Source of the DNA: Marinoscillum pacificum
Lineage (GTDB): Bacteria; Bacteroidota; Bacteroidia; Cytophagales; Cyclobacteriaceae
DNA length: 64,000 nt
Direction of reading: 5' to 3'
NCBI RefSeq assembly: GCF_024714495.1
Contig: NZ_JAMZMJ010000010.1
Span: 124,001 to 188,000, forward strand
Made by a program: the position numbers and the translations under genes
Shown here: positions 1 to 64,000 of the stretch, one piece after another
Layout: each line of letters starts with the position of its first letter
How positions within the stretch are numbered: the first letter of the stretch is position 1
Notes under the pieces: model-generated
Databases searched by the model: none
Told to the model about the DNA's origin: nothing
The model's input: the letters and a program-made list of their open reading frames with translations, nothing else

Positions 1-1038
1 AGAGTTATACTTGATCAGGTTAGTAGCAACATTAAGGTAAAGGTTTCCAGAACCGTCCAACTGGATATCATTTGGGTTTTGTGCCAAGGTGCTGGTAATA
101 ATCCCTTGATAGACCTTAGAAGAATTGTAATAAGCGATATAAACATCGGAACTGTTTGAAGAATTGATCGTAGTACTTCCTCCATCAAAACTGGCATTTT
201 GCTCGTAGTACCCTGCAATAATGATATTGCCTGAGCCATCCACAGCTATGGCTTTTCCGCCATTGTCTTGATCTGCAGCATATGTACTTTCTGCACTTAC
301 TATTGGATAACCCTGATCTACTCTGGTTCCTGAGCTATTAAATTTGGTAAAATACGTTTGCCGTTGACTTATGTTTGCCACCGTAAAATCATTCATCTTA
401 TTGGTAAACTCCCCTGTGATATAGACATTACCACTATCATCTACTGTAATCCCTTCACCCGTGCTAGATGCGCTTAATGCTTGCTCCAGGTTGTGTGCAT
501 CGAAAATAAGTGCACCGTTCGTACTAAACCCTTTGACAAAAGCTCTGGAATAATAGCCGTTTGCCACTATGGATCCCGTCACCTGGTCTCCCATACCAAT
601 TCCATCAGCGATTCCACGTATATCCCCAACCAGATAAATGTTACCCGAAGCGTCTAATGCTAAATCTCTAAAAAACAACAAGGGGTCATGCTCTGTTGAC
701 TGATAGACTGCAGGCCCTCTCGTCCACATCACTCTTAACCAAGATAGTGAACCGTCTGAGTTGTATTTTGCAATAAATGCGTCCAAGTATGAATCTGCGG
801 TTTTCCAATCAAATGGATCATTTCCATTAATCACTGATTCGCTCGGATCAAAATCTGGGTCTCCTGAAAACCTCCCAATAACAAACGTATTACCTGAATC
901 ATCAATGACAGCATCGGTTGGGATTAGTCGGTTATCGTTGAGTATAGAAATGGAAGTAAACTCAGGAGTCTGAGCACCAGCATCGAGAACAAATACGATT
1001 ATTCCAAATAATAAAATGACGGTGAAAAGTGTTTTCAT
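1..1038 (-). CDS. Secreted SBBP-type beta-propeller protein (C-terminus outside window)
   Basis: The reverse strand is open without a stop from the ATG at 1036-1038 to the left edge (346 codons), so this is the N-terminal part of a longer gene. Residues 1-23 form a clear Sec signal peptide (MKTLFTVILLFGIIVFVLDA, then GAQ). The rest holds repeated short blades of the form 'VDDSGNVYITGEF', 'LDASGNIYLVGD' and 'VDGSGNIIIAGYY', the SBBP (seven-bladed beta-propeller-like) pattern common in large surface proteins of Bacteroidota. Such proteins usually end in a type IX sorting domain, which would lie outside the window. The ligand and role are unknown. A perfect 7-1-7 palindrome lies just upstream of the start. 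Confidence 0.8.
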   Translation of the reverse strand, partial: MKTLFTVILLFGIIVFVLDAGAQTPEFTSISILNDNRLIPTDAVIDDSGNTFVIGRFSGDPDFDPSESVINGNDPFDWKTADSYLDAFIAKYNSDGSLSWLRVMWTRGPAVYQSTEHDPLLFFRDLALDASGNIYLVGDIRGIADGIGMGDQVTGSIVANGYYSRAFVKGFSTNGALIFDAHNLEQALSASSTGEGITVDDSGNVYITGEFTNKMNDFTVANISQRQTYFTKFNSSGTRVDQGYPIVSAESTYAADQDNGGKAIAVDGSGNIIIAGYYEQNASFDGGSTTINSSNSSDVYIAYYNSSKVYQGIITSTLAQNPNDIQLDGSGNLYLNVATNLIKYNS

Positions 1039-1048
1039 AGTTTCTAAA

Positions 1049-1063
1049 TTGATTGACAATCAA
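1049..1063. promoter_or_regulatory. 15-bp perfect palindrome upstream of the SBBP gene
   Basis: TTGATTG-A-CAATCAA is a perfect 7-1-7 inverted repeat whose near edge is about 10 bases upstream of the ATG of the reverse-strand SBBP gene. Its position suits an operator, but no regulator can be assigned from the sequence. Confidence 0.35.
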
Positions 1064-1160
1064 AGTTTGAAACCATACATCTCACATTCAATCAGGAATA
1101 TCCCCCAGGGGTCTACGGAATTTTACGGATATCTCTGTATTCTATCTGGAAAAGCTTGCA

Positions 1161-1769
1161 CTATGCGGTGATTAGCCCTTGCTTTATGGCAATTCTAACC
1201 ATCTCTACAATACTCTTGGCTTCCATCTTTTTCATCAGATTGTTCTTATGAGTTTCCACTGTCCTCGGACTCATATCAAGCTGAGCGCCAATTTCTTTGT
1301 ACGTAAAACCATCAGCAAAACCACGAAGCACTTCAATCTCCCTAGGGGTATATTTGAGTACATCATTCAACATGACATTGGAGAAAGCAGACGAAATGTA
1401 TTGACGTCCAGAGACCACTTCATCCAAAGCTTTGAAATACTCCTGAGTATCCATATCCTTTGTTAAAAATGCGACAGCACCAGAAGACTTGGCTCTCTCC
1501 ATATCCACTGAATTGGGATCACTGGTTAGCAAAATATAAGAAGCAGGAACAAGTTCATTTAATTCTTTAATCAATAACGCACCATTAGCGTCAGGGAGCT
1601 TTAGATCTACAAATACGATGTCCGGATTGAGTCTTGTAATATACTTAGTAGCCTCCTCAGCTGATGCAGCTTCTCCTACTACTTGAAATTCCGTTTTGGC
1701 CAATAACATGGCCTTGATACCATCACGCACAATTTTGTGATCGTCTATTAGAAAAAGCTTATAGGGCAT
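1161..1769 (-). CDS. NarL/FixJ-family response regulator
   Basis: A 202-residue two-domain response regulator. The N-terminal receiver has the acidic pair in LFLIDDHKIVRDG, the phosphoacceptor Asp in PDIVFVDLKLPDA (about residue 55), the Thr in YILLTSD and the Lys in AFLTKDMD. The C-terminal LuxR-type helix-turn-helix is typical: TPREIEVLRGFADG, then TYKEIGAQLDMSPRTVETH. It is last in a tight operon: its start lies 3 bases beyond the stop of the upstream TPR histidine kinase, which probably phosphorylates it. Its kinase neighbours carry HisKA-type dimerisation domains, whereas NarL-type regulators more often pair with HisKA_3 kinases. The target genes are unknown. Confidence 0.9.
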   Translation of the reverse strand: MPYKLFLIDDHKIVRDGIKAMLLAKTEFQVVGEAASAEEATKYITRLNPDIVFVDLKLPDANGALLIKELNELVPASYILLTSDPNSVDMERAKSSGAVAFLTKDMDTQEYFKALDEVVSGRQYISSAFSNVMLNDVLKYTPREIEVLRGFADGFTYKEIGAQLDMSPRTVETHKNNLMKKMEAKSIVEMVRIAIKQGLITA

Positions 1770-1772
1770 AGA

Positions 1773-3776
1773 TTAGGCAGCTTTAGGAAAACTTATCCTA
1801 AAGATAGTTCCTTCATTTCTTTTCGAGGAAACTTCTATTGATCCATTCATTCGCTGCACCAACTCCTTACAAAGCATCAAACCTAAACCTGTACCTTTCT
1901 CTGACGAATTTTGAATGTCATGTGCTACCAGGTTTCCGCTAAGCAATTTATCAACTTGTTCCTGATCCATCCCCACACCCTGATCCTTCACCTCGATCAC
2001 TCCACAATTATCTTCACCGCTAATTAAGACATCAATCCTTTTCTGAACATCAGAATATTTCAAGGCGTTACTAATAAGATTGCGAACGATAATTTCTAAA
2101 AAGGCTCTATCAGCTTCAATCTTCAGGGACTCTTCTTGCTGTATGTGAATCTCTGTTTCTTTCAATTGAGCTACTGAAAGCAATTGACTTTTTACTCCAT
2201 CAATAATCTCAACAGGGTTTAATGATTCCGGGTCATATTGCAACTGATCAGTCTGCGCCAATGCCCATTTCAACAGGTTATCCATCATATCACGCACATT
2301 TGCTGAACTTTCTCGCAAAGTGATCAGGAAGTCTTTCAATTGATCCTTTTCTAGGTTATCCCAGTTTTCAGTCAAGCTTTTAGTGATTAAGTGAAAACTA
2401 GACAGAGGACTTTTCAGGTCATGAGAAATGATAGAAAACAAACGATTCTTCGTTTGATTTAGGCTTGCAAGTTGCTGATTGACCATTTCAAGACTTTTAT
2501 TTGACTTAACCTTAGCTCGATATAAAAGAACAATCACGGCGATTATTATAGATAGCAGAGTTAAACCTATCAATAAATACAATTGCTGACGTTCTGCCTG
2601 CTGAGCTTTTAGCTCTTGTAGTTGCCTTTCGGATTCCAGTTCAGAGATTCTTAAATCCTTTAACTCTGTTTCGAATGACACTCGTAGTTCACTTAATTCA
2701 GCTTTGTTTTCTGCTGCAGAAATAGAATCAGAGATTTCATAATATTGCTTTCTACTCTCAGCAGAAACCTTAAAGTCTCCAAGTTTTTCTGCTATATCAC
2801 CTAAAATCTTGTATGATGCTTTCTTCGTTTCCACATCCCTGGTCATAGACAGTGAGCTTAAGACCATTTTCTTAGCTTCCTGGTATTTTGATTGAAAGAA
2901 GAGAACTTCAGCAAAAGAAGTTAAGTCGCTAGATAGTGCAATGGTGTCTTTAATTTGTTTGTCTAGATTAACAGCTTTTTCATAATAATAATGAGCTGAA
3001 TCATACTGCTGACGATGCAAATGAACCAAACCTATAGAGCCGTAAGATTTGGTTAAACCACGGAGATCATTGAATTTTAGTCTTAGCCCTGTAGCAATAT
3101 TCAAGTAGTACAAAGCTGAATCGAACTCTCCCAATTCCTCATAAGCTATTGCGAGATTATGATATGAAGATCCAAGCCTGGATGAATCTCCCATATGGAG
3201 TTTATATTTTATGGCTTCAAAAAAATACGGTTTGGCTTTATCAAACTCCTCAAAACTATCGAACATGATTCCGATATTATTGCTAATTCCTCCCAGGCGA
3301 GCAGTATCTCCAAGGTCTTTTAAAATAAAATATGCCTGTACAAAGTAATCCAAGGCTTTAGAATCATTGGATTGATAATAATAGGTAATTCCTATTTCAC
3401 TGATTATGGTTGCCATTTGAGCGGAGTCTTCTGCTGCTTTCGCATCCTCCAGAACCATCTCAAAGATAGTTCTTGCTGTATCCAGCTGATTTTGATAGAC
3501 ATAAGTGATACCCATTTTGATATCAATATCACGCTCAAATTGGTGATTATCAGACCTATTGACAATATCCTTTGCTTTGGCAAGAATGTGAGCAGTTAGG
3601 TCTGTATTTTCTCTGATATAAACTGGAAACAACCCTAACAAATAGGCAACTTTCGCAGAATCGCTGGTAATTCGATCTAGTGGAACAGCTATACTGTCGG
3701 GTAATTCATTTATTTGAGAATTGCCTGATAAGGTAATTAAACTCAACAGGACAGAAAAAATGACTATTCTTCTCAT
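1773..3776 (-). CDS. TPR-repeat membrane sensor histidine kinase
   Basis: 667 residues. A signal peptide (about 1-20) is followed by tetratricopeptide repeats (about 45-340) expected in the periplasm, a coiled-coil stretch (about 350-395), one membrane segment (LYLLIGLTLLSIIIAVIVLL, about 398-417) and a cytoplasmic kinase core. The H-box is SIISHDLKSPLSS (HisKA type). The ATPase domain shows the N-box NLISNALKYS, the G1 box DQGVGM and the G2 box GTGLGLMLCKEL. Its start overlaps the stop of the upstream hybrid kinase by 4 bases (ATGA) and the response regulator follows at once, so the three are probably co-transcribed. The TPR part may bind a peptide or partner protein; the signal is not known. 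Confidence 0.9.
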   Translation of the reverse strand: MRRIVIFSVLLSLITLSGNSQINELPDSIAVPLDRITSDSAKVAYLLGLFPVYIRENTDLTAHILAKAKDIVNRSDNHQFERDIDIKMGITYVYQNQLDTARTIFEMVLEDAKAAEDSAQMATIISEIGITYYYQSNDSKALDYFVQAYFILKDLGDTARLGGISNNIGIMFDSFEEFDKAKPYFFEAIKYKLHMGDSSRLGSSYHNLAIAYEELGEFDSALYYLNIATGLRLKFNDLRGLTKSYGSIGLVHLHRQQYDSAHYYYEKAVNLDKQIKDTIALSSDLTSFAEVLFFQSKYQEAKKMVLSSLSMTRDVETKKASYKILGDIAEKLGDFKVSAESRKQYYEISDSISAAENKAELSELRVSFETELKDLRISELESERQLQELKAQQAERQQLYLLIGLTLLSIIIAVIVLLYRAKVKSNKSLEMVNQQLASLNQTKNRLFSIISHDLKSPLSSFHLITKSLTENWDNLEKDQLKDFLITLRESSANVRDMMDNLLKWALAQTDQLQYDPESLNPVEIIDGVKSQLLSVAQLKETEIHIQQEESLKIEADRAFLEIIVRNLISNALKYSDVQKRIDVLISGEDNCGVIEVKDQGVGMDQEQVDKLLSGNLVAHDIQNSSEKGTGLGLMLCKELVQRMNGSIEVSSKRNEGTIFRISFPKAA

Positions 3777-5992
3777 AATGAAACGTTGTTATCACTCGAG
3801 CTCAAAGCTGCGTACAACTTGTCTTTATCTATTGGTTTTAACAAATACCCATTAAAGTATGGCTCAAAAAGTTCACGTTGGTGAGCAGTAATATCTGCTG
3901 TCAGCGCATAAATTGGGGTACTGATATTTGGATTAATAGTAGAGCGGATGGTTTTTGTAGCGTCAAACCCATCCACTTCTGGCATATGAATATCCATGAG
4001 TATGTAATCGAAAACCGCCTCATTGGCCATATCCACTACCTCAATTCCATTTTTGGCGTGAGTGACTTTTAAGCCCCAATTGGTCAATAGTTTGATGGAA
4101 ACCATTGCATTGATCATATTATCCTCTGCAATTAGTACATTCAGCCCTTCCAACCGCCTAACTTCTTGACCTGATTTTCCTGCAGGTTTCTCACTTTTAG
4201 CAAGACTAATCTGGAAATGGAATCGAGAACCTTTTCCTATCTCACTCTCTACTTCAATATTACTTCCATGCAGGTCAATTAGTTTTTTGACAATTGCTAA
4301 ACCGAGCCCCGAACCTCCCTGCTTTTTGGTGGTAAATGATCTTGGCTGAGAAAAACTATCAAAAATCTCATCCATAAAATCAGGAGGAATACCCAATCCG
4401 GTGTCCTTTACAGTAAAATTCAATTGATCTCTTTCCTCTCCCGAATTAATCAAATCCACATACACTGAAACATTTCCACTGTCAGTAAATTTAATCGCGT
4501 TACTTACCAGGTTTCCCAAGATCTGAGAGAGCTTTGTTGAGTCCGCTTGATAATATTGATGAACATTTGGATCAATTGATAATTTCAAGTCAATACCCTT
4601 TTCTCTTGCCATAGAAGAATACGTATTGCAGATATTTTGAAGTAGTGGCCTGAATTCTACAGGAGCAAAGTCTAGGTGAACCTTACCAAGATCCAGTTTA
4701 CTAAAATCAAGTATATCATTGATAATCAGTAACAGGTTATTGGCAGAAAACCTCAATGACTCTATTAATTTAATCTCTTCACTTGAAGTACGTTCTTCCA
4801 AAAGAGATGATATGGTAATGACAGCATTAAGTGGAGTCCGTATTTCATGACTCATGGTCGACAAAAATTCCTGTTTAATTCTTGAAGCCTCCTCGGCACG
4901 ATTTTTCTTTTCTAATATTTCAGCCTTTTCACGCTGCATTTGAGCTTCTTTCTGAAGTCGCTCCATCGTAGAAATAGCCTCATAGCTCTCTATTACTTTT
5001 TGTGTCTGTGTATTGATTACGCCTTCCTTCTGCTGAAGGTATATCTCCAGGTATTTCAATGCATCAATTGGTCGATCAGTCATTTTGTACAACTGATACA
5101 TCAAATAATTACTCTTAAATCGAAGAAGGGCTATATTATACTTCTCAGCAAACTCAATGGATTTTTTGATTTTACTCTCTGCGCGAGTAAAATCTTCCAT
5201 TTCAATATAAAGCTCACCAAGCTTCATGAAGCACATACCACAACCGAGCTTCTCACCCATTTTTTCATGAATATCTATGGATTCTTTGAAGATGGATTCT
5301 GCAGTTTCATATTCCTTCAGTTGGACGTGTACTTTAGCTTTTCCGTAAAGTGCAAATGCCAAGCCTCTGGTATCATTGGTTTGCTTCTTCATCATGATAG
5401 ACTTCTCAATGATCTCAGTAGCTTTCTTTATTTCACCTCTGTTGAGGTATATTCCAGAAAGTGGATTATATGCATTTGACTCAAGATTGAGGTCACCAAC
5501 TTTTTGAGCTGCTTCAATAGCTTGTTCATAGGCTATGATAGCGCTACGTTGATCTCCAAAATACTCATAGATAGTACCCAATGATTTTTGAACTCTCGCC
5601 TGACTGTGCAAGTCTTCCGTTCTTCGGTATAGTTCAAGACAATCAATCAAATAGATCAGACCTAAATGAAAATTATCAGTCTTATAATAGATACTAGCGA
5701 TATTAAATTTTGAATCCGCAATTCCCTGTTCATCTCCCGTGATTTGAAAAAGCCCAATTGCCTCATTGCTAAACCGCATAGATCTGTCATATTCCCCCCT
5801 GATCATGTGAAAGAGTGAGAGTCTAGACTTACTTCTTGCGATTAAAGTAGTTTCATCAAGTTTTATACTTAACTCTAGTGCTTCTGTAGCAAGCTCGATA
5901 CTTCTAAAAAGATCATTGACCCGACATGAATATGCCTCATCTAACAGAGCGATTATGCGGTTAGCTTGCTCAAGATTTGTTTTGTAATTCAT
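3773..5992 (-). CDS. TPR-repeat hybrid histidine kinase with C-terminal receiver
   Basis: 739 residues with no signal peptide or membrane segment, so probably cytosolic. Order: TPR repeats (about 1-330), a coiled coil rich in Lys/Glu (about 345-380), a HisKA domain with the H-box STMSHEIRTPLNA, a HATPase domain (NLVSNAIKFT, DTGLGIPPDF, GGSGLGLAIVKKL), and a C-terminal receiver (LNVLIAEDNMINAMVS, YILMDIHMPEVDG, YALTAD, GYLLKPID). This is the first gene of the operon that also holds the second TPR kinase and the NarL-type regulator. The paired TPR kinases, one membrane-bound and one soluble, suggest a branched phosphorelay. Signal and output are unknown. Confidence 0.9.
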   Translation of the reverse strand: MNYKTNLEQANRIIALLDEAYSCRVNDLFRSIELATEALELSIKLDETTLIARSKSRLSLFHMIRGEYDRSMRFSNEAIGLFQITGDEQGIADSKFNIASIYYKTDNFHLGLIYLIDCLELYRRTEDLHSQARVQKSLGTIYEYFGDQRSAIIAYEQAIEAAQKVGDLNLESNAYNPLSGIYLNRGEIKKATEIIEKSIMMKKQTNDTRGLAFALYGKAKVHVQLKEYETAESIFKESIDIHEKMGEKLGCGMCFMKLGELYIEMEDFTRAESKIKKSIEFAEKYNIALLRFKSNYLMYQLYKMTDRPIDALKYLEIYLQQKEGVINTQTQKVIESYEAISTMERLQKEAQMQREKAEILEKKNRAEEASRIKQEFLSTMSHEIRTPLNAVITISSLLEERTSSEEIKLIESLRFSANNLLLIINDILDFSKLDLGKVHLDFAPVEFRPLLQNICNTYSSMAREKGIDLKLSIDPNVHQYYQADSTKLSQILGNLVSNAIKFTDSGNVSVYVDLINSGEERDQLNFTVKDTGLGIPPDFMDEIFDSFSQPRSFTTKKQGGSGLGLAIVKKLIDLHGSNIEVESEIGKGSRFHFQISLAKSEKPAGKSGQEVRRLEGLNVLIAEDNMINAMVSIKLLTNWGLKVTHAKNGIEVVDMANEAVFDYILMDIHMPEVDGFDATKTIRSTINPNISTPIYALTADITAHQRELFEPYFNGYLLKPIDKDKLYAALSSSDNNVSL

Positions 5993-6080
5993 TTAGGTGT
6001 GAGTCAAAAAGTATCCGATTGAAAAATAATGAATATTCACCATTTAATTCAATGATTTTAGACGAGTGAAGCCTTTACAA

Positions 6081-6111
6081 ACAAAAAGCCGATTCAGTTT
6101 GAATCGGCTTT
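6081..6111 (-). terminator. Rho-independent terminator of lpdA
   Basis: AAAGCCGATTCA / TGAATCGGCTTT forms a perfect 12-bp stem with a 3-base loop. Read on the reverse strand it is followed by a T-rich tail. It lies just past the lpdA stop codon. Confidence 0.85.
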
Positions 6112-6139
6112 CGTCAAATATCAAGAAATCTAATCCTTA

Positions 6140-7534
6140 TTAGATATGAATAACTTCATCATATGCAGCAGCAGCAGCTTCCATTACTGCTTCACTCATA
6201 GTAGGGTGAGGGTGTACAGTTTTGATAATTTCATGACCCGTAGTTTCTAGTTTTCTAGCAGCTACAGCTTCAGCAATCATCTCAGTTACGTTAGCCCCAA
6301 TCATGTGACATCCTAACCATTCGCCGTACTTAGCATCAAAGATTACTTTCACGAAACCATCTTTAGCACCTGCAGCACTTGCTTTTCCAGATGCCGAGAA
6401 TGGGAATTTACCCACCTTGATTTCGTAACCAGCCTCTTTTGCTTGCTTTTCTGTCATACCAACAGAAGCAATCTCCGGAGAACAGTAAGTACATCCTGGG
6501 ATGTTACCGTAATCTAACGGCTGTGGATTCTCTCCAGCAATTTTCTCCACACAGATGATACCTTCAGCTGAAGCAACGTGTGCCAATGCTGGTCCGTGTA
6601 CAATATCTCCAATTGCATAAACGCCATCTACATTCGTTTTGTAGTAGTCGTCTACCAATACCTTACCTCTTTCTGTTTTTACACCAGTTTCTTCAAGACC
6701 GATACCTTCGAGGTTGGTAGAAACACCAACAGCTGAAAGAACCACATCACAATCCAACTGCTCTTCACCTTTCTTGGTTTTAACAGTGACTTTGTTGGTC
6801 TTACCTTTAGTATCTACGTTAGTTACTTCACTGCTAGTCATTATTTTAATACCAGCCTTTTTGAAGCTTCTTTCTAACTGCTTGCTCACCTCTTCGTCTT
6901 CTACAGGAACAATTCTGTCCATGAATTCAACGATGGTTACTTCTGTTCCAATTGAGTTATAGAAATAAGCAAACTCTACGCCGATCGCACCAGATCCAAC
7001 AACAACCATTTTCTTAGGCTGCTTTTCCAATACCATTGCTTGTCTATAGCCAATGATTTTCTTACCATCTATTGGCAAGTTTGGTAGCTCTCTTGATCTA
7101 CCACCTGTTGCTATAATGATATTATTTGCGTCGTAAACTGTTCTCTTACCAGCTTCGTCAGTTACTTCTACTTTTTTACCTTTCTGTACTTTACCGAATC
7201 CATTGATTACTTCAATCTTGTTTTTCTTAAACAAGAATTGGATTCCTTTACTCATTCCTCCAGCAACCTCACGGCTTCTTTTAACCATACCGGAGAAATC
7301 AACAGATGCATCTTTTACGTCGATTCCGTAATCCTTAGAATGTGATATGTATTCAAATACCTGAGCACTCTTCAAAAGAGCTTTTGTAGGAATACAACCC
7401 CAATTCAAACATATGCCACCTAGCTCAGCTTTTTCTACAACTGCTACTTTCATACCAAGTTGAGAAGCTCTGATTGCAGCAACATATCCACCAGGACCAC
7501 TACCTACTACTATTAAATCATATTTTGATGCCAT
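6140..7534 (-). CDS. lpdA: Dihydrolipoyl dehydrogenase (E3)
   Basis: 464 residues, the usual length for the family. This flavoprotein reoxidises dihydrolipoamide in 2-oxoacid dehydrogenase or glycine cleavage complexes using NAD+. Visible features are the N-terminal FAD-binding GSGPGGYVAAIRA, the redox disulfide motif GGICLNWGCIPTKALL (about 39-54), the NAD-binding GSGAIGVEFA, the second FAD motif YAIGDIV and the C-terminal active-site HPHPTMSEAVMEA. No E1/E2 genes lie nearby, so it may serve several complexes. A terminator follows it and a clear TAnnTTTG -7 box precedes it. Confidence 0.96.
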   Translation of the reverse strand: MASKYDLIVVGSGPGGYVAAIRASQLGMKVAVVEKAELGGICLNWGCIPTKALLKSAQVFEYISHSKDYGIDVKDASVDFSGMVKRSREVAGGMSKGIQFLFKKNKIEVINGFGKVQKGKKVEVTDEAGKRTVYDANNIIIATGGRSRELPNLPIDGKKIIGYRQAMVLEKQPKKMVVVGSGAIGVEFAYFYNSIGTEVTIVEFMDRIVPVEDEEVSKQLERSFKKAGIKIMTSSEVTNVDTKGKTNKVTVKTKKGEEQLDCDVVLSAVGVSTNLEGIGLEETGVKTERGKVLVDDYYKTNVDGVYAIGDIVHGPALAHVASAEGIICVEKIAGENPQPLDYGNIPGCTYCSPEIASVGMTEKQAKEAGYEIKVGKFPFSASGKASAAGAKDGFVKVIFDAKYGEWLGCHMIGANVTEMIAEAVAARKLETTGHEIIKTVHPHPTMSEAVMEAAAAAYDEVIHI

Positions 7535-7566
7535 ATTAAACTATTTTAATCCGGTTATTGAGGGAG

Positions 7567-7574
7567 CAAATTTA
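7567..7574 (-). promoter_or_regulatory. Bacteroidota -7 promoter element for lpdA
   Basis: TAAATTTG on the reverse strand matches the TAnnTTTG consensus of the Bacteroidota housekeeping sigma factor and lies about 33 bases upstream of the lpdA ATG. A good -33 TTTG is not evident. Confidence 0.5.
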
Positions 7575-7781
7575 ACCCAGTAGGGTTTAGAAAAAAATTA
7601 GATTCCTTAAATGGCACAATAGCCTGATCTAATATTGATTTTTCCCAATATTGCCCCTTTAAAGTCCTATGTTTTGCATACCAATTACAGCTTTTAGCAA
7701 ACTATCCGTTAATTTGGCACCCTGAAATTATAGAACAACAACAAGTCAAACGACTTCTATAGAATCATAGATACAATAAAC

Positions 7782-8528
7782 ATGAAGTTACTAGAAGGAA
7801 AAAATGCGCTGATTACCGGAGCCTCAAAAGGGATTGGTAGATCTATCGCATTAAAATATGCAGAGCAAGGTGCTAATGTGGCCTTTACATACTTATCAAG
7901 TGTGGAAAAAGGTGAAGCTCTCGTAAAAGAATTAGAAGCTTTTGGAGTAAAAGCAAAAGGTTACCGTTCTGACGCATCAGATTTTAAAGCTGCCGGCGAA
8001 TTGGTAAACATCATGGTGGAAGATTTTGGCTCACTTGACATCTTAATCAATAACGCCGGTATCACCAGAGACAACTTACTTTTAAGAATGTCTGAAGAGC
8101 ATTGGGATGAGATCATGAATGTGAACTTGAAGTCTTGTTTCAATACTGTAAAAGCAGCTTCCAGAACTTTGATGAAGCAAAAATCAGGCTCTATCATCAA
8201 CATGTCTTCTGTGGTTGGTGTAAAAGGAAACCCTGGACAGGCAAACTATGCCGCATCTAAAGCTGGAATCATTGGCTTCTCTAAATCTATCGCTTTAGAG
8301 CTTGGTTCTAGAGGCATTCGTTGCAATGTAGTAGCGCCTGGTTTCATTGAAACAGAGATGACAGAAGTGCTTGACGAAAAAACTGTACAGGGCTGGAGAG
8401 ATGCTATTCCTTTGAAAAGAGGTGGCCAACCTGAAGACATTGCTGATGCATGTGTATTCCTTGGTTCAGATATGTCTACTTATATTACAGGCCAAGTACT
8501 ACAGGTAGACGGTGGTATGCTCACCTAA
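7782..8528 (+). CDS. fabG: 3-oxoacyl-[acyl-carrier-protein] reductase
   Basis: 248 residues, a classical short-chain dehydrogenase. It reduces 3-oxoacyl-ACP with NADPH in type II fatty acid synthesis. The cofactor motif TGASKGIG, the NNAG motif (NNAGITRDNL, typical of FabG), the catalytic Ser (INMSSVVG) and YAASK are all present, with the C-terminal tetramer segment ending YITGQVLQVDGGM. It is followed by a terminator and so seems to be a single-gene unit, away from other fab genes. The fatty-acid module at 23-26 kb lacks an obvious ketoreductase and could depend on this enzyme (inference). Confidence 0.93.
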   Translation: MKLLEGKNALITGASKGIGRSIALKYAEQGANVAFTYLSSVEKGEALVKELEAFGVKAKGYRSDASDFKAAGELVNIMVEDFGSLDILINNAGITRDNLLLRMSEEHWDEIMNVNLKSCFNTVKAASRTLMKQKSGSIINMSSVVGVKGNPGQANYAASKAGIIGFSKSIALELGSRGIRCNVVAPGFIETEMTEVLDEKTVQGWRDAIPLKRGGQPEDIADACVFLGSDMSTYITGQVLQVDGGMLT

Positions 8529-8557
8529 AGTTGAATTAATTTAACCGAATTGATGAG

Positions 8558-8597
8558 AAGCCGTTTATAGCACAAAGACTGTAAGCGGCTTTCATTT
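8558..8597 (+). terminator. Terminator downstream of fabG
   Basis: AAGCCGTTTA and TAAGCGGCTT pair over 10 bp with one G-U, followed by a T-rich stretch. It separates fabG from the next forward gene. Confidence 0.65.
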
Positions 8598-8601
8598 ATA
8601 T

Positions 8602-10641
8602 ATGGATAATAGTTGGTATTCTTTTGATGTTTCACCCATTTGGGTCTTTATCGCTTTAATTGCTGCACTAGGAGTTTCCGCTCTTTTGTATTCCAAAAAG
8701 AAAACTCCCTGGTCAAAGTCTGTCAATATTCTACTTGGCCTTCTTCGCTTTGGTGCCATTTTCCTATTGATTCTGCTAGTCATTAATCCGCTACTAGAAT
8801 ACAACACCAATAAAACAGAAGAGCCTATCATCGTTGTTGCTGTGGACAACTCCGAATCACTAGACCTAAGAAAATCTGGAACTGACGTTTCGGCTTTAAA
8901 CTCCTGGTTAACCCAAACGAAGCTTGCATTAGAAAACAATTATCAGGTAGTTGTAGAAGGATTAGCCAAAGACACCATCACTGCTACTGACAAAACGACC
9001 AACTTAAGTAAGCTTCTAAAAGGAATAGAAACAAAATATGAGCACGAAAACCTGGCTGCAATTGCGCTTCTGTCCGATGGAATCATCACCAATGGCCAAT
9101 CTCCAGACTACCTTGGTTTTAGCGTGCCGGTCTACACGTTAGGGCTAGGAGACACCATTCCTCCAAAGGATATCATTATCCAAAACATCAGAAATAACAA
9201 AGTAGCATATCAGGGCAACAAATTTCCAGTGGCTGTTCAGCTTTTCCAGACAGGCTTTAATAACCAAACCGTAAAATTAAGTGTGCTGGAGAATGGAAAA
9301 ACCCTGACCTCAAAGGATATCCAATTGACCAATGCAAGTCAAGAGGTTGATTTTCTACTTAACGCTAATACGGCTGGACTGAGACGATTTACAGTTAAGG
9401 TAGAAGAGAAGCCTGAAGAGTCTACCTACGGAAACAATTCCAAAGACTTATACATAGATGTAGTAGAAGGTAAGGATCGCATTCTTATTCTGGCTCCCTC
9501 TCCTCATCCAGATATCAATGCTATCCGATCCATTTTGGAAGAAACAGAAAACTACGAAACCTCGCTCTACATTCCTGGCATACATGATAAGCCGAAAATT
9601 AAAGATTATGATTTGATCATTGAACACCAGGCGTTCAGTGGCATCAACTACGGTGACTACAACGCGTCTGGAAAGTGGTATATTCTTGGTAATAGAAGTA
9701 GAATTAATCAACTCAATCAAGCCACTTCTTTCTTCAACATTGCTCAGAAGGGCAATCAGCGCGATCAGGTTTTAGGCAGCTACAACTCCAAATTCACCAA
9801 ATTCAAAATCGATCAGGACAGAACAGAGCGTCTATCAAGCTATCCCCCTATCTCCTCGCCTTTTGGGGAATATACGCTTGCGGGACCTACTGAAATACTT
9901 CTCTATCAACAAGTAGGAAGCATAACCACGAATAGACCCTTGCTCCTTTTCTTCGATGATGGAGAATCGAAAACGGGGCTTTTAACAGGAAGCGGAATTT
10001 GGCAGTGGAAACTACAGGAATCAGGAGCCAATGGTGAATCTCAACTGTTCAATGATATAGTCTTAAAAACCGTTCAGTACTTAAGTATCAAGGTCAACAA
10101 AGATCGATTTGTTGTAAAACCTCGAGAAGCTAGTTACCAAATTGGTGATCAAATTATTCTTGATACAGAAGTATATAATGAGATTTTCGAACGGACTTAT
10201 GGCAATGCCATTGACCTTACCATAACGGATCAGGATGGGTCTATGAACACCTATCAACTGGTGGATAATGAAGCTAATAACAGCTTCAAAATAGGAGTTT
10301 TAGAACCTGGAGTCTATACCTACAAAGCATCAACAGAAGTTGGTGGAAAGAAATTTTTCGAGCAAGGATCATTTGCTGTAAGAGATGTACAATTAGAGGG
10401 AATCAACCTTACCGCCGACCACAATTTACTACGCAGACTTGCTAACAACACCGGCGGAACATTTGAACATTTTGCAAATCGTGATCAGTTAGTTAAAGAG
10501 ATAACTGAAGCCAACTTCAAGAGCAGAATATCTACTTCTAGAGAAAAGCTCCCATTAATTGATGCCTTCTGGATTATTTTGTTGATTGCTGGACTGCTTA
10601 CAGCAGAATGGTTTTTAAGAAAATATTTAGGCGCCTATTAA
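8602..10641 (+). CDS. Membrane-anchored VWA-like domain protein
   Basis: 679 residues. Two N-terminal membrane segments (about 12-28 and 40-63) are followed by a von Willebrand A-like domain with a recognisable metal-ion site: DNSES (DxSxS, about 81-85), a later Thr and LLSDG. Beta-rich regions follow, then a C-terminal membrane helix (AFWIILLIAGLLTAEWFL) and a short basic tail. Large VWA proteins of this layout are common in Bacteroidota, some beside Bat-type genes, but no MoxR ATPase or Bat gene is adjacent here. The function is unknown. The start at 8602 lies just beyond the fabG terminator. Confidence 0.8.
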   Translation: MDNSWYSFDVSPIWVFIALIAALGVSALLYSKKKTPWSKSVNILLGLLRFGAIFLLILLVINPLLEYNTNKTEEPIIVVAVDNSESLDLRKSGTDVSALNSWLTQTKLALENNYQVVVEGLAKDTITATDKTTNLSKLLKGIETKYEHENLAAIALLSDGIITNGQSPDYLGFSVPVYTLGLGDTIPPKDIIIQNIRNNKVAYQGNKFPVAVQLFQTGFNNQTVKLSVLENGKTLTSKDIQLTNASQEVDFLLNANTAGLRRFTVKVEEKPEESTYGNNSKDLYIDVVEGKDRILILAPSPHPDINAIRSILEETENYETSLYIPGIHDKPKIKDYDLIIEHQAFSGINYGDYNASGKWYILGNRSRINQLNQATSFFNIAQKGNQRDQVLGSYNSKFTKFKIDQDRTERLSSYPPISSPFGEYTLAGPTEILLYQQVGSITTNRPLLLFFDDGESKTGLLTGSGIWQWKLQESGANGESQLFNDIVLKTVQYLSIKVNKDRFVVKPREASYQIGDQIILDTEVYNEIFERTYGNAIDLTITDQDGSMNTYQLVDNEANNSFKIGVLEPGVYTYKASTEVGGKKFFEQGSFAVRDVQLEGINLTADHNLLRRLANNTGGTFEHFANRDQLVKEITEANFKSRISTSREKLPLIDAFWIILLIAGLLTAEWFLRKYLGAY

Positions 10642-10707
10642 GAAGGAATATTCTTATTACTTTTCATTTAATAACTATCTACTGATTCTATTAAAGTATT
10701 TACAGAA

Positions 10708-12786
10708 TTAAAAATTCATCTGGATTCCTGCATAGATCAGCCTTCTGCTTAAATATTGAGCGACGGAATTAGAGTAGTCAGAATTATATCGATAATTGCG
10801 AACATTTTCGTGATCTGTCAGATTATTAACTGAACCAAAAGCTACCATAGTTAATTCCTCACTAATCGGCATCAACTTACTGATGGACAGATTTGCAATA
10901 AAATAATCACTGTATTGAGATTGATGATCAGAATATACTGGGCTGTACGCTCCAAGTTCTGTATCGTATTCAGCATTGATTACACTAGAATAGCTCAGTC
11001 CTTCTCGATAGACACTATTAATTGCCAAAATCCAGTTGCTCTTTTGATATTGCAGATTTGATTTGATAAAATAACTGATATTAAAGGCTGACCCCTCGTC
11101 AGCAGTCAAAAACGTGTAAGCTATATCAAAGCTCCAATGTGCAGATAACCCTTGATCCAAAAACACTTCAAAACCACTCACAGGCATTTTCACTCCATTA
11201 ATAGTTGCATGTTTAGTGAATACTGAAGCAGATGCATCAGTATCAGAATACGCATAAAACACATCTAGTGATAACTGATCACTTTTCACAAAAACCACCT
11301 GCCCCTGATCTGTATCTATTCCATACTTATGGAAACGACCACCACCCATTATAACTTTCCATCTATTACCTATCAGATAAGTCATATTCATTTGAGCACT
11401 CAAATAATCATAAGTTGCTCCATTCAGGTTTTTACGTACTCCCCCTCCAAAAATCAAATTGTCAGCGAAATAATATTTTCCATATACAAAAATCTCAACT
11501 ACAGAAGAATTGCTACTTTGACCAATGGTATCTAATGGAAATGAAGCTCCTACAGCATATGGATATCGAAACAAGATCCCCTGAATTTCCGAATGATTCA
11601 TATCCAGTTGCAACCCACTTTTCACTTGCCACTTCTGCATTAATTTGGAATAACTTAACCCTTGAAAAAGAGTCTTATTATTGACTTTAAAATCGGCCAA
11701 ACTGTATCTGTATTTACCCGACGTAAAAGTGTAGCCTTGATTCCAGGAAAATGTACCAATAGGTGTACTCCAATTAAGATTAGAAACATTAAGAACCTTC
11801 TTCCGATTTTGCAAAATAGATCCACTAAATGTCGGGTGAAGCATCTGATAATCGTAATCTTCTAACAACACATAATTATAGGATTTGTAATTGACCTTAA
11901 CTGCTAATTGCCCATACAAGTAAGCGCCTCCATCTATTGATTTGAAAGAGTTGAGTTGCGGCAGAGCTTTTGGGTTTATCCATTTGAGCGCGGCACTTGG
12001 CTGATAGTTGCTAAAAACCTTCAGATTCTGAGAGCCCAACCGCTGATTTCTTTGTAAACCAATACTAGCCGGACTAACGATTAAAGAGGAATTACTTGCT
12101 TTGATTGACTCATCATCTGTAACGATTGAAACCACTCCAGCGGTGCTATTTCCAAATTCCAATGGAGGATTACCAGGAAACACCGTCACATTTTTTATAA
12201 GTGCCGTATTAAACAAACTAAAAGTCCCCACTCCATTTATTTGACTATAGCGAATTGCATCATATACCGGAACATTATTCAAAAAAATCCCAGTTTCAAC
12301 AGGGCTACTCCCTCTCAAACTAATGGAGGCGGATTCATCTGTAGTAGTGGAAGCTGGCATGGAATTTACTGCCAGCAATGGATCCGCTTTGGAGGCAGGG
12401 TTCGTGTAGATTTCTAGTTTATTAACTTTTTCAAATTTAAATTCTTCAGCGATTAAGGGCTCCGCAACTATCAAAACCTCACCCATTTCTAAGTCCTTAG
12501 CTACCAAATATACAACGTCACTCAGCTCACTAACAGGCAACATTCTTTCCTGATAGCCCATGAAGGAAAACAGGAGCGTGTCAGCCATTTGATCCGTCAT
12601 GACTGACAACTTAAACTCTCCTTCAAAATTCGTGGTAGTTCCTCTAGCGTAATCTTTGATGAAGAAAATATTAACACCTATTAAGGCCTCGCCAGTCTCC
12701 TGATCCAACACGCGTGACCTGATTTCTAACTGAGCATTAGCGAACCATCCACTTACCAATAGGAATACCATTAATATAATTCTCAT
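10708..12786 (-). CDS. TonB-dependent receptor-like outer membrane protein
   Basis: 692 residues with a signal peptide (about 1-18, ending ANAQ). Residues about 20-105 form a carboxypeptidase regulatory-like domain (RSRVLDQETGEALIGVNIFF). A plug domain follows (about 125-235, with SISLRGSSPVETGIFLNNVP), then a beta-barrel ending in the aromatic residue F (YAGIQMNF), as expected for an outer-membrane protein. It starts inside the stop of the upstream TPR gene (ATGA overlap), so the two are translated together. The substrate is unknown. Expression is probably under the palindromic operator in front of the TPR gene. Confidence 0.87.
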   Translation of the reverse strand: MRIILMVFLLVSGWFANAQLEIRSRVLDQETGEALIGVNIFFIKDYARGTTTNFEGEFKLSVMTDQMADTLLFSFMGYQERMLPVSELSDVVYLVAKDLEMGEVLIVAEPLIAEEFKFEKVNKLEIYTNPASKADPLLAVNSMPASTTTDESASISLRGSSPVETGIFLNNVPVYDAIRYSQINGVGTFSLFNTALIKNVTVFPGNPPLEFGNSTAGVVSIVTDDESIKASNSSLIVSPASIGLQRNQRLGSQNLKVFSNYQPSAALKWINPKALPQLNSFKSIDGGAYLYGQLAVKVNYKSYNYVLLEDYDYQMLHPTFSGSILQNRKKVLNVSNLNWSTPIGTFSWNQGYTFTSGKYRYSLADFKVNNKTLFQGLSYSKLMQKWQVKSGLQLDMNHSEIQGILFRYPYAVGASFPLDTIGQSSNSSVVEIFVYGKYYFADNLIFGGGVRKNLNGATYDYLSAQMNMTYLIGNRWKVIMGGGRFHKYGIDTDQGQVVFVKSDQLSLDVFYAYSDTDASASVFTKHATINGVKMPVSGFEVFLDQGLSAHWSFDIAYTFLTADEGSAFNISYFIKSNLQYQKSNWILAINSVYREGLSYSSVINAEYDTELGAYSPVYSDHQSQYSDYFIANLSISKLMPISEELTMVAFGSVNNLTDHENVRNYRYNSDYSNSVAQYLSRRLIYAGIQMNF

Positions 12787-13505
12787 TTGGCAGCCAACGC
12801 TTTTTCTGAAGAAGGAGCTAGCCCGTATTTAACCCACCCAAAATCGGGCTCCGACTGTAACGCCTTTTTGAATACAGTTAATGCCTTGTTATGGTCACCC
12901 ACTTTTTGACATGCCAATCCTAAGTGAGCCAAAGCGTCCAGGTACAGCCAATTATGCGTTGTATCACTTTTGTTTTCAAATAATTTTACACTTCGTTCAA
13001 ACTCCGTTACCGCCAGTTCAGGATCACCACCAAACATCTCTGGAGTGTACAACTTGGAGGTTGCATATAACTTCACAACTAAAGGATTATCACCATCCAT
13101 TCCATAGGCATCTGAAATAAGTGATGAACTTTTAGGCCCAAGAAACATTCCTTTGTAACTGTTATAGGCTAGCTCAAAACCGTATATAGACGATTTCAAG
13201 GCCTTACATTCAGCAATTTTTGTTTCTGAATCGATTAACTCATCCAAAAGATCGATTGTCTCATCGTAATAGCGATGAAAAGCTTCATCATCCATTTCTG
13301 ACAGGGTACTATTGAGAAAGCCATATTGAGCAAGTGCTCTCTCATATGAGCTTTCTGTGGATTGATCAATGACCCGCTGCCAAATAGTTTGACTATTAGA
13401 AACATACGCCTGATAGGTAGTAACATTCTGTGCAGTAGCACAGTAGGCACTTAAAAAAGCAACTCCAATACCTAATGCTGTAATAATTGTTTTTATTGAT
13501 TTCAT
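12783..13505 (-). CDS. Secreted TPR-repeat protein
   Basis: 240 residues. The signal peptide (about 1-26, ending ATAQ) suggests a periplasmic location. The C-terminal half holds TPR-like helices (WLYLDALAHLGLACQKVGDHNKALTVFKKAL is one unit, given in part). It is the first gene of a two-gene operon with the TonB-type receptor, whose start overlaps its stop. The gene is preceded by the 17-bp palindrome also found upstream of the winged-helix regulator operon, so it is likely controlled by that regulator. Confidence 0.8.
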   Translation of the reverse strand: MKSIKTIITALGIGVAFLSAYCATAQNVTTYQAYVSNSQTIWQRVIDQSTESSYERALAQYGFLNSTLSEMDDEAFHRYYDETIDLLDELIDSETKIAECKALKSSIYGFELAYNSYKGMFLGPKSSSLISDAYGMDGDNPLVVKLYATSKLYTPEMFGGDPELAVTEFERSVKLFENKSDTTHNWLYLDALAHLGLACQKVGDHNKALTVFKKALQSEPDFGWVKYGLAPSSEKALAAK

Positions 13506-13524
13506 GATTCTGATATTTGTAAAC

Positions 13525-13543
13525 TAGTTTATATTATAAACTA
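13525..13543. promoter_or_regulatory. Palindromic operator, copy 1
   Basis: AGTTTATATTATAAACT is a perfect 8-1-8 palindrome (13526-13542), extended to 9-1-9 by flanking T and A. The same 17 bases recur at 14431-14447. Here it sits about 20 bases upstream of the TPR gene start and overlaps a degenerate -7 box (TAGTTTAC on the reverse strand), a position suited to repression by the adjacent winged-helix protein. Confidence 0.75.
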
Positions 13544-13557
13544 TAAGGGTAAAAAAA

Positions 13558-13845
13558 TTATTCTATATATCCTTTCAAAGCATTTACATATGCCTCAAAG
13601 GCCTCAACTCCAGTCTTTGTTATTTTACACGTTGTAACAGGCTTTTTGCCTTTGAACGCCTTTTCCACTTCGATGTATTTCGCTTCGCTAAGTTTATCCA
13701 ACTGAACGCTTAAATTACCTGCAGTCGCTCCTGTTTTCTCTTTGATAAACGTAAACTCGGCAGATTCTACGCCTAGCAACAAACTCACTACGGCTAGCCT
13801 CAATTGTGAATGAAGCAATGGATCTAATGGCTTAAAACCACTCAT
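13558..13845 (-). CDS. Winged-helix transcriptional regulator (HTH_34-like)
   Basis: 95 residues forming a single winged-helix domain: LHSQLRLAVVSLLLGVESAE, the recognition helix TAGNLSVQLDKLSEAKYIEV, and a basic wing FKGKKPVTTCKITKTG. This matches the small stand-alone regulators with a PF13601-like winged helix in Bacteroidota. It is translated together with the upstream membrane protein (ATGA overlap). Two identical 17-bp palindromes, one ahead of its own operon and one ahead of the TPR/receptor operon, are the likely binding sites. There is no visible ligand domain, so the signal may come through the co-encoded membrane protein. Confidence 0.87.
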   Translation of the reverse strand: MSGFKPLDPLLHSQLRLAVVSLLLGVESAEFTFIKEKTGATAGNLSVQLDKLSEAKYIEVEKAFKGKKPVTTCKITKTGVEAFEAYVNALKGYIE

Positions 13846-14414
13846 TTCTCTTTTCCTTTTAGTAAATAACCAGGAATCAAATATCCTGCGAATATACCTA
13901 TTCCACCTACTAGATATTGATCAGTTATACTAACATTGAAGCAAATCACACTACTCAGTGCTAATAGCATGCCTCCTATTTTTAAAGGATTAAACTTCAA
14001 CATGCTCCCAGAAACAAATGTGCCTATAGCCGCCAACAATATGATCACCGCATTGTGATTATACCCCAGCTTATTCATGAACATCAGAATGATAATTAAA
14101 GCCACACCAATTGACATCCACACCTGACCATACAGTTTATCCAGATGACTGACAACAAGGGCTTTCCTTTTTTGTCGGATACCATATATAGCTGAAAAAA
14201 TCCCCGCCGGAATTGTCACTGCCCACACATAATAAGGGTGTGGATAATCCGTGTAAGCGTCCAAATAATAATGTGTTAAGTTAGCCACCATTACAACCCA
14301 ACCCCAAAGCAAGAAATAGAAACTTCCTCCCTTTTGGTAGTTACTTTTCGCCTGGCTTATCATGCTTGATATAAGCGCAAGGCTCTCTTTTTCAGATAAA
14401 TTCTTCTCAGTCAT
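13842..14414 (-). CDS. Integral membrane protein co-encoded with winged-helix regulator
   Basis: 190 residues. After a soluble N-terminal segment (about 1-28) there are five or six predicted membrane helices (for example YFLLWGWVVMVANLTHYYL and QVWMSIGVALIIILMFMN). It belongs to no family I can name with confidence. Pairs of a small winged-helix regulator and a membrane protein of this kind recur in Bacteroidota. The -7 box TATATTTG on the reverse strand ends only 4 bases before the ATG, so the transcript may be leaderless or nearly so. The palindromic operator lies directly upstream of that -7 box. Confidence 0.75.
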   Translation of the reverse strand: MTEKNLSEKESLALISSMISQAKSNYQKGGSFYFLLWGWVVMVANLTHYYLDAYTDYPHPYYVWAVTIPAGIFSAIYGIRQKRKALVVSHLDKLYGQVWMSIGVALIIILMFMNKLGYNHNAVIILLAAIGTFVSGSMLKFNPLKIGGMLLALSSVICFNVSITDQYLVGGIGIFAGYLIPGYLLKGKEK

Positions 14415-14418
14415 AGTT

Positions 14419-14426
14419 CAAATATA
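14419..14426 (-). promoter_or_regulatory. -7 promoter element of the regulator operon
   Basis: TATATTTG on the reverse strand matches TAnnTTTG. It ends 4 bases before the ATG, implying a very short or absent 5' leader. Confidence 0.55.
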
Positions 14427-14430
14427 ATTA

Positions 14431-14447
14431 AGTTTATATTATAAACT
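14431..14447. promoter_or_regulatory. Palindromic operator, copy 2
   Basis: AGTTTATATTATAAACT, identical to the copy at 13526-13542. It sits immediately upstream of the -7 box, between the expected -7 and -33 regions. Binding there would block RNA polymerase, which predicts autorepression of the operon. Confidence 0.75.
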
Positions 14448-14505
14448 ACTTTACACCATTAAAGGTTACGATTTCTCAACAATTTATCCTTTGATCTTAA
14501 CCAAT

Positions 14506-14532
14506 TACCGTAAATCGTCTACCGTAAATCGT
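14506..14532. repeat. Tandem 13-bp direct repeat
   Basis: TACCGTAAATCGT occurs twice, separated by one base, in the gene-free interval upstream of the small-RNA candidate. No function can be assigned. Confidence 0.6.
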
Positions 14533-14562
14533 AAATACAAACACTCCTGCACTACATATTCC

Positions 14563-14570
14563 TACTTTTG
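14563..14570 (+). promoter_or_regulatory. -7 promoter element of an intergenic transcript
   Basis: TACTTTTG matches TAnnTTTG on the forward strand in an interval with no annotated gene. A terminator on the same strand lies about 220 bases downstream, so the pair defines a possible transcription unit. Confidence 0.5.
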
Positions 14571-14648
14571 AAGAAACATTAACAAAAAGAAACATCAACA
14601 GAGCTTTATCCTAGATAGAATTTCAAAGACACATGAGATAAATCAGAG

Positions 14649-14726
14649 ATGTATAGAGCGAAGTTTAACCGATTAAAACAAGTAGGACGAGTTTTTGTCC
14701 TACTGTTTTCACAGCAGAAATTATAA
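14649..14726 (+). CDS. Possible 25-residue micro-protein
   Basis: An ATG-initiated ORF begins MYRAKFNRLKQVGRVF and ends LLFSQQKL. It is basic at the N-terminus with a short hydrophobic C-terminal part, like a small membrane-associated or leader peptide. It lies wholly inside the candidate intergenic transcript and overlaps its first hairpin. Coding is uncertain: the ORF is short and there is no clear ribosome-binding site. Conservation in relatives would decide it. Confidence 0.3.
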   Translation: MYRAKFNRLKQVGRVFVLLFSQQKL

Positions 14727-14788
14727 TTCAACTCATAAGTTGAATTCAAGGTCCTTTTATAAGGTGAGTTTTGATGATTAGGTTAGGT

Positions 14789-14826
14789 AAGGGATGAAAT
14801 GATGGTTTTCATCCCTTCTTTTTTTT
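14789..14826 (+). terminator. Strong Rho-independent terminator of the intergenic transcript
   Basis: AAGGGATGAAA pairs with TTTCATCCCTT across a 7-base loop, followed by C and eight T residues on the forward strand. Confidence 0.85.
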
Positions 14827-14866
14827 AATTAAAAAAAGAGTGACCAAATGATTTTTTGATACCCCG

Positions 14867-14899
14867 CAACAAAAAAGAGGCCTCATCTGAGGCCTCTTT
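14867..14899 (-). terminator. Terminator of clpC
   Basis: A near-perfect inverted repeat (AAAGAGGCCTCA facing TGAGGCCTCTTT, 14874-14899) lies next to the clpC stop codon, with a T-run when read on the reverse strand. Confidence 0.85.
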
Positions 14900-14900
14900 C

Positions 14901-17447
14901 CTATTTTTCTTTGTCTTCTTGCTTGATCTTCTTTTTCTTCAACTTGAAGTGAAGCTCTTCAGCTTTTCCATCCCAATCAGCAACTAAAGTATCACCTTCC
15001 TGGATTTCTCCTTTCAGGATTTCCTCCGCAACTGGGTCTTCAAGGTACTTCTGAATCGCTCTGTTCAAAGGCCTAGCTCCATATTGAGGATCATATCCTT
15101 TATCAGACAAGAAGTCTTTAGCTTTCTTTGTCAATTCTACATTGTAGCCAATGTCCACGATTCTCTTGAACAGTTTCTCCAAAGAGATATCGATGATTTG
15201 ATGAATATGCTCTTTCTCAAGAGAGTTGAACACAATTACATCATCCAATCTATTCAAGAATTCAGGACTGAAGGCTTTCTTCAATGCATTCTGAATGGTC
15301 GACTTCATTGCATCATCAGCGTTATCTCTTCTTGTAGATGTAGAAAAACCGATACCTGCACCAAAATCCTTAAGATCACGCACTCCAATATTGGAAGTCA
15401 TAATGATGATCGTATTTCTGAAGTCCACTCTTCTTCCCAATCCATCTGTTAAAACGCCATCGTCCAATACCTGAAGTAAAATATTGAATACATCTGGGTG
15501 CGCTTTTTCGATTTCATCAAGAAGTACTACTGAGTAAGGCTTTCTTCTTACTTTTTCTGTAAGCTGCCCGCCTTCTTCATAACCTACATATCCCGGAGGC
15601 GCTCCTACAAGTCTTGATACCGAGAATTTCTCCATGTACTCACTCATGTCGATACGGATCAAAGTATCATCCTTATCAAATAAGTAGGTAGAAAGCATCT
15701 TAGCCATTTCCGTCTTACCAACACCTGTTGGACCTAGGAAAATGAAAGAACCAATTGGCTTTTTAGGATCCTTCAAACCAACTCTGGTTCTCTGGATAGC
15801 TTTAGTCAATTTAACAACTGCATCATCCTGACCAATTACTTTCTTCTTAAGATCCTCTTTCATAGCAAGGAGCTTAATACTCTCGTTCTGAGCGATACGT
15901 TTGGTAGGAATACCAGTCATCATCGCAATTACTTCAGCAACGTTTTCTTCGTTTACTTCATATCGCTTAGTCTTGGTTTCTTCCTCCCACTTATTTTTCT
16001 CCTCATCTAACTGCGCAAGGAGTTTCTTTTCTTTATCTCTGAGCTGAGCAGCTTCTTCATATTTCTGACTTTTAACTACTCTATTTTTCTCTTTCTTGAT
16101 TTCCTCAATCTGCTCTTCAAGTTCTACAACTTGCTTCGGCACATTGATGTTGCTGATATGCACTCTAGCGCCAGCTTCGTCCATCACGTCGATAGCCTTG
16201 TCCGGAAGGAATCTATCACTGATATATCTATCTGAAAGCGTCACACATGCCTCTACCGCTTCTTTGGTGTAGTTTACATGGTGGTGATCCTGATATTTAT
16301 CTTTGATATTTTCAAGTATCTGAACTGTTTCCTCAGGAGAAGTAGCATCTACCATTACCATCTGGAAACGTCTTGCCAAAGCACCATCTTTCTCAATATA
16401 TTGTCTGTACTCATCAAGAGTAGTAGCACCAATACATTGGATTTCTCCACGAGCTAGAGCAGGTTTGAACATATTGGATGCATCCAAAGAACCGGAAGCT
16501 CCACCAGCACCTACAATAGTGTGTAGTTCGTCAATGAACAAAATAACGTCCGGAGACTTCTCTATTTCGTTCATCACAGCCTTCATACGCTCTTCGAACT
16601 GACCTCTATATTTAGTTCCAGCCACTAATGATGCCAAATCAAGGGTCACCACTCGTTTCCCGAACAAGATTCTAGAAACCTTTTTCTGAACAATTCTTAG
16701 GGCCAAACCTTCAGCGATGGCTGTTTTACCAACACCCGGCTCACCAATTAGAATTGGATTGTTTTTCTTTCTTCTACTAAGAATTTGCGCTACACGCTCA
16801 ATTTCTTTCTCACGACCCACAATTGGGTCCAACTTATCATCTTCTGCAAGTTTCGTTAAGTCACGACCGAAATTATCCAAAACCGGAGTTCTGGATTTTT
16901 CATTTCCTTTCGCTGACTCACGTCCACTTCCTCCTCCAGATGATGAACCACCAAACATTTTACCTGTATCTTCATCACCGTCATCAGTATCTGATTGCGC
17001 CAATGGATTTTCCGTTTGGTATTCTAAAAGCTCTTTAACAACATCATAGCTCACATCAAACTTGTCAAGTATTTGAGTAGCCAGGTTATCTTCATCTCTT
17101 AGGATGGATAAAAGCAAGTGCTCAGTACCAATAAGCTGGCTTTTAAAAATCTTAGCTTCTAAATAAGTTATTTTCAGCACCTTTTCCGATTGACGTGTCA
17201 ATGGAATATTGGCCAGGTTTTTCACATTACTCGTAGCTGTTCCCTTAGTAGCCTGCTCGATAGCCGAACGCAACTCTTCTAAAGAAACTCCTAATTTTTT
17301 GAGCAAGCTTACTGCGACACCTTCACCTTCTCTAATCATGCCAAGCAATAAATGCTCTGTTCCGATGTAATCATGCCCAAGACGCAAAGCTTCCTCGCGG
17401 CTTAGTGAGATTACTTCCTTTACTCTATTTGAAAATTTAGCTTCCAT
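14901..17447 (-). CDS. clpC: ClpC-type AAA+ chaperone, ClpP partner
   Basis: 848 residues. Two N-terminal Clp repeats (about 1-150) are followed by a Gly/Ser-rich linker, the first AAA+ module (Walker [10 protein letters not shown], Walker [11 protein letters not shown]), a UVR-type coiled segment between the modules ([19 protein letters not shown]), and the second AAA+ module (Walker [10 protein letters not shown], Walker [12 protein letters not shown]). The short middle domain with UVR motif and the IGF tripeptide (GAGIGFS), expected to dock on ClpP, mark it as ClpC rather than ClpB. It unfolds proteins for degradation by ClpP, which is not in this window. It appears to be transcribed alone, with its own terminator. 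Confidence 0.94.
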
Positions 17448-17563
17448 AAAATGGATTATATGGTAATGAGTACTCTATTAGTAAATTTAACGCTTATGCG
17501 ACTTAAATCCTCGGCATTCTCCGAGTTTTAGAAACGCATAAAATTTCAGATTTGTTCAATCGC

Positions 17564-18184
17564 TCAATGCATAGATCGCGTCAATACTTCTGAGGCTCTC
17601 GAACCCTCACACATGATGAGGTCTATTATGCTCAGATTTGGGACAAAAATGTTGCCAAATGTCTGGGTGTAGGGAAAAGGTAGATATAAATTTCTTTCTT
17701 CAAAAGTCTTTTTAGGAAGTATTCGTTCTCTGAGGTCATTTAGTCGATGATCGGGAATTTTTTCGTACTGTTCTGTCAGCTGTATCGACCTGTCAATTTG
17801 TAAGACTTTCAGACACATTGTCATCATTTCGAGATTAAGATCAATTAGAAACTGATGTTTTTTCTCCCAAATAGCGTGGAAATAATCTTGAAAAAACTCA
17901 AAAAAAGGCGCTTTACCGTATGCAGAATAGAAGGCTCCCTTATGATCTCTAGCCCATGATTGACTATGATCAATCGTAACTTCTTTTAAAGGAGTCCTAT
18001 TATCAAACTTAACAGGAACAGTTAGCGGCATTATACCATTTGCAGACAATATGTAACAGCGATTTTTGTAGGTCTGCTTCGTAAAGTTCTGACACACTTC
18101 CAGGTGTATTTCATCACTAGCTACAATTTGTCCGTAATATTCCAAACTCCCCAAGTAATGAGGCTCGACAATAATTTTCTGCAT
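17564..18184 (-). CDS. WbqC-family protein
   Basis: 206 residues matching the WbqC-like family: the N-terminal IIVEPHYLGSLEYYGQI, then QTYKNRCYILSANG, PLTVPV and a central WARDHKGAFYSAYGKAPFF. Family members are often found in surface-polysaccharide clusters and have been suggested to take part in sugar modification, but the biochemical role is not settled. In Bacteroidota it often lies outside such clusters, as here. It follows the Sua5/YrdC gene without a gap (its start adjoins that stop), so the two are co-transcribed. Confidence 0.85.
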   Translation of the reverse strand: MQKIIVEPHYLGSLEYYGQIVASDEIHLEVCQNFTKQTYKNRCYILSANGIMPLTVPVKFDNRTPLKEVTIDHSQSWARDHKGAFYSAYGKAPFFEFFQDYFHAIWEKKHQFLIDLNLEMMTMCLKVLQIDRSIQLTEQYEKIPDHRLNDLRERILPKKTFEERNLYLPFPYTQTFGNIFVPNLSIIDLIMCEGSRASEVLTRSMH

Positions 18185-18814
18185 TTACAAATATGGGGTA
18201 ATATCTCCCAGACCCTCTCTAACAACCTCTGGTAAATCTCCGGTACAATCAATTACTGTACTAGGCTGGTTATTTCCATATCCTCCATCAATAATGATGT
18301 CCACCAGGTTTTCAAAGTCATCATATATCAAACTTGGATCCGTGGTATAATCCACTATTTCATCTTCGTGATGGATGGAAGTTGTAATAATTGGGTTACC
18401 CAGAAACTTCACAATATCTCTAGGAATGTTGTTATCCGGCACTCTAATACCGATCGTTTTCTTCTTGACATTTAGAATCTTAGGCACCTTACTGGACGAT
18501 TCTAAAATAAATGTAAAAGGACCCGGGAGACACTTTTTCATCAATTTAAACGTCGGTGTATCCACATGTTTAGCATATTCCGACAATTGACTTAAGTCGT
18601 AGCATATAAACGACAGGTTGATATTCTTTCCTTTAATGCCCTTAATAAGTTTTAAACGCTCCAGCGCCTTATTATTAAAGATATCACAACCCAAACCATA
18701 GACTGTATCCGTTGGATAAATAATCAAACCACCGTCTCTAATGACTTCAACAATTTGAAGAATTTTATCCTCTTCAGGATTTTCCGGGTATAATCTGATG
18801 AATTCCGCTCCCAT
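18185..18814 (-). CDS. L-threonylcarbamoyladenylate synthase-type protein (Sua5/YciO/YrdC family)
   Basis: 209 residues forming one YrdC-type domain. The hallmark [17 protein letters not shown] near the N-terminus, a KGIKGKN nucleotide-site segment and [18 protein letters not shown] near the C-terminus are present. The family makes threonylcarbamoyl-AMP for t6A at position 37 of ANN-decoding tRNAs. The length suits the single-domain YciO/YrdC forms rather than the longer Sua5 form, and whether this is the true TsaC or a YciO-like paralogue cannot be settled here. It is the first gene of a two-gene unit with the WbqC-family gene. Confidence 0.85.
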
Positions 18815-18940
18815 GACTTGCTACTTAAGTGAAAAAAAACGCCGTTCAAACACAATTACATTCTTTTTACTCAGATGTTGCCAATATGTTATGTCTCGAC
18901 GACTGAAATTTATTTAATTTGCCACGAATTTTTAAGAGAT

Positions 18941-19990
18941 ATGATTAGAGTTGTCATTGTGGGCCTGGGTAATTGTTCAAGTTCATTCATTCAGGGAATA
19001 GAATTTTACAAAAACGAGCAAGAAACCAAGGGTTACGTAAGAAGGGAAATTGGTAACTACCTAATAAAAGACGTAAATGTTGTTGGAGCAATCGATGTAG
19101 ACAAACGTCTCATTGGCAAAGATGTTTCTGAAGCAATTTTTGCTGGAAGTAACACAGCTGAGAAATTTACAGATGTTCCTAATTATGGAGTAGAAGTAGT
19201 TAAAGGGCCAGTATTAGATGGTGTTGCTCCGCATATGCATAACTCCTTTCAGGTAGATGACAACCAACAACCAGTTGACGTAGCGGCATATCTTAAAGAA
19301 GTCGAGGCAGAATTTGTAATATGTTACTTACCTGTGGGTAGTGAAAAGGCTGCGAAATTCTACGCAGAAGAAGCATTGAAGGCAGGAGTAGGCTTTATCA
19401 ATGCAATCCCAGTATTTATTTGTTCTACCCCTGAGTGGAGCAACAAATTCAAGGAAGCAGGACTCGTTTGTGCTGGTGATGATATCAAATCTCAGTTTGG
19501 TGCTACCTACCTAAACAGAGTTTTAGTAGAAAGCTTAATGTACAGAGGATTCAATATCGACAATTTGTATCAACTAAATGTTGGTGGAAATACCGACTTT
19601 GAAAACATGATTGATGAGTCTAGACTTCAATCTAAACGTATCTCCAAAACATCAGCCGTATCCACTTTATTTAAAGAAGGTGAAGCGCCTGCATTGAGAA
19701 TAGGACCTAGTGACTATGTTCCTCACCTGAAAGATGCCAAAATCTGTTACATCAATGTAAATGGAACTCAATTTGGCAACCAGAAATTTGAGTTAGAACT
19801 AAAACTTAAAGTTGAGGATAGTCCCAATAGTGCTGGTGTAATGCTAGATGTAGTGAGATTAGCCAAAGTAGCGAAAGACAAAGGACTGTCAGGAAACATT
19901 CCTGTAGTATCTGCATTCGGATTTAAATCTCCAGCTGATAAATTCAGCGAAACTGATATCTTAAGAAAGATTGACGACTTCCTTTCTTAA
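18941..19990 (+). CDS. ino1: Inositol-3-phosphate (myo-inositol-1-phosphate) synthase
   Basis: 349 residues from the ATG at 18941. The frame is open upstream to 18875, but MIRVVIVGLGNCSSSFIQG is the natural start of the NAD-binding domain, so I use 18941. The enzyme isomerises glucose-6-phosphate to inositol phosphate, the first committed step to inositol lipids. The length fits the short prokaryotic/actinobacterial type. Family segments seen are GAIDVDKRLIGKD, CYLPVGSEKAA, GDDIKSQFGATYLNR and the lysine-rich region around SRLQSKRISKT. It converges on the serine palmitoyltransferase gene with a shared hairpin terminator and begins the putative inositol-sphingolipid locus. Confidence 0.92.
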   Translation: MIRVVIVGLGNCSSSFIQGIEFYKNEQETKGYVRREIGNYLIKDVNVVGAIDVDKRLIGKDVSEAIFAGSNTAEKFTDVPNYGVEVVKGPVLDGVAPHMHNSFQVDDNQQPVDVAAYLKEVEAEFVICYLPVGSEKAAKFYAEEALKAGVGFINAIPVFICSTPEWSNKFKEAGLVCAGDDIKSQFGATYLNRVLVESLMYRGFNIDNLYQLNVGGNTDFENMIDESRLQSKRISKTSAVSTLFKEGEAPALRIGPSDYVPHLKDAKICYINVNGTQFGNQKFELELKLKVEDSPNSAGVMLDVVRLAKVAKDKGLSGNIPVVSAFGFKSPADKFSETDILRKIDDFLS

Positions 19991-20010
19991 GTTGCTGTGC
20001 GCAACTTAAG
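19986..20010. terminator. Shared hairpin between ino1 and the serine palmitoyltransferase gene
   Basis: CTTAAGTTGC and GCAACTTAAG form a perfect 10-bp stem with a 5-base loop. The hairpin contains the stop codons of both convergent genes and is followed by ATTTT on the forward strand. It probably ends transcription in both directions. Confidence 0.7.
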
Positions 20011-21199
20011 ATTTTAATGGAATTTCTAATCTTTTGTATTCAGCATAAATTTTATGAATAGCCTCATCAATTTGCTCCTTTGAGTGAGTTGCCATGAGGC
20101 TAAATCGTATAAGTGTATCTTCAGGAGCTACTGCTGGAGAGATAATTGGATTGACAAAAACACCTTTTTCTAGAAGACTTGTAGTCAATTGAAAAGTCTT
20201 CATGTAATCACGAACATAAATAGGAATGATCGGAGACTCGGACGCTCCTGTATCGAACCCTAAGTCGCTTAAACTCTTCTGAGCATAGTGTGTATTCTCC
20301 CATAGCTTCAATCTGTGTGAATCATCTGACTCTATGATATCCAAAGCAGCCAAAGCAGCAGCACAAGATGGAGGCGTAATGCTTGCACTAAAAATCATTG
20401 ATCTTGAATGATGCTTCAAGAAATTAATGGTGTCACTATCACTAGCAATAAATCCGCCCAAAGACGCTAAAGATTTACTGAATGTACCTCCAATCAAATC
20501 GACCTTATCAGTAAGGCCAAAATGTGAAGGAGTTCCCGCGCCATGATCACCAATTACGCCCACAGCATGCGCACAGTCTGACATAACTACAGCTTCGTAT
20601 TTATCAGCTAGAGCGACTATTTCTGGAAGCCTGGCTAAATCACCTTCCATACTAAAGATACCATCTACTACAATCAGTTTAAAAGCATCTTTCGGACAAC
20701 GTTGGAGTTTCTTCTCCAACGACTCCATGTCATTATGTCTAAACTTGAGCTTATTTGCAAGAGATAATCTAGCACCTTCGATAATAGAAGCATGAACAAA
20801 CTCGTCCATGATGATAAAGTCATTTCGAGTAGTGATACAAGGAATAACACCCAGATTAACTTGAAAACCTGTACTGTACATCAGGACAGCTTCTTTCCCT
20901 AAAAACTTAGCAAGCCTATCTTCTAGTTCTTCATGGATATCTAACGTACCATTTAAGAAACGTGAACCTGCACAGCCAGCACCATACTTACTCATTGCCG
21001 CTCTTCCAGCCTCTACAACCTTAGGATGATTGGTAAGACCTAAATAACTGTTAGAGCCAAACATCAAAACATCCTTACCATTCACTTTTACGATGGTACC
21101 TTGTTCTGATTCAATTTTTCTAAAAAAAGGATAATAGCCTAGAGCTTTTACACGCTGTGGCTCCGTATATTGATTGGTTCGTTCCCGTAATCTACTCAT
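20006..21199 (-). CDS. spt: Serine palmitoyltransferase-type alpha-oxoamine synthase
   Basis: 397 residues from the ATG at 21199; an in-frame GTG at 21223 is possible, but the ATG start (MSRLRERTNQYTEPQRV) fits the usual N-terminus of Bacteroidota serine palmitoyltransferases. This PLP enzyme condenses serine with a long-chain acyl thioester to 3-ketosphinganine. The PLP lysine is in GGTFSKSLASLGG (about K242), the stacking His in DEFVHASII and the Asp/His of SDCAHAVG. FGSNSYLGLT and GCAGSRFLNGTLDIH match the serine-palmitoyltransferase branch rather than BioF or Kbl, and the sphingolipid-like neighbours support that. A related amino-acid specificity (glycine, alanine) cannot be excluded. Confidence 0.88.
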   Translation of the reverse strand: MSRLRERTNQYTEPQRVKALGYYPFFRKIESEQGTIVKVNGKDVLMFGSNSYLGLTNHPKVVEAGRAAMSKYGAGCAGSRFLNGTLDIHEELEDRLAKFLGKEAVLMYSTGFQVNLGVIPCITTRNDFIIMDEFVHASIIEGARLSLANKLKFRHNDMESLEKKLQRCPKDAFKLIVVDGIFSMEGDLARLPEIVALADKYEAVVMSDCAHAVGVIGDHGAGTPSHFGLTDKVDLIGGTFSKSLASLGGFIASDSDTINFLKHHSRSMIFSASITPPSCAAALAALDIIESDDSHRLKLWENTHYAQKSLSDLGFDTGASESPIIPIYVRDYMKTFQLTTSLLEKGVFVNPIISPAVAPEDTLIRFSLMATHSKEQIDEAIHKIYAEYKRLEIPLKS

Positions 21200-21298
21200 A
21201 CTTATATAAGTGGCAATTCCCACGTCTTCCTCCCCTACAGCTTAACCGAAGAAATCCACAAAACAGAAAATTAATTTGCAAATAAACATTAAATAAAC

Positions 21299-22033
21299 TC
21301 AAATATTAAGATTCAAAGAGTTCTTTAAATCTTCTGGATTGTCAACATCATTCCAAACACTTCCTACAACATCTACAGTAGTTGCTTCTTGGTCGTTAAT
21401 TAATTGACTAACCATATTCGATATGGTGTATTTCTTTTGATCAAAACACAATTTCAAAGTTTGAAATACTTGAGGCTTTAAAAAAAAAAGTCCAGTATCG
21501 TATCTATTATATACCTCAATCATCTTGCCTATTGATTGGATATGTCCTGCATCGTCCACCAAAACTCTAGTTACATCTTCAATATCGATATGCGAATTTT
21601 GTTCAGACGGAACATCTACCGCTAAACAGAGATGTTTATTCACTTTTCGGTTTTCAATTGCTTGTTGAAAAGCTGGTATAAAACCCTGATCAAACACATG
21701 ATCACCCATTGTAAGAAAAAATCCTTCTGATTTCTGTGACTTAATCCAATCCTCAGTGACACTCACTGAAAACCCATTTTCCAAATCATACCTTTCATTA
21801 TGAACTGCATCTATAAGCACATGATGCTTACCACGCAACTCTACTAACTTTTCACGAATAGGGTCTGGATTATGGCCCGTGACCACACAAAACTCTTTAC
21901 AGCCATTTTGCTTAAAGAGCATAATGTGTCGTTCCAAAAGAGAGATACCGTTAATTTCTAATAATGATTTAGGCTTACCTGTGTCTAGACGACTGTTTTT
22001 TCCAGCAGCAAGGATGACGCACTGATTGTTCAT
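21299..22033 (-). CDS. Nucleotidyltransferase, candidate CTP:inositol-1-phosphate cytidylyltransferase
   Basis: 244 residues with a single GT-A-type nucleotidyltransferase fold: the signature VILAAGKNSRLDTGKPKSL, the acidic GDHVFDQGF (metal site) and VDDAGHIQSIGK. The family uses CTP or another NTP to activate a phosphorylated alcohol such as phosphocholine, a sugar phosphate or inositol-1-phosphate. In archaea and some bacteria, an N-terminal domain like this fused to a CDP-alcohol phosphotransferase makes CDP-inositol. Here ino1 and a CDP-alcohol phosphotransferase are both near, which makes CDP-inositol the likeliest product (inference). It shares an orientation with the serine palmitoyltransferase gene, about 100 bases downstream of it. 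A good promoter sits almost at its start. Confidence 0.72.
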   Translation of the reverse strand: MNNQCVILAAGKNSRLDTGKPKSLLEINGISLLERHIMLFKQNGCKEFCVVTGHNPDPIREKLVELRGKHHVLIDAVHNERYDLENGFSVSVTEDWIKSQKSEGFFLTMGDHVFDQGFIPAFQQAIENRKVNKHLCLAVDVPSEQNSHIDIEDVTRVLVDDAGHIQSIGKMIEVYNRYDTGLFFLKPQVFQTLKLCFDQKKYTISNMVSQLINDQEATTVDVVGSVWNDVDNPEDLKNSLNLNI

Positions 22034-22040
22034 AGGCCAT

Positions 22041-22067
22041 CAAAATTAGAATAAGTTAGATAATCAA
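22041..22067 (-). promoter_or_regulatory. Promoter of the nucleotidyltransferase/SPT operon
   Basis: On the reverse strand a TTG (22065-22067) is followed after 16 bases by TAATTTTG (22041-22048), a full match to TAnnTTTG. The -7 box ends 7 bases before the ATG, so the transcript should have almost no leader. Confidence 0.6.
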
Positions 22068-22120
22068 CTCAATAGTCACAGGACTAAATTATTTTAGCAC
22101 AAGACAATCATCATACCAGA

Positions 22121-23242
22121 ATGAATTTTCAAATTTCAGAAGTCACCTCAAAATCTGATCTGAAAGCATTTATAAAATTCCCTTTCAAGCTATACAAGGG
22201 AGTATCTTCATATGTTCCTCCTTTGCTAAGTTTTGAACTTAGCACTCTGGACCCTAAGAAAAACCCAGCTTTTGAGCAGGCTAATGCCAAGTATTGGGTT
22301 GTTAAAAAGGACAAAGAGATTGTTGGCAGAATAGCAGGAATCTTATTACATCAAGAATTCGAGGAGAAGAAGTTAGTTCGTTTTGGATGGGTAGACTTTA
22401 TTGATGATAAAGAAGTTTTCACTTTACTCATGGATGCAGTCATTGAATGGGGGAAAAATCAAGGTGCCCAAAGCATGCATGGGCCTATGGGATTCACGGA
22501 TTTGGATTTTGAGGGAGCCTTAATTGAAGGCTTTGAACACACTGCTACACAGGCTACGATATACAATGCTCCCTACTATCAAAAACATTATGAAGATTTT
22601 GGATTTGAGAAAGCTGTAGACTGGATAGAAGGAAGAGGCAATATTCCAGGCAAAACTTCAAAAAAACTGGATCGAATAGCTTCTATTTGCGAAAGTAGAT
22701 TCAACCTGAAAGCTGTTAAATTCAAAAAAAACAAGGACATTAAACAATATGCTCCTGCCGTTTTTAACCTACTCAATAAATCATATAGTCATTTGTATGG
22801 CTACTATCCGTTATCTTCAAAACAGGTCGACTATTACATCAAACAATATTTTGATTTTATTAAGAAAGAGTTCATTAGCATAATAGTTAATGACCAACAT
22901 GAAGTTGTCGGAATGGCTATTGCCCTTCCCTCCATTTCGGAGGCATTAAAAAAAGCTAATGGTCATCTCTTTCCCTTTGGCTTTATTCACATTTTAAAAG
23001 ACTTTAATAAAAACACCTTGATGGATCTTTTCCTTATAGGTGTTGATCCTGAATATCAAAAACTAGGTGCTCATGCTATTATATTTAATGACATCCTTTC
23101 CAATTTTATTAAGTTAGGCGTCAATCAAATTGCGACAGGGCCGATGCTAGAAACTAATAACGGTGTCATGAATTTATGGCATGAATTTGATGCCGAGGCA
23201 ACTGGCACATTAAGGAGACGGTGTTACATCAAGAATATTTAA
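22121..23242 (+). CDS. GNAT-like acyltransferase, candidate bacterial ceramide synthase
   Basis: 373 residues. The middle and C-terminal parts have a GNAT-like character (residues about 240-365: IIVNDQHEVVGMAIALPS, FLIGVDPEYQKLGAHAII). A strong central segment begins at about residue 121 (GPMGFTDLDFEGALIEGFE) and continues with IYNAPYYQKHYEDFGFEKA. This pattern recalls the roughly 370-380-residue proteins that include the bacterial ceramide synthase of Caulobacter, which N-acylates (keto)sphinganine; I am comparing from memory. Position supports it: the serine palmitoyltransferase gene is close by, and a reductase, dehydratase, ketosynthase and ACP follow on the same strand, 11 bases or less apart. 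It could instead be another N-acyltransferase. Confidence 0.65.
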   Translation: MNFQISEVTSKSDLKAFIKFPFKLYKGVSSYVPPLLSFELSTLDPKKNPAFEQANAKYWVVKKDKEIVGRIAGILLHQEFEEKKLVRFGWVDFIDDKEVFTLLMDAVIEWGKNQGAQSMHGPMGFTDLDFEGALIEGFEHTATQATIYNAPYYQKHYEDFGFEKAVDWIEGRGNIPGKTSKKLDRIASICESRFNLKAVKFKKNKDIKQYAPAVFNLLNKSYSHLYGYYPLSSKQVDYYIKQYFDFIKKEFISIIVNDQHEVVGMAIALPSISEALKKANGHLFPFGFIHILKDFNKNTLMDLFLIGVDPEYQKLGAHAIIFNDILSNFIKLGVNQIATGPMLETNNGVMNLWHEFDAEATGTLRRRCYIKNI

Positions 23243-23253
23243 CTCATTCACAT

Positions 23254-24015
23254 ATGATAAAAAGAGCCTTGATTTTAGGCGGTTCAAGTGGTATAGGAAA
23301 AGCTACAGCAAAAAAGGTCGCCGCATCTTTTGATGAAATCATTATCGTTCATAGAGACAGGAAACAAGGAGTTTCCGAATTACATCAATTCACTGATGAA
23401 ATTTCATCAACCTACAATTGCACTTTTAAAACTTTCAATATTGACGCGACTGAGAAAGAAAAAGCTTTAGAGGTAGTAGGCAATGACACAGAACCTTTTC
23501 AATTGGTCCTGCATGCGATAACGAGAGGAAATCTTGGCAGCCTTGACATCACCAGTGATAAACCATTGAGAAGTGATGATCTAAAGCTAACAATGGATGC
23601 CATGTGCTTTAATGTACAAATGTGGAATGAAATCCTGGTCTCTTCTAAACTATTAACTTCAGAGAGTAGATTCATCACTCTAACATCAGAAGGAAGTACA
23701 AGATCATGGCCTGGCTATGGCGCGGTAGGTATGGCCAAATCATCACTCGAAACACTCACAAAATATTTGGCAGTGGAAATGAGCTCACACGGAATACGAT
23801 ACAATTGTATCCATGCTGGTGTGACAGATACCCCTTCATTGAGATTAATCCCTTCCTATAATGAATTGGTAGATTTTACAAAAAAGAGAAACCCTTATAA
23901 GCGACTTACTAAACCAGAGGATGTAGCGAACGCCATTTATTTATTAATTCAACCCGAAGCCAGCTGGATTAATGGTGCTGTTATTCATGTAGATGGAGGG
24001 GAACACCTTGTATAA
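23254..24015 (+). CDS. Short-chain dehydrogenase, FabL/FabI-like enoyl-ACP reductase candidate
   Basis: 253 residues from the ATG at 23254 (an earlier in-frame start would overlap the upstream gene and add a meaningless extension). The cofactor motif GGSSGIGKATAKK is clear. The catalytic pair is spaced Y-x6-K (YGAVGMAKSS), the spacing of enoyl-ACP reductases FabI and FabL, not Y-x3-K as in FabG. The end, INGAVIHVDGGEHLV, is also like FabL. Probable role: the last reduction in a dedicated acyl-chain extension. An alternative is reduction of 3-ketosphinganine or 3-ketoceramide, a step the locus otherwise lacks. It is directly followed by the dehydratase gene. Confidence 0.72.
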   Translation: MIKRALILGGSSGIGKATAKKVAASFDEIIIVHRDRKQGVSELHQFTDEISSTYNCTFKTFNIDATEKEKALEVVGNDTEPFQLVLHAITRGNLGSLDITSDKPLRSDDLKLTMDAMCFNVQMWNEILVSSKLLTSESRFITLTSEGSTRSWPGYGAVGMAKSSLETLTKYLAVEMSSHGIRYNCIHAGVTDTPSLRLIPSYNELVDFTKKRNPYKRLTKPEDVANAIYLLIQPEASWINGAVIHVDGGEHLV

Positions 24016-24016
24016 A

Positions 24017-24475
24017 ATGAAAGAGAAAATACCACAAATCCTTGAACTACTCCCCTACAGTGATCCATTCTTATTTGTGGATGAAATCAAAGAATTGGAT
24101 GAGTCCAGAATAATTGGCACGTATACCATTAAAAAAGATGAGCACTATTTCAGAGGACATTTTAAAGAGAAACCAATTGTTCCTGGAGTGATCATTACGG
24201 AAATCATGGCTCAAATAGGCTTGGTTTCATTTGGAATAGGATTGTTATTAAAACAATTTGATGAGCACCCTGAAAAAGGGAATAAAGAAATTCTACCAGT
24301 CTTCAGCAATTTTCACGTAGAGTTTGTGAATGCCGTTGGTCCAGGAGCTAAACTTACCATCGAGTCAAAAAAGGTCTTTTTTAGACTAGGTAAATTATTT
24401 TGCAAAGTAAAGTGTATGCACGAGGAGACCATTGTTGCTAGAGGTGAACTTGGTGGAGTGTTAATTAGTAAATAA
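24017..24475 (+). CDS. FabZ/FabA-like (hotdog) 3-hydroxyacyl-ACP dehydratase
   Basis: 152 residues from the ATG at 24017, one base past the stop of the reductase gene. The core has FRGHFKEKPIVPGVIITE then IMAQ, with the catalytic His (GHF) and Glu (ITEIMAQ) both present. The conserved HRxPFLLVD near the N-terminus is changed to YSDPFLFVDEI; that first His is not catalytic. It should dehydrate 3-hydroxyacyl-ACP in the small fatty-acid module; its ketosynthase starts at once after its stop. A different acyl specificity from the housekeeping FabZ is likely. Confidence 0.8.
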   Translation: MKEKIPQILELLPYSDPFLFVDEIKELDESRIIGTYTIKKDEHYFRGHFKEKPIVPGVIITEIMAQIGLVSFGIGLLLKQFDEHPEKGNKEILPVFSNFHVEFVNAVGPGAKLTIESKKVFFRLGKLFCKVKCMHEETIVARGELGGVLISK

Positions 24476-25756
24476 ATGAATCAAAAAAGAGTAGTAATTA
24501 CTGGGATGGGAGTAGTTGCTCCAAACGGAGTTGGTATTTCCGAATTTTCAGAAGCGTTATATAGAGGGAAATCAGGAATTAAATTCCAGGAGGACTCAGC
24601 CAATCAAAACTACAGATGTCAGGTGGCAGGAGTACCGACAGTTTCCGAAGAATACATTGATAAATATTTCCCCAATATTTACAAAGAAGTAATAAAAAAC
24701 AATGCCATCAAGTACGGGTGTTTAGCAGGCCTTGAAGCGTGGGCAAATGCGGGACTTTCACCTAGCAAAGAAAGAAAATCAAGATGGGGAATGGTATTTG
24801 GAGCTGGCGCTCCTGGTTTAGATGAATTTATCATTGACCCAATTGAGAAGCTAAATATTGGAAAGTCTAGAACGGTTGGCACCACTCTGGTTCCACAATC
24901 TATGACTAGCGGCACTGGGGCATACCTAAATCAACTTTTAGGATTAGGAGGCCCCGTAATCAGCAATTCATCTGCCTGCAGTACAGGGAGCGAAGCGATT
25001 TTAATAGGTTATGAACAAATACAATTAGGCAAAGCAGATATAATGCTGTGCGGAAGCACAGAAGGAATAGGTAGATTTATTTGGGGAGCGTTTGACACCA
25101 TGAGAATTCTCGTACCCAACTCAAATGACGCTCCAGAAAAAGCAAGCAAACCTATGAGTCAGAAATCATCTGGATTTGTACCGTCTGGAGGTGCTGGTAC
25201 TCTTATTCTGGAAACTTTGGAATCTGCACAAGCTAGAGGTGCTAACATACTAGCTGAATTAGTAGGTGTATCTCAAAACTGTGGTGGTCAGCGTAATGGA
25301 GGCTCTATGACTGCTCCAAATTCTGAAGCAGTTATTGAATGTATAAAATCTGCCATTAATCATGCCAATATTGATGCTTCCGAAATTGACTTAATATCTG
25401 GTCATCTTACTTCTACAATGGCAGATCCAATTGAAATCGAAAACTGGGTAACAGCACTAAATTTACCTCCTGATAAACTACCAGCAATCAATACTGTGAA
25501 GTCCATGATAGGTCACGCTATCTCAGCCGCTGGATCTATTGAATCTGTAGCTTGCATCATTCAGTTAACTGAAGGTTTCATTCATAAAAACATCAACATT
25601 GATGCCGATACCATACATGAGAAGATTAAGAATATTTACCCAATAGAGAAAATACCATTAGAAACTGAGCGAAGAGAAATTCAAACAATAATTAAGTCTA
25701 ATTTTGGATTCGGTGATGTAAATTGCTCGCTAATTTTCAGCAAATTCAAGCCGTAA
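24476..25756 (+). CDS. Beta-ketoacyl-ACP synthase (FabF/KAS II type)
   Basis: 426 residues, normal for a KAS II. It begins RVVITGMGVVAPNGVGI. The catalytic triad is intact: Cys in SNSSACSTGSEAI, the first His in SGHLTSTMADPIE and the second His in VKSMIGHAISAAG, with a late SNFGFGDVNCSL in place of the usual SFGFGGxN. It extends acyl-ACP with malonyl-ACP. The gene abuts the dehydratase and is followed 2 bases later by the acyl carrier protein, so a dedicated chain-building module is likely. The unusual GHLTST and GDVNC sequences suggest a divergent, specialised enzyme rather than the housekeeping FabF. Confidence 0.87.
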   Translation: MNQKRVVITGMGVVAPNGVGISEFSEALYRGKSGIKFQEDSANQNYRCQVAGVPTVSEEYIDKYFPNIYKEVIKNNAIKYGCLAGLEAWANAGLSPSKERKSRWGMVFGAGAPGLDEFIIDPIEKLNIGKSRTVGTTLVPQSMTSGTGAYLNQLLGLGGPVISNSSACSTGSEAILIGYEQIQLGKADIMLCGSTEGIGRFIWGAFDTMRILVPNSNDAPEKASKPMSQKSSGFVPSGGAGTLILETLESAQARGANILAELVGVSQNCGGQRNGGSMTAPNSEAVIECIKSAINHANIDASEIDLISGHLTSTMADPIEIENWVTALNLPPDKLPAINTVKSMIGHAISAAGSIESVACIIQLTEGFIHKNINIDADTIHEKIKNIYPIEKIPLETERREIQTIIKSNFGFGDVNCSLIFSKFKP

Positions 25757-25758
25757 TT

Positions 25759-26013
25759 ATGGAATTAAAAGAAATACAGGAGAAACTCACACCAATTATC
25801 AGTAAGTACTTACCTGATGAAGTAAAAGTAGAAGAAATCACTCCAGAAAAGGATATTCTGAAAGATTTACAAATTAACTCCGCTTATTTAATTGACATCA
25901 TTATTGCAATAGAAGAAGAATTTGATATTGCAATAGATGATGACTCCATTGCCAAGATAAACACCGTTCAGGAAGCAGTGGACGTTATTGTCAGCAAAAT
26001 AAATGAAAAGTAG
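25759..26013 (+). CDS. Acyl carrier protein of the small fatty-acid module
   Basis: 84 residues from the ATG at 25759 (the longer frame from 25723 would run into the ketosynthase gene). It is acidic and helical, with the phosphopantetheine attachment Ser expected in LQINSAYLIDIII, in place of the usual GADSLDTVE motif. The rest, EEEFDIAIDDDSIAKI, suits an ACP. It probably carries the intermediates of the reductase, dehydratase and ketosynthase encoded before it, or delivers the acyl chain to the ceramide synthase candidate. In Caulobacter a dedicated ACP lies in the sphingolipid locus, a parallel arrangement. Confidence 0.85.
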   Translation: MELKEIQEKLTPIISKYLPDEVKVEEITPEKDILKDLQINSAYLIDIIIAIEEEFDIAIDDDSIAKINTVQEAVDVIVSKINEK

Positions 26014-26031
26014 AAGGTGATTACTTTCTAC
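26010..26031. terminator. Bidirectional hairpin between ACP and delta-4 desaturase-like genes
   Basis: GTAGAAGGT and ACTTTCTAC pair over 9 bp (one G-U) with the loop GATT. It overlaps the stop codons of both convergent genes, and a short T-rich run follows on the reverse strand. Confidence 0.6.
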
Positions 26032-26954
26032 CTCTTCACCCGCGAATTCAACCCTATATTTTTCTGAGTAAGAAAGTGATAAATCACCTTCGTCCAGGAA
26101 TTGTAAGAATGCAATCCTTCATAATGCTTGCTGGCTTTTTCTCTCAAGACTGGCAATCTAGAACCTGGAACATTTGGAAAATCATGATGCTCATTGTGGT
26201 AGCCTACGTTGAAAACCAACTTATTTAATGGCCCATAATAGGAATATGTCTCCTGACCAGGCTTAGTAACATAGTGCTCAGACACAAAGTGACCACCCAA
26301 GGGATGAAGACCAGTTGCTAATATCACAGATAAAGCCATGTATAGCACACCTATCCAACCTACAAAATTCAGATACGTTAAAACAAAAATGATTTGGACC
26401 ACTAAGTTGACAAACTCCCATTTATTGGGTTTTCTTGGATAAACCATCAATGGCCGTAAAGCGTAAAAGAGAATCTGAAAAAACATCCAAATAAATTTCC
26501 CTACAAAACCTCTAAATAGCTTCGCTTCCAATCGTGTAGGAAGATCTGTATCAATTTTATCTTCTCCTTGTTTCCAATGGTGTTCAAGGTGATATGCTTT
26601 AAAAGCCATTGCAAATGGAAAAACCAAGGGCAGATTGACCAAAATGGCTAGCCAATTGTTTTTCGCTTCTGATTCAAAAGCAAGGTTATGGGATAATTCA
26701 TGAATGGCTAAAACCAGGATATGCACCAATGTAGTACCTACTAAAAACAACACTGCGATGAACCCCCAAATATTAGACGGCACATAAAATGACACTGCTA
26801 ACTGTAACAGTGAGACAAGCAAAACTTTGTACTTCAGACCAGCATCTATACCCATTAACTCCTTCACCTCAGGCACTTCTTTCAAAATCTGCTTTCTACG
26901 CTGAAAATGAGGCTCTCGTCCTTCCTCCCAAATGAAATCTTTAGTAGCTCCCAT
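26028..26954 (-). CDS. Sphingolipid delta-4 desaturase-like membrane protein (DEGS type)
   Basis: 308 residues. From memory it resembles eukaryotic dihydroceramide delta-4 desaturases (DEGS1) over nearly its full length. The N-terminal part DFIWEEGREPHFQRRKQIL echoes the DEGS start (DFEW..., RRREIL). The His boxes are HELSH (85-89), HLEHH (122-126) and HNEHH (253-257); the last is followed by DFPNVPGSRLP, with SYYGPLNKLVFNVGY before it, as in DEGS. Four to six membrane segments are expected. It would introduce the 4,5-double bond into a ceramide backbone, changing a dihydroceramide to a ceramide. Most bacterial sphingolipids are saturated, so this is notable. A -7 box lies 4 bases upstream of the ATG. 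Confidence 0.85.
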   Translation of the reverse strand: MGATKDFIWEEGREPHFQRRKQILKEVPEVKELMGIDAGLKYKVLLVSLLQLAVSFYVPSNIWGFIAVLFLVGTTLVHILVLAIHELSHNLAFESEAKNNWLAILVNLPLVFPFAMAFKAYHLEHHWKQGEDKIDTDLPTRLEAKLFRGFVGKFIWMFFQILFYALRPLMVYPRKPNKWEFVNLVVQIIFVLTYLNFVGWIGVLYMALSVILATGLHPLGGHFVSEHYVTKPGQETYSYYGPLNKLVFNVGYHNEHHDFPNVPGSRLPVLREKASKHYEGLHSYNSWTKVIYHFLTQKNIGLNSRVKR

Positions 26955-26958
26955 CCAG

Positions 26959-26966
26959 CAAATTTA
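26959..26966 (-). promoter_or_regulatory. -7 promoter element of the delta-4 desaturase-like gene
   Basis: TAAATTTG on the reverse strand matches TAnnTTTG and ends 4 bases before the ATG. A TTTC lies 17 bases upstream, in place of the -33 TTTG. The transcript would be leaderless or nearly so. Confidence 0.55.
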
Positions 26967-27093
26967 AACATTGTACTTTAATTGAAAGCCAGAAGATTAA
27001 TTGATAGACAGCTAGTATATCTCCTATTTTTCATGTTCATCTTTAATATTCCAATACTGACATTAAAAAATTCTCAACGTTTAGTGATTTGAT

Positions 27094-27101
27094 TAACTTT
27101 G
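27094..27101 (+). promoter_or_regulatory. -7 promoter element of the desaturase/hydroxylase pair
   Basis: TAACTTTG matches TAnnTTTG and lies 16 bases upstream of the ATG at 27118. The -33 element is weak. Confidence 0.5.
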
Positions 27102-27117
27102 TGACAATCAATATTCT

Positions 27118-27990
27118 ATGCTTAGATACAAAGCCGATATTAAGACCTTAGTCTATCTAACTTTCACCTCATCCCTGATGCTGGTATTATTCTTTTATCA
27201 TGAGCAAATCCAATCTGCGATTTTGTGGATACTTTATGGTATAGAATTGGTTATGGCTATTACTGTGGGAGTTATTGTTCATAATCATCGCCATGTAAGC
27301 ATCTGGAAAAACAAAACCTTGAATAATCTCACGGACTGCTGGTTGACAGTTCTATACGGGTTCCCTGTATTTGGATGGATCCCCACTCATCTTCAGAACC
27401 ACCATACACATACCAACAAGGAACCAGATTATACGAAGACCTACGCATTCTCTGAAAAGAATAACTTATGGACTATCATTTACTATCCGATGTATAGTAG
27501 TGGGGTTCAACTGAAAGCTATCAGACGCTATCTTTCTGATTTGAGAACAAAAAATCGAGAAAAATTCATTGAACATATTTTCCAGATCATATCATTGGTT
27601 CTATTCGTTGTAGCTGCATTCATTATTGACTGGAAAGCGGCTATTCTCTTCGTGATAATCCCTCAACAAATCTCGCTCAACAGTGTATTAGTATTTAACT
27701 ACGTACAGCATATTCATGCAGATGAAGAATCAGAATACAATCACTCCAGAAATATAGAAGGCCCACTAAATACCTTCCTATTCAACAATGGACTGCATAC
27801 TGCGCATCACATAAAACCTCATCTACACTGGAGTCGTTTACCTGAATTTCATGCTGAAATCAGAGACAAAATCGATCCTAAATTGAATGAAAAAAGTCTG
27901 ATCTGGTATTTAATCAGGCAATACTTATTATCACCATTTAACTCTAAATGGTCTACTGTATCCATGCGCCTTACGCGTGAAAAAGTCTGA
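27118..27990 (+). CDS. Membrane fatty-acid desaturase/hydroxylase (copy 1)
   Basis: 290 residues with about four membrane helices and the three His clusters of membrane di-iron desaturases (PF00487-like): HNHRH (about 57-61), HLQNHHTHT, and a late NNGLHTAHH, with extra histidines HIHADE and YNHSRN between. The reaction is uncertain: either a double bond or a hydroxyl in a lipid chain, such as the 4-hydroxy group of phytosphingosine or the 2-hydroxy group of the N-acyl chain. It is followed 4 bases later by a paralogue. The two differ in the residues around the His boxes, so they may act on different positions or chains. Confidence 0.8.
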   Translation: MLRYKADIKTLVYLTFTSSLMLVLFFYHEQIQSAILWILYGIELVMAITVGVIVHNHRHVSIWKNKTLNNLTDCWLTVLYGFPVFGWIPTHLQNHHTHTNKEPDYTKTYAFSEKNNLWTIIYYPMYSSGVQLKAIRRYLSDLRTKNREKFIEHIFQIISLVLFVVAAFIIDWKAAILFVIIPQQISLNSVLVFNYVQHIHADEESEYNHSRNIEGPLNTFLFNNGLHTAHHIKPHLHWSRLPEFHAEIRDKIDPKLNEKSLIWYLIRQYLLSPFNSKWSTVSMRLTREKV

Positions 27991-27994
27991 TAAT

Positions 27995-28951
27995 ATGTTG
28001 AAATTAAAATATAAATCAGATCGCAAAACACTTGCAGCTGTTACCCTGTACTTTGTCAGCACAGGACTGATCTGGTACTATTTCCCTCAATTGCACATAG
28101 CACTTCAGATCTTTGCAGTTATTTTTTTATGTATGCTCTCCTTTATATGTGCTGTGATCGTTCATAACACGGTCCATGTACCTATATTTAGAAGTAAGCG
28201 AGCAAACAAGGTGTTCCAAATCGTACTTTCTATGACTTATGGATATCCTGTAAGTCCGTTTGTGATAGGTCATAACCTAAGTCATCATCAACACACAGGC
28301 AAAGATCAAGACATTGCCAGAACGGATAAGTTAAGGTTTAAGTGGAATTTTCTCAATCAAGCATTGTTCTTCTTTGTAACCTCTGACAGCATCATGAAAT
28401 CTGAATGGCTATGGATCAAAAAAATGTGGAAAGAAGATCGAAGAAGCTGGGTTATTCAATATTTCTTGGAACTGATTGGTGTAGGCTTAATTAAGATTCC
28501 TCTTTTATTTTTCAATTGGCCAGTGACGTTATTAACTATTTGGCTACCGCACTTATGGGCTCAGTGGGGCATCGTAGGAACTAACTTTTGGCAACATGAT
28601 GGCTGTGATGTTTATCATGAATATAATCACTCCAGAAATTTTACCAACAAGCTGTTAAACTTTCTGGTATTCAACAATGGGTACCATGGTTTGCATCACA
28701 ATAATGCAACGCTACACTGGAGTGAACTACCAGAAATATATGAGAAAGAATTTGCTCCAAACATTCATCCAAATCTAAATCGAAACTCTTTATTCATGTA
28801 TTTGTGGGAATCTTGCGGGTGGCCTGGAAAAAGACTAGACTATTTGGGAAACCCAGTCGTTTTAGATAAAAACAAACAGGAAGATAGCCTGGAGTGGATC
28901 AACCACAAGGATTACAAAAAGAACATTGAGCACTTAGGAGCCGAAGTTTAA
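27995..28951 (+). CDS. Membrane fatty-acid desaturase/hydroxylase (copy 2)
   Basis: 318 residues from the ATG at 27995 (a GTG at 27977 would run into the upstream gene). It is paralogous to the gene before it: matching His clusters are HNTVH, HNLSHHQHT and NNGYHGLHH, and the EYNHSRN and THLHWSELPE-type stretches recur in both. It has a longer C-terminal tail (about 40 residues, rich in charge). It belongs to the same membrane di-iron family and has the same uncertainty between desaturation and hydroxylation. It precedes the CDP-alcohol phosphotransferase by 7 bases, so it is probably in the same operon. Confidence 0.8.
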   Translation: MLKLKYKSDRKTLAAVTLYFVSTGLIWYYFPQLHIALQIFAVIFLCMLSFICAVIVHNTVHVPIFRSKRANKVFQIVLSMTYGYPVSPFVIGHNLSHHQHTGKDQDIARTDKLRFKWNFLNQALFFFVTSDSIMKSEWLWIKKMWKEDRRSWVIQYFLELIGVGLIKIPLLFFNWPVTLLTIWLPHLWAQWGIVGTNFWQHDGCDVYHEYNHSRNFTNKLLNFLVFNNGYHGLHHNNATLHWSELPEIYEKEFAPNIHPNLNRNSLFMYLWESCGWPGKRLDYLGNPVVLDKNKQEDSLEWINHKDYKKNIEHLGAEV

Positions 28952-28958
28952 CTAAATA

Positions 28959-29888
28959 ATGAGTCAATTGAATTTCATCAGTAGACATTATCAGGAAGTT
29001 TTAGCCTCGATTAAGCAAATAGATGTAGAAGAAACATTTGATCTGTACTTCAGTCGTTTTTTCGGTTTGTTATTTGCCAGGCTAGGAAAAACACTCAATC
29101 TAACACCTACTCACGTAAGTTTTTTAAGCTTGGGTTTTGGTGTTCCAGGAGGTATTTTGCTTTACTGGCAAACAGATGTTTGGATTATTGCAGTTGCTTG
29201 CTTTCTTATAACGCTTGCAGGAATACTAGATAGCGCAGATGGCCAACTAGCCAGGATGACAGGAACGTCAAGTGAATTTGGCAGAATGGTGGATGGCACT
29301 ATTGACAACATGGTATTCATGGCATGCTACTTCGCAGGAATTGCCTATTTCAAAGACATCTATGGCCTTCTTACCATAGTTGCTATTGCAGGAGCCTCAG
29401 GTTTTGTTCATAGTGTCAAGTCTGCCATCTATGAATTCTATAAATGTGAATACCAGGAATTGATGGAAAACAAAGAAGAAAGCAGTATTCCATACACTTC
29501 CAAAGAAGTAGAAATTCAGGGGAACCGATGGTACCATAAGGTGATCTATTATATTATCGTAGATTACACCAACAAGCAATTGAAGTTTATAACCAGAAGC
29601 ATTGCTCAGCGCAAATCCATGCGAGAACTCACTACCAACTCCGAAATTTCCCGACGATTTTTAGAGCGTTACAGAGATTACAATAAATCTATGCTTAGCT
29701 GGTGGGCTATTTTCTGCGGCACCAACACTCATAGAACTGCCATAATGGTCTGCTCCCTTTTTGGCAGAATAGATATTTATTTCATTGCCAGTGTTGCCTG
29801 GACCATTTTCATTATTCCTATTTCCTTAATTCAAGCGAAGAGAGACAAAGAGCTTCTTCAAGAATTTTCATTTCAGAACGCCGCTTAA
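28959..29888 (+). CDS. CDP-alcohol phosphotransferase, candidate inositol-phospholipid synthase
   Basis: 309 residues with the full CDP-alcohol phosphotransferase signature at about residues 91-116: D-x2-DG-x2-AR-x8-G-x3-D-x3-D, seen as DSADGQLARM followed by GRMVDGTID. The family couples a CDP-activated alcohol or lipid to a second alcohol. With ino1 and a likely cytidylyltransferase in the locus, two routes are possible: CDP-diacylglycerol plus inositol phosphate, or CDP-inositol plus ceramide. It is somewhat longer than simple phosphatidylinositol-phosphate synthases, with a hydrophilic insertion around residues 155-240. It is last in the forward operon; the next gene converges on it. Confidence 0.85.
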   Translation: MSQLNFISRHYQEVLASIKQIDVEETFDLYFSRFFGLLFARLGKTLNLTPTHVSFLSLGFGVPGGILLYWQTDVWIIAVACFLITLAGILDSADGQLARMTGTSSEFGRMVDGTIDNMVFMACYFAGIAYFKDIYGLLTIVAIAGASGFVHSVKSAIYEFYKCEYQELMENKEESSIPYTSKEVEIQGNRWYHKVIYYIIVDYTNKQLKFITRSIAQRKSMRELTTNSEISRRFLERYRDYNKSMLSWWAIFCGTNTHRTAIMVCSLFGRIDIYFIASVAWTIFIIPISLIQAKRDKELLQEFSFQNAA

Positions 29889-30983
29889 TTAAGATTTAGG
29901 TTTCAATACTGCATTGGAGGTCAGCTGACAAAAACCCTTTAAGCCTTTCATGATCGCTTTTGCTTTGGTGGCCTTAACAGTTCCTGGCTGATATTCTACT
30001 GACGCCTTCGTCATTGGATCCAGTACTCGATTTGCAAACTCATTGACAATTGCCCGATCTTCTGTAATCATCACAACCTCCTGCTCAAAGTGATAACTGA
30101 TTAAGTCATAATTACTACTTCCGAAAACAAGTTTATCACTGTCAATTAGAATAGCTTTCAAATGAAACATCCCAGGATGATGAAAGAGCTTAAAGAACCC
30201 TTTATTACTCTGTGAAAGGAGGTAATCAAAAAACAAGCCTTTATTATTCTCCTTTGGAGAGATAATACTCACTTCTACACCAGATTCCGCTATACTCTGA
30301 AGCACTGGAAGCAAAGGCTCTGATACATAAGGAGAAATAACAGTAATTTTTGATTGAGCTTGTCTAAGAATGTCAAAAAACTCCTCATACAGACTTTTAC
30401 TTCTCACTCCATTGAGAAAAAATAATTGATGCCCTTTAAGATTTTCCTTGAGTGACTGGTTTGAACCGTTCCAAGTGGTTAAAAAATCCGCTCGGATTGC
30501 TTTGCCTATGGAAAGATCCTCCATCTCAAGCATCATATCATGCCACTCAAAATTGTGATCGCTAAAGTTTATCCCACCCAAGTATGAGTATCTACCATCC
30601 ACCACCATCATCTTTTTATGATTTCGAAGCGGATATCGAAGCATCAATGGGCCTGTAGGATTCACAAACTTGACCTTTATCCCATTCGCTTCAGCTTTAG
30701 CTAACAACCTATATGTATTCTTTACTTCTCCCTTAAAGTTTGGATCTCTCAAATACTTCAGCCCAAAGACAAAGTGATCACTGACGACAGCTTTTGAAAA
30801 AGAATCAATTATGAGTCGCTTATCTCTTGCAGGGCTTTGCAGCATCAAATGAATTAACTCCTCCCCTGCCGCATCTCCTTCAAAAGTCATTGCTTGCACA
30901 TAAAGAGATTCTTTAGCTTCTTGAGCTCTAACACTCAATGCTGCCATAAATTCACTCGCTCCTATTAATATTTGTGACTTCAT
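29889..30983 (-). CDS. Phospholipase D-family synthase with two HKD motifs (cardiolipin-synthase-like)
   Basis: 364 residues with both HxKx4D motifs: NHKKMMVVDGRYSYLGGIN (first, about residue 122) and FHLKAILIDSDKLVFGSSN (second, about residue 275). It lacks the N-terminal membrane segments of typical bacterial cardiolipin synthases, so it is probably cytosolic or peripherally membrane-bound. The family transfers phosphatidyl groups between lipid and alcohol. A role in lipid headgroup exchange, possibly on sphingolipids, is suggested by the location but cannot be shown. It is transcribed towards the CDP-alcohol phosphotransferase gene with no intergenic gap and shares a divergent upstream region with the PimA-like gene. 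Confidence 0.82.
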   Translation of the reverse strand: MKSQILIGASEFMAALSVRAQEAKESLYVQAMTFEGDAAGEELIHLMLQSPARDKRLIIDSFSKAVVSDHFVFGLKYLRDPNFKGEVKNTYRLLAKAEANGIKVKFVNPTGPLMLRYPLRNHKKMMVVDGRYSYLGGINFSDHNFEWHDMMLEMEDLSIGKAIRADFLTTWNGSNQSLKENLKGHQLFFLNGVRSKSLYEEFFDILRQAQSKITVISPYVSEPLLPVLQSIAESGVEVSIISPKENNKGLFFDYLLSQSNKGFFKLFHHPGMFHLKAILIDSDKLVFGSSNYDLISYHFEQEVVMITEDRAIVNEFANRVLDPMTKASVEYQPGTVKATKAKAIMKGLKGFCQLTSNAVLKPKS

Positions 30984-30996
30984 TATAAGACTTTCC

Positions 30997-31004
30997 TATT
31001 TTTG
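30997..31004 (+). promoter_or_regulatory. -7 promoter element of the PimA-like gene
   Basis: TATTTTTG matches TAnnTTTG. Its G is at 31004, so transcription should begin near 31010. That excludes the in-frame TTG at 31002 and supports the ATG at 31053. Confidence 0.55.
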
Positions 31005-31052
31005 GGGCATACAAGATTAATCAAATCCACTAATACCAAGACACAACCACCC

Positions 31053-32159
31053 ATGAAGATTGCTCAGGTTTGCCCATATGATTTTTCACGTCCTGGTGGG
31101 GTAAAAAACCATATTGAGTCTTTATCCAAATATCTGAGACAAATGGGTCACGAAGTGAAAATAATTGCCCCCAATCCCAATATTTCTGAGGAAGGTGTTT
31201 ATCATTTTGGAGGTAACAGGAGTCTAAACTTGGGCGGCACCAAAATTGATATCAACATCGCATTAGGAGCTGAACGAAAAGCACTAAAAAACTTCCTTCG
31301 AAACGAGCAATTTGACGTTATTCATTTTCACACTTTTTGGAATCCAGCGCTACCATTTCAAATTAGAAGATTTAGTAGAGCAAAACATGTCACCACCTTT
31401 CACGACACACCAAAAAGCCAATTTGTCGGAAAAAACATCATGCCAATAGCTGCTAAGGGTGTTTTCACATTAATGGATGCCATCATTTCAGTAAGTAAAA
31501 CACAAGCAGCATACATCAATAGGTTTTCAAAAAGAGAAATCTCTATCATTCCAAACGGTATAGATTTAGCGGAGTACCAACAACCTATTGAGCCAATAAA
31601 AAAGTATGACGATGGTAAATTCAACATCCTATTTCTCGGAAGGCTTGAAGAACGAAAAGGAATTTTGCACGCATTGGAGTCTTACAAAATTGTCAAAAAG
31701 GCAAACCCTGACATCCGACTAATCATTGCTGGAGACGGTGATGAGAGAATCCAAGCAGAAAACTTTATCAAAATACATGAACTACAGGATATTGAAATGC
31801 TTGGGTTTGTTTCAGAAAGCGAGAAACTTCGACTTTTAAAAACCGCTGATTTGTATATCGCTCCAGCACTTTTTGGAGAAAGTTTTGGAATCGTTTTGCT
31901 TGAAGCAATGGCTATGGGCACACCCATGTGTGGCTATGGAAATGAAGGCTACCTAAATGTGCTTTCAGAAAAACAACGTGCGTATTTCGCCTCACCGTAT
32001 GATACTGAAAGCTTAGCTGCTAAGACTTTGGCTCTGATTAGCGATCAGAACGAACAATCAAAAATGATTTTAGAAGGGAGTCAAGTTGTTCAACCATTTG
32101 ATTGGGAAATCTTGACAACTCAAATCGAGAATGTTTATAAACGCGTCCTAAAAAATTAA
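31053..32159 (+). CDS. GT4 glycosyltransferase, PimA-like
   Basis: 368 residues from the ATG at 31053. It shows the GT-B fold layout and GT4 signature: MKIAQVCPYDFSRPGGVKNH at the N-terminus, PNGID, FLGRLEERKGI, AGDGDE and GESFGIVLLEAMAMGTPM at the sugar-nucleotide site. From memory, the N-terminal start and the GESFGIVL segment closely recall mycobacterial PimA, which adds mannose to phosphatidylinositol. Next to the inositol-lipid genes, this suggests glycosylation of an inositol lipid or inositol phosphoceramide (inference). The similarity may instead reflect a general GT4 relation. Confidence 0.8.
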   Translation: MKIAQVCPYDFSRPGGVKNHIESLSKYLRQMGHEVKIIAPNPNISEEGVYHFGGNRSLNLGGTKIDINIALGAERKALKNFLRNEQFDVIHFHTFWNPALPFQIRRFSRAKHVTTFHDTPKSQFVGKNIMPIAAKGVFTLMDAIISVSKTQAAYINRFSKREISIIPNGIDLAEYQQPIEPIKKYDDGKFNILFLGRLEERKGILHALESYKIVKKANPDIRLIIAGDGDERIQAENFIKIHELQDIEMLGFVSESEKLRLLKTADLYIAPALFGESFGIVLLEAMAMGTPMCGYGNEGYLNVLSEKQRAYFASPYDTESLAAKTLALISDQNEQSKMILEGSQVVQPFDWEILTTQIENVYKRVLKN

Positions 32160-32271
32160 ATTAAGGTCATGTTTCGTTATGATTCTGCATTTAATCATAA
32201 CACTCCATAAATTAACAATTAGAAGAATCAAATTATTTTGTTTAGAGTGTCTGGTTAGTTCCGACACCAGA

Positions 32272-32279
32272 TAAATTTG
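32272..32279 (+). promoter_or_regulatory. -7 promoter element of the gene starting at 32316
   Basis: TAAATTTG matches TAnnTTTG. It overlaps the in-frame TTG that would otherwise be read as a start, so that TTG is not translated and the ATG at 32316 is the better start. Confidence 0.55.
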
Positions 32280-32315
32280 CAAGGATTAAACAAACAGGTA
32301 TTGACTAATTTATTA

Positions 32316-33179
32316 ATGGGTTTTGCCCATGGATATGACATTGGGGATCTAGAAGTTTTTATCAAGAGCTTAAAAGCTCATGGATTTTCTGGTGAAGCGG
32401 TTCTATTCACCAACAAAATCAACACCACGAAACGAAAGGAAATTTACCAGACCTATAGTGTTACCTGCATTGACTCAAAGGATCCTGTTTTCAAGAAAAC
32501 ACTAAAAGATCAACCAATAATTGATCAGTTGTTGCCCGCTATAAGGAGATACCTGATTTACGAGAGCTACCTCAATTCAGGCCAAGAGTATGGCAATGTG
32601 TTTATCTCCGACACAAGAGATGTATTATTTCAAGGAAATCTAGATGATTATGAAGTGAAGGATGAGCTTCATGTTTTTTTAGAACGCGATAACAATTCCA
32701 TTGTGGAAAACTCATTTAATCGAAATTGGATACTCAATGGTTACGGTGAAGAAGGTCTTGCTCTGATTGGGAATAAAACCATTTCTTGTTCTGGGTTTAC
32801 TTTTGGTAGCCATAAACAAATGGCCAATTACCTCAAACTCATGAGCGATGAGATTGTCAAGTTTCACAATACTCAACCTAAAATAATCGGTGGTATTGAT
32901 CAGGGATTTCACAATTACCTGGTGCACACCAATAAAATTGACAACTGTATCATACACCCCAACAAAACCTTTGGTGTTATTACTTGCGGACGGGAAAGCA
33001 ATCTCAAATTAAAGGATGGGATAATCCTAGATGACAATGAGTGTGTTCAAACAATCGTACATCAATACGACAGGAACACAGATATCTACAAAGAGCTAAA
33101 CCCATACCGATACAATAAAGAACAAGAGATCAAAAGGAAGCGGGAGTCTAAATCATTTTGGTCAAGATTATTCAACTAA
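32316..33179 (+). CDS. Putative glycosyltransferase with DTRD motif
   Basis: 287 residues from the ATG at 32316. I do not recognise a named family with certainty. A DxD-like site, VFISDTRDVLFQG, and the N-terminal GYDIGDLEVFIKSLKAHGF are what one sees in nucleotide-sugar transferases that act on surface glycans. The C-terminus is short, basic and ends FWSRLFN, which resembles the WWSRLFA end of the exostosin-like protein at 47436-48308. It is the first of the surface-glycan genes after the lipid locus. Confidence 0.6.
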   Translation: MGFAHGYDIGDLEVFIKSLKAHGFSGEAVLFTNKINTTKRKEIYQTYSVTCIDSKDPVFKKTLKDQPIIDQLLPAIRRYLIYESYLNSGQEYGNVFISDTRDVLFQGNLDDYEVKDELHVFLERDNNSIVENSFNRNWILNGYGEEGLALIGNKTISCSGFTFGSHKQMANYLKLMSDEIVKFHNTQPKIIGGIDQGFHNYLVHTNKIDNCIIHPNKTFGVITCGRESNLKLKDGIILDDNECVQTIVHQYDRNTDIYKELNPYRYNKEQEIKRKRESKSFWSRLFN

Positions 33180-33251
33180 TCCTGTATCAAAGCAGACGGA
33201 AAACCTCTTCTAAGACTTATAGATACTCTAGATCAAAATACTGTAACTCTT

Positions 33252-33965
33252 TTATTTTTTTGATTTCAATGCTATAATGGAACAATAGATTGACCAATAA
33301 GGCATCTTGAAAAGCAGAAGTAAGGAGTACTTTAAAAAATCGAATAATCGAAAGGGCTTTTGCCAGGCAAGGCGTAAGTATTCGCTAAATTTTTCGGTGA
33401 TCCCATTTAAATGCGAAGCTGTTCCCCAGGGACCTACCTGAATGGCTCTTCCAGGCACTAAAGCAAAGGCTTTATCTGTACTAGACCGCAAAAGTCTATC
33501 TCCAAAGATTCCAGTCCAAGGCTTTCTAGCCATCAACTTAGCAAACTCCAAATTCATCGCATATGCATGACGATCATTGGTGCGAACCTTTATAATTCCA
33601 GAATATTCTGTTCGCTTGGCATAAGTGTCCTGCCTGAAATCAGGCTTGTGACCAAAATAAAAGACATCCCACTCTTGCTCATTTAGAAACTGCTGATAGC
33701 TAGACGGAGAGACTTTTGATAAAAAATGAACGTCATCCTCAAAGATCAGACAATTGCTTAGCTTGTTTTCAGCTATGTAGCAATAGACATCATAGTGAGC
33801 ATTGAAACAACCTCGCTTAGAATCCTCAGTGTCAGGCTCATTTTTAAATACTTCAACAAACCCTTTCGGCAAACCTAAACTTTGCTCTATGTGAGCACAC
33901 TTGAGTTGGATGAATGCTTCATCATTTTTAGTTGTCAGAAGTATAGCTTTGCTGAAAAATGTCAT
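33252..33965 (-). CDS. Glycosyltransferase family 25-like protein
   Basis: 237 residues. The segment SKRGCFNAHYDVYCYIAEN followed by LIFEDDVHFL matches GT25-type (LPS oligosaccharide galactosyltransferase and procollagen-transferase-like) enzymes, where the EDD motif binds the metal. WDVFYFGHK and HAYAMNLEFAKLM are also typical. A hydrophobic stretch near the C-terminus could bind the membrane. Probable role: adding a sugar to LPS or a surface glycan. It is alone on the reverse strand. Confidence 0.78.
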   Translation of the reverse strand: MTFFSKAILLTTKNDEAFIQLKCAHIEQSLGLPKGFVEVFKNEPDTEDSKRGCFNAHYDVYCYIAENKLSNCLIFEDDVHFLSKVSPSSYQQFLNEQEWDVFYFGHKPDFRQDTYAKRTEYSGIIKVRTNDRHAYAMNLEFAKLMARKPWTGIFGDRLLRSSTDKAFALVPGRAIQVGPWGTASHLNGITEKFSEYLRLAWQKPFRLFDFLKYSLLLLFKMPYWSIYCSIIALKSKK

Positions 33966-34068
33966 CTAAAGAAATTAATCTTATTTAAGCTCAAAGATGT
34001 ACAGAATTACATTCTTAACTTATCTGAATAAATCATTAACCTATTGAAATAGGTATCTTCGCCACTGA

Positions 34069-34812
34069 ATGAGCGAAAAAGTGACCATATTGATCCCATC
34101 ATGCGATGCATATGCCGATGCGTGGGAACCCTTTTTCTACTGCTTCAATAGATCATGGCCCGATTGTCCGTTTGAAAAAATCTTGATTTCGAACCATCTT
34201 GAAGCACCAGATACTAAAACCAAAACAATCAAAATTGGAGATGATAAAGGGTATTGTGACAACTTAATTTACGCTTTAGAACAGATCGATTCTGACTACA
34301 TTATTCTCTGGCTCGAGGACTTATTATTGGCAGCAATACCAAAAGGTGACACTACAGTGATCATCAAGGAGGCCATACAAGCTAATGCTGGGTACTTAAG
34401 ATTATGGCAAATTTCTAAAACCCAGGCCTCCTCATCAGATCTGTTTTATGAATTACCAAAAGACTCTAAGTTCAGAGTGAGCTTAAAACCTGCTTTGTGG
34501 AAAAAATCTGTTTTACTATCCCTACTTGTTCCTGGGGAATCTCCTCACGATCTAGAACGTAAAGGATCCATAAGATCAAATGAACTTCCAGAAAAGTTCT
34601 TATCTCTAACTAAAAATTCTGAGGAGTACAGGTTCAGTACAGTAAACCTGATTTACAGAGGTAAATACGAACAATCGGCACTTAATTACCTAAAAAAGAT
34701 TGGCTTTGATATAAAGCCATCCAACAGAAAAATAAAGCCGCAATTTCTTTATCTCCTTCAACACAGACTATTGAACCCAATTGCTCGGCTTTTCAAGTTA
34801 CTAGGTAATTAG
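34069..34812 (+). CDS. Uncharacterised glycosyltransferase-like protein
   Basis: 247 residues. The N-terminus VTILIPSCDAYADAWEPFFY and the acidic ILWLEDLLLAA (likely DxD equivalent) resemble glycosyltransferases of a GT-A fold, but no specific family can be named. It ends convergently with the exostosin-like gene, overlapping its stop by 4 bases. It lies in the middle of the glycan region. Confidence 0.6.
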   Translation: MSEKVTILIPSCDAYADAWEPFFYCFNRSWPDCPFEKILISNHLEAPDTKTKTIKIGDDKGYCDNLIYALEQIDSDYIILWLEDLLLAAIPKGDTTVIIKEAIQANAGYLRLWQISKTQASSSDLFYELPKDSKFRVSLKPALWKKSVLLSLLVPGESPHDLERKGSIRSNELPEKFLSLTKNSEEYRFSTVNLIYRGKYEQSALNYLKKIGFDIKPSNRKIKPQFLYLLQHRLLNPIARLFKLLGN

Positions 34813-36008
34813 CTTTTTAATATCCGCTGATAAACCGAGTACATGGTCATATAAAAAGCATCTCCAGGAACTGGTTTTTTGTGATACACAAAGTGTTTCA
34901 ATGCCGCTTTTAAATGAAAACGCTTGTCTTCCCACTCCTGCGGAGTGATACCTTTAAGAATATCATACGACTGTTGGATTTTATCCATTGGGACCAAAAC
35001 GGCAAACTTGGTCCAATCCAGCAAATCTGAAAATGGCAGGGTATATTGTTCATAGACAACAACAGGAACAGCACCAAACCACATCCCTTCAAACAATCGT
35101 GGAGACCACTCGGAACTTCCTGGAAAATGAAAATAATATTTAGACTGACTGTAATAAGTTAAATATTGTGCGAATGGAACATGATGATCTATCCATAAAC
35201 ACTCGTCCGTCCGTTTTTCATGCACCCAGCCTCTCTGACCGTAGATCATCCCAGCATAGTACCCAAAGTATTTACGTTGATCAAACGGTATATCGAAAGC
35301 ATTTATGTCAGCTGCATATTTCGGAATCTTATAATCCTTCATGCATACACTACTCACATCTTTTTGAGGGTTGAAGAAACCTCGCTTGGCATCAGCACTA
35401 TTAACAACTAAATGTGCATGCTGAAACAAGTCGTTATTTACCTTCTCGAGAAATTCTGTACCCAGTTTGGATGAAAAATAAATATGTCTTTTCCCTTGCT
35501 CAAAATAGGCTGAATCAACTGCTCTGGCTATTGCTTTCTTTAAAAACCATTCTTCTAATTTCCTCTTCTGGTTGAACTCAAATTCTCCATCTGTTTTAGG
35601 ATTAGGCTTTATTCGAAGGACCTGCAACAGCTTCCACCATATTTGCACCAGCATGTAGTACATATATGGAGTTGCTGGCAATACAAAAGCAGATGCTTTA
35701 TGTTGATCTCTGGTGTAAAACTTAGTCTTCGTTAAGCTTTTTAAAAAGTAGTGTTCAACTAAATAGCCTCTATTAGCACTTATGGAAAAGGGAATTTGAA
35801 ATCGAGATTCATATTTGTATACCTTAAACTCCTTTTCCATCTTTTGGAGTTCCCTGGCAAGATCATCAGCATTTCCACTCAAATAAATACCGAAAGCAGA
35901 AGAGGCTGGACGCAACTTCTCTAATCCATACTCATCGTGTATATGGGTTGATTTCCTTCCTTTCGGTCGAAAAACTATATAGCTAATTAATTTCTCTTTA
36001 ATGGCCAC
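34809..36008 (-). CDS. Exostosin-type glycosyltransferase (GT47-like)
   Basis: 399 residues. The C-terminal two-thirds match exostosin-type (GT47) enzymes: a stretch with YYFHFPGSSEWSPRLFEGMW then FGAVPVVVYEQYTLPFSDL and a run ending WTKFAVLVP is the usual donor-binding pattern. No membrane segment or signal peptide is seen, so it would be cytosolic. GT47 enzymes are known best from animals and plants, with bacterial members in capsule loci. It faces the glycosyltransferase at 34069-34812 and diverges from the ABC exporter gene. Confidence 0.82.
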   Translation of the reverse strand: MAIKEKLISYIVFRPKGRKSTHIHDEYGLEKLRPASSAFGIYLSGNADDLARELQKMEKEFKVYKYESRFQIPFSISANRGYLVEHYFLKSLTKTKFYTRDQHKASAFVLPATPYMYYMLVQIWWKLLQVLRIKPNPKTDGEFEFNQKRKLEEWFLKKAIARAVDSAYFEQGKRHIYFSSKLGTEFLEKVNNDLFQHAHLVVNSADAKRGFFNPQKDVSSVCMKDYKIPKYAADINAFDIPFDQRKYFGYYAGMIYGQRGWVHEKRTDECLWIDHHVPFAQYLTYYSQSKYYFHFPGSSEWSPRLFEGMWFGAVPVVVYEQYTLPFSDLLDWTKFAVLVPMDKIQQSYDILKGITPQEWEDKRFHLKAALKHFVYHKKPVPGDAFYMTMYSVYQRILKS

Positions 36009-36088
36009 TTAATTGCAATGCTCTATCCACTGCAATATTAACGAGAATCTCATCGCTCAAGCATTTAGCTAAAGGCTAATTTATATGG

Positions 36089-36096
36089 TAGTTTTG
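36089..36096 (+). promoter_or_regulatory. -7 promoter element of the ABC exporter gene
   Basis: TAGTTTTG matches TAnnTTTG, 43 bases upstream of the ATG at 36140. A weak TTTA is at the -33 position. Confidence 0.45.
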
Positions 36097-36139
36097 CCCC
36101 GGCTTTAATTACCCAATAAGCAGATAATCAAAAAACACA

Positions 36140-37735
36140 ATGAGTTTCGTTTGGAAATACCTCAAAGGAAGTTTAACAGGATTAATCATCGCAACCTTAA
36201 TGAGCACACTATCAGGTTTAGGAATAGTGTACATCATGCGAAGCTTTCACCAGGCAGTAAAAAAAGGATTGGATAACCCAACCATGTTTTTCACTTCTGT
36301 GGGCATTGGACTTCTCGTATTCATTGTATTTGGCCTTATTTCCGAAAAAACATTATCGAGAATCACCAATCGCATTATTCTTGAAATGCGTATTGACTTT
36401 AGTAATCTCATCTTCCAATCTGAATACGAAGAGGTAGAGGGTAAGAAGAAAGAGCTATTCTCCAGTATGATATCTGATATCAATGGGTTGTCTCGTATCA
36501 TAGAGAAGTTGCCAGGAGCAAATAGGAACTTTGTCATCGCTCTGGCAGGAATCATATATCTGGTTACAATAAGCTGGCTACTCACACTCATCATGATCGC
36601 ATTTTTTGGTGTGACGTATTTGATCATACTACGACGCAATGTATTGGCATATAAACTCACTATGTCTTCCAGAAAAAGCTGGGATGCCGTCTACAACAAC
36701 ATTCATGACATTATCTATGGTATAAAAGAGCTGAGTCTCAACTCATCCCAAAAAGACACTTTTATAGAGAATCATCTAAAGAAATCAGGAGAAATAGAAG
36801 CTCAAAACAAAATCAGTTTAAGGTTCTTCAATCAAGCAACAGGAAAGATGTCCGAAACAGTCATGATATTGGGTATTTGCTGCATGATCCTGCTGAGTAT
36901 TTCAGTAGATGTTTTGAATATGTCTGCATTCGCGGAGTTTCTCACAATCTCTTTATTTATCGTCAATCCATTGTCCAGTGTCTCCAATTTCACCAAAGAT
37001 CTGGTACCATTGAAAGTTTACACCACGCACATACAAGAAATAGGCATTGAACTTTCTAATGCGAAAGACGATTCACAAGAGGATAGAATAGAATTAGAGT
37101 CCATTAATCAATTCATCTCCTTACAAAACGCGGAATATACTTATCGACGAGGAGATGACTCCCATTTTCACCTTGGGCCTGTTTCTATGGAGATCCCAGC
37201 AAATCAAATTACCATAATATACGGCAGTAATGGCAGTGGTAAAACCACGCTATCAAAAGTTATCGCTGGTCTATACAAAATAGAAAAAGGCCAATTAGTT
37301 TACGGTAATGAGCAGATCAACAGAAATAACCTACAGAGTTTTAGAAATAAGATATCTGCCGTATTTGCTGACAATCACCTTTTTAAGAACAACGATATCT
37401 CTCAGGATCAATTACCAAGAGTGCAAGAGCTACTACAACTATTCTCTATAGACAATCACGTGCAAATAGAGAACAACACAGTGATTCATAAAGGTTTATC
37501 TACCGGACAATCTAAACGCCTGGCTTTAGTCCTTTCGATGATTGCAGAAAAAGAAATCTATATTTTTGATGAGTGGGCAGCCAATCAGGACCCTCAGTTT
37601 AAAAAAGCCTTTTACCATCAACTCATTCCTCAACTCAAAGAGGAAGGAAAAACAGTCATTCTAATTACGCATGATGATCAGTACTTTGACATAGCAGATC
37701 ACAAAATTCACTTACAAGAAGGCAAAGTCGTTTGA
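36140..37735 (+). CDS. ABC exporter of the PvdE/SyrD (cyclic peptide) type
   Basis: 531 residues, a half-transporter with six membrane helices (about 1-300) fused to an ATPase. The ATPase has the Walker A GSNGSGKTT (about 361-369), the signature LSTGQSKRLAL and the Walker B IYIFDEWAANQDP. The LSTGQ and DEWAANQDP forms (usually LDEWAADQDP) are those of the PvdE/SyrD family, which exports siderophores or cyclic lipopeptides. No NRPS gene is nearby. Its place amid glycosyltransferases suggests a lipid-linked or peptide-like cargo related to the glycan, which cannot be decided here. It works as a homodimer. Confidence 0.87.
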   Translation: MSFVWKYLKGSLTGLIIATLMSTLSGLGIVYIMRSFHQAVKKGLDNPTMFFTSVGIGLLVFIVFGLISEKTLSRITNRIILEMRIDFSNLIFQSEYEEVEGKKKELFSSMISDINGLSRIIEKLPGANRNFVIALAGIIYLVTISWLLTLIMIAFFGVTYLIILRRNVLAYKLTMSSRKSWDAVYNNIHDIIYGIKELSLNSSQKDTFIENHLKKSGEIEAQNKISLRFFNQATGKMSETVMILGICCMILLSISVDVLNMSAFAEFLTISLFIVNPLSSVSNFTKDLVPLKVYTTHIQEIGIELSNAKDDSQEDRIELESINQFISLQNAEYTYRRGDDSHFHLGPVSMEIPANQITIIYGSNGSGKTTLSKVIAGLYKIEKGQLVYGNEQINRNNLQSFRNKISAVFADNHLFKNNDISQDQLPRVQELLQLFSIDNHVQIENNTVIHKGLSTGQSKRLALVLSMIAEKEIYIFDEWAANQDPQFKKAFYHQLIPQLKEEGKTVILITHDDQYFDIADHKIHLQEGKVV

Positions 37736-37740
37736 TCAAG

Positions 37741-38730
37741 CTAGCCCTTACCTACTATTAATTCAAGATTCTTTTTTAACTGGACTAAATCAACAGACAC
37801 ATCCGCGTTTTTAGCTATGGAATTAACGCTATTACTTAGCTGATAAAAGTAATCATGCTCCAAAGCTGAAGCCATCGAGAAATAGCAATTGTTGTGACTA
37901 TCAACAGCGTTTCTGATCTCCAAAATTTTACCCCCTTTATGCATAAACAACATATTGGTTAACCCCGCTCCATGCAGACCTGCCAGAATTTTCGCTTCTG
38001 ACATAATTTTTAACTGATCAGCCCAGCTATAATCCTCAAAGTGATGAAGTTCAAAACCAAATTGCTCAAACAATAACATAACTTCCTTTTCATTCTTAAT
38101 CTTACGAATAAGAGCTTTGGATCGACTAATGTAAACTTTTCGATGAGGTTTGGAATTCGTGTTCTTTATGAGTTTCGACCTTAATTCATTGATTAGCTCC
38201 TTATTGAAATTCCCCGGCTTAGCAGTGTAACTCGCCACGATCATTCTATCGACCTTGTAGACTCTATTGGAATTAAGTACAACAATAGGAAGACCCAAGG
38301 CGCTTAGAGACTCACGAACGAAATGAATTTGATAATATTCACTTGGAATCAAAGCAGGAGCTTGATCGGCAGTTCGCGCATGGAGCAATAAACGTGTCAT
38401 GCTATCTGAAAACCAATGAAAATAATTGGGGCTTCGATTATCCGAAAACCACACAGCTTCAGGTATCGAGTTCCATCCCCTCAAGAGCAAAAAGAACTTC
38501 GAGAATATTCGAAAGTTGGATTCTCTGCGTGCCATATAGTACTTGAAATATCTGGATAAACTCCATGGCTTAAACAAGATATAGTCAAACACAAATACGT
38601 TCGAAAGCTCTAATAAGTAAGATTTAGCAATTCGCTTTTCTAGCTCATGCTCAAACAAACCTCTATCCGTCTCTTTAAAATTGACAGGGAGTTTTCTTTT
38701 TACGATATGCTCTTTGAACAGGACTTTCAA
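37741..38730 (-). CDS. Glycosyltransferase family 61-type protein
   Basis: 329 residues. The GT61 (DUF563) pattern is clear: NYFHWFSDSMTRLL in the middle, then RKVYISRSKA, LIRKIKNEKEV and a C-terminal motif in ILAGLHGAGLTNMLFMHKGG. GT61 includes eukaryotic EOGT and xylosyltransferases, and bacterial members in capsule loci. It is the last of a run of reverse-strand genes starting at 44367. The short distance (18 bases) to the sulfotransferase-like gene suggests one transcript. Confidence 0.85.
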   Translation of the reverse strand: MKVLFKEHIVKRKLPVNFKETDRGLFEHELEKRIAKSYLLELSNVFVFDYILFKPWSLSRYFKYYMARRESNFRIFSKFFLLLRGWNSIPEAVWFSDNRSPNYFHWFSDSMTRLLLHARTADQAPALIPSEYYQIHFVRESLSALGLPIVVLNSNRVYKVDRMIVASYTAKPGNFNKELINELRSKLIKNTNSKPHRKVYISRSKALIRKIKNEKEVMLLFEQFGFELHHFEDYSWADQLKIMSEAKILAGLHGAGLTNMLFMHKGGKILEIRNAVDSHNNCYFSMASALEHDYFYQLSNSVNSIAKNADVSVDLVQLKKNLELIVGKG

Positions 38731-38748
38731 TCTAGTATTTCTAGAAAA

Positions 38749-39846
38749 TCACTTCTTTTTAAAAATAGTAAGCAACTTTGAAATCCCACTTTTTGATGAT
38801 TTTTTCTTGGAATTTGCAACAAAATCATCAAATGATCTCACGGCCCATTCTGATGACATATTCTGATAGGCAACAAGTAGACTAGATTGAGATTGTCGCA
38901 AGTTATTCTCTTCTTTGATGAGTTTCAATACAGCATCTTTTTCTATTCTATTGTCAGGGAGAAGCTCTTCCTCCGGGATATTGTACCTTCGACTAAATGA
39001 ACTAGTTTCCGAGTGACTCTCTCCATCAATATACGCACAAAGTCTCTGGAATAAACTTGAAGTGGTCAACTGAACCTCATTCATGTCAGCAGAAATTTTC
39101 CTTAAAAAATGATTGTAACCATGCTGACCTAGCCGGTTTTTAAATTCATTGCTAGTCCTGTAAAAAGACTCCACTACTATTTCACTGAACGCAGGGTTTA
39201 TCACATCAGGAGAATAACTCCCTTTGGCTAAGCCCGATTTATCACAGAAGTCTTCTATCAAGTCAAAAGATCTGTTTTTACTTGGCAAGGAATTAACAAT
39301 TAGCTCAACATGATCATGACTTATCAAACTTTCTAATTTTAGAAACTCCTCACTCCATTTATATGGCTTGAGAGTCAACTTTTGTGAATCCAGAACAATG
39401 GCCATCAGATAAGCCTCCGTTCCTAAAAACAAATTGGGTTCTAGTAGATTGGATTTAAGTATTTCATTAATGCTATCACTCATCTCAGGATTCCTAAACT
39501 CCCATTGATTAAACGCTGCAACTAATAACTTTGATGATGGGCGAACATATCCAATAATAGAAATACGATCAGCTTTTACCTGATCACAGATGAACTTTAC
39601 AGCTCGGTGACATTCAAAAAAATACTCATGGCTGAGGATGGCAATATTCTTTTTCTTTAACAGTTCATTTACTTCGCTGATAAACTCTGCCAAATTGCTA
39701 TCATCAGAATCAACACTCTGATTCATGAGATCAATCAATGGAGGAGAAACATGTCTGTAATGGTCCTTCCACTCACTTTTCAAAAAGTGTTGAATAGATG
39801 AAGAACCACATTTAGGAGGACCAATATGTAGAATAAGGTGTGTCAT
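38749..39846 (-). CDS. Sulfotransferase-like protein
   Basis: 365 residues. The N-terminus LILHIGPPKCGSSSIQHFLK has the PAPS-binding P-loop form (PKCGSSSIQ) of sulfotransferases. The rest shows a mixed alpha/beta fold with a lysine-rich C-terminus. It may transfer sulfate from PAPS to a sugar hydroxyl of the surface glycan, which would make the glycan acidic. No PAPS-synthesis genes are nearby, so PAPS would come from the general pathway. The 5'-phosphosulfate-binding motif is clear, but the substrate is unknown. Confidence 0.75.
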   Translation of the reverse strand: MTHLILHIGPPKCGSSSIQHFLKSEWKDHYRHVSPPLIDLMNQSVDSDDSNLAEFISEVNELLKKKNIAILSHEYFFECHRAVKFICDQVKADRISIIGYVRPSSKLLVAAFNQWEFRNPEMSDSINEILKSNLLEPNLFLGTEAYLMAIVLDSQKLTLKPYKWSEEFLKLESLISHDHVELIVNSLPSKNRSFDLIEDFCDKSGLAKGSYSPDVINPAFSEIVVESFYRTSNEFKNRLGQHGYNHFLRKISADMNEVQLTTSSLFQRLCAYIDGESHSETSSFSRRYNIPEEELLPDNRIEKDAVLKLIKEENNLRQSQSSLLVAYQNMSSEWAVRSFDDFVANSKKKSSKSGISKLLTIFKKK

Positions 39847-39870
39847 TTAGGTCGAATGGATAAAAACTTC

Positions 39871-40650
39871 CTATGTGAATTTGTTTTTTAAGTAAATCAT
39901 AAAATTCAAAAAAATCCTGACCAGCCATTTAGGATTGTTTACTTGAAAATCCATCTGAAACTCCGACAGCTTAGGGTTTGAAGCATAAAATAACCCTTCT
40001 TTATCATAAATGTATTTGTTTCTATCATGCACAACTTGAACCCAATAAGCGTCACTTTTTCCGACCCTTAAATTAGTCTCTGTTCGCCAGTCTCCATGTA
40101 TGCGAGCGAATACTGTTTCCATTGTCTTTACTTGCTCAACAACACTAATAAATGGATTGAATTTGGCATAGTAACTTTTTACTTCACCATTCAAAAAATT
40201 AACCTGATATCCTCTGCGAAGGTCTACCACTAACTTATCTACTGGCTTTGCAAGAGTCTGAATTGCGTCAATAAAATCCTTATGAATGAGGTCGTCATTA
40301 TCCATGCGAGTGGTAACCACATATTTGTCTTCACTTAGCTGACCAGATATAAAGGATTTCAGATCGGACAACAAATTAGCTACACCATCAATAAATAGGG
40401 GTTGAAATAGGTCGTATTGAGACTCCAATTCTGAAATTTTGGTTCTCCACTTTTCATCCGTATCACTGTTAAATAGCACAATCCATTTAAAATTCTGGTT
40501 CGACTGAGCTTTTACAGATGGAAAACAATAATTCTCAAATAAATCAAATCGATGAGTCATCCAACCATCATCCAAAATTGAATTGCCATTCTTATCTGAA
40601 TCCCAATTTCTGGTTTTCACATTGAATCTGGTAATTAAAAAGTGTTTCAC
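39871..40650 (-). CDS. Rhamnosyltransferase-like protein
   Basis: 259 residues resembling the putative rhamnosyl-transferase family (PF11316-like): ITRFNVKTRNWDSDKNG, FENYCFPSVKAQSNQNFKW, FNSDTDEKWR, then VTTRMDNDDLIHKDFIDAI with the acidic DNDD. It is a GT-A-type enzyme without membrane segments. Its start is 3 bases downstream of the stop of the upstream GT2-like gene, so the two are co-transcribed. The sugar donor is not certain. Confidence 0.75.
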   Translation of the reverse strand: MKHFLITRFNVKTRNWDSDKNGNSILDDGWMTHRFDLFENYCFPSVKAQSNQNFKWIVLFNSDTDEKWRTKISELESQYDLFQPLFIDGVANLLSDLKSFISGQLSEDKYVVTTRMDNDDLIHKDFIDAIQTLAKPVDKLVVDLRRGYQVNFLNGEVKSYYAKFNPFISVVEQVKTMETVFARIHGDWRTETNLRVGKSDAYWVQVVHDRNKYIYDKEGLFYASNPKLSEFQMDFQVNNPKWLVRIFLNFMIYLKNKFT

Positions 40651-40653
40651 TTA

Positions 40654-41424
40654 TCAGTCTATTCTTTTTACGTTCTTAGCGATTACCCCAAAATCACCAC
40701 TATTGGCAACCAAAAGACCTTCTTTGATATTCTTTTTTGAAATTCTCTGATTATGCTCATTCATCCGCTTCCAGGTCATATTATGAGGAATAAATTTCTC
40801 ATGCTTAATCGCCATGTTGTATAGTGGATCTTGATTTTTGATAATTTGGGTTCCGAATCGTTCTGCTCGTTTAATTAGATCACCATCCTGAAACCCCATA
40901 GGAAGAAAAGACTCATCATAGCCTCCCAATTCATAAAATGTATTTTTTGTCAGAGCAATTCGTCCATAACTTCCATCAAGTTTCTTCTTGCTGTACTGCC
41001 AAAACAGAATCTCATTTGTTGCTTCACTAAAATGTTTGATGATAAAATCTCCGCCATTCTTTCCGGTATAGTTATCACAATCCAAATTCACCAAAATATC
41101 ACCCTCAGCTAACGCATGAGCGCAGTTCTTGGCTTTTGGCGAATGCCATTCTGGAAGATCATTACTGTGAAAAGCTTTGAGTTTTCCACTACCCAAAAAA
41201 GATTTAAACTCAGAACTTACCCAATCCACAATTTCTAAATCATCTTGAAAATCAACAAGAACAAAATCCACATTCGGGTTTGCTTGATTGTCATTTAGGT
41301 TTTGCAGAAGTGTTTTTTTTAGATACGATTCACGGTTTTTGTGTGTAATGCAAAAAGTAAGTGTCAGGTCATTTAAAGAACGACCTGTGAATGAGTTACC
41401 TCTATAATTCTTTCTAAAAAACAT
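40654..41424 (-). CDS. Glycosyltransferase family 2-like protein
   Basis: 256 residues of GT-A fold. LTFCITHKNRESYLKKTLLQ begins the nucleotide-binding half. DILVNLDCDNYTG carries the DxD metal site. GGYDESFLPMGFQDGDLIKR is the typical C-terminal acceptor segment of galactosyltransferase-like GT2 enzymes (similar to chondroitin-synthase N-terminal domains). It belongs to the run of closely spaced reverse-strand genes. Confidence 0.8.
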   Translation of the reverse strand: MFFRKNYRGNSFTGRSLNDLTLTFCITHKNRESYLKKTLLQNLNDNQANPNVDFVLVDFQDDLEIVDWVSSEFKSFLGSGKLKAFHSNDLPEWHSPKAKNCAHALAEGDILVNLDCDNYTGKNGGDFIIKHFSEATNEILFWQYSKKKLDGSYGRIALTKNTFYELGGYDESFLPMGFQDGDLIKRAERFGTQIIKNQDPLYNMAIKHEKFIPHNMTWKRMNEHNQRISKKNIKEGLLVANSGDFGVIAKNVKRID

Positions 41425-41430
41425 TTAATA

Positions 41431-42297
41431 CTACCCTATGAGTTCTTTGAGATTTGTATAATCGACTAAAGCCGTTCGCTCATCCTCAAACTTCTCCACT
41501 AAAACCTTTTTCAATTTCTTATGAACCAACTTAACCTCTTTACAATTATGCTTCACATCAAAAAATGGTAATGAAACATAAGTCTTCAACGTTCCTTCTT
41601 GATTATGTTTTTGACGAAACTTCCCAGTAACTAAATCAATACATCGATAATTAATTCCTCGATCTAGTAGCAATTGTTTGAAAACCATCTCAGGGTTCCA
41701 ACAACTATATCTTGCCCATATCTTGCCTTTCCTTTTCAAGTATTTTGGATTGTTATGATAATTTGGATACCACTCTTCCAGAAAGTATCTCAGGATATCC
41801 ATTCGTGCATCCATCACTTGTGATCCACCATAACAAAATCGATCATAAAGCCCTTCATGATTATCAACAGGCGGCAAATAGATGTGCTCGCTACTTTGAT
41901 TAAAATCAATAAACAGATCGTTAAAAAAACAGATATCTGGCCTGGACCAAATAACCCAATCGTACGGCTGACCAACCTTCTTCTCCAGCTGTTTCTTTAA
42001 TTGGTTACACGAAATCATGGATTGCCACTGAAGAAGATTACCCTCAATCCCCTGATTTCCAATCAGATTTTCATTATAAGACAGTTCCCATGTAAATGTC
42101 GGATCGGCCTCTATTTTTACCAATTGATTATCAACCTTAGACAGAAGCTCATTTAGCGCATTTTTGTCCGGCTGCTCAGGAAAGTGCCCAACAAAATCCA
42201 CAGAATGACCAATATGATTCAGAACATGATTTTGGAAACTCTCAACAAAGTATTCAAAATTTCTAGGCAAAGAAGATAAACATACCAATATCCGCAT
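41431..42297 (-). CDS. Hypothetical protein, glycosyltransferase-like
   Basis: 288 residues. I do not recognise a named family. It begins MRILVCLSSLPRNFEYFVES and has a central WVIWSRPDICFFNDLFIDF, with an acidic RPD in the place where a DxD metal site would be expected in a surface-glycan transferase. It lies within the tight reverse-strand operon, 1 base before the next gene, so a glycan role is likely. Confidence 0.55.
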   Translation of the reverse strand: MRILVCLSSLPRNFEYFVESFQNHVLNHIGHSVDFVGHFPEQPDKNALNELLSKVDNQLVKIEADPTFTWELSYNENLIGNQGIEGNLLQWQSMISCNQLKKQLEKKVGQPYDWVIWSRPDICFFNDLFIDFNQSSEHIYLPPVDNHEGLYDRFCYGGSQVMDARMDILRYFLEEWYPNYHNNPKYLKRKGKIWARYSCWNPEMVFKQLLLDRGINYRCIDLVTGKFRQKHNQEGTLKTYVSLPFFDVKHNCKEVKLVHKKLKKVLVEKFEDERTALVDYTNLKELIG

Positions 42298-42298
42298 A

Positions 42299-43420
42299 TC
42301 AAAGTCCCAGTTCGCTCATTAACGTATACAAATACTGAATCCAGTGACGTTGCTTGCTGTACTGTCCCACTAGCCGCTCATGGATCTCGGGGCTCATCGG
42401 TCTTTTACTCAAAATCACATCTTCTTTTCTTGCCAAATTGATTCCCTGCCCTTCTACTTTCTGTAAATAATTAGCCTCTAATGGAAGCATAGTTGCCTGA
42501 AATGTCGCTATGGCATTTTTGACTTTACGAGTGGTTAGCACCAGCTGTGTCTCAGCCAAAAAAGACGGCTTTTCTCCATATAGATCAAATTCCAATCCTT
42601 GATATTCTTTTTCAGTCAGTCCTAGCCATTCAAAAAACACATCATATTTAGATATCGATTCACTCAATTTCTGAAACTGAAACGACCTCTTTCCCAAAGA
42701 TATTGGGACTTGATAACGAGCAAATTCCCCTTTATGATTTACTCCTGCATCTCCAAAATTCGTTGTAAAAGAAACCCTAGGGTAAAAAAAGAATTTATGC
42801 TGATCTACCAGATAGTATATAAAATCCTTTTTCCATGATTGGTCACTCCACTTAGCAACTGGCGTTGGAACTCTTACCGAATCATAATTCACTTTCTGAT
42901 CCATCCAATTCTCGAAATCTGCCCATTGACTTTCCGTCCAGATTTGGCCCCAGGAAGATGGCACTTGCAAAAAGTAGTTATCAGCCCCGTCTTCAAGTGG
43001 AATGAATGGCAAATGCTTGAACTCTTTGATATGATAGCTGAATAAGGAAATTCCTGCTATTGATTGATCATCTTCGCAATAAGTCAGGGCTTCTACTGCA
43101 TACTGATAATATACCGGACTTACCACTAGATCATCTTCCAAAACGATAACCGCTCCATAGTCCTTTGTTAATCTGCCACAGCTCATTACATGTGCCTTGA
43201 GTCCCAGATTTTCCTGATGAGTGATTACTTTTTTTTCTCCATTGTTCCACTCAAAATCCTCTGCTGCTTGTATCACCTCTGAGTTTGCTCCTCCATCAAG
43301 GCTGATCAATAGCGGAATATCTGTCACATTATACTGTGCGGACTGCAACGAACAGAGTAAACGATCTAGTGATGCTGGTCGATCATAGGCTACTACAACT
43401 ACGGCAGGTACACGGTTCAT
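42299..43420 (-). CDS. GT2/GNT-I-like glycosyltransferase
   Basis: 373 residues. The start AVVVVAYDRPASLDRLLCSL, the metal site AVIVLEDDLVVSPVYYQYA (EDD) and a later FFYPRVSFTTNFGDAGVNH resemble GNT-I-like (GT13) or GT2 enzymes, in which a single nucleotide-binding domain and DxD-equivalent site bind UDP-sugar. No membrane segment is seen. Its start overlaps the stop of the upstream rhamnosyltransferase-like gene by 4 bases (ATGA). Confidence 0.78.
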   Translation of the reverse strand: MNRVPAVVVVAYDRPASLDRLLCSLQSAQYNVTDIPLLISLDGGANSEVIQAAEDFEWNNGEKKVITHQENLGLKAHVMSCGRLTKDYGAVIVLEDDLVVSPVYYQYAVEALTYCEDDQSIAGISLFSYHIKEFKHLPFIPLEDGADNYFLQVPSSWGQIWTESQWADFENWMDQKVNYDSVRVPTPVAKWSDQSWKKDFIYYLVDQHKFFFYPRVSFTTNFGDAGVNHKGEFARYQVPISLGKRSFQFQKLSESISKYDVFFEWLGLTEKEYQGLEFDLYGEKPSFLAETQLVLTTRKVKNAIATFQATMLPLEANYLQKVEGQGINLARKEDVILSKRPMSPEIHERLVGQYSKQRHWIQYLYTLMSELGL

Positions 43421-44367
43421 TTACTTGGACTATTCGGTTTTGACAGAAACAATTGGCTATCATCAAAATTAAGAGCTTTTAAATAGATTGACCGAAAATT
43501 CTCTAATGCATGCTTTTTCAGCCTTTCTCTTTCATTATTCGCCAAATTTTTGCTGAGGTATTTGACTCTGTTGGAAACATACAATCCATATCTTATCCAG
43601 CCAAATCTCGATGACGGATCAAGCAACTTAATGTATAAGTCTCTTTCAAAACGCTTGATCGGATCAAACTTGATCTTAGAAGGAGGCCTATCTTCTCTGT
43701 CGTGAACTACGAGTGCATCATTCACTATTCCTATCCTTAATCCTCCGTTGATCAATCGCTGTACGTAATTAAAGTCTTCACCATAATGAAAAAATAAAGG
43801 ATGAAACAAACCAACTCGTTCTATACATGATTTAGATATGAGCCATGCTGCTGCATTCACAAAATGAACTTCCGCAATATTTGATTCTTGATTGATATTG
43901 GCTAGAAAATCGTCAGAAACGTCTTCAGACACAAATGTATAGAACAACTGATCATATCCTGACCGATCTCCTTTCAGATGGATAGGAGATACTATTCCAT
44001 AGTCTGGATTTGCTATCAATTGATCTCTAAGGCATCCTAAAGTATTCTCATCTACCCATGCATCTTGGTTGAGCAAAAAGAAATAAGAATAACCCAAGCT
44101 AAAAGCATATGCAATACCTTGATTATTCGCTCCTCCAAAACCCACATTTTCTTGATTAACAATGACATGAACTTGCGGGTATTTCTCTTCAATATGTGCC
44201 AGGGTGTCATCAGAAGAACAATTATCTATTAAGATGATGTCAGACTTCTGGTCAGACGCTAGAATAGAACCAATACATCGATCTATCCATTTCATAGCAT
44301 TGTAAGTAACTATAATACAGCAAGTGTCTGATCGTTTTGTTTCTGATTTCATTTTACCTGACATCAC
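43417..44367 (-). CDS. Glycosyltransferase family 2, rhamnosyltransferase-type
   Basis: 316 residues. CCIIVTYNAMKWIDRCIGSI, then ILIDNCSSDDT, ENVGFGGANNQG and FLLNQDAWV (DxD-equivalent) are the motifs of GT2 rhamnosyltransferases such as WbbL. The C-terminal FHYGEDFNYVQRLINGGLRIG is also usual. It is the first gene of the reverse-strand glycan operon (44367 down to 37741). The exact donor is not certain. Confidence 0.85.
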   Translation of the reverse strand: MMSGKMKSETKRSDTCCIIVTYNAMKWIDRCIGSILASDQKSDIILIDNCSSDDTLAHIEEKYPQVHVIVNQENVGFGGANNQGIAYAFSLGYSYFFLLNQDAWVDENTLGCLRDQLIANPDYGIVSPIHLKGDRSGYDQLFYTFVSEDVSDDFLANINQESNIAEVHFVNAAAWLISKSCIERVGLFHPLFFHYGEDFNYVQRLINGGLRIGIVNDALVVHDREDRPPSKIKFDPIKRFERDLYIKLLDPSSRFGWIRYGLYVSNRVKYLSKNLANNERERLKKHALENFRSIYLKALNFDDSQLFLSKPNSPSK

Positions 44368-44498
44368 ACAAACTTATCCTAATCTAAACTCTCTCAATCG
44401 GTATTCTTTCAAGAAAATGAGTAATTCTAATCATATGGTATGCTCTTTGATACAATATCCTTTGATTATTATCAATTAAGCTTATTTACTTTGTACTT

Positions 44499-44909
44499 AT
44501 GGTCACGAAAATTTCCATCTTATTTATTGGACTTTTAGGAGTTTTGAACTCTAACTGGATATCTAATGATGACAGAAAAGACGATTATACATTCGCTTTT
44601 TACAAAATCGACAACAAGGTAGAAATCATCGTTAATGATTCATTGATATACTCAACAGGTGAAATGAAAGGTAACCCAGACCTGGAAGGCAACCTAACCT
44701 ATAAGGTTGGTCATTTACTCACGAAGGGAAGGGATGAAGTCATCGTCAGGTTATACAATGGCCATGAACCCTATAGCCCCGATAAGAAAGATCAGCATTG
44801 GGAAATTGAATATTCTCTATTTAAAAACGGAAAGGAATATGATCTGATGTGGGATGAGGGCGATGACTACAGAACAGGATTGGTTTTCGAGGAAACCTAC
44901 TTTTTATAA
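44499..44909 (+). CDS. Small secreted protein of unknown function
   Basis: 136 residues. A signal peptide (about 1-19) is followed by a compact beta-rich domain with YTFAFYKIDNKVEIIVNDS and DEVIVRLYNGHEPYSP. There is no Cys in the signal region, so it is probably not a lipoprotein. I do not recognise the family. A degenerate -7 box (TACTTTG) sits only about 6 bases upstream of the ATG. It lies alone on the forward strand between reverse-strand glycosyltransferases. Confidence 0.65.
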   Translation: MVTKISILFIGLLGVLNSNWISNDDRKDDYTFAFYKIDNKVEIIVNDSLIYSTGEMKGNPDLEGNLTYKVGHLLTKGRDEVIVRLYNGHEPYSPDKKDQHWEIEYSLFKNGKEYDLMWDEGDDYRTGLVFEETYFL

Positions 44910-44917
44910 AGAAGTTA

Positions 44918-45850
44918 TCACTTTCTGAATAAACCGAAAACTCCACGATTATAATATTTTATTATACTCCAACTGATCATTCGACTTGATTTGAGTAATC
45001 CAATTTTCTTCACGTAATGTGATAAGACTGTTTTCAATTCATCAACACCCTCTTGACCGATCATGACTCGAAATTTTTGATAAAAAGAAGATTCCAACAA
45101 ATCCAATATCAACACCACTCGATCAGTATAAGAAGGATTAGGGCCTATAGTGGCGATATTACTAGAGGATACAGACCCTGAATGCACCCTGAATGTGTTC
45201 AACTTTTCACGAACAAACGATATGTGCTCATTAAGACCAATCCTCAGCCAATATTCAAAATCTACAATCTGTTGGTATTTAGTATTAAACAATCCATATT
45301 TTTCTATCAAGGACCGATGAATTAAGCCAACTATTGGTTCACCAAGAAAATTATGTTTGAGTTTATTTCCAATTAAGATTTCTGCTATCCTTTCTGGATG
45401 AACCAATATCTCCTGTTCTTTCAATGCTTTGGCAAGGGTTAAAATACCATCGAAAAATGTACGCCTTTCTGGATTGTCGCACAGATACTCTCGATCTGTC
45501 AACACTAATCCAGTGCCATTTCTTTTTCCCGTTTCCTGCATTTTCTCAATGCAATCCGGCTGCATGAGGTCATCCTGAAATTGAAATTTGATCCAATCAC
45601 CCTGTGCCATTTCTAGGCATTTATTCCAGTTCTCTACCAGACCAAGTCTACGTTCATTGATTATTAACTTTATTCTGGAATCTTTTCTGGCAAATTCAGT
45701 TACAATTCGTTGAGAGCTGTCTGCTGAAGATTCATCTATTACAAGAACTTCAATATGCTCGTATGTCTGATTAATTACAGACTGTAAACACTGTTCTAAG
45801 TATTCCTCACCATTATAACATGGTATACACACGGAAACAAGCTCTTGCAT
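44918..45850 (-). CDS. Glycosyltransferase family 2
   Basis: 310 residues. VSVCIPCYNGEEYLEQCLQS, VLVIDESSADSSQRIV, then WIKFQFQDDLMQPDCIEKM (DxD-equivalent) are the standard motifs of GT2 enzymes. The C-terminal part has no membrane segments. It probably adds a sugar to the glycan or to a lipid-linked oligosaccharide. It is a single gene on the reverse strand, divergent from the Wzi-type gene. Confidence 0.87.
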   Translation of the reverse strand: MQELVSVCIPCYNGEEYLEQCLQSVINQTYEHIEVLVIDESSADSSQRIVTEFARKDSRIKLIINERRLGLVENWNKCLEMAQGDWIKFQFQDDLMQPDCIEKMQETGKRNGTGLVLTDREYLCDNPERRTFFDGILTLAKALKEQEILVHPERIAEILIGNKLKHNFLGEPIVGLIHRSLIEKYGLFNTKYQQIVDFEYWLRIGLNEHISFVREKLNTFRVHSGSVSSSNIATIGPNPSYTDRVVLILDLLESSFYQKFRVMIGQEGVDELKTVLSHYVKKIGLLKSSRMISWSIIKYYNRGVFGLFRK

Positions 45851-45954
45851 AATTCGAAATTACGCTAAAAAGCAAAAATCCTCGTTAATCAACACCCTTG
45901 ATAACAATTTCAATTAGCCAACATTGGCTTTATTTGCACTATAAACTATGAACC

Positions 45955-47439
45955 ATGAGACTGAATTATATATTCTCGATTGCTATCATATCACTATCTT
46001 CTGTAGTATTTGGTCAAATTAGTGCGCCAGGTAGTCTATTTACGACAATTGAAATTACTCATGATACTACAACCTTAGGTTTCTACCAATCAGTTCATTC
46101 AGAAGAAATTACGAACAAAATTGAATTACTAGATCCACTATTCAGGACTAGTGCTAATAACTATTACCCGAGAGGGTTCAATGATGGACCGGTTTGGAAA
46201 GGTAAAGGTTTAACGATCGAGCTGCATGGAGGGGTGGCAGGTAAAATAGGACCGGTGACCTATGCATTGTATCCAGTAGTTTATTACTCTCAGAACCTTG
46301 AATCAAAACTAAATCCACCAATTCTTAACAATAGCATTAGTCCATATGGATATCAATTTACACAAGGATTGGGAGGTATTGATTGGCCCAATAGATTCGG
46401 AAACTCCTCCTTTACAACATTTCATCCGGGTCAATCTGAGATAAAATTGGAGCTAGGCAAGTTTGTAACGAGCGTGTCTACTCAAAATTACTCTGTGGGT
46501 CCTTCGGTTTTTAATCCTATAATTTTAAGTAGACAAGGCGGTGGGTTTCCTCATTTGAGAATTGGCAGCAAACCATTTGATCTCAATGCCAAAAACCTAT
46601 ACCTCGGTAAAATGGAATTGACTGTATTGGCCGGCTTCCTAAAAGAATCTGAATATTTCGACAATAATGAAGACAACAACAGAAGTTATTTCAATGGTCT
46701 ATTCTTCGCCTATACTCCTCCATTTCTTGAGAACCTAACTCTTGGATTCAATAAGGCTCTTTATAAACAAACCAACAGGTTTAGCGCTCAAGATTTGATT
46801 TCAGTAATTCACGTATTAGACACAGTTGGTCCAAATGATCAATTTGATCAACTTGCCTCGGCCACTATGGAATGGAAGTTCCCGTCAGTTGGTTTCAGAG
46901 CATACATGGAGTTTGCATACAATGACTTTGGGGGATTTTTTAAGTGGATAGAGCCAGAACACAGTAGAGCATATACAATCGGTTTTGAAAAAGAATTATA
47001 TCTAAAAAATGGCGACAAGTTCCTAATCAATTATGAGCACACCAATCTCTCCCGTAATCATACATTTCTTTGGAGACCTGAACCTTCATTTTATATACAC
47101 TCAGTTAACAAGCAGGGATATACCAATCAAGGACAACTTCTAGGAGCAGGAATTGGCCCTGGTAGTAACTGTGATATTCTAATGGTCAAATTCACCCATA
47201 AGCAATCTACTTTAGGGTTATCAGGATCGCGTATCGAAACAAACAAAGACTATTTAGTCAGGAATATTCGTGAACCAGATCATGACATTGAATATGGATG
47301 GGGCGGATATGTTAACTATGAATTAGAAAAACTGAATATCTTCTTTGAAATAGTACGCAGCAGAAATCACAACAAGTACTACATCAAGAGAGTAAGCAAT
47401 TTGTATTTGAGTCTGGGAACGCAGCTAAAACTGAATTGA
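45955..47439 (+). CDS. Capsule assembly protein Wzi-type outer membrane barrel
   Basis: 494 residues. A signal peptide (about 1-20, ending VFGQ) precedes a beta-barrel. The Wzi family features are present: YYPRGFNDGPVWKGKGL, then PVVYYS and QFTQGLGGIDWPNRFGNSSF, followed by repeated aromatic strands to an end of LGTQLKLN. Wzi-type proteins attach capsular or exopolysaccharide to the outer membrane. It is the only clear outer-membrane component of the glycan region. The exostosin-like gene overlaps its end (TTGA), so the two are co-translated. Confidence 0.85.
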   Translation: MRLNYIFSIAIISLSSVVFGQISAPGSLFTTIEITHDTTTLGFYQSVHSEEITNKIELLDPLFRTSANNYYPRGFNDGPVWKGKGLTIELHGGVAGKIGPVTYALYPVVYYSQNLESKLNPPILNNSISPYGYQFTQGLGGIDWPNRFGNSSFTTFHPGQSEIKLELGKFVTSVSTQNYSVGPSVFNPIILSRQGGGFPHLRIGSKPFDLNAKNLYLGKMELTVLAGFLKESEYFDNNEDNNRSYFNGLFFAYTPPFLENLTLGFNKALYKQTNRFSAQDLISVIHVLDTVGPNDQFDQLASATMEWKFPSVGFRAYMEFAYNDFGGFFKWIEPEHSRAYTIGFEKELYLKNGDKFLINYEHTNLSRNHTFLWRPEPSFYIHSVNKQGYTNQGQLLGAGIGPGSNCDILMVKFTHKQSTLGLSGSRIETNKDYLVRNIREPDHDIEYGWGGYVNYELEKLNIFFEIVRSRNHNKYYIKRVSNLYLSLGTQLKLN

Positions 47440-48308
47440 TCATCCCCTTGAGTATTCAAATAAAAAGACCTCTAGCCCCCAACCTGTCGTGTATTGTTGA
47501 TCATTTTAATGAAAATACATCGTTATATGGGGATACCCATTTAATTCTTCATTCGAAGATACTTTGGGCTAATACAAGCACCCCCGAAATATTAAAAGAT
47601 ATTTCGTCAAAAACTGATGATAAACACAAAACCCTGGTCTTCATAGTTGATGACTTTGAACAGAGATATAACCATCATCAGAATCTAATACTCTTTCGAA
47701 CAAGCTTGAGAGCTTCCAGGAAAAGGATAAATGAATTCGTGCTTCCCTACATTTGGGAATGTAATGACACAGCATTTCCTACATCAGAATCAACCATAAC
47801 TCCAGTAGTTGGTTTTTGTGGTCTTGTAAATAAGCATCGAAAAAAGATTATTCAAACTTTTAAGAAATCCAATAGAGTTGAATCCAACTTCATCATTAGA
47901 GATAAATTCTGGGGTGGTGATCCACACAATTCACAATTGGTTGACGAATACGAGGCGAACATCAAAAGCTCACAATTTGTACTTTGCAATAGAGGTCGAG
48001 GAAACTTTTCCATGCGCTTTTATCAAACCTTGGCATTCGGAAGAATTCCTGTACTAGTTAATACAGACATGGTGCTACCATTCGAAAATGAAATACCATG
48101 GAAAGACCTCATTGTCTTTGAGAAGTCTGAAAAGAAATGTCTTGAGAAAGTAATAGAAATTCATAAAAAGGATGAAATCACTCACAGACAAAAATTGTGT
48201 CGAGAGTTTTTTGATAAGTTCTTTCACAAGGATGTGGTCTTTTCTAAACTTTTAGAATCTGCACTAAAACCCCAAAAGACATCTTGGTGGTCCAGACTGT
48301 TTGCTTGA
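47436..48308 (+). CDS. Exostosin-type glycosyltransferase (GT47-like), copy 2
   Basis: 290 residues. It probably starts at the TTG at 47436, which overlaps the TGA of the Wzi gene (no in-frame ATG is better placed). FVLCNRGRGNFSMRFYQTL followed by FGRIPVLVNTDMVLPFE and a later IPWKDLIVFE are exostosin-type donor-site segments. It is shorter than the copy at 34809-36008. Co-translation with Wzi suggests it completes or modifies the glycan that Wzi binds. The C-terminal TSWWSRLFA tail is like the end of the 32316-33179 gene. Confidence 0.77.
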   Translation: MIIPLSIQIKRPLAPNLSCIVDHFNENTSLYGDTHLILHSKILWANTSTPEILKDISSKTDDKHKTLVFIVDDFEQRYNHHQNLILFRTSLRASRKRINEFVLPYIWECNDTAFPTSESTITPVVGFCGLVNKHRKKIIQTFKKSNRVESNFIIRDKFWGGDPHNSQLVDEYEANIKSSQFVLCNRGRGNFSMRFYQTLAFGRIPVLVNTDMVLPFENEIPWKDLIVFEKSEKKCLEKVIEIHKKDEITHRQKLCREFFDKFFHKDVVFSKLLESALKPQKTSWWSRLFA

Positions 48309-48349
48309 CACATCTCGTTTAATTTCTAATCCGTTAAAAGACACTTCAC

Positions 48350-48357
48350 TACCTTTG
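48350..48357 (+). promoter_or_regulatory. -7 promoter element of mltG
   Basis: TACCTTTG matches TAnnTTTG, 19 bases upstream of the ATG at 48377. Confidence 0.5.
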
Positions 48358-48376
48358 CCCCAAACTCAATAAAGGC

Positions 48377-49411
48377 ATGAACAAAAAGAACTGGGTAGCT
48401 GCCGCTTTGATCATCGGCACAATTATGCTATCGTCGTTTGCATTTTATTTCTACCAGATTTTATTCACTCCAAATATCCTGGTAGACCAGGAAGACCGCT
48501 ATTTCGCAATTCCAGAGGGAACCACTTTTGAAGAAGTGCGAAATCAATTATATGATCAACGAATCATAAACGATGCGGTATCCTTTAGTTTTCTGTCTAA
48601 ACTGAAAAAGTATGACGAGAATGTGAAACCAGGCATGTACTTGTTCAAAAAAGACATGAGCAATACAGCGGCCATCAACATGCTTCGAGCTGGCCTACAA
48701 ACTCCAGTGAAACTAACGTTTAGTACCGCCAGAAAAATAGAGGAACTAGCGGGCAAACTAACGAATAACATCATGATGGACTCATTGGATCTTATCCCAA
48801 TACTGACATCAGATAGTGTGGCAGAAGCTTATGGATTTGATTCGCAGACATTCATTAGTATGTTTTTACCCAACACTTATGAAGTTTACTGGACCATCTC
48901 TGAAAAAGAACTTCTTGATCGACTAAAGAAAGAATATGATAAATTCTGGAATGCGGAGCGACTTGCTCAAGCTCAAAAAATTGGTTTAACACCTGAAGAG
49001 ATTACTACAGTGGCTTCCATCGTAAATGCTGAAACAAACTTCAGTGATGAAGCACCAACAATTGCTGGTGTATATTTAAATCGACTTGACAGAGGCTACA
49101 AACTTCAAGCGGACCCAACATTGAAGTTTGCACTGAATAACTTCGAAATCAGAAGGCTTCTTTTGAAAGACATGGAGTTTGATTCTCCGTACAACACTTA
49201 CAAATACGCTGGCCTACCTCCTGGTCCCATCAACATGCCTTCCATCAATATGATAGAAGCTGTTTTGAATTACGAAGATCATTCTTACCTTTATTTCTGT
49301 GCAAAGGATGATTTTTCTGGTAGACATGTTTTTGCGAATACTTTAGTAGAGCACAATGTCAACGCCAAAAAATTTCAAACAGCACTTAACCAGCAGAGGA
49401 TTTACAGATAG
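48377..49411 (+). CDS. mltG: Endolytic murein transglycosylase
   Basis: 344 residues. One N-terminal membrane anchor (about 8-28) precedes a LysM-like part (IPEGTTFEEVRNQLYDQR) and the YceG/MltG catalytic domain. The catalytic Glu lies in VASIVNAETNFSDEAPTIAG. PTLKFAL and the closing AGLPPGPINMPS are typical of the family. It cuts nascent glycan strands in the periplasm and so ends peptidoglycan synthesis. It is followed after 4 bases by the thioesterase gene. Confidence 0.93.
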   Translation: MNKKNWVAAALIIGTIMLSSFAFYFYQILFTPNILVDQEDRYFAIPEGTTFEEVRNQLYDQRIINDAVSFSFLSKLKKYDENVKPGMYLFKKDMSNTAAINMLRAGLQTPVKLTFSTARKIEELAGKLTNNIMMDSLDLIPILTSDSVAEAYGFDSQTFISMFLPNTYEVYWTISEKELLDRLKKEYDKFWNAERLAQAQKIGLTPEEITTVASIVNAETNFSDEAPTIAGVYLNRLDRGYKLQADPTLKFALNNFEIRRLLLKDMEFDSPYNTYKYAGLPPGPINMPSINMIEAVLNYEDHSYLYFCAKDDFSGRHVFANTLVEHNVNAKKFQTALNQQRIYR

Positions 49412-49415
49412 TTTA

Positions 49416-49823
49416 ATGTACACACATGAAGCGAAAACCCGGGTCAGATATGCTGAAACTGACCAAATGGGTTATGTATACTATGGCAACTATGCTACTT
49501 ACTATGAGATAGCTCGGGTAGAGGCCTTTAGAGCGCTAGGATTTCCATATAAGCAAATGGAAGACATGGGAATTGGTATGCCAGTGCTTTCACTCAACGT
49601 AAAGTATCACCGACCAGGCAAGTACGACGACCTTCTAACTATCAAAGTAACCATTCCTGAAAAGCCAAGAGCTCGAATTTTATTTCAATACGAGGTTACC
49701 AATGAAGCTGGTGAACTGATTAACACAGGAGAAACGGAATTAGTATTCATCAAAATGGATACCGGTCGACCCACAAGAATGCCAGAAGCTATGGAAAAGC
49801 TTCTAGAACCACATTTTGCGTGA
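49416..49823 (+). CDS. Acyl-CoA thioesterase (hotdog, YbgC/FadM-like)
   Basis: 135 residues from the ATG at 49416 (an earlier in-frame ATG lies inside mltG and gives a long meaningless extension). VRYAETDQMGYVYYGNYATY, then EIARVEAFRALG, form the hotdog core with the catalytic Asp in ETDQMG, as in YbgC/FadM thioesterases. It hydrolyses short or medium acyl-CoA. The gene lies between mltG and the YihY gene, with overlap at its end. Confidence 0.85.
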   Translation: MYTHEAKTRVRYAETDQMGYVYYGNYATYYEIARVEAFRALGFPYKQMEDMGIGMPVLSLNVKYHRPGKYDDLLTIKVTIPEKPRARILFQYEVTNEAGELINTGETELVFIKMDTGRPTRMPEAMEKLLEPHFA

Positions 49824-50776
49824 GAACAAGAGAAAGGCTACATAAACATCTGCTCTATACGAGCTGGTACCTCAGAATGATCCAAATACTGAGGGCTATC
49901 AAAATACGACATGGAAAAGCCTCTCTCTACAGAATCCTGATTATTTTCATTGATAAGGTAGGTGACAATCAATTGTTTGACAGAGCCTATGGTGTGGCGT
50001 TCAACTTTACTTTATCACTTTTTCCAGCCATCATCTTTTTATTTACGCTGATTCCGTTCCTTCATGAGTTTATACCATCTATCAGTCAAGGGGAGATTCT
50101 ACACTTCTTGAAAGATGTGATGCCAGACACCGTATTTGAAGTGATGGCCGAAACGCTCTATGACACAACTCAGATACGACGTGAAGGCCTCATGTCATTC
50201 GGTGTGCTGTTTGCCTTATTTCTGGCAACCAATGGAGTAAATTCACTAATGCAGACCTTCAATATGAGCTATAAGACGGTTGAAAACAGGTCATTCATCA
50301 AGACACGGATTATTGCGTTGTTCCTCACCATTTTATTAGCATTTGCACTAATAGTAGGTGTCATTTTCCTTATTATCGGACAAATCTTGTTGAACTGGGT
50401 AGTAGAGATTGGGGTAGTTACTGAGGATCTGCTTGTATGGATTATCTTGATATTGAGGTTTATTGTTGTTTTTATAATCTTCTACAGTGCAACAGGTGCG
50501 ATATATTATTGGGGGCCAGCCATACATGACAAGTGGAGATTCTTTTCTTTGGGATCAATATTAGCAACCGGACTATGCCTTCTTGTCTCCTTTGGATTCT
50601 CGTTTTACGTAGCCAATTTTGGCACATACAACAAAGTCTACGGATCAATTGGTGCGCTGATCGCCTTGATGATCTGGCAGTGGCTCATGTCGTTTATCCT
50701 ACTGCTGGGCTTTGAATTCAATGCCAGCATTGACAGAGCATCAAGTGGAAAAGTATATGATATTGATAAGGATTAA
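49820..50776 (+). CDS. YihY/BrkB-family membrane protein, copy 1
   Basis: 318 residues. The GTG at 49820 overlaps the TGA of the thioesterase gene; ATG at 49877 is an alternative. The YihY core has several membrane helices, with LSLFPAIIFLFTLIPFL and ATNGVNSLMQTFN among them, and SFGFSFYVANFGTYNKVYGS near the end. The family was once named RNase BN by mistake; its actual role, maybe in transport or envelope function, is not known. A second member lies at 56814-57728. Confidence 0.85.
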   Translation: MRTRERLHKHLLYTSWYLRMIQILRAIKIRHGKASLYRILIIFIDKVGDNQLFDRAYGVAFNFTLSLFPAIIFLFTLIPFLHEFIPSISQGEILHFLKDVMPDTVFEVMAETLYDTTQIRREGLMSFGVLFALFLATNGVNSLMQTFNMSYKTVENRSFIKTRIIALFLTILLAFALIVGVIFLIIGQILLNWVVEIGVVTEDLLVWIILILRFIVVFIIFYSATGAIYYWGPAIHDKWRFFSLGSILATGLCLLVSFGFSFYVANFGTYNKVYGSIGALIALMIWQWLMSFILLLGFEFNASIDRASSGKVYDIDKD

Positions 50777-50785
50777 CCCTTTCGC

Positions 50786-50980
50786 CTACTTGAACCTTCT
50801 TAGCTCTTCATTTCGAAACGTGGTATTAATAATTAACCCATTCTCTAACTGACATTTGCAGAAGTACTTTGGTCGTTCTTGACTTCCAAGAATTTCTTTT
50901 ATTAATACTCTCACAGAGTGATTATTTGCTAATCCAACCTCTTCTCCTATGTAATAAATTGGCTTAAAAGACTGATCCAT
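50786..50980 (-). CDS. Small hypothetical protein
   Basis: 64 residues from the ATG at 50980; an in-frame TTG at 51013 would add 11 residues, but the ATG is more credible. It begins MDQSFKPIYYIGEEVGLANN and has CKCQLENG near the end. It may be a small beta-barrel-like fold, with two Cys in KYFCKCQLE. I do not recognise the family. It is divided from the upstream gene by a terminator. Confidence 0.55.
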   Translation of the reverse strand: MDQSFKPIYYIGEEVGLANNHSVRVLIKEILGSQERPKYFCKCQLENGLIINTTFRNEELRRFK

Positions 50981-51053
50981 AACGTTAATTTTTGAGTAAC
51001 GAATGTAAGACAATCTGTTTAACCAAAATTGTTTTGAGAATATTCACCTAAAA

Positions 51054-51084
51054 CAAAAAAAGCTCAAGATGTCAATCCTGAGCT
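51054..51084 (-). terminator. Terminator of the PepSY-type gene
   Basis: On the reverse strand AGCTCAGGAT pairs with ATCTTGAGCT (10 bp, one G-U) and is followed by seven T residues. Confidence 0.85.
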
Positions 51085-51106
51085 CTTACAAATTGATTTA
51101 ATATTA

Positions 51107-51604
51107 TTAGAAAAGAATCAACAAAATCGTCAATACCAGACCAGCCGCTGTGAAGTATAGACCTTTCTTAAAAATACTAGTACCGGGAGAAAACATCCAA
51201 AACGAAGAAACCACAAAGAACAACAGCGACAACCCGAAGAAAACATTTAAAAATGCCAATGGTCTACTGCTTGTGGCTTTGTGCATATGTGTCATTCTGT
51301 CTAGCAAATACGGCAGCTCCTTTACCGTGTAAACAGCCTTGCCTGTTTTCGTATCAAAGTTTCCTTGCTCGAAGTAAGCTACTCCGCCTTCTTCCTTTTC
51401 AACCTTCAAATTTCTTATTCTTAGAGCTTCACCTAATTTTTCGACAGGAGTATCAACCGGCAACTCCTTTTCCACTACTTTTTCTTTCTTGAAGATGTCT
51501 TTATCTCTAAACACGAGCACAATTCCGCTCAAAGCATAAACTGCCATGATACCCACCAGGAAAAAACCTAAATACCGGTGGTAAATTCTGAATTTCATAT
51601 TCAT
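51107..51604 (-). CDS. PepSY-associated membrane protein
   Basis: 165 residues. The N-terminal RIYHRYLGFFLVGIMAVYAL is the start of a PepSY-associated helix; two or three more membrane segments follow (AFLNVFFGLSLLFFVVSSFW, LYFTAAGLVLTILLILF). The middle part, with MTHMHKATSS, is soluble. Proteins of this kind often sit beside TonB-dependent receptors for iron in Bacteroidota. It follows the receptor gene after 25 bases and ends at a strong terminator, so the two are probably one operon. Confidence 0.75.
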   Translation of the reverse strand: MNMKFRIYHRYLGFFLVGIMAVYALSGIVLVFRDKDIFKKEKVVEKELPVDTPVEKLGEALRIRNLKVEKEEGGVAYFEQGNFDTKTGKAVYTVKELPYLLDRMTHMHKATSSRPLAFLNVFFGLSLLFFVVSSFWMFSPGTSIFKKGLYFTAAGLVLTILLILF

Positions 51605-51629
51605 TTTTTATTCCAATTGATCATTAAAC

Positions 51630-53999
51630 TTACCTTCTTCCTCCTGAATAAGTCATGGCTTCTCCTTTACCGAATCCATAACTAAAACCAAGGGTCACAA
51701 AAGTACCACGCAAGGACCGACTATACAGCTCATAAGTAGGTTGATACACGTAATTTCTTTCTATTCTTGATGCAAAAACATCCCTTACGCTAAAATTGAT
51801 GACACCCTTTCCTTTCATAACTTTCTTTCGAGCCCCGAGATCCATAAACAGCTGATCCCCCTGCTCACCTTGCACTGTCTCAAATTGAGAGCGGTAGTTT
51901 CCTGTTACTTCCAAATCAAAATCTGCAGGCAACTTAAATTTAGAATTTAATTTAGTTGACCACTGATTAGCCTGAAAATCAATAGATACACCTTCTAATT
52001 CGCCTTTACGATCATAATAATTGTAGTTAAAATCTCCATTGATTGTAATCCATCTAGCAGGCTCATATTTTCCGTTCAGCTCAAGACCTGTCGCATTATT
52101 TGTTCCAATATTCTCTGGCTGAGTAACATTCACATTGTTTTCATAAAATGATATACGCTCCACTACTCCGGTGGTAAATCGGTGATAAATGGCCGAACTC
52201 AATGAAATCTGATCACCATTAAACACTGCAGCTACTTCATAAGAGTCTGTCAGCTCGGGAAGTAAATCAGGGTTTCCTCTTCTTATATTGAAATTATCTC
52301 TCAAGTTGAAGAATGGATTTAAGTCCCAAAGTCTGGGTCTAAAAATCCTTCTTGAATATCCTGATTGAAGTGAGAAGGTTTGAGACATTTTATAACTCGC
52401 ATGAACTGTTGGAAAGAAATTATTATAGTTCTGATCATTACGCTCATTGGTAGTTGTCAAGATCGTTTCTAAATCTGTATTTTCTACCCTTAATCCCAGT
52501 TTCACACCCCACTTATCCAACTCATAAGCGCCTGTAGCATAAACTCCTAATACATTTTGCATGTATTCAAAGTTATTGGTTTGAGACTCATCCAAAACCC
52601 AGGTACCGTCAATAAGATTCTCCACTGAATAATCATTACCAACATCATTAATTAAATATTGACTTCCGGCCTCCAATGTAAACTGCTCGGTAAAAGGCCG
52701 TGTATAATCTAACTTAAATGTATACTTACCTTCATCAAAAGCCGTTGCTGTTTTTTGTTGTGCATCTTGATAAGATACACCGTCAGTTGTTTCAGTGACA
52801 AAATCAGAAGACTGTGTTTTACCAAAGAAACTCCCTATAGCTGAAAACAGGAGGTCGTGATCTTCATGATCTTCAAAATCTCTCTTGTACTGTAGTTCAA
52901 ATTGATATTTAGGATTGGTTGCTTCAGTAGTTTCTGTACGTTGCCATTGAGAGATCATTGCTCCATCATTTTCCATTAAGTAATCCGTAGTTGATGGTTG
53001 ATTTTCCAACTCCAAAGCAAAATTTCCTGACAAAGTGATCACATTGAAATCATTGATGTAGTAATCACTACCTAAAATGAAATTGTAAAATTGCTCATTT
53101 CGGTATTCCGTACCCACAGTAGAAATAGTCGTATCTGTTTCCAAATTAGAATTGACACTCCTCCGTTTATCTGGCAATTCTCTATAACCAGCCCCCAACT
53201 GAGTAAATAGGTTAAACTTTTCCGTTCGATGATTGAGACTCAAACCAAGACTATGGTTATGCGGGACACCAGTATTCAGAGAAATGGATCCATTCGTTCC
53301 TTTTCTTTCCTCTTTTTTCAAAATGATGTTGATAATCCCGGAAGTGCCTTCCGCCTCATATTTGGCAGATGGATTGGTAATTACTTCTACACTTTCAATC
53401 ATATCCGCGGTAATAGTACCAAGTGCATTTCCATTATCACTTGAGGTGAGGACAGAAGGCTTACCATCAATCAATATCTGAACCCCACTACTTCCTCTAA
53501 GGCTCACCTGTCCTTCAATATTCACATTAACTGATGGCACATTACTTAGCACATCGAGCGCGCTAGCCCCGGCTGTACTTAAATCAGCCCCTACATTAAA
53601 CACTCGCTTATCGATTCGAAACTCGGTAGTGGACTTCTCACCTTCTATAACTATTTCATCCAACTGCTGATTATCCACACCAAGGGAAATAGTCCCTAAG
53701 TCTACATTTTGTCCCGTGCGGCTAAACGATCTAATTTCTCGTTTTTCAAATCCGATAAAGCTGATTTCCACATAAAAATCAGTGGCATCCGTCTCAATTT
53801 TAAACAGACCATCAAGCCCTGTGGTAACACCAGTAATTGGATTATTTGTAGACTTAGACTTTATCGCCACGGTAGCAAACTCAACTGGCTCATTGGATTC
53901 AGCATCAACTACCTTACCTGTAAGTACTACGGTGCCAGACTGAGAGAAAGAAAATAAATAGGAGGTGAATAAAATGATAAATATATAAGAACGCATCAA
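51630..53999 (-). CDS. TonB-dependent receptor-type outer membrane protein (beta-barrel family 3)
   Basis: 789 residues. A signal peptide (about 1-19) is followed by a carboxypeptidase-like domain (about 24-110: VVDAESNEPVEFATVAIKS), a plug domain (about 135-235: STAGASALDVLSNVPSVNVN, GQVSLRGSSGVQILIDGKPS), and a barrel with the usual AEGTSGIINIILKKEER and LQSGYSRRIFRPRLWDLN segments of outer-membrane beta-barrel family 3. The last residues SYGFGKGEAM are typical of the C-terminal strand. Substrate unknown; the PepSY-type neighbour points to metal or siderophore uptake. Confidence 0.88.
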   Translation of the reverse strand: MMRSYIFIILFTSYLFSFSQSGTVVLTGKVVDAESNEPVEFATVAIKSKSTNNPITGVTTGLDGLFKIETDATDFYVEISFIGFEKREIRSFSRTGQNVDLGTISLGVDNQQLDEIVIEGEKSTTEFRIDKRVFNVGADLSTAGASALDVLSNVPSVNVNIEGQVSLRGSSGVQILIDGKPSVLTSSDNGNALGTITADMIESVEVITNPSAKYEAEGTSGIINIILKKEERKGTNGSISLNTGVPHNHSLGLSLNHRTEKFNLFTQLGAGYRELPDKRRSVNSNLETDTTISTVGTEYRNEQFYNFILGSDYYINDFNVITLSGNFALELENQPSTTDYLMENDGAMISQWQRTETTEATNPKYQFELQYKRDFEDHEDHDLLFSAIGSFFGKTQSSDFVTETTDGVSYQDAQQKTATAFDEGKYTFKLDYTRPFTEQFTLEAGSQYLINDVGNDYSVENLIDGTWVLDESQTNNFEYMQNVLGVYATGAYELDKWGVKLGLRVENTDLETILTTTNERNDQNYNNFFPTVHASYKMSQTFSLQSGYSRRIFRPRLWDLNPFFNLRDNFNIRRGNPDLLPELTDSYEVAAVFNGDQISLSSAIYHRFTTGVVERISFYENNVNVTQPENIGTNNATGLELNGKYEPARWITINGDFNYNYYDRKGELEGVSIDFQANQWSTKLNSKFKLPADFDLEVTGNYRSQFETVQGEQGDQLFMDLGARKKVMKGKGVINFSVRDVFASRIERNYVYQPTYELYSRSLRGTFVTLGFSYGFGKGEAMTYSGGRR

Positions 54000-54205
54000 T
54001 TGTGATATTGTGTTTATTTTAATGAATACCCAAAGAAAGAATGGTTCACGTTCTTCTCATAATAAAATCTTTGAACGACTGTTTCATTCGTATGAACGAC
54101 ATACTACACCTATTTCAATATAAAAACAATTGTCGTTGAACGGGAAAGTTTGGTTGATCACCTATTTGTTTTGTAGGTATCTCTATCTATAAGTAACATT
54201 GGAAT

Positions 54206-55240
54206 GTGATTGACCTCCAACAAAAAACATCGAATAGCAAATGGGAAATTCCTTTTCAGGTTGTACTAAACCTCATAGTCTTCTCATTTTTCTCTGTAAG
54301 TACACGTGGGTATCATGATAGTATTCCACAGGTTGAGCCATTTGAAGTAGCTTTTTTTACCAACTATGCAATAGCAGCTCTTGCAATTAATTACATCCTA
54401 TTCCCCAGGTTTCTTTATGAGAAAAAGTACGGGCTATTCTTAGCTTGTTTCTTTTTAGTTGTTTTCGCATCCATTTTCATTGAGGAATTCATCCTGGAAA
54501 AAATTTACTTCCCTACCACTCGTGGAAACAAATTTGGGAAAATCATGTTCAGCCTGATTGATGTTCTTCCTGTCACAATTATTTTATGTGGATTTAAACT
54601 GGCATGGGATATCATCAGAAAGCAACTGCAGCTTGAGGAACTAACAGCATCTGTTGAACAAAGTGAATTGAAATTTCTCAAGTCTCAGATCAATCCACAT
54701 TTCATGTTCAACAATTTGAACAATATCTATGCATTAGCTCTTGAAAACTCACCTAAGACACCTGAAATCATCTTAGGAATGTCATCCTTCATGAGATATG
54801 TTTTGTATGAGTGCAAAAGTCAATATGTCCCCTTAAAGAATGAAATTCATCAATTGGAAAACTATATTGAACTCTATGAAATGCAAATTGAAGGACGAGG
54901 ACAGGTACACTATCACAAATCCGGGATCGACGAGCCTTCACAATTAGTTGCCCCTTTGATCTTGATGGTCTTTGTGGAAAATGCATTTAAGCACAGTTCC
55001 GAAAAAAAATCAGATGGAATTGAAATTTATATTGATCTGATGTTAGAGAATGACACTCTTCACTTCCATTGTAAAAACAATTATGACCCGATAGAACACA
55101 AAAACATTGAAAAAGAGGCTGGCATCGGATTGGAAAACGTGCAAAAGCGCTTGCAATTCATTTATCCCAATTCACATGAATTGAGAATTAATGAATCCGA
55201 TACAGAATATGATGTGCAACTAACAATCGATCTGAAGTAA
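54206..55240 (+). CDS. LytS/YehU-type sensor histidine kinase
   Basis: 344 residues starting at the GTG at 54206 (no better in-frame ATG nearby). Four membrane helices (about 15-145) are followed by a coiled coil and a His_kinase (LytS-type) domain: FLKSQINPHFMFNNLNNIYA with the phosphoacceptor His, then LVAPLILMVFVENAFKHSSE (N-box) and GIGLENVQKRLQFIY (G-box). The response regulator starts inside its stop (TAATG). Target unknown; the pair usually controls envelope or nutrient genes. Confidence 0.91.
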   Translation: MIDLQQKTSNSKWEIPFQVVLNLIVFSFFSVSTRGYHDSIPQVEPFEVAFFTNYAIAALAINYILFPRFLYEKKYGLFLACFFLVVFASIFIEEFILEKIYFPTTRGNKFGKIMFSLIDVLPVTIILCGFKLAWDIIRKQLQLEELTASVEQSELKFLKSQINPHFMFNNLNNIYALALENSPKTPEIILGMSSFMRYVLYECKSQYVPLKNEIHQLENYIELYEMQIEGRGQVHYHKSGIDEPSQLVAPLILMVFVENAFKHSSEKKSDGIEIYIDLMLENDTLHFHCKNNYDPIEHKNIEKEAGIGLENVQKRLQFIYPNSHELRINESDTEYDVQLTIDLK

Positions 55241-55944
55241 TGAACTTAACATGCATCATCGTTGAAGATCAAGCTCCTGCACAGCGAATTCTGAAGAAAT
55301 ACATCAGTGATTTAGAGTTTATAGAACTGAAAGCTACGTTTTCTAATGCCACTAAAGCCCTCGATTTTCTAAATTCGGCAGAAGTCGACTTAATTTTTCT
55401 AGACATTCACCTACCCAAAATGTCTGGCATGGATTTCCTGAAAATCAAACCCAAATCCAATCATGTCATCCTTACTACGGCGTATAGTGACTATGCTCTG
55501 GAGAGCTATGAATACAATGTTGTAGATTACCTCCTTAAGCCCTTTTCATTTCAGCGATTTGTTCAGGCAGTTTCTAAAGTGCAGGAACTTATCACTTTTA
55601 AACAAGGGAGTCACCCAATCTCAAGGAATGAGGTCACGGAAGTTTTTATCAAATCAGGATACGATCATATTAAATTGGTCATAGATGATATTCTTTTCAT
55701 CAAATCTGATGGAGATTACACAGAACTCCATTGCGAAAAGCAGAAACACCTATCTTCAGAACCATTAAAATTCTGGATAAATTTCCTGAACACAAATCAT
55801 TTCATTCAGATCCACAAATCGTTTTTAGTCAATCTCACTAAAATCTCAAAAGTATCAGGAAATCGAATATTTCTAGTAGATAATCAAGAGCTCCCAATAG
55901 GTCGGGTTTATAAAGACACATTCACTGAAAAGTTCCTGAAATAG
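55240..55944 (+). CDS. LytTR-family response regulator
   Basis: 234 residues. The receiver has CIIVEDQAPAQRIL, the phosphoacceptor in LIFLDIHLPKMSG, TTAYSDYAL and YLLKPFSFQRF. The LytTR DNA-binding domain spans about 130-232, with FIKSGYDHIKLVIDDILFIK and LNTNHFIQIHKSFLVNL. It starts inside the stop of the LytS-type gene and is its partner. Confidence 0.93.
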   Translation: MNLTCIIVEDQAPAQRILKKYISDLEFIELKATFSNATKALDFLNSAEVDLIFLDIHLPKMSGMDFLKIKPKSNHVILTTAYSDYALESYEYNVVDYLLKPFSFQRFVQAVSKVQELITFKQGSHPISRNEVTEVFIKSGYDHIKLVIDDILFIKSDGDYTELHCEKQKHLSSEPLKFWINFLNTNHFIQIHKSFLVNLTKISKVSGNRIFLVDNQELPIGRVYKDTFTEKFLK

Positions 55945-56048
55945 CCTTTAAAACTTCATATTTCAAAATGTCGCTTCAATGTCAGGTCAAAGTCTTACCT
56001 TTTCCTTGAAAGACAATGCTATTGAGATTTTCATTGCAATGATTTCTT

Positions 56049-56759
56049 ATGATAGAGCAGAGACAACTAGGAGATAGAATTATTCAGCTGAGAATGACTG
56101 CTGGATTAACACAAGATGAACTTGCTGAAAAATGTCAAGTAGCTACCAGAACAATTCAGCGAATCGAATTGAATCAAGTTAACCCCAGGGCCTATACCTT
56201 GAGAGTATTATCTGAGGTACTGAATGAGGATTTATTCGAAAAGTCTCACGTGATTCAAAGAGATCAACGCAATCTGTTTTGGTATTTGTGTGATTTGTTC
56301 AACTTCAAAACCAATAAAATGAAAAAAATCTCCATTCTCAGCACAACAACGCTTTCAATTTTCCTTGCAATCTTTTTAATGTCAGGAAAGAGTACAGACT
56401 TTTCGACCATGACTTCTCATTCTATTGCACCAAAAAGCGGAATTACAATCATCAGAAACCAAGAGAATGAAATAGAGGCACTGGATGTAGTATTCTCTTC
56501 AAATCAAACTCTAGATAGCTTAATACTAATGAGAGATCAACTAATAAAATGGAATATCACATTAAATTTCTCTAACCTAGAATTTGATGATTCAGGCAAC
56601 CTCACAGCAATTGGTTACTCTGCCTCAGATGGCAGATCAAAAGGTGCGGCAAACGCCATCATCAATAAGCAAGTTCAAATGGGGTTCTATTTTGACTACA
56701 CTAAATCTAGAAAACGAGATTTTTGCATTGGAGGCTGCTGGATTGAAGGGCAACAATAG
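56049..56759 (+). CDS. Membrane-anchored XRE-family regulator with extracytoplasmic domain
   Basis: 236 residues. Residues about 6-62 form an XRE-type helix-turn-helix (RIIQLRMTAGLTQDELAEK, then VATRTIQRIE). A basic segment and one membrane helix (about 95-113: SILSTTTLSIFLAIFLMSG) follow. The rest (about 120-236) lies outside and has LDSLILMRDQLIKWNITLNF and DSGNLTAIGY, a domain resembling the C-terminal part of BlaR1/M56-type peptidases in Bacteroidota. This suggests one-component sensing across the membrane. It follows the LytS/LytTR pair by about 100 bases and is separate from it. Confidence 0.77.
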   Translation: MIEQRQLGDRIIQLRMTAGLTQDELAEKCQVATRTIQRIELNQVNPRAYTLRVLSEVLNEDLFEKSHVIQRDQRNLFWYLCDLFNFKTNKMKKISILSTTTLSIFLAIFLMSGKSTDFSTMTSHSIAPKSGITIIRNQENEIEALDVVFSSNQTLDSLILMRDQLIKWNITLNFSNLEFDDSGNLTAIGYSASDGRSKGAANAIINKQVQMGFYFDYTKSRKRDFCIGGCWIEGQQ

Positions 56760-56813
56760 CAAATCAAACACATTGAACGACTGGTTGTTAATAAACTACT
56801 GACAGCTAGTTTT

Positions 56814-57728
56814 ATGAAAGATCGCCTCAAGAGCATATACTATTTTGTTAAAAACATTGTTCAAATATTCAATGAGCAAGATCCTGTGGTATATGCAGGA
56901 GCCATAGCCTTCTTCACATTATTTTCTTTGCCATCAGCTCTAATGATTATCATTCAGTCACTAGGAACCATCTTAAGCAAAGACGAAATAAGAAGCCAGC
57001 TGGCTAATCAAATTTCCGGATTGATAGGAGCGGCGAGTACAGAAGAGATTCTCACCATTGTAGAAAACAGAGGGTGGGAATATTCTTCAATACTTGGAAA
57101 CATTGTTGGTTTAGTGTTTTTATTCATCAGTGCCACTGCGGTTTTCAACTTTATTCAAAAGGCACTGAATTCGATTTGGAATGTAAAGCCTCAACCCAAA
57201 AAAGTTGTCAAGAGATTCTTAATAGACAGACTATTATCATTCTCCATCATTACAATTATTGGCTTTTTACTCATGGTCACATTGGTTCTTGACGCAGCAA
57301 TGAGCATTTTCAAAGAATTCCTCTACAAGCTAATTACAAAAGATTTCAGCATGTACATTGTGGAGGGAGCCAATTTATTAATATCTCTTTTAATTATATC
57401 TACAATTTTTGCACTGGTCTTTAAATTCCTTCCAGATGCCAAAATAAAATGGCGCGATGTTTCTGTAGGTGCCATTGTCACAGGCATATTATTCATGCTT
57501 GGAAAGTTTGCGATTGGCTTAATATTATCCAATTCACAAATCACATCTACCTACGGAGCAGCTGGATCATTGGCAGGAATTCTTGTTTGGGTGTTCTATT
57601 CTTCTATTCTGGTGCTGATCGGAGCCATTTTCACTAGAGTTTATGCTGAGGAAATAGGACATGACATCAAACCGCAAAGTCATGCTGTTCTGGTCGATTC
57701 GCCAAAAGAAGAAACTATTGAGAGTTAA
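56814..57728 (+). CDS. YihY/BrkB-family membrane protein, copy 2
   Basis: 304 residues, a second YihY-family protein in the window. The start VVYAGAIAFFTLFSLPSALM is the family's first helix, and SQITSTYGAAGSLAGILVW closes the last. It differs from copy 1 in the length of its N-terminus and does not have its long preceding segment. Its role is unknown. The end overlaps convergently with the DUF4235-like gene by 4 bases. Confidence 0.85.
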   Translation: MKDRLKSIYYFVKNIVQIFNEQDPVVYAGAIAFFTLFSLPSALMIIIQSLGTILSKDEIRSQLANQISGLIGAASTEEILTIVENRGWEYSSILGNIVGLVFLFISATAVFNFIQKALNSIWNVKPQPKKVVKRFLIDRLLSFSIITIIGFLLMVTLVLDAAMSIFKEFLYKLITKDFSMYIVEGANLLISLLIISTIFALVFKFLPDAKIKWRDVSVGAIVTGILFMLGKFAIGLILSNSQITSTYGAAGSLAGILVWVFYSSILVLIGAIFTRVYAEEIGHDIKPQSHAVLVDSPKEETIES

Positions 57729-58018
57729 TTAAGCTCTTTTGGCGTCTTCCCTCCAATTCGCTTCCATCCTTGAGTCACCAATTTGCGGGTATAGACTTTC
57801 GTCAGTGCCCCTATGATGCCAGTAGTTATTGAAAACAATAAAACTTCTCGGGTACTGTAATCCTCGTGTTCTGGGTTGTCTGGCAAGTCCTTTGAAGTAA
57901 CAGCCTTATAAGATGTGGAAACTACTTTTTTAATCAACGTTGCTCCTAGAAATGAAAAGGCAAATACCACAATATTGAACTTAGCCTCATCTAGAGTATT
58001 TGTAGAAAGTTTCTTCAT
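57725..58018 (-). CDS. DUF4235-like small membrane protein
   Basis: 97 residues with two membrane segments (about 14-32 and 62-76). The end, VYTRKLVTQGWKRIGGKTP, resembles the DUF4235 C-terminus. The function is unknown. It lies at the end of the YihY gene on the opposite strand. An imperfect 19-bp palindrome lies just upstream of its start. Confidence 0.65.
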   Translation of the reverse strand: MKKLSTNTLDEAKFNIVVFAFSFLGATLIKKVVSTSYKAVTSKDLPDNPEHEDYSTREVLLFSITTGIIGALTKVYTRKLVTQGWKRIGGKTPKELN

Positions 58019-58027
58019 AGCGCAATT

Positions 58028-58046
58028 GTTAGTCTAGTAAACTAAC
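58028..58046. promoter_or_regulatory. Imperfect 19-bp palindrome upstream of the DUF4235-like gene
   Basis: GTTAGTCTAGTAAACTAAC is a 9-1-9 inverted repeat with one mismatch, 10 bases upstream of the ATG. It may be an operator. A half-site (GTTAGTCTA) recurs at 58219-58227. The rest of 58047-58300 shows nothing I can name. Confidence 0.35.
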
Positions 58047-58303
58047 CGAGTGAAGCCGTAATGGTTTGGAAATGTCTTTGTTATGATGCCGGATTGTGGG
58101 ATTAGTTGACGGTGATTCTTCAAGAGAATTAATCAAATTAAACCATTCTCATTTCATTGGAAGTTGCTCTTTCATTTTATGTCCTTCTGAGAACAAGTCC
58201 AGCCTTTGATGTAAAATGGTTAGTCTATGTAAAAACTTATGGATTACCTAACGGTGATCCCTGAACAGGGAGATTCAAGGAATCTAAAAACAGAGTTGGC
58301 TAA

Positions 58304-58335
58304 AACAAAAAAAGCTCGACATAATGTCGAGCTTT
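58304..58335 (-). terminator. Terminator of tRNA-Ser
   Basis: AAAGCTCGACAT and ATGTCGAGCTTT pair with a short loop (58311-58335), followed on the reverse strand by a T-rich tail. It lies just downstream of the tRNA gene. Confidence 0.8.
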
Positions 58336-58339
58336 TCAG

Positions 58340-58424
58340 CAGAGGAAGAGGGATTCGAACCCCCGGTACCTCGCGGTACAACGGTTTTCAAGACCGCCGC
58401 ATTCGACCACTCTGCCATTCCTCT
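58340..58424 (-). tRNA. tRNA-Ser (anticodon UGA)
   Basis: An 85-base gene on the reverse strand. The acceptor AGAGGAA pairs with TTCCTCT plus a discriminator G. The anticodon loop CTTGAAA gives UGA, at 58388-58390 in the window. A long variable arm (TACCGCGAGGTA region) and the T-loop GGTTCGAATCC are the features of a class II serine tRNA. CCA is not encoded. Confidence 0.95.
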
Positions 58425-58563
58425 GTGTGATCTTTCACCCTATTCGGATGATGCGTTTTTGTTTTAGAAGAGACGCTCAGCTTTTCAAGCTTTTTGAACA
58501 CTCCTCCGATAGCTATCGGAGTTCCTCTGTGTGATCTTACACCTTATTTAGGTGCTGCGTATT
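58418..58563 (-). repeat. Imperfect duplication of the tRNA-Ser 5' end and upstream region
   Basis: The tRNA 5' terminus plus its upstream flank (58418-58456, TTCCTCTGTGTGATCTT on the forward strand and following) recurs at 58522-58560 with about six mismatches in 39 bases. Only the first seven bases of the tRNA are kept in the second copy. It looks like the remnant of a second, lost tRNA-Ser gene. Confidence 0.7.
58504..58521. repeat. 18-bp perfect palindrome
   Basis: CTCCGATAGCTATCGGAG is perfectly self-complementary and sits exactly at the break between the second flank copy and other sequence. From memory, palindromes of this CCGATAGCTATCGG type are scattered through several Bacteroidota genomes; no transposase is near. 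Confidence 0.6.
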
Positions 58564-58717
58564 TCCAATTCTTTTGGTGTTTTGCCCGAATTGGATCGCA
58601 AAAATAACGGATCAATCGAATCTACCAAATCCATTGACCAATATTTTATCGAATATCTAAAAGAAATCTGAACATTTTATCTGAAAGCACAGTTTTTACA
58701 ATTCAAACCCCGCCAAT

Positions 58718-58924
58718 ATGAGTATTGAAGCAACATGGATTATGCTAATTCTCACTAATTTCTTCGGAGCAGTGATGATCTTTGTAACTCTTTACGTCCT
58801 TCGTTCTGGAAGAAAAAATAAAAAACTCACTACTTACTCGAACCATAAAACAAAAGAGGAAAAAGGACCTACTCTTGAATTGCCTGCTGGCGTGACTCTT
58901 CCAACCAGGCATACTAAAGTTTAA
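58718..58924 (+). CDS. Small single-span membrane protein
   Basis: 68 residues. One membrane helix (about 7-28, WIMLILTNFFGAVMIFVTLY) is followed by a basic cytoplasmic tail (SGRKNKKLTTYSNHKTKEE). The function is unknown. Its end overlaps convergently by 11 bases with the oxidoreductase gene. It is clearly a plausible gene by composition, but short. Confidence 0.55.
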   Translation: MSIEATWIMLILTNFFGAVMIFVTLYVLRSGRKNKKLTTYSNHKTKEEKGPTLELPAGVTLPTRHTKV

Positions 58925-59954
58925 CAACCACACCTTTCTCTGCACTCTCAAAGGCAGCATCAATCACACGCATGACATTCACCCCGTCTGTAGCCGTTAC
59001 AGGCGCTTCAGCTCCATTTCGAATGGATTGATAGATGCCTTCATAATATTCCTTATAGTCACCTACTTCTGTAGGCAATTGCCCTTTTCTGGAATCTACG
59101 TGAAGAACACCCTTTTCATCGACTGATTCAACACCGTATTGTTCATGATCTGGCTTCATTCCAGCTTGTAACTGATCCTCTTGCACATCTGCCCTTGATT
59201 TCAAAAATGAGCCCTTAGTCCCATACAAAATAAATCCTGGTAACTGATCCTTGAAAAAATATCCACCATGGACATGAACTCTTTTTTTATCGTACTTGAG
59301 AAGAATATCGAAGTAATCATCCACTTCTGAACCTTCACGTGTGATCCCTATGTCAGCGAAGACACTGTGGGGCATACCAAATAGAGTCAGTGCCTGATCT
59401 ATGACATGTGCTCCTAAATCTTTGATAATTCCAGCTCCATCGCTAGGTTTCTCTTTGTGCGCTTTGGGACTTAGTTCTGGTCTCCAACGATCAAAAGCAA
59501 TTCGCGCTTCGATGATATCGCCTAGCTGTCCAGTTTTCAATAATCGCTGTACAGTTTTAAAATCACTATCAAACCTTCTGTTTTGGAAGACTGATAATTT
59601 CAAGCCTTTACTCTCTGCCAGGGCAGCAAGCTCTTCGGCTTCACTTGTACTGCCCACAAAAGCCTTTTCGACCACAGCATGTTTCCCAGCCTCAAGAACT
59701 TTCCTGGTATATTCATAATGTGTATAGGTAGGTGTATTCACTACCACCAACTCAACTTGCTCATCATCTAAGACCTCCTCCAGAGATTCATAAGATTTCA
59801 CATAAGGGTAGTGATCCTGGATGACATGTTTACTTCTTTCCCAACTTCCCAGTAATTCAAAACCAGAGTGAAGGTGAATAAACGGTGCGTGGAATACTCT
59901 TCCAGACATACCAAATGACAAAAGTGCGGTCTTAATTGGTTGTAAATGAGCCAT
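58914..59954 (-). CDS. Gfo/Idh/MocA-family oxidoreductase (YdgJ/IolW-like)
   Basis: 346 residues from the ATG at 59954 (an earlier ATG at 59987 gives an unlikely extension). The N-terminus has KTALLSFGMSGRVFHAPFIH, then a nucleotide domain with VVNTPTYTHYEYTRKVLEAG. The EKP-type motif reads VVEKAF, with Ala in place of Pro. KLSVFQNRRFDSDFKTVQRL is like YdgJ/IolW, which reduce scyllo-inosose with NADPH. A role in inositol metabolism would fit the ino1 gene in the window, but this is not shown, and many oxidoreductases of this family act on other sugars. Confidence 0.85.
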   Translation of the reverse strand: MAHLQPIKTALLSFGMSGRVFHAPFIHLHSGFELLGSWERSKHVIQDHYPYVKSYESLEEVLDDEQVELVVVNTPTYTHYEYTRKVLEAGKHAVVEKAFVGSTSEAEELAALAESKGLKLSVFQNRRFDSDFKTVQRLLKTGQLGDIIEARIAFDRWRPELSPKAHKEKPSDGAGIIKDLGAHVIDQALTLFGMPHSVFADIGITREGSEVDDYFDILLKYDKKRVHVHGGYFFKDQLPGFILYGTKGSFLKSRADVQEDQLQAGMKPDHEQYGVESVDEKGVLHVDSRKGQLPTEVGDYKEYYEGIYQSIRNGAEAPVTATDGVNVMRVIDAAFESAEKGVVVKL

Positions 59955-60066
59955 TAAAAAGTTAAATTCTGTAATGTGAATATACAATCAGTCCTTATAA
60001 ATTCGGTTTGACCGATGAATTAATCCTGCCCGTCTAATTTTAAATGTTTTGAAATACAACGGGTTA

Positions 60067-60074
60067 TAATTTTG
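60067..60074 (+). promoter_or_regulatory. -7 promoter element of the STAS-like gene
   Basis: TAATTTTG matches TAnnTTTG, and a TTTG ends 15 bases upstream as a possible -33 box. The ATG at 60101 is 26 bases downstream. Confidence 0.55.
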
Positions 60075-60100
60075 AGTCTGCAAATAACTACCTAAAACAA

Positions 60101-60472
60101 ATGTATAAAATTGAAGCCGACGTAGAAAAAAACCTTCTGATTTTACACTTAGAAGGCTTTATGAGTGATGAAGAGTTGAAAAATGGAGCTCAGGAACTAA
60201 TTGACCTTGTATCCAGCAAAATGAAACCGGGTTTCATTGTCATTAATGATATTGCCAAAATGAAGCCAGCCAGCCAGGAAGGAACTGAGCATATCAAGAA
60301 AGCACAAATGTTTGTTGCTCAAAATGGTGTAGCACGAATCATCAGAGTAACTGACAACCCAATTTCCAAAATGCAAATGAGTCGTACAGCAAAATCTGCT
60401 GGTTACATTGCCGAAGAGGCAAAAACCATGGAAGAAGCTCTTGACAGAGTGAATGAATTGGTTAGCGCCTAA
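60101..60472 (+). CDS. STAS/SpoIIAA-like hypothetical protein
   Basis: 123 residues with an alternating alpha/beta pattern: YKIEADVEKNLLILHLEGFM at the N-terminus, then FIVINDIAKMKPASQEG and VARIIRVTDNPISKMQMS. This is like SpoIIAA/STAS-like folds, though a specific family cannot be named. The role is unknown. The gene is followed by a strong bidirectional terminator. Confidence 0.65.
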   Translation: MYKIEADVEKNLLILHLEGFMSDEELKNGAQELIDLVSSKMKPGFIVINDIAKMKPASQEGTEHIKKAQMFVAQNGVARIIRVTDNPISKMQMSRTAKSAGYIAEEAKTMEEALDRVNELVSA

Positions 60473-60492
60473 AAGATGATACTTTATTAATT

Positions 60493-60526
60493 AAGGAGAT
60501 TAAGTCAGCTTAATCTCCTTTTTTTA
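60493..60526. terminator. Bidirectional terminator
   Basis: AAGGAGATTAAG and CTTAATCTCCTT pair over 12 bp with the loop TCAG, and seven T residues follow on the forward strand. It lies between the end of the STAS-like gene and the end of the PA14-type gene and likely serves both. Confidence 0.85.
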
Positions 60527-62260
60527 TTGCTTGACCAGTTTACTCAACCTCTCTTCTCCTGACAAATCTGATACTTTCAGCATATAAACTCCTCTTGTCA
60601 GATCGCTAAAATCAAGTCCAGACACTCCACCTCTATAGATTTCTTGTCCAAACAAATTCATCAATAGCACCTCCGTCACTACCCTACCAGACCATTCAAT
60701 ATCAACATGATCAATTACCGGATTAGGATAAACTTTTAAACTTCCTGTCTGCTGATTGCTCCCTACAAAAACGAATTTAGACAATTCTGATTGACCATCA
60801 TAGTCTACTTGATTAAGCTGATAATACACCGCATTGCTTGATTCATAATCCACAAACTGATAGTCCTGCTTTTCATTGGTTGTGCCATTTCCATCAACCT
60901 GACCCAAAGACTTCCATTTCAACCCATCTGTAGATTTTAGTACCTCAAAGTAATCATTGTTTTTCTCTGTTACAGTTGCCCATTGAAGTTTCACGCCTGC
61001 CGCAACTCTCTCTGCATTAAAGAATAAATAAGATACAGGAAGAGGTCTTATTAAATTATAATCAAATGTAACTCTGTTCTGGCCACCACCTTCGAAATAC
61101 TCCAAAACCAGATTGTAAGTACCATCTAAAACCTGAACAGCAGAGGTAGTAGTGGCATATCCATGATAGCCATAATTATCCACGATCCAAGTAGCTCCAC
61201 CATCAATACTCAATCGGTACCCATCATCACCACCAACAGTAAAATCATATTCGCCAAAGTCAAAATTCTTTTGCATTTTAAATCGAACAGTAAAGTTTTC
61301 AGTTTGAAAATCACACCCTGAAGTAGAACTAATCACATTGTCTCCTCCAAAACCTTCATCGAATGTTTCTGACTCAAAAACCTCTCCTCTATAGTCCGTA
61401 TAATTATCCGCTCCTCCTGCATACACATAACCAATCCAGCTTTCACTGCCATAACTGGTCTCGTCACCCTGCTGCTCTTGAGCATAGACAGATAAGGATG
61501 ATGTATTCACTGTATTTCCCCCGCCAGTAGCCTGACGCCTGTAATAGGTTAAGGTTCCTGCAAAACCTGATGGGATATCATATGTAGCAAATGTTGCACC
61601 TGAAATATCACTCCAAGTGCTATTATCAGAAGAAGATTGCCATTGGTAAGATGCAGTGCTGCCATCACTAAACTGAGCAGGAAACTGACTGGTGAAAGCA
61701 TCAGGATCGAAGGGAGCCACAGCACATATCATCTGATCCGAGCCTATCCTTCCTCCCCAGTGAGTACCTAAAAATGTAATATCTATAGAAACACGGCTAT
61801 CTCCTCCGTCTTCATAATAATCTAAAACCAGATCGTAGTTTCCGTTGAGTACTATTTCGTCATAAGTAGTACGATAAGAATGGTTTGAATAATCAGATAT
61901 CACATAGGTGCTTCCGCCATCCAGACTTAAACGAACTCCATCGTCACCTCCAATGGTAATTCCATATACACCAGCAGCGTATGTCTGATTCATCCGATAA
62001 CGAACACTAAAAGTGTTGGCATTTACATTACAGGCATCTGTTGCGAAATCACAATCAGCTGAACCGCAAAAACTACTGTCAAAGTTTTCTGATTCATAAA
62101 TTCTTCCAGAAAAATTGGCGGTTGTAAAGGTATTGGAGCCTTCATATACATAACCAATCCAGCTTCCAGATCCATAGACGGTTTCTGAGCCTGAACCACA
62201 CTGAGCCCAGATCAAGTGAGAGGCAATACCCAGCAGTACTGCCATTAAATACTTATTCAT
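60524..62260 (-). CDS. Type IX secreted protein with two PA14-like modules
   Basis: 578 residues. A signal peptide (about 1-19, ending IWAQ) is followed by a PA14-like module (about 25-170, with GVYGITIGGDDGVRLSLDGG), a beta-rich linker resembling a Ig-like segment, a second PA14-like module (about 270-400, with GEYDFTVGGDDGYRLSIDGG), and a C-terminal sorting domain (LKVYPNPVIDHVDIEWSG at its start, ending ERLSKLVKQ). The last part marks export by the type IX secretion system. PA14 modules bind carbohydrate in many secreted enzymes. No catalytic domain is seen, so adhesion or glycan binding is likely. Confidence 0.85.
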   Translation of the reverse strand: MNKYLMAVLLGIASHLIWAQCGSGSETVYGSGSWIGYVYEGSNTFTTANFSGRIYESENFDSSFCGSADCDFATDACNVNANTFSVRYRMNQTYAAGVYGITIGGDDGVRLSLDGGSTYVISDYSNHSYRTTYDEIVLNGNYDLVLDYYEDGGDSRVSIDITFLGTHWGGRIGSDQMICAVAPFDPDAFTSQFPAQFSDGSTASYQWQSSSDNSTWSDISGATFATYDIPSGFAGTLTYYRRQATGGGNTVNTSSLSVYAQEQQGDETSYGSESWIGYVYAGGADNYTDYRGEVFESETFDEGFGGDNVISSTSGCDFQTENFTVRFKMQKNFDFGEYDFTVGGDDGYRLSIDGGATWIVDNYGYHGYATTTSAVQVLDGTYNLVLEYFEGGGQNRVTFDYNLIRPLPVSYLFFNAERVAAGVKLQWATVTEKNNDYFEVLKSTDGLKWKSLGQVDGNGTTNEKQDYQFVDYESSNAVYYQLNQVDYDGQSELSKFVFVGSNQQTGSLKVYPNPVIDHVDIEWSGRVVTEVLLMNLFGQEIYRGGVSGLDFSDLTRGVYMLKVSDLSGEERLSKLVKQ

Positions 62261-62362
62261 GTGTTGACGGTTGTAACGGTTAATTACAAATAATTGATAC
62301 TGACAAAGATACTACATGTTCTATAACAAAAAGTGATCACCTATTACCGTTAACATAGACAA

Positions 62363-62385
62363 TTCAAGGCCACATGGGCCTTGAA
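62363..62385 (-). terminator. Hairpin downstream of the GH5 gene
   Basis: TTCAAGGCC and GGCCTTGAA pair over 9 bp with a 5-base loop, 9 bases past the stop codon of the GH5-type gene. The tail is not very T-rich, so termination is probable, not certain. Confidence 0.5.
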
Positions 62386-62393
62386 CAAAAACA

Positions 62394-64000
62394 TTATTTA
62401 ACTACTATTCGTCGGGTAATTAGTTGATTATCCGTTTCAATTTCAATCACATACAACCCTTTAATTACACCGTGAGGCAATGAATATTTATTTCCAGACT
62501 GCACTTTTTTGGAAACTACCTGTCTCCCAGACAAATCTCTCCATCGGACACTTGCCTCTTCCACTCCTGCGGAAGACAAATCTATCTGATACTCAGAAGT
62601 CACAGGATTGGGATAAATCAACACTTCAGTTTTTTGATGCGTCAAATCCTCTGAGGACCATCTGGCACCTGATCCTGTGCCCCAGGTAAAAGTTTCCCAT
62701 CCTCCAATTGAAGCACGATCACACATCATATTTGATATACCATTTTCAGAGGACACATATTGATTCCCAAAACCCCTCAGGGCAACAGTATTATTACCCA
62801 GATCTTCCCATGTAAAAGCTTCCCATCCACTTACAGATGTTGAATTACAAGTCATTACACTTTGACCATTTCCAGAAGAAACATACAAACCATTAGTACC
62901 TTGGAGAGCAATCTGGTTGGAGCCAACAGCTACAACTGTAAACTGCTCCCAACCACCTACAGATCCTCGGTTGCAATTCATTCCTCCCTGTCCATTTTCT
63001 GACGACACATATTGTCCATTGCTGCCCCTTAGCCAGATTACCTGACCAGTAGGTGCGCCTGTAGTTCCTGATGAAGAGATTCTAAACCAATTAAGATTAA
63101 ACCCACCAGCTAAAATCGATAACGCTAAATCTTGATTCCCGGCATTCAAGTTGACTGAATGAGATATAGTAGTCCAACTTTGCCAACCGCCTGTGGAAGG
63201 AATATTAATACTTCCATAACTGGAACCTCCGCCAAGAGACTCTAACTGTATAGAGCCTCCTCCACCTTGACTAGCTACGCGATACTCGATAGTGTAGGCT
63301 CCAGAACTTGGAATATTCACTCGATAACCCATCCAATCTCCGGCATCTAACCAACCAACGTTTGACCCACCTCCTGTATCTGAGGTATTTTCCGTTTGCA
63401 CACCTTGCATATCGCAAAAACTTTCCGCTTGTATCGTTCCTATTGACTGGTAATTTCCTTGACAACCTCCAGAGGCTCCTGTATACTTTACTGCATCATA
63501 ATACCCTTGATGAAAGGTTATGCCAGACGCTCCATTCCCAATATTATTCTGACAGAAAGCAATCAAGTTATTGTAAGCATTGGCAGGTGGAGATCCTCCG
63601 TATTTAATATAATCTCTTACTGAGTTATATGCTCCATTAGGGTTGATCGTCCAAATACATCGATCATGGTACATTTTCTTAAATGACCATGGAAAATATG
63701 CCACATTATTATTGATACACCAATCAGTCATTTCTCGAAGCTTGCTATTGGTGTTTTCCCCATATTCTCCGAGCATCAAAGGTACATTCAAACGATTGGT
63801 TAAGTCCTTTCTTCCGTTCAATTGAGACACATCGTCTGAATAATGATGCGTCTGATATACGAGGTTATTATCCCATCGATAATTGATCCCAGTACTTGAC
63901 TGAACGCTTGGATCCTGCCAGTCTAGTTTTTGCATATCAGATCCCCACCAGCTTCCTTCAGCCACGATCACGTGATTGTTATCTACCTGGCGAATAGCAT
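62394..64000 (-). CDS. GH5-type glycoside hydrolase, C-terminal part, with CBM6, fascin-like and type IX sorting domains
   Basis: The frame is open to the right edge, so the N-terminus is missing (535 codons here). The part seen begins in the catalytic domain (HVIVAEGSWWGSDMQKLDWQ), with the nucleophile Glu likely in PLMLGEYGENTNSK, and NNNVAYFPWSFK as the last barrel strand. Then come a CBM6 domain (IQAESFCDMQGVQ, GWLDAGDWMGYRVNIPSSG), three beta-trefoil/fascin-like repeats (NGQYVSSENGQ, NGLYVSSGNGQ, NQYVSSENG) and the type IX sorting domain (VLIYPNPVTSEYQIDLSS). The family includes cellulases; the acid/base Glu lies outside the window. It probably acts on a plant or algal polysaccharide at the cell surface or outside. 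Confidence 0.87.
   Translation of the reverse strand, partial: AIRQVDNNHVIVAEGSWWGSDMQKLDWQDPSVQSSTGINYRWDNNLVYQTHHYSDDVSQLNGRKDLTNRLNVPLMLGEYGENTNSKLREMTDWCINNNVAYFPWSFKKMYHDRCIWTINPNGAYNSVRDYIKYGGSPPANAYNNLIAFCQNNIGNGASGITFHQGYYDAVKYTGASGGCQGNYQSIGTIQAESFCDMQGVQTENTSDTGGGSNVGWLDAGDWMGYRVNIPSSGAYTIEYRVASQGGGGSIQLESLGGGSSYGSINIPSTGGWQSWTTISHSVNLNAGNQDLALSILAGGFNLNWFRISSSGTTGAPTGQVIWLRGSNGQYVSSENGQGGMNCNRGSVGGWEQFTVVAVGSNQIALQGTNGLYVSSGNGQSVMTCNSTSVSGWEAFTWEDLGNNTVALRGFGNQYVSSENGISNMMCDRASIGGWETFTWGTGSGARWSSEDLTHQKTEVLIYPNPVTSEYQIDLSSAGVEEASVRWRDLSGRQVVSKKVQSGNKYSLPHGVIKGLYVIEIETDNQLITRRIVVK

Follow-up and report, generated by a model that had tools for sequence, protein, structure and literature searches.

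Which lipid does the locus at 18.9-32.2 kb of the window make, the window being the whole 64,000-nucleotide stretch of Marinoscillum pacificum DNA analysed here, and do its genes serve one pathway at all? The probable product, in our reading, is a glycosylated inositol-phosphoceramide whose long-chain base is modified. All substrates and products in this reading are inferred from sequence and no lipid data are at hand; gene families, motifs, linkage and co-occurrence were observed directly. Most likely this inositol-phosphoceramide would be hexosylated and its base 4-unsaturated or 4-hydroxylated. The original prediction of a complex inositol sphingolipid locus is supported by the linkage of the serine palmitoyltransferase (SPT) and a GNAT-type N-acyltransferase to inositol genes, by an alanine in SPT discussed below, by a glycosyltransferase (GT4) that tracks the inositol-3-phosphate synthase (INO1), and by a desaturase (DES) scoring above the Lipid_DES cut-off.

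All gene families listed in that prediction within 13 kb were recovered by the open reading frame list and family scans, with intact motifs in every locus gene where motifs were inspected. The suggested search for the same gene set in related genomes was also rewarded: the whole cluster is syntenic and in the same order in the congener G003, and three Cytophagales-type contigs (L016, L020, L021) carry INO1, the putative cytidylyltransferase NTP, SPT, a CerR-like reductase, GNAT, a short-chain dehydrogenase/reductase (SDR), a dehydratase (DH), a ketosynthase (KS), an acyl carrier protein (ACP), a CDP-alcohol phosphotransferase, DES, a phospholipase-D-type protein (PLD) and GT4 together, without the desaturase-family genes FAD1 and FAD2. 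The identical order in the congener and the recurrence of most of the set in these contigs place the grouping beyond chance. Partial versions lacking whole blocks occur in other relatives; the locus is therefore modular, with a ceramide module (SPT, GNAT), an inositol head module (INO1, NTP, phosphotransferase, PLD, GT4) and an acyl/desaturation module (SDR, FabZ-like dehydratase, KS, ACP, DES). L014, from the congener G002, lacks exactly SDR-DH-KS-ACP-DES-FAD1-FAD2 and keeps the inositol half, and no Lipid_DES match was found anywhere in G002. L065, from a metagenome-assembled genome (MAG) of unstated completeness in which neither INO1 nor GT4 was found, holds SPT-CerR-GNAT-SDR-DH-KS-ACP-DES.

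INO1 (18941..19990, plus strand) is of the mycobacterial type: PF01658 matched in the Pfam scan with 102 bits (cut-off 27), the best solved-structure match was 1GR0 (2.7e-97), and TIGR03450 gave 370 bits, under its cut-off of 638. The previously given start at 18941 is preferable to that of the longest reading frame at 18875. For NTP (21299..22033, minus strand), the best NCBIfam match was the Thermococcales inositol-phosphate cytidylyltransferase model NF041135 (129 bits, 2e-37, a domain match), below a cut-off of 580 bits that was set for a two-domain protein, and the best solved structure was the CTP-inositol-1-phosphate cytidylyltransferase 2XME (1e-18). NTP is thus a probable CTP:inositol-phosphate cytidylyltransferase, and its resemblance to the archaeal enzyme points to a putative CDP-inositol route. 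The CDP-alcohol phosphotransferase (28959..29888, plus strand) matched PF01066 with 45.2 bits (cut-off 22) and carries the complete DxxDGxxAR...GxxxDxxxD motif; it is probably a CDP-inositol:ceramide (or diacylglycerol) inositolphosphotransferase, where ceramide as acceptor is inferred and diacylglycerol could be used. Its predicted model yielded only weak fold matches, AF2299 and PIP synthases first and none at E <= 0.001. The cardiolipin-synthase-like PLD protein (29889..30983, minus strand; PF13091/PF00614) has both HKD motifs and was also found in L006, L014, L016, L020, L021 and L022; that it takes a step in the pathway is inferred, and its role is open. GT4 (31002..32159, plus strand) passed the test of whole-length similarity to a phosphatidylinositol mannosyltransferase: its closest solved structure is PimA (1.3e-43 across residues 17-382), the next reached only 9.6e-13, and its NCBIfam matches, BshA first, all remained under cut-off. 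We regard GT4 as a probable inositol-lipid hexosyltransferase whose donor and acceptor are inferred. Among ten chosen genomes, INO1 and GT4 occur in the same six, GT4 is restricted to genomes bearing INO1, and the phosphotransferase distribution agrees. The INO1 slot of L021 is filled by a different INO1 subfamily (26% identity; PF01658 above cut-off).

Two known bacterial systems invite comparison. In Bacteroides thetaiotaomicron, BT_1522-1526 provide a proved PI/AUR1-like route to inositol phosphoceramide (PMC9246714, PMC8791184). The window shares with it an inositol-phosphate synthase and a CDP-alcohol phosphotransferase for inositol phosphoceramide formation in Bacteroidota but adds SPT, GNAT, the FAS-like set, DES, a cytidylyltransferase and a PimA-like glycosyltransferase. 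A BT1523-type PIP synthase was rejected, as the window phosphotransferase scored 31.8 bits on a model with a cut-off of 350, which none of the seven genomes tested exceeded. The second system, itself only putative, is the alternative cluster described for B. vulgatus and Prevotella, with MIPS, an NTP transferase, a CDP-alcohol phosphotransferase and a HAD protein, for which a CDP-inositol donor is proposed and unconfirmed (PMC9246714); according to Heaver et al. in the same paper, phosphoinositol dihydroceramide is made by B. vulgatus and P. veroralis, both carriers of this cluster. The combination of MIPS, NTP transferase and CDP-alcohol phosphotransferase is present in the window, with the same CDP-inositol logic. 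Unlike the look-alike clusters L115, L118 and L119, the window has an INO1 of another subfamily (24-29% identity to theirs), built-in sphingolipid core genes, and no HAD gene among the Pfam matches of 20 open reading frames from 17564 to 36008, while HAD is present in all three look-alikes; no match to the window NTP was found in their stretches. The head group is most likely derived from CDP-inositol, not from the PI/AUR1-like route of B. thetaiotaomicron.

A different partition of the same genes has to be weighed here, namely that two pathways are merely neighbours. The product of INO1, NTP, the phosphotransferase, PLD and GT4 would then be a glycerolipid comparable to the mycobacterial PIMs, namely glycosylated phosphatidylinositol. 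The remaining genes (SPT, GNAT, the FAS-like set and DES) would yield an independent desaturated ceramide whose head group is a different one. This is the main rival because the window phosphotransferase is homologous (26-33% identity) to the enzyme of the INO1 and HAD clusters L115, L118 and L119, in whose stretches no SPT was found. PimA and PIP synthases are moreover named after glycerolipid substrates, and the ceramide and DES genes of L065 without INO1 or GT4 imply that the halves of the locus are separable. On the other hand, all six genomes that carry this type of cluster (G000, G002, G003, G039, G043, G044) have SPT and GNAT interspersed with the inositol genes, and NTP still sits between SPT and GNAT in L014 despite the missing acyl/desaturase block. 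We therefore think two separate pathways unlikely, though not negligible, and prefer a single inositol-phosphoceramide pathway. Against this preference, an INO1 match was present in only 3 of the 12 stretches around distant phosphotransferase homologues.

The acyl-chain genes follow GNAT on the plus strand. The enoyl-ACP-reductase-like SDR (23221..24015; PF13561; FabL the best NCBIfam match, below cut-off) and the FabZ-like 3-hydroxyacyl-ACP dehydratase (23993..24475; PF07977) keep their Y-x6-K motif and GHF...PGV...E stretch, respectively, in six clusters. The FabF-like ketosynthase (24476..25756; PF00109/PF02801) has an intact Cys-His-Lys-His active site, as do all eight ketosynthases compared, and the pantetheine-site serine of the carrier protein (25759..26013; PF00550) is conserved across six clusters. 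The carrier protein probably starts at 25759; the TTG at 25723, from which the mechanical reading frame runs, is the less likely start.

DEGS-type desaturases are known from animals, plants and fungi. DES (26028..26954, minus strand) exceeded the cut-offs of both PF08557 Lipid_DES (46.8 bits, cut-off 23) and PF00487 (99.6 bits), and 83 of 83 homologues retain all eight of its His-box ligands. It thereby has the Lipid_DES domain plus three His boxes that mark this family and is inferred to be a DEGS-type dihydroceramide delta-4 desaturase or C4-hydroxylase with a 4-ene or 4-hydroxy product, its activity on dihydroceramide being likewise inferred. The likeness to DEGS1/DEGS2 lies in the N-terminal Lipid_DES domain and the His boxes, without direct comparison to eukaryotic sequences; the difference is that DES is bacterial and stands in an operon-like locus. 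A search for a viral outgroup returned 23 pattern matches, none of them a relative. FAD1 (27118..27990) and its paralogue FAD2 (27977..28951), both plus strand and PF00487 members, occur in the window and G003 clusters and may hydroxylate or desaturate a chain, judging by family; FAD1 and DES share one 11.3-kb stretch in L039. Solved-structure searches with GNAT, DES and FAD1 gave no relevant relative.

Could DES act on some other lipid or pigment and stand here by accident, leaving a locus for an ordinary saturated inositol phosphoceramide? Among genome contigs of bacteria and archaea, relatives of DES occupy at least 547 loci. At 69 of 80 loci, some on short contigs, DES had none of ten cluster genes nearby, and 9 of 49 DES genomes had no SPT-model match above 361 bits; in those settings its substrates may be other lipids. 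The other 40 reached at least 450 bits, but this contrast is weak because 147 of 198 genomes in a phylum sample, including 141 from classes other than that of the window, pass the SPT model at E <= 1e-130 (lowest score among the matches listed 445.6 bits); DES-SPT co-occurrence was dropped as statistical proof. Against an accident, DES lies near ceramide genes in the window, L006, L016, L020, L021 and L065, the DES proteins of these loci and L022 group together in the tree (SH-aLRT 77; 0 of 500 shuffles), and DES and the acyl module are jointly missing from L014. We judge an accidental placement improbable and retain DES as a modifier of the ceramide base.

SPT (20006..21223, minus strand) is of the Bacteroidota type, with a match to the solved structure 3A2B (4.6e-152) and 647 bits on NF047600, barely over the cut-off of 640. 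In an ungapped comparison with 3A2B it has alanine 30 residues past the PLP lysine, as do the SPTs of six relatives tested; the corresponding residue of SulA is Lys281 (position taken from the numbering of PMC9304779; SulA itself was not aligned). Model score and alanine thus both agree with an SPT. Bacteroidota do produce sulfonolipids (PMC9304779), but a capnine-type product is hardly tenable here, being rejected by this residue test, opposed by the NF047600 score and leaving the inositol-phosphate genes without a role. GNAT (22121..23242, plus strand; PF00583, 27.8 bits, cut-off 20.7) is a probable bacterial ceramide synthase (bCerS), which rests on that family and gene linkage only, without comparison to CCNA_01212 or BF9343_4218. 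Fold matches of its predicted model were generic, tandem-GNAT in kind only, and like the weak ones of the phosphotransferase fix no substrate. SPT, CerR and GNAT occur together in L016, L020, L021 and L065, contiguously in L114, L139, L163 and L166, and as another triad on contig C11 of the window's own genome. Two counts weigh against the preferred reading: 101 of 149 class genomes contain GNAT relatives, and 27 of 31 GNAT loci lack a contiguous SPT run, although most flanks spanned only ~1.5 kb. The Pfam scan of locus reading frames revealed no CerR-like reductase in the window locus; such a gene adjoins the second SPT elsewhere in the genome and lies within the cluster in four relatives. 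The Caulobacter system (SPT, CerR, bCerS and AcpR) is alike in SPT, N-acyltransferase, dedicated ACP and a CerR-like reductase, the last matched only outside the locus of this genome and within the clusters of relatives, and its DesA-family enzyme hydroxylates the amide-linked chain (PMC11087976, PMC9386255, PMC11324152). The window differs in its ketosynthase, dehydratase, enoyl-reductase-like and Lipid_DES-type genes, and no acyl-ACP synthetase was among the family matches of the locus.

Taken as one pathway, the dedicated KS, dehydratase, SDR and ACP would lengthen or supply an acyl-ACP, SPT would join serine to the acyl thioester, GNAT would add the second acyl chain and the CerR-like enzyme encoded beside the second SPT would reduce the ketone. 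DES would then modify the base by a 4,5 double bond or by a hydroxyl at C4, and FAD1 and FAD2 would perhaps hydroxylate or desaturate a chain. In parallel, INO1 would provide inositol-3-phosphate and NTP would form CDP-inositol, from which the phosphotransferase would move phosphoinositol to ceramide; the inositol would receive from the PimA-like enzyme a hexose that may be mannose, and PLD would perform a further, unknown step. Compared with mycobacterial PimA, the acceptor of GT4 would be inositol phosphoceramide, and the sugar is unknown. Only tentatively do we propose that bacteria have here, in a single locus and entirely of their own, a route to glycosyl-inositol-phosphoceramides that are desaturated or 4-hydroxylated, convergent on plant and fungal GIPCs via a PI-free CDP-inositol:ceramide phosphotransferase.

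According to two recent papers, bacteria have no homologues of eukaryotic sphingolipid-synthesis enzymes apart from SPT (PMC11087976), and their sphingolipids are generally simple since they lack the glycosyltransferases and desaturases required (PMC12724326). A Lipid_DES-type desaturase in a conserved ceramide-inositol-hexose locus and the abundance of DES-relative loci fit badly with this picture. In the open-licence literature, among the matches listed, no title or opening of an abstract pointed to a desaturase from bacteria that acts on dihydroceramide or sphingolipids. Unsaturated bases are nevertheless not unheard of in Bacteroidota lipid data, given the ceramide d18:1/24:1 of Sphingobacterium detergens reported from LC-MS (PMC12724326). 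The locus offers a defined gene set with which to test a PI-independent inositol phosphoceramide route and the origin of sphingosine-type bases.

In relatives, a probable 2-aminoethylphosphonate gene set adjoins the PimA-like gene. Glycoinositolphospholipids of Trypanosoma cruzi bear aminoethylphosphonate, and by analogy this set could decorate the glycan with aminoethylphosphonate in those relatives.

We consider the probable product of the lipid locus to be an inositol-phosphoceramide that bears a hexose and has a modified base. The window lies on contig C1 (124001-188000) of a 6.4-Mb genome in 32 contigs, and open reading frames and family scans place fourteen genes compatible with one lipid pathway at 18.9-32.2 kb, in agreement with the gene families that the original prediction had assigned to a single locus. 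The genes for the putative ceramide synthase (GNAT), SDR, FabZ-like dehydratase (DH), ketosynthase (KS) and ACP follow one another in the same direction, overlapping or only a few bases apart, as do those for the PF00487 paralogues FAD1 and FAD2 and the CDP-alcohol phosphotransferase; several cluster genes are therefore probably co-transcribed. Fold models contributed little to the reading of the locus.

The window serine palmitoyltransferase (SPT) passes its curated model narrowly (647 bits against a cut-off of 640) and matches the solved structure 3A2B (4.6e-152). PMC9304779 describes a single active-site difference between SPT and SulA, the enzyme of sulfonolipid synthesis: SulA has Lys281 in place of Ala, 30 residues after the PLP lysine. 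Alanine occupies this place in the window SPT, in the genome's second SPT, in relatives' stretches L006, L014, L016, L020 and L021, and in L065, a MAG with ceramide and desaturase genes. The GNAT protein matched no NCBIfam model, and since its relatives occur in 101 of 149 genomes of the class, its naming rests on linkage. The gene order SPT, CerR-like epimerase, GNAT is found in L016, L020, L021 and L065, and the three genes are contiguous in four of 31 GNAT loci inspected (L114, L139, L163 and L166), with flanks of just about 1.5 kb in most cases. A further such triad on contig C11 of the window genome (1141081-1144367; L096 and beyond) suggests two ceramide pools. The epimerase was checked with Pfam in L016 and L096 only. 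These triads comprise the same three activities, SPT, CerR and an N-acyltransferase, that PMC11087976 describes for the Caulobacter ceramide pathway. No CerR, a ketone reductase, was found within the window locus itself, so the C11 reductase would need to serve both, acting for the window-locus ceramide as well as for the second triad.

The active-site Cys, His, Lys and His are kept in all eight ketosynthases compared, and all six clusters retain the ACP serine, the dehydratase His/Glu motif and the SDR Tyr-x6-Lys, which has the spacing of enoyl reductases. The SDR-DH-KS-ACP set contains no ketoreductase; we infer that this step would be supplied from elsewhere. Sphingolipid synthesis with an ACP of its own has a precedent, because the SPT of Rhodobacteria uses a special ACP (PMC9386255). 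Two adjacent ketosynthases, both with intact active sites, occur in L016 and L020 (12084-14685).

For the head group, the inositol-phosphate synthase (INO1) belongs to the mycobacterial type (best structure 1GR0, 2.7e-97). The best structures for the nucleotidyltransferase (NTP) are 2XME (1e-18), 4JD0 (1.1e-18) and 4MND (9.1e-18), of which 2XME and 4MND are CTP:inositol-phosphate cytidylyltransferases and 4JD0 is named just nucleotidyl transferase. The phosphotransferase has a complete motif and scores far under the BT1523 model; homologues occur in 11 of 295 genomes of the class. Among 12 stretches around distant homologues (ten genomes), three (L115, L118 and L119) contain an INO1 match and nine gave no INO1 support. 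All three carry HAD genes, L115 and L119 carry NTP-transferase genes (Pfam), and MIPS was Pfam-confirmed in L115; they resemble the alternative inositol-lipid cluster of Heaver et al., as far as the available text of PMC9246714 goes. Their INO1 proteins belong to another subfamily (24-29% identity to the window INO1), and in L021 a 26%-identical INO1 occupies the slot of the window-type enzyme. Since one phosphotransferase family is repeatedly accompanied by dissimilar INO1 genes (and by a dissimilar NTP gene in L115 and L119), the enzyme is predicted to use CDP-inositol; we rate this recurrence the best evidence, with nine of the 12 stretches lacking it. No SPT was found within L115, L118 or L119, and such inositol gene sets favor the main rival, which we regard as unlikely: two lipids from neighboring pathways, one of them a glycosylated PI and the other a ceramide.

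Under the preferred single hexosyl product, sugar addition would fall to the PimA-like glycosyltransferase GT4, whose residues 17-382 align with PimA (1.3e-43; next structure 9.6e-13); its NCBIfam matches, BshA first, were all under cut-off. Both catalytic motifs are intact in the PLD protein, whose gene remains linked to those of the inositol half. The original prediction had proposed searching related genomes for the same gene set, and two relatives have partial versions of it. L014, from congener G002, retains INO1, SPT, NTP, GNAT, phosphotransferase, PLD and GT4 and lacks SDR, DH, KS, ACP, the DEGS-like protein (DES), FAD1 and FAD2; Lipid_DES was found nowhere in this genome. L065 retains SPT, CerR, GNAT, SDR, DH, KS, ACP and DES, and neither INO1 nor a PimA-like gene was found in this MAG. 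Of ten genomes chosen for having or lacking the cluster, six have both INO1 and GT4 and four have neither. Within the genus the phosphotransferase follows the same split; it lies inside the clusters of genomes G039, G043 and G044, and G075 gave no match. From this natural variation, GT4 goes with the inositol head and DES with the acyl module. Length and content show L015 and L006 to be one contig, which was counted once; by their DES branches, L016 and L020 are close relatives, as are L021 and L022.

DES carries a Lipid_DES domain (46.8 bits, cut-off 23) and a desaturase domain. Lipid_DES occurs in four of 39 searched genomes (the window genome and relatives) and in none of 14 named control genomes. 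Scanning named genome contigs gave at least 547 loci with DES relatives; the 80 kept bear labels including Saprospiraceae, Chitinophagaceae, Cyclobacteriaceae, Ignavibacteriae and Myxococcales. All 83 proteins compared share the same eight His-box residues. Because DES is usually found without the cluster (69 of the 80 loci have none of ten cluster genes nearby) and the cluster-linked proteins group together in a rapidly built tree (seven rows with one change; SH-aLRT 77), DES is a wider bacterial family that was drawn into the locus, perhaps once. Its sequence does not reveal whether it introduces a hydroxyl or a double bond. Chemical work has described sulfonolipids with a 4-ene base. In L039, a Saprospiraceae MAG, a FAD1 homologue (50% identity) lies within the same 11.3-kb stretch as DES, possibly an independent link of the two families. 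MAGs labelled Rickettsiales, Thermoanaerobaculia and Verrucomicrobia (L015, L017 and L051) carry DES proteins grouping with those of Bacteroidota, and L015 holds the whole cluster besides; their labels or bins are probably wrong.

Inositol phosphoceramides are already known in Bacteroidota (PMC9246714, PMC8791184), and Caulobacter sphingolipids are hydroxylated by a DesA-family enzyme (PMC11324152), as stated in the available parts of these papers; the locus is therefore a variation rather than a new kind. The papers listed in the literature searches included no report of a bacterial ceramide operon with a Lipid_DES-type desaturase, nor of the built-in acyl module or the PimA-like step.

In relatives, the PimA-like gene adjoins a candidate 2-aminoethylphosphonate set (L014:12783-17781; about 1-7.7 kb in L016, L020 and L021; the start of L022). 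It comprises a PEP mutase with a cytidylyltransferase domain, a TPP enzyme, a class-V aminotransferase, a nucleotidyltransferase and LicD (Pfam on L014 only), and 2-aminoethylphosphonate is its probable product. PEP mutase scores 192-202 bits in G002, G039, G043, G044 and G045 (in G045 on a separate contig); in the window genome, matches to PEP_mutase are limited to a partial one of 53.5 bits and another of 26 bits. At 33252-47439 of the window, a run of many glycosyltransferases (types GT25, GT47, GT61 and GT2) is accompanied by an ABC transporter protein and a Wzi-like protein. This is probably a surface-glycan locus (capsule or O-glycan), and we did not count it in the lipid cluster.

Follow-up and report, generated by a model that had tools for sequence, protein, structure and literature searches.

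The gene studied here lies in a 64,000-nucleotide stretch of DNA from Marinoscillum pacificum, which is called the window below. It stands among the following genes:

18875..19990, + strand: myo-inositol-1-phosphate synthase (MIPS) homologue
20006..21223, - strand: serine palmitoyltransferase (SPT), NF047600 at 647.3 bits (curated cut-off 640), Ala at the SulA-diagnostic position
21299..22033, - strand: nucleotidyltransferase, inositol-1-phosphate cytidylyltransferase-like, NF041135 at E 2e-37, under a cut-off that is set for a two-domain protein
22121..23242, + strand: CerS (bCerS homologue), predicted tandem GNAT N-acyltransferase, complete open reading frame with an ATG start, 373 aa
23254..24015, + strand: SDR resembling enoyl-ACP reductase, with Y-x6-K; likely ATG at 23254, possible start at 23221
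23993..24475, + strand: FabZ-like 3-hydroxyacyl-ACP dehydratase; translation may start later, at 24017
24476..25756, + strand: ketoacyl synthase, catalytic Cys-His-His residues kept
25759..26013, + strand: acyl carrier protein (ACP), 84 aa, attachment Ser in an NSA motif
26028..26954, - strand: membrane desaturase of the DES family (sphingolipid Delta4-desaturase family), PF08557 and PF00487
28959..29888, + strand: CDP-alcohol phosphatidyltransferase, likely serving headgroup transfer

A reading made from the sequence alone had proposed the gene at 22121..23242 as a bacterial ceramide synthase on the strength of two stretches, GPMGFTDLDFEGALIEGFE and IYNAPYYQKHYEDFGFEKA, and of a length of roughly 370 residues; both stretches are indeed found in the translation, which is 373 aa long. 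That this is a chance reading frame is excluded by the existence of open, full-length homologues in relatives (tblastn, identity up to 79%) and by 10 residues that are invariant in an alignment of 35 homologues from several phyla. The gene also heads, as proposed, a run of five genes (CerS, SDR, FabZ-like dehydratase, ketoacyl synthase and ACP), all on the + strand from 22121 to 26013. The further claim that it lies beside the SPT gene holds for closeness but not for adjacency: the nucleotidyltransferase gene at 21299..22033 intervenes, on the - strand like SPT and divergent from CerS, so that SPT is the second upstream neighbour of CerS and not the first.

Profile searches assign CerS in the most general terms. 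Pfam returns generic GNAT alone (PF00583, 27.8 bits, cut-off 20.7), no NCBIfam model matches, and a sequence search of the PDB finds no solved relative at a meaningful E-value. An AlphaFold model built with 39 sequences (pLDDT 91.3, pTM 0.89) is a tandem GNAT whose best structural neighbour is 7q3a (Z 22.7, rmsd 3.5, 304 residues); tandem GNAT neighbours overall score Z 20-22.7, among them a glucosamine N-acetyltransferase at Z 22.2, and N-myristoyltransferases score about 15. The PF00583 match and the model together bear out the proposed GNAT-like type. We are confident of this predicted fold, although likeness of fold does not by itself establish function.

Homology is more telling. E. coli YghO aligns with CerS over residues 1-373 at 29% identity (tblastn, E 2e-36), and the legend of Fig. 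9 in PMC9386255 places yghO (ECD_02850) and Caulobacter CC_1154 among the genes required for dihydroceramide; CC_1154 is named CerS in PMC11324152. In a plasmid collection tblastn found 44 records, 39 of which cover at least 80% of the query. The surroundings were read for 12 of the 44, one of them without annotation, leaving 11 for comparison. In E. coli, Rahnella, Pseudomonas and Klebsiella the homologue is accompanied by a fatty acyl-AMP ligase, an NAD-dependent epimerase/dehydratase, an ACP and an SPT-like aminotransferase; Sphingomonas has a partial cluster (ACP, SPT-like aminotransferase and an NAD(P)H-binding gene), and Aureispira an SPT-like aminotransferase and an oxidoreductase. Around the Diaphorobacter and Roseomonas homologues are LptF/LptG permeases, CDP-alcohol transferases and nucleotidyltransferases. 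None of these surrounds the homologues of B. finegoldii, Chloroflexota and Vescimonas; on the Chloroflexota plasmid (L024, 43% identity) and in Vescimonas (L123, 37%) no SPT lies within about 7-8 kb. A complete set of ceramide genes, yghO included, occurs together with LptF/LptG and glc genes in a record deposited as a plasmid of E. coli PN43 (L023).

Within Bacteroides, family members are 39-44% identical to CerS over the full length (41% in B. finegoldii). PMC10865984 gives the B. fragilis CerS as BF9343_4218 and CerR as BF9343_4240. Among seven Bacteroides/Phocaeicola genomes, six have one bCerS homologue and one has two, and all seven have a single strong CerR homologue. In B. salyersiae the bCerS and CerR homologues are separated by 24 kb, which fits the 22 gene numbers between BF9343_4218 and BF9343_4240. 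Copy number and distance to CerR thus lead us to infer that the aligned Bacteroides gene is the published B. fragilis CerS. In a tree of 42 rows, CerS falls in a supported group of 12 rows from its own bacterial family (100/98), which is nested in a larger group with Bacteroides. Set apart by a long branch is a clan of six weaker matches from relatives; these (L015-L020) are GNAT relatives of about 390 aa, 26-30% identical to CerS and widespread among relatives, whether or not these have SPT.

The association with SPT was counted in two samples. Among 59 relatives (strong SPT above 580 bits, bCerS homologue above 145 bits), strong SPT matches occur in 10 genomes at 13 places. All 10 have a bCerS homologue, against 4 of the 49 others, and it lies within 3 kb of SPT at 12 of the 13 places, the exception (G010) being a fragmented assembly. 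In a class sample of 295 genomes (SPT at E <=1e-150, bCerS homologue at E <=1e-36), 24 of the 25 SPT genomes and 50 of the 270 others have a homologue (Fisher 3e-15, a value inflated by shared descent), and the two genes are within 3 kb of each other at 17 of 26 places. The 50 genomes with a homologue and no SPT imply that the family reaches beyond ceramide synthesis, or that some copies are orphaned, and with a family that wide our assignment leans on linkage together with similarity. Full-length homology to YghO and to the Bacteroides genes, linkage and co-occurrence with SPT and the confident GNAT fold all point the same way: the window gene very probably encodes a bacterial ceramide synthase of tandem-GNAT type that would act with the neighbouring SPT, as the sequence-only reading had suggested. 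The N-acylation step which that reading added to the pathway is thereby supported at the level of genes, SPT and a predicted CerS being encoded at one locus.

The four genes downstream of CerS raise a separate question. We compared 12 CerS loci of the same bacterial family (the window, L106-L115 and L117). Six, including L106, have the order SPT, a gene of about 318 aa, CerS, ketoacyl synthase and ACP, the 318-aa gene being a member of the NAD-dependent epimerase family in the one copy tested. In five (the window, L107, L111, L112 and L117) an enoyl-reductase-like SDR and a FabZ-like dehydratase stand between CerS and the ketoacyl synthase, and L109 has CerS without the cassette. L106 is a second SPT-CerS locus of the same genome (G000:C11:1141081-1144367), with a CerS 49% identical to the first; its order is SPT, epimerase-family gene, CerS, ketoacyl synthase, ACP and a borderline match to phosphopantetheinyl transferase, and no dehydratase or reductase of the kind in the window cassette was found there. 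The Cys and both His residues are kept in all 12 ketoacyl synthase copies (L112 has two), the Y-x6-K motif is common to all five SDRs and the NSA motif to all 11 ACPs. We take these motifs to have their usual meanings, Y-x6-K presumably marking the enoyl-reductase type; the best NCBIfam match of the SDR at 23254..24015 is FabL, with a score under its cut-off. An identity as ketoreductase was dropped, as the five SDR copies have Y-x6-K and not Y-x3-K, and a Cys-less ketoacyl synthase of the chain-length-factor kind is refuted by the alignment.

A ketoacyl synthase and an ACP thus follow CerS in 11 of the 12 loci, which suggests an acyl supply that serves sphingolipids only; gene order alone leads us, with moderate confidence, to see in the cassette an acyl supply reserved for ceramide. 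Alternatively, CerS may be a ceramide synthase that uses ordinary acyl-CoA, the four downstream genes forming a separate lipid or secondary-metabolite cassette in the same operon. This has a substantial chance of being correct, if somewhat less than an even one, and is compatible with the ceramide-synthase half of our explanation. It agrees with the statement in PMC11324152 that Bacteroidetes SPTs use acyl-CoA, and with the SPT-CerS loci outside the bacterial family (L116, L191, L192 and L193), where SPT and CerS are joined by an epimerase-family or CerR-like gene but not by such a cassette. It accounts less readily for the recurrence of ketoacyl synthase and ACP after CerS throughout the family, the second locus of this very genome included. 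The titles and abstract openings of the open-access papers searched yielded no prior report of a ketoacyl synthase/ACP cassette in ceramide loci of Bacteroidota.

A CerS-family enzyme might instead serve the sulfonolipid route, with capnine or 3-ketocapnine in place of a sphingoid base as the amine that it acylates. According to PMC9304779, SulA is marked by Lys281, 30 residues past the PLP lysine Lys251, where SPT has Ala. This position is Ala at all 13 loci compared (the window and 12 others) and Lys in 10 of 11 SulA-type contrast genes; in the eleventh, from G046, simple counting gives Ala, with Lys one residue later. An assignment of 20006..21223 as the cysteate acyltransferase SulA, and of the region as a sulfonolipid locus, is ruled out by this Ala; the best solved match of the gene product is serine palmitoyltransferase 8guh/3a2b. 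A SulA-type gene with Lys does occur in the same genome (G000:C11:646099-647346), and in G165, G257 and G284 (loci L180, L181 and L183), three members of a single genus that lack SPT, a bCerS homologue adjoins a SulA-type (Lys) gene with which it is convergent. Both observations could favour acylation of capnine. However, both bCerS genes of our genome lie beside Ala-type SPTs and its SulA-type gene lies elsewhere, all three neighbouring pairs are convergent and from one genus, and SulA-type genes are present in 257 of the 295 class genomes against 197 for the bCerS superfamily, so that at least 60 SulA genomes manage without a member of it. We consider acylation of capnine by the window enzyme quite improbable. 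As a general sulfonolipid N-acyltransferase the superfamily is likewise unsupported across the class, the three neighbour cases notwithstanding; the homologues at L180, L181 and L183 are candidates for N-acylation in sulfonolipid synthesis, a step to which the available text of PMC11211663 assigns no enzyme.

Least probable of all is that CerS is a lipid N-acyltransferase for another amine (an amino acid, a polyamine or a peptide) and a mere passenger near SPT, as the homologues in SPT-less genomes and the generic GNAT annotation might allow, since the linkage with SPT survives differing gene orders and strands across five families of relatives (f1, f11, f31, f40 and f55) and in Proteobacteria.

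The ceramide synthase reading also has to be seen against the remaining genes of the locus. No CerR homologue was found within the window by tblastn with four queries; at the second locus an NAD-dependent epimerase family gene (L106:10281-11234) lies between SPT and CerS and may, by family and position only, take the place of CerR. The desaturase at 26028..26954 scores 46.8 bits with PF08557 (cut-off 23) and 99.6 with FA_desaturase PF00487 (cut-off 29.7), and a PDB sequence search with it returned nothing. In the class sample the DES domain occurs in 25 of 295 genomes, that is in 11 of the 25 SPT genomes and 14 of the 270 others (Fisher 3e-7); the 14 genomes with the domain and no SPT, the relative G021 among them, show that the link is not strict. 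No prior report of bacterial DES-type desaturases was found in the open-access titles and abstract openings searched. Two overlapping genes of the fatty-acid-desaturase family (27118..27990 and 27977..28951, both +) lie between the DES-family gene and the CDP-alcohol transferase gene.

In the mechanism that we propose, CerS, as a soluble or peripheral-membrane enzyme, would take a fatty acyl group off its thioester carrier and attach it to the amine of the long-chain base that the neighbouring SPT makes; the product would be (3-oxo)dihydroceramide. The enoyl-reductase-like SDR, FabZ-like dehydratase, ketoacyl synthase and ACP would build and hold the acyl chain for SPT and/or CerS, and the inositol-phosphate genes and the DES-family desaturase would finish the lipid. 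One might speculate further, though the odds are slightly against it, that the supply line of this bacterial family is closed: the ketoacyl synthase, dehydratase and enoyl reductase would extend the chain on their own ACP and pass it to SPT and/or CerS, and the DES-family protein would add a eukaryote-like double bond or hydroxyl. Were this so, sphingolipids would be made by an ACP-dependent route in a phylum for which SPTs are described as users of acyl-CoA, and the partners would differ from AcpR/AasR. The ceramide core (SPT and CerS) is complete on paper beside inositol headgroup genes at one locus, in a Bacteroidota genome that carries two SPT-CerS loci. The locus supplies concrete genes for the question of the acyl donor in Bacteroidota ceramide synthesis and a concrete gene for that of DES-type desaturation or hydroxylation of bacterial sphingoid bases, and the bCerS homologues do the same for the role of this N-acyltransferase family in SPT-less genomes.

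Compared with known systems, CerS resembles Caulobacter CC_1154 / CCNA_01212 and E. coli YghO in being of GNAT type and linked to SPT; the homology was measured via YghO, and the tie of CCNA_01212 to CerS runs only through YghO and the gene list in the Fig. 9 legend of PMC9386255. Unlike that system, the window is without AasR or CerR, and its ACP is paired with a ketoacyl synthase and not with an acyl-ACP synthetase. The likeness to the Bacteroides CerS lies in the identity to those Bacteroidaceae genes that fit BF9343_4218 by copy number and CerR distance, whereas the Bacteroides gene is unlinked from SPT and in B. finegoldii adjoins topoisomerase IV subunit B and coaD. With the AcpR/AasR acyl supply of Rhodobacteria the window shares a dedicated ACP encoded with ceramide genes, but it has ketoacyl synthase, dehydratase and enoyl-reductase-like genes and no acyl-ACP synthetase, and the ACP motif is NSA in place of the ES/DS of AcpR. 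MIPS, an NTP transferase and a CDP-alcohol phosphatidyltransferase recall the alternative, as yet unproven, inositol-lipid cluster that PMC9246714 describes for B. vulgatus and Prevotella; the window differs in mixing in SPT and CerS and in having no HAD hydrolase among the genes examined. An operon headed by CerS and holding its own fatty-acid-building genes and carrier protein was less expected. CerS is a member of a known enzyme family in a lineage-specific setting, and the setting is the more interesting part.

Follow-up and report, generated by a model that had tools for sequence, protein, structure and literature searches.

A DEGS-type sphingolipid delta-4 desaturase homologue in a serine palmitoyltransferase and inositol-lipid gene cluster of Marinoscillum pacificum

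Most accounts of bacterial sphingolipids present them as saturated dihydroceramides and treat the trans-4 double bond found in ceramide as a trait of eukaryotes. A gene of M. pacificum, here called DES, raises the question of whether a bacterium may carry the DEGS-type enzyme for that bond, and on which lipid such an enzyme would act. The gene was analysed within a stretch of 64,000 nucleotides of the genome, referred to below as the window:

26028 to 26954, minus strand: DES, DEGS-type sphingolipid delta-4 desaturase homologue, 308 aa (PF08557, PF00487, AlphaFold2 model, tree)

The open reading frame starts with the ATG at 26954 and ends with the stop codon at 26028-26030. Each of the motifs that the earlier note had listed as common to DES and DEGS-type enzymes was present in the translation, namely the N-terminal DFxW and RRxxIL patterns (DFIW, residues 6-9; RRKQIL, residues 19-24), the three His boxes (HELSH, 85-89; HLEHH, 122-126; HNEHH, 253-257), the SYYGPLN region (SYYGPLNKLVFNVGYHNEHHDFPN, residues 238-261) and the YNSW end (YNSWTKVIY, residues 284-292). 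Pfam searches detected the DEGS-specific N-terminal domain Lipid_DES (PF08557, E = 1.9e-12, 46.9 bits, cut-off 23) and the FA_desaturase domain (PF00487, E = 3.3e-28, 99.6 bits). Alignment with provisional sequences of human DEGS1 and DEGS2 and of the Drosophila and Arabidopsis DES enzymes was near-gapless over the whole length, at 43-47% identity. These E-values and the full-length alignment uphold the same note's claim that the similarity exceeds chance. The single NCBIfam match fell far under its cut-off, and a sequence search of the PDB returned no related chain. PF08557 was absent from all 14 control genomes, five of which contained the broader PF00487, and DES was the sole PF08557 protein among 11 PF00487 matches in its own genome.

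An AlphaFold2 model built from the family alignment reached a pLDDT of 90.4. The closest solved structures were of the chloroplast FtsHi motor complex subunit (Z 18.8), with AlkB at Z 14.3-14.8 (Z 14.8 over 242 residues) and stearoyl-CoA desaturase SCD1 at Z about 6.5. The only BFVD matches to the model were general fatty-acid desaturases of giant viruses. The predicted fold is that of a membrane desaturase/hydroxylase and is AlkB-like, and it does not settle the substrate; DES is probably a diiron membrane desaturase.

Five of the ten other PF00487 proteins of the same genome served as outgroup in a tree, in which all DES-like proteins fell together and the ordinary desaturases lay outside on very long branches. 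Grouping with ordinary fatty-acid desaturases had been named in advance as the result that would speak against the assignment, and DES did not cluster with those of its own genome. It fell instead in a clade with proteins of Myxococcota, Bacteroidota and Ignavibacteria and with eukaryotic DEGS. By profile, motif and tree, DES is a member of the DEGS family.

A second, careful tree of 48 rows, in which the root was not fixed, joined the window protein to that of L201 with support of 100/100. Both lie in group A, which comprises Bacteroidota, Balneolaceae and Ignavibacteria (100/99). Eukaryotes and Myxococcota formed a group (99/90), which makes Myxococcota the nearest bacterial neighbours of eukaryotic DEGS here; group A, Myxococcota and eukaryotic DEGS were united at 93/63 and separated from a further set of bacterial proteins, group B, at 100/99. 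The AU test rejected neither a position of the eukaryotes outside group A plus Myxococcota (p = 0.08) nor their union with group A (p = 0.089), and weakly rejected their union with group B (p = 0.039). The eukaryotic rows were only four (human DEGS1, DEGS2, Drosophila and Arabidopsis), entered as provisional, non-database sequences. Of these, human DEGS1 and Arabidopsis scored 74 and 66 bits to PF08557, and the DEGS1 row was partly verified, as GNCKAM(W) and MFANLPI agree with DEGS1 guide RNAs (PMC10140171). Because these rows are provisional and partly verified, we treat the placement of DES with eukaryotic DEGS as a strong lead. The union of eukaryotes with Myxococcota makes horizontal transfer or a bacterial origin of eukaryotic DEGS plausible, but the root is open and alternatives survive the AU test; the eukaryotic enzyme may stem from bacteria.

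A scan for relatives of DES covered about 85,000 species genomes and showed them to be encoded at more than 300 bacterial loci. The best 80 of 303 related stretches, which were retained, came from Saprospiraceae, Cyclobacteriaceae, Chitinophagaceae, Balneolaceae, Ignavibacteria and Myxococcota. The PF08557 family was found in 8 of 59 near relatives, which included only one of the five congeners searched. At the level of the phylum it was present in 40 of 395 genomes, and within class Bacteroidia in 32 of 325. On these counts it is a widespread, patchy bacterial family and not a peculiarity of the M. pacificum genome. Two bacterial clades can be told apart at one diagnostic position. The DEGS-type clade (Bacteroidota, Ignavibacteria, Myxococcota) has GHF, with GHF or GHY in Myxococcota, and the provisional eukaryotic sequences likewise have GHF. 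Group B has ARW or GRW; it is the larger and commoner bacterial form and often occurs in genomes without serine palmitoyltransferase (SPT), so its substrate may differ from that of the DEGS-type clade. Group B loci include L231-L253, L056-L083 and L133-L152, and are common in Chitinophagaceae. Recent transfer of DES was also considered from composition and left no sign, as its GC content of 39.1% matches that of the window (38.0 +/- 1.9%). Searches of viral contigs, phages and plasmids yielded no relatives, and thus no sign that DES is carried by phage or plasmid.

An SPT-like gene scoring 439-691 bits was present in all 28 genomes tested via group A or Myxococcota loci, where glycine C-acetyltransferase-type paralogues, at about 310-370 bits, set the level for comparison. 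The genomes of group B loci L066 and L073 and of the divergent L054 held paralogues of 340-360 bits only. Outside Bacteroidia an SPT-like paralogue of 440-510 bits is nearly universal, and SPT-like scores of 439-505 bits are common with or without DES; a loose NF047600 threshold caught the paralogue and failed there as a test of SPT presence. Co-occurrence therefore says little outside the class, and the test was redone inside it. Taking PF08557 against SPT at E <= 1e-140, SPT was found in 13 of 32 family-positive and 17 of 293 family-negative Bacteroidia genomes (Fisher p = 2.7e-7, the species not being independent). The classifiable positives were nearly all group B except that of the window, so this association speaks for the wider family; L231 (G750) represents a further divergent type. 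In the myxobacterial SPT-like proteins of L214-L217 the catalytic domain is preceded by roughly 150 additional N-terminal residues.

The genes around DES were annotated as follows.

18941 to 19990, plus strand: myo-inositol-phosphate synthase, MIPS (PF01658; TIGR03450, 370 bits)
20006 to 21223, minus strand: SPT (NF047600 SerpalmtaseCFB, 647 bits, curated cut-off 640)
21299 to 22033, minus strand: nucleotidyltransferase, candidate CDP-inositol synthase (NF041135, inositol-1-phosphate cytidylyltransferase domain, 129 bits, under cut-off)
22121 to 23242, plus strand: GNAT-fold protein, candidate ceramide synthase (N-acyltransferase) (PF00583, 27.8 bits)
23254 to 24015, plus strand: short-chain dehydrogenase (SDR), FabL/FabG-like, candidate ketoreductase (PF13561, 135 bits)
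23993 to 24475, plus strand: FabA/FabZ-like dehydratase (PF07977, 51.6 bits)
24476 to 25756, plus strand: beta-ketoacyl synthase (KAS), FabF-like (PF00109/PF02801)
25759 to 26013, plus strand: acyl carrier protein (ACP), 84 aa (PF00550, 30.5 bits)
27118 to 27990, plus strand: FAD2, second PF00487 desaturase/hydroxylase (99.4 bits, no PF08557)
27977 to 28951, plus strand: FAD3, third PF00487 desaturase/hydroxylase (92 bits, no PF08557)
28959 to 29888, plus strand: CDP-alcohol phosphatidyltransferase, candidate phosphoinositol head-group transferase (PF01066, 45 bits; NCBIfam archaetidylinositol phosphate synthase, 48 bits, under cut-off)
29889 to 30983, minus strand: phospholipase D/cardiolipin-synthase-like protein, PLD (PF13091), beside DES also in L003 and L007

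DES lies 4.8 kb from SPT, with the nucleotidyltransferase, GNAT protein, SDR, FabZ-like dehydratase, FabF-like synthase and ACP genes between them and MIPS on the far side of SPT. The SPT score, above the NF047600 cut-off, agrees with the sphingolipid locus that the earlier note had described. DES is outside any single operon with SPT, being opposite to the KAS-ACP genes and divergent from FAD2. The GNAT gene adjoins SPT or is near it also in Saprospiraceae, Balneolaceae, Aureispira and Myxococcota, and since it accompanies SPT across phyla, its product fits a bacterial ceramide synthase as a candidate. The ACP gene was below the size cut-off of the initial ORF list; homologues occupy the same place in L201, L055, L003 and L007 and in a second SPT cluster of the same genome (L202), which suggests an ACP dedicated to the SPT cluster. 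Bacteroidetes SPTs reportedly use acyl-CoA (PMC11324152).

In six genomes DES and SPT are no more than about 12 kb apart. DES accompanies the SPT cluster in the window, in L201/L002, from a second species of the window's genus, and in L003, L007 and L055; in L198 it lies about 11 kb from SPT. Gene order varies, with DES beside the PLD and CDP-alcohol genes in L003 and L007 and following the KAS-ACP end in L055, which shows that the association has outlived rearrangement. Elsewhere among the bacteria read, which make up most of the DEGS-type clade, DES stands alone with no conserved neighbours. No conserved neighbourhood was found beyond the window's family, and the evidence from linkage thus rests on Cyclobacteriaceae-like genomes. 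The same locus, with an SPT 88% identical, was seen in a MAG labelled 'Rickettsiales bacterium NP5' (L002/L085, PBTY01000022.1); the label is probably wrong, as the genome appears to belong in the window's genus. L003 and L007 both have a tandem duplication of the cluster's KAS gene (12087-14685).

These data bear on whether DES might be an ordinary fatty-acid desaturase, acting on the acyl chains of phospholipids and placed in a sphingolipid locus by chance. PF00487 is indeed the wider family, and the occurrence of group B relatives in genomes without SPT means that some of its members must have a different substrate. DES itself, however, carries PF08557, has GHF rather than the ARW/GRW of group B, and groups with eukaryotic DEGS in a clade separate from the PF00487 proteins of its own genome; its linkage to SPT outlasts changes of gene order, and an SPT-like gene was present in each genome of its clade that was tested. 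We regard such a role as highly improbable.

We hold with moderate confidence, on the evidence of sequence, that DES is a DEGS-family trans-4 desaturase acting on the sphingoid backbone that the neighbouring enzymes produce, either as dihydroceramide or in its inositol-phosphate form. We infer its regiochemistry and substrate, the order of the steps and the inositol head group along the following lines. The first reaction would be the condensation of serine and an acyl thioester by SPT. The acyl group might be carried by the ACP of the cluster, and its chain might have been modified by the cluster's KAS, dehydratase and reductase. A ketoreductase and the GNAT protein would then yield dihydroceramide, from which DES would remove hydrogens at C4 and C5 to give a trans-4 (sphingosine-type) ceramide. 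The desaturation could precede or follow attachment of the inositol phosphate head group. For that attachment, inositol phosphate would be converted to CDP-inositol, and the CDP-alcohol transferase would move inositol phosphate onto the lipid.

The main rival to trans-4 desaturation concerns the outcome at C4. Mammalian DEGS2 performs both desaturation and hydroxylation on one family scaffold, through a single radical intermediate that undergoes either rebound or a second hydrogen abstraction (PMC10140171). DES could likewise be a C4-hydroxylase or bifunctional, and its product would then be a phytosphingosine-type 4-hydroxy ceramide, in place of the trans-4 double bond or alongside it. Sequence alone does not decide the outcome. 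The third His box of DES reads GYHNEHHD, as in the provisional DEGS1, Drosophila and Arabidopsis sequences, whereas the provisional DEGS2 sequence has GYHVEHHD, which is a weak argument against hydroxylation. We consider the hydroxylase reading unlikely, though the most serious of the alternatives.

The second SPT cluster of the genome (L202 8001-12962; G000:C11, about 1141081) holds SPT, an epimerase-type SDR, a GNAT protein, KAS and ACP, with a phosphopantetheinyl transferase gene nearby, and over the stretch read it lacks both DES and inositol genes. The SPT of this second cluster is 65% identical to the DES-linked enzyme and falls under the NF047600 cut-off, so the cluster may make a different lipid class. 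With two SPT-type clusters, one could be a cysteate acyltransferase, and DES might then desaturate the capnine backbone of sulfonolipids, cysteate-derived sphingolipid analogues, and not dihydroceramide. The rosette-inducing factor RIF-2 is reported to have an alkene in its backbone. Among related Bacteroidota, Algoriphagus is one example of a sulfonolipid producer (PMC3463246, PMC7237790). It is the DES-linked SPT, however, that exceeds the cut-off, and the linked genes look phosphoinositol-type, a head group that a 1-sulfonate backbone cannot bear. A TIGR03844-type cysteate synthase was also missing from the genome (best score 19.7 bits, cut-off 325), although the model is archaeal and bacteria may use another enzyme that does not match it. 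The head-group genes and the missing TIGR03844 synthase make a sulfonolipid substrate less likely, and we give it a small chance.

FAD2 and FAD3 are adjacent to each other and divergent from DES; they are kept in L201, of the same genus, and missing beside DES in L003, L007 and L055. Both are candidates for acyl-chain hydroxylation of the sphingolipid. Their presence next to DES, together with the Caulobacter DesA-family enzyme that hydroxylates the amide-linked acyl chain (PMC11324152), invites the view that DES too modifies the N-linked fatty acid of ceramide, by 2-hydroxylation or acyl desaturation, like Caulobacter CC_0202. Caulobacter, though, has PF00487 and lacks PF08557, so the DEGS-type subfamily is unnecessary for that reaction, and FAD2 and FAD3, which lack PF08557, are better candidates than DES. 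We think such a role for DES very unlikely.

If DES acts as a trans-4 desaturase, some bacteria probably make 'eukaryote-like' unsaturated sphingolipids. With a DEGS-family enzyme encoded among bacterial SPT and inositol-lipid genes, the saturated-only and eukaryote-only views become testable in culturable bacteria. The GHF clade and its ARW/GRW sister clade offer a natural experiment on substrate specificity. Through the bacterial relatives the origin of the eukaryotic enzyme can also be approached, and since they are short and prokaryotic they might lend themselves to structure determination. A bolder proposal, which we put forward tentatively and think rather doubtful, is that bacteria of the clade make 4E-unsaturated inositol phosphoceramides by a true DEGS and that eukaryotic DEGS descends from a myxococcal-type bacterial gene; were it true, the eukaryotic trans-4 sphingolipid backbone would be a bacterial invention.

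The DEGS family and its Pfam model are already known, and bacterial members are presumably in sequence databases; the open-licence literature searched yielded no description of a DEGS homologue in bacteria or of such a gene linked to SPT. DES is a new bacterial branch of this known family. It shares with eukaryotic DEGS (human DEGS1/DEGS2, Drosophila ifc, Arabidopsis DES) the Lipid_DES domain, the His boxes and their spacing, the SYYGPLN...NVGYHNEHHDFP region, the GHF motif, length, full-length collinearity and tree placement. It differs in its bacterial host, where N-myristoylation and the ER/cytochrome b5 setting are not expected, and in its position in a bacterial SPT and inositol-lipid cluster. 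The DEGS-like proteins of Myxococcota (L045, L047, L050-L053) have the same motifs and are 46-50% identical to DES for the most part (L053, 44%); their genomes contain SPT-like genes, but without linkage to SPT within the stretches read. Group B proteins (Bacteroidota, Chitinophagaceae and others) share PF08557, PF00487, similar His boxes and about 40% identity, whereas [GA]RW replaces GHF, the C-terminus is often longer and many of the genomes have no SPT. Caulobacter CC_0202, a DesA-family sphingolipid acyl hydroxylase, is likewise a membrane enzyme of desaturase/hydroxylase type for bacterial sphingolipids (PMC11324152), but it acts on the amide-linked fatty acid, in an organism with no PF08557 match. 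Heaver et al. (2022) predicted a Bacteroidetes inositol-lipid pathway without a PIP intermediate (PMC9246714), in which MIPS, an NTP transferase and a CDP-alcohol phosphatidyltransferase are clustered, as in the DES locus. Here SPT and a DEGS homologue are joined to that set, and the saturated phosphoinositol dihydroceramide of Bacteroides would have an unsaturated counterpart.
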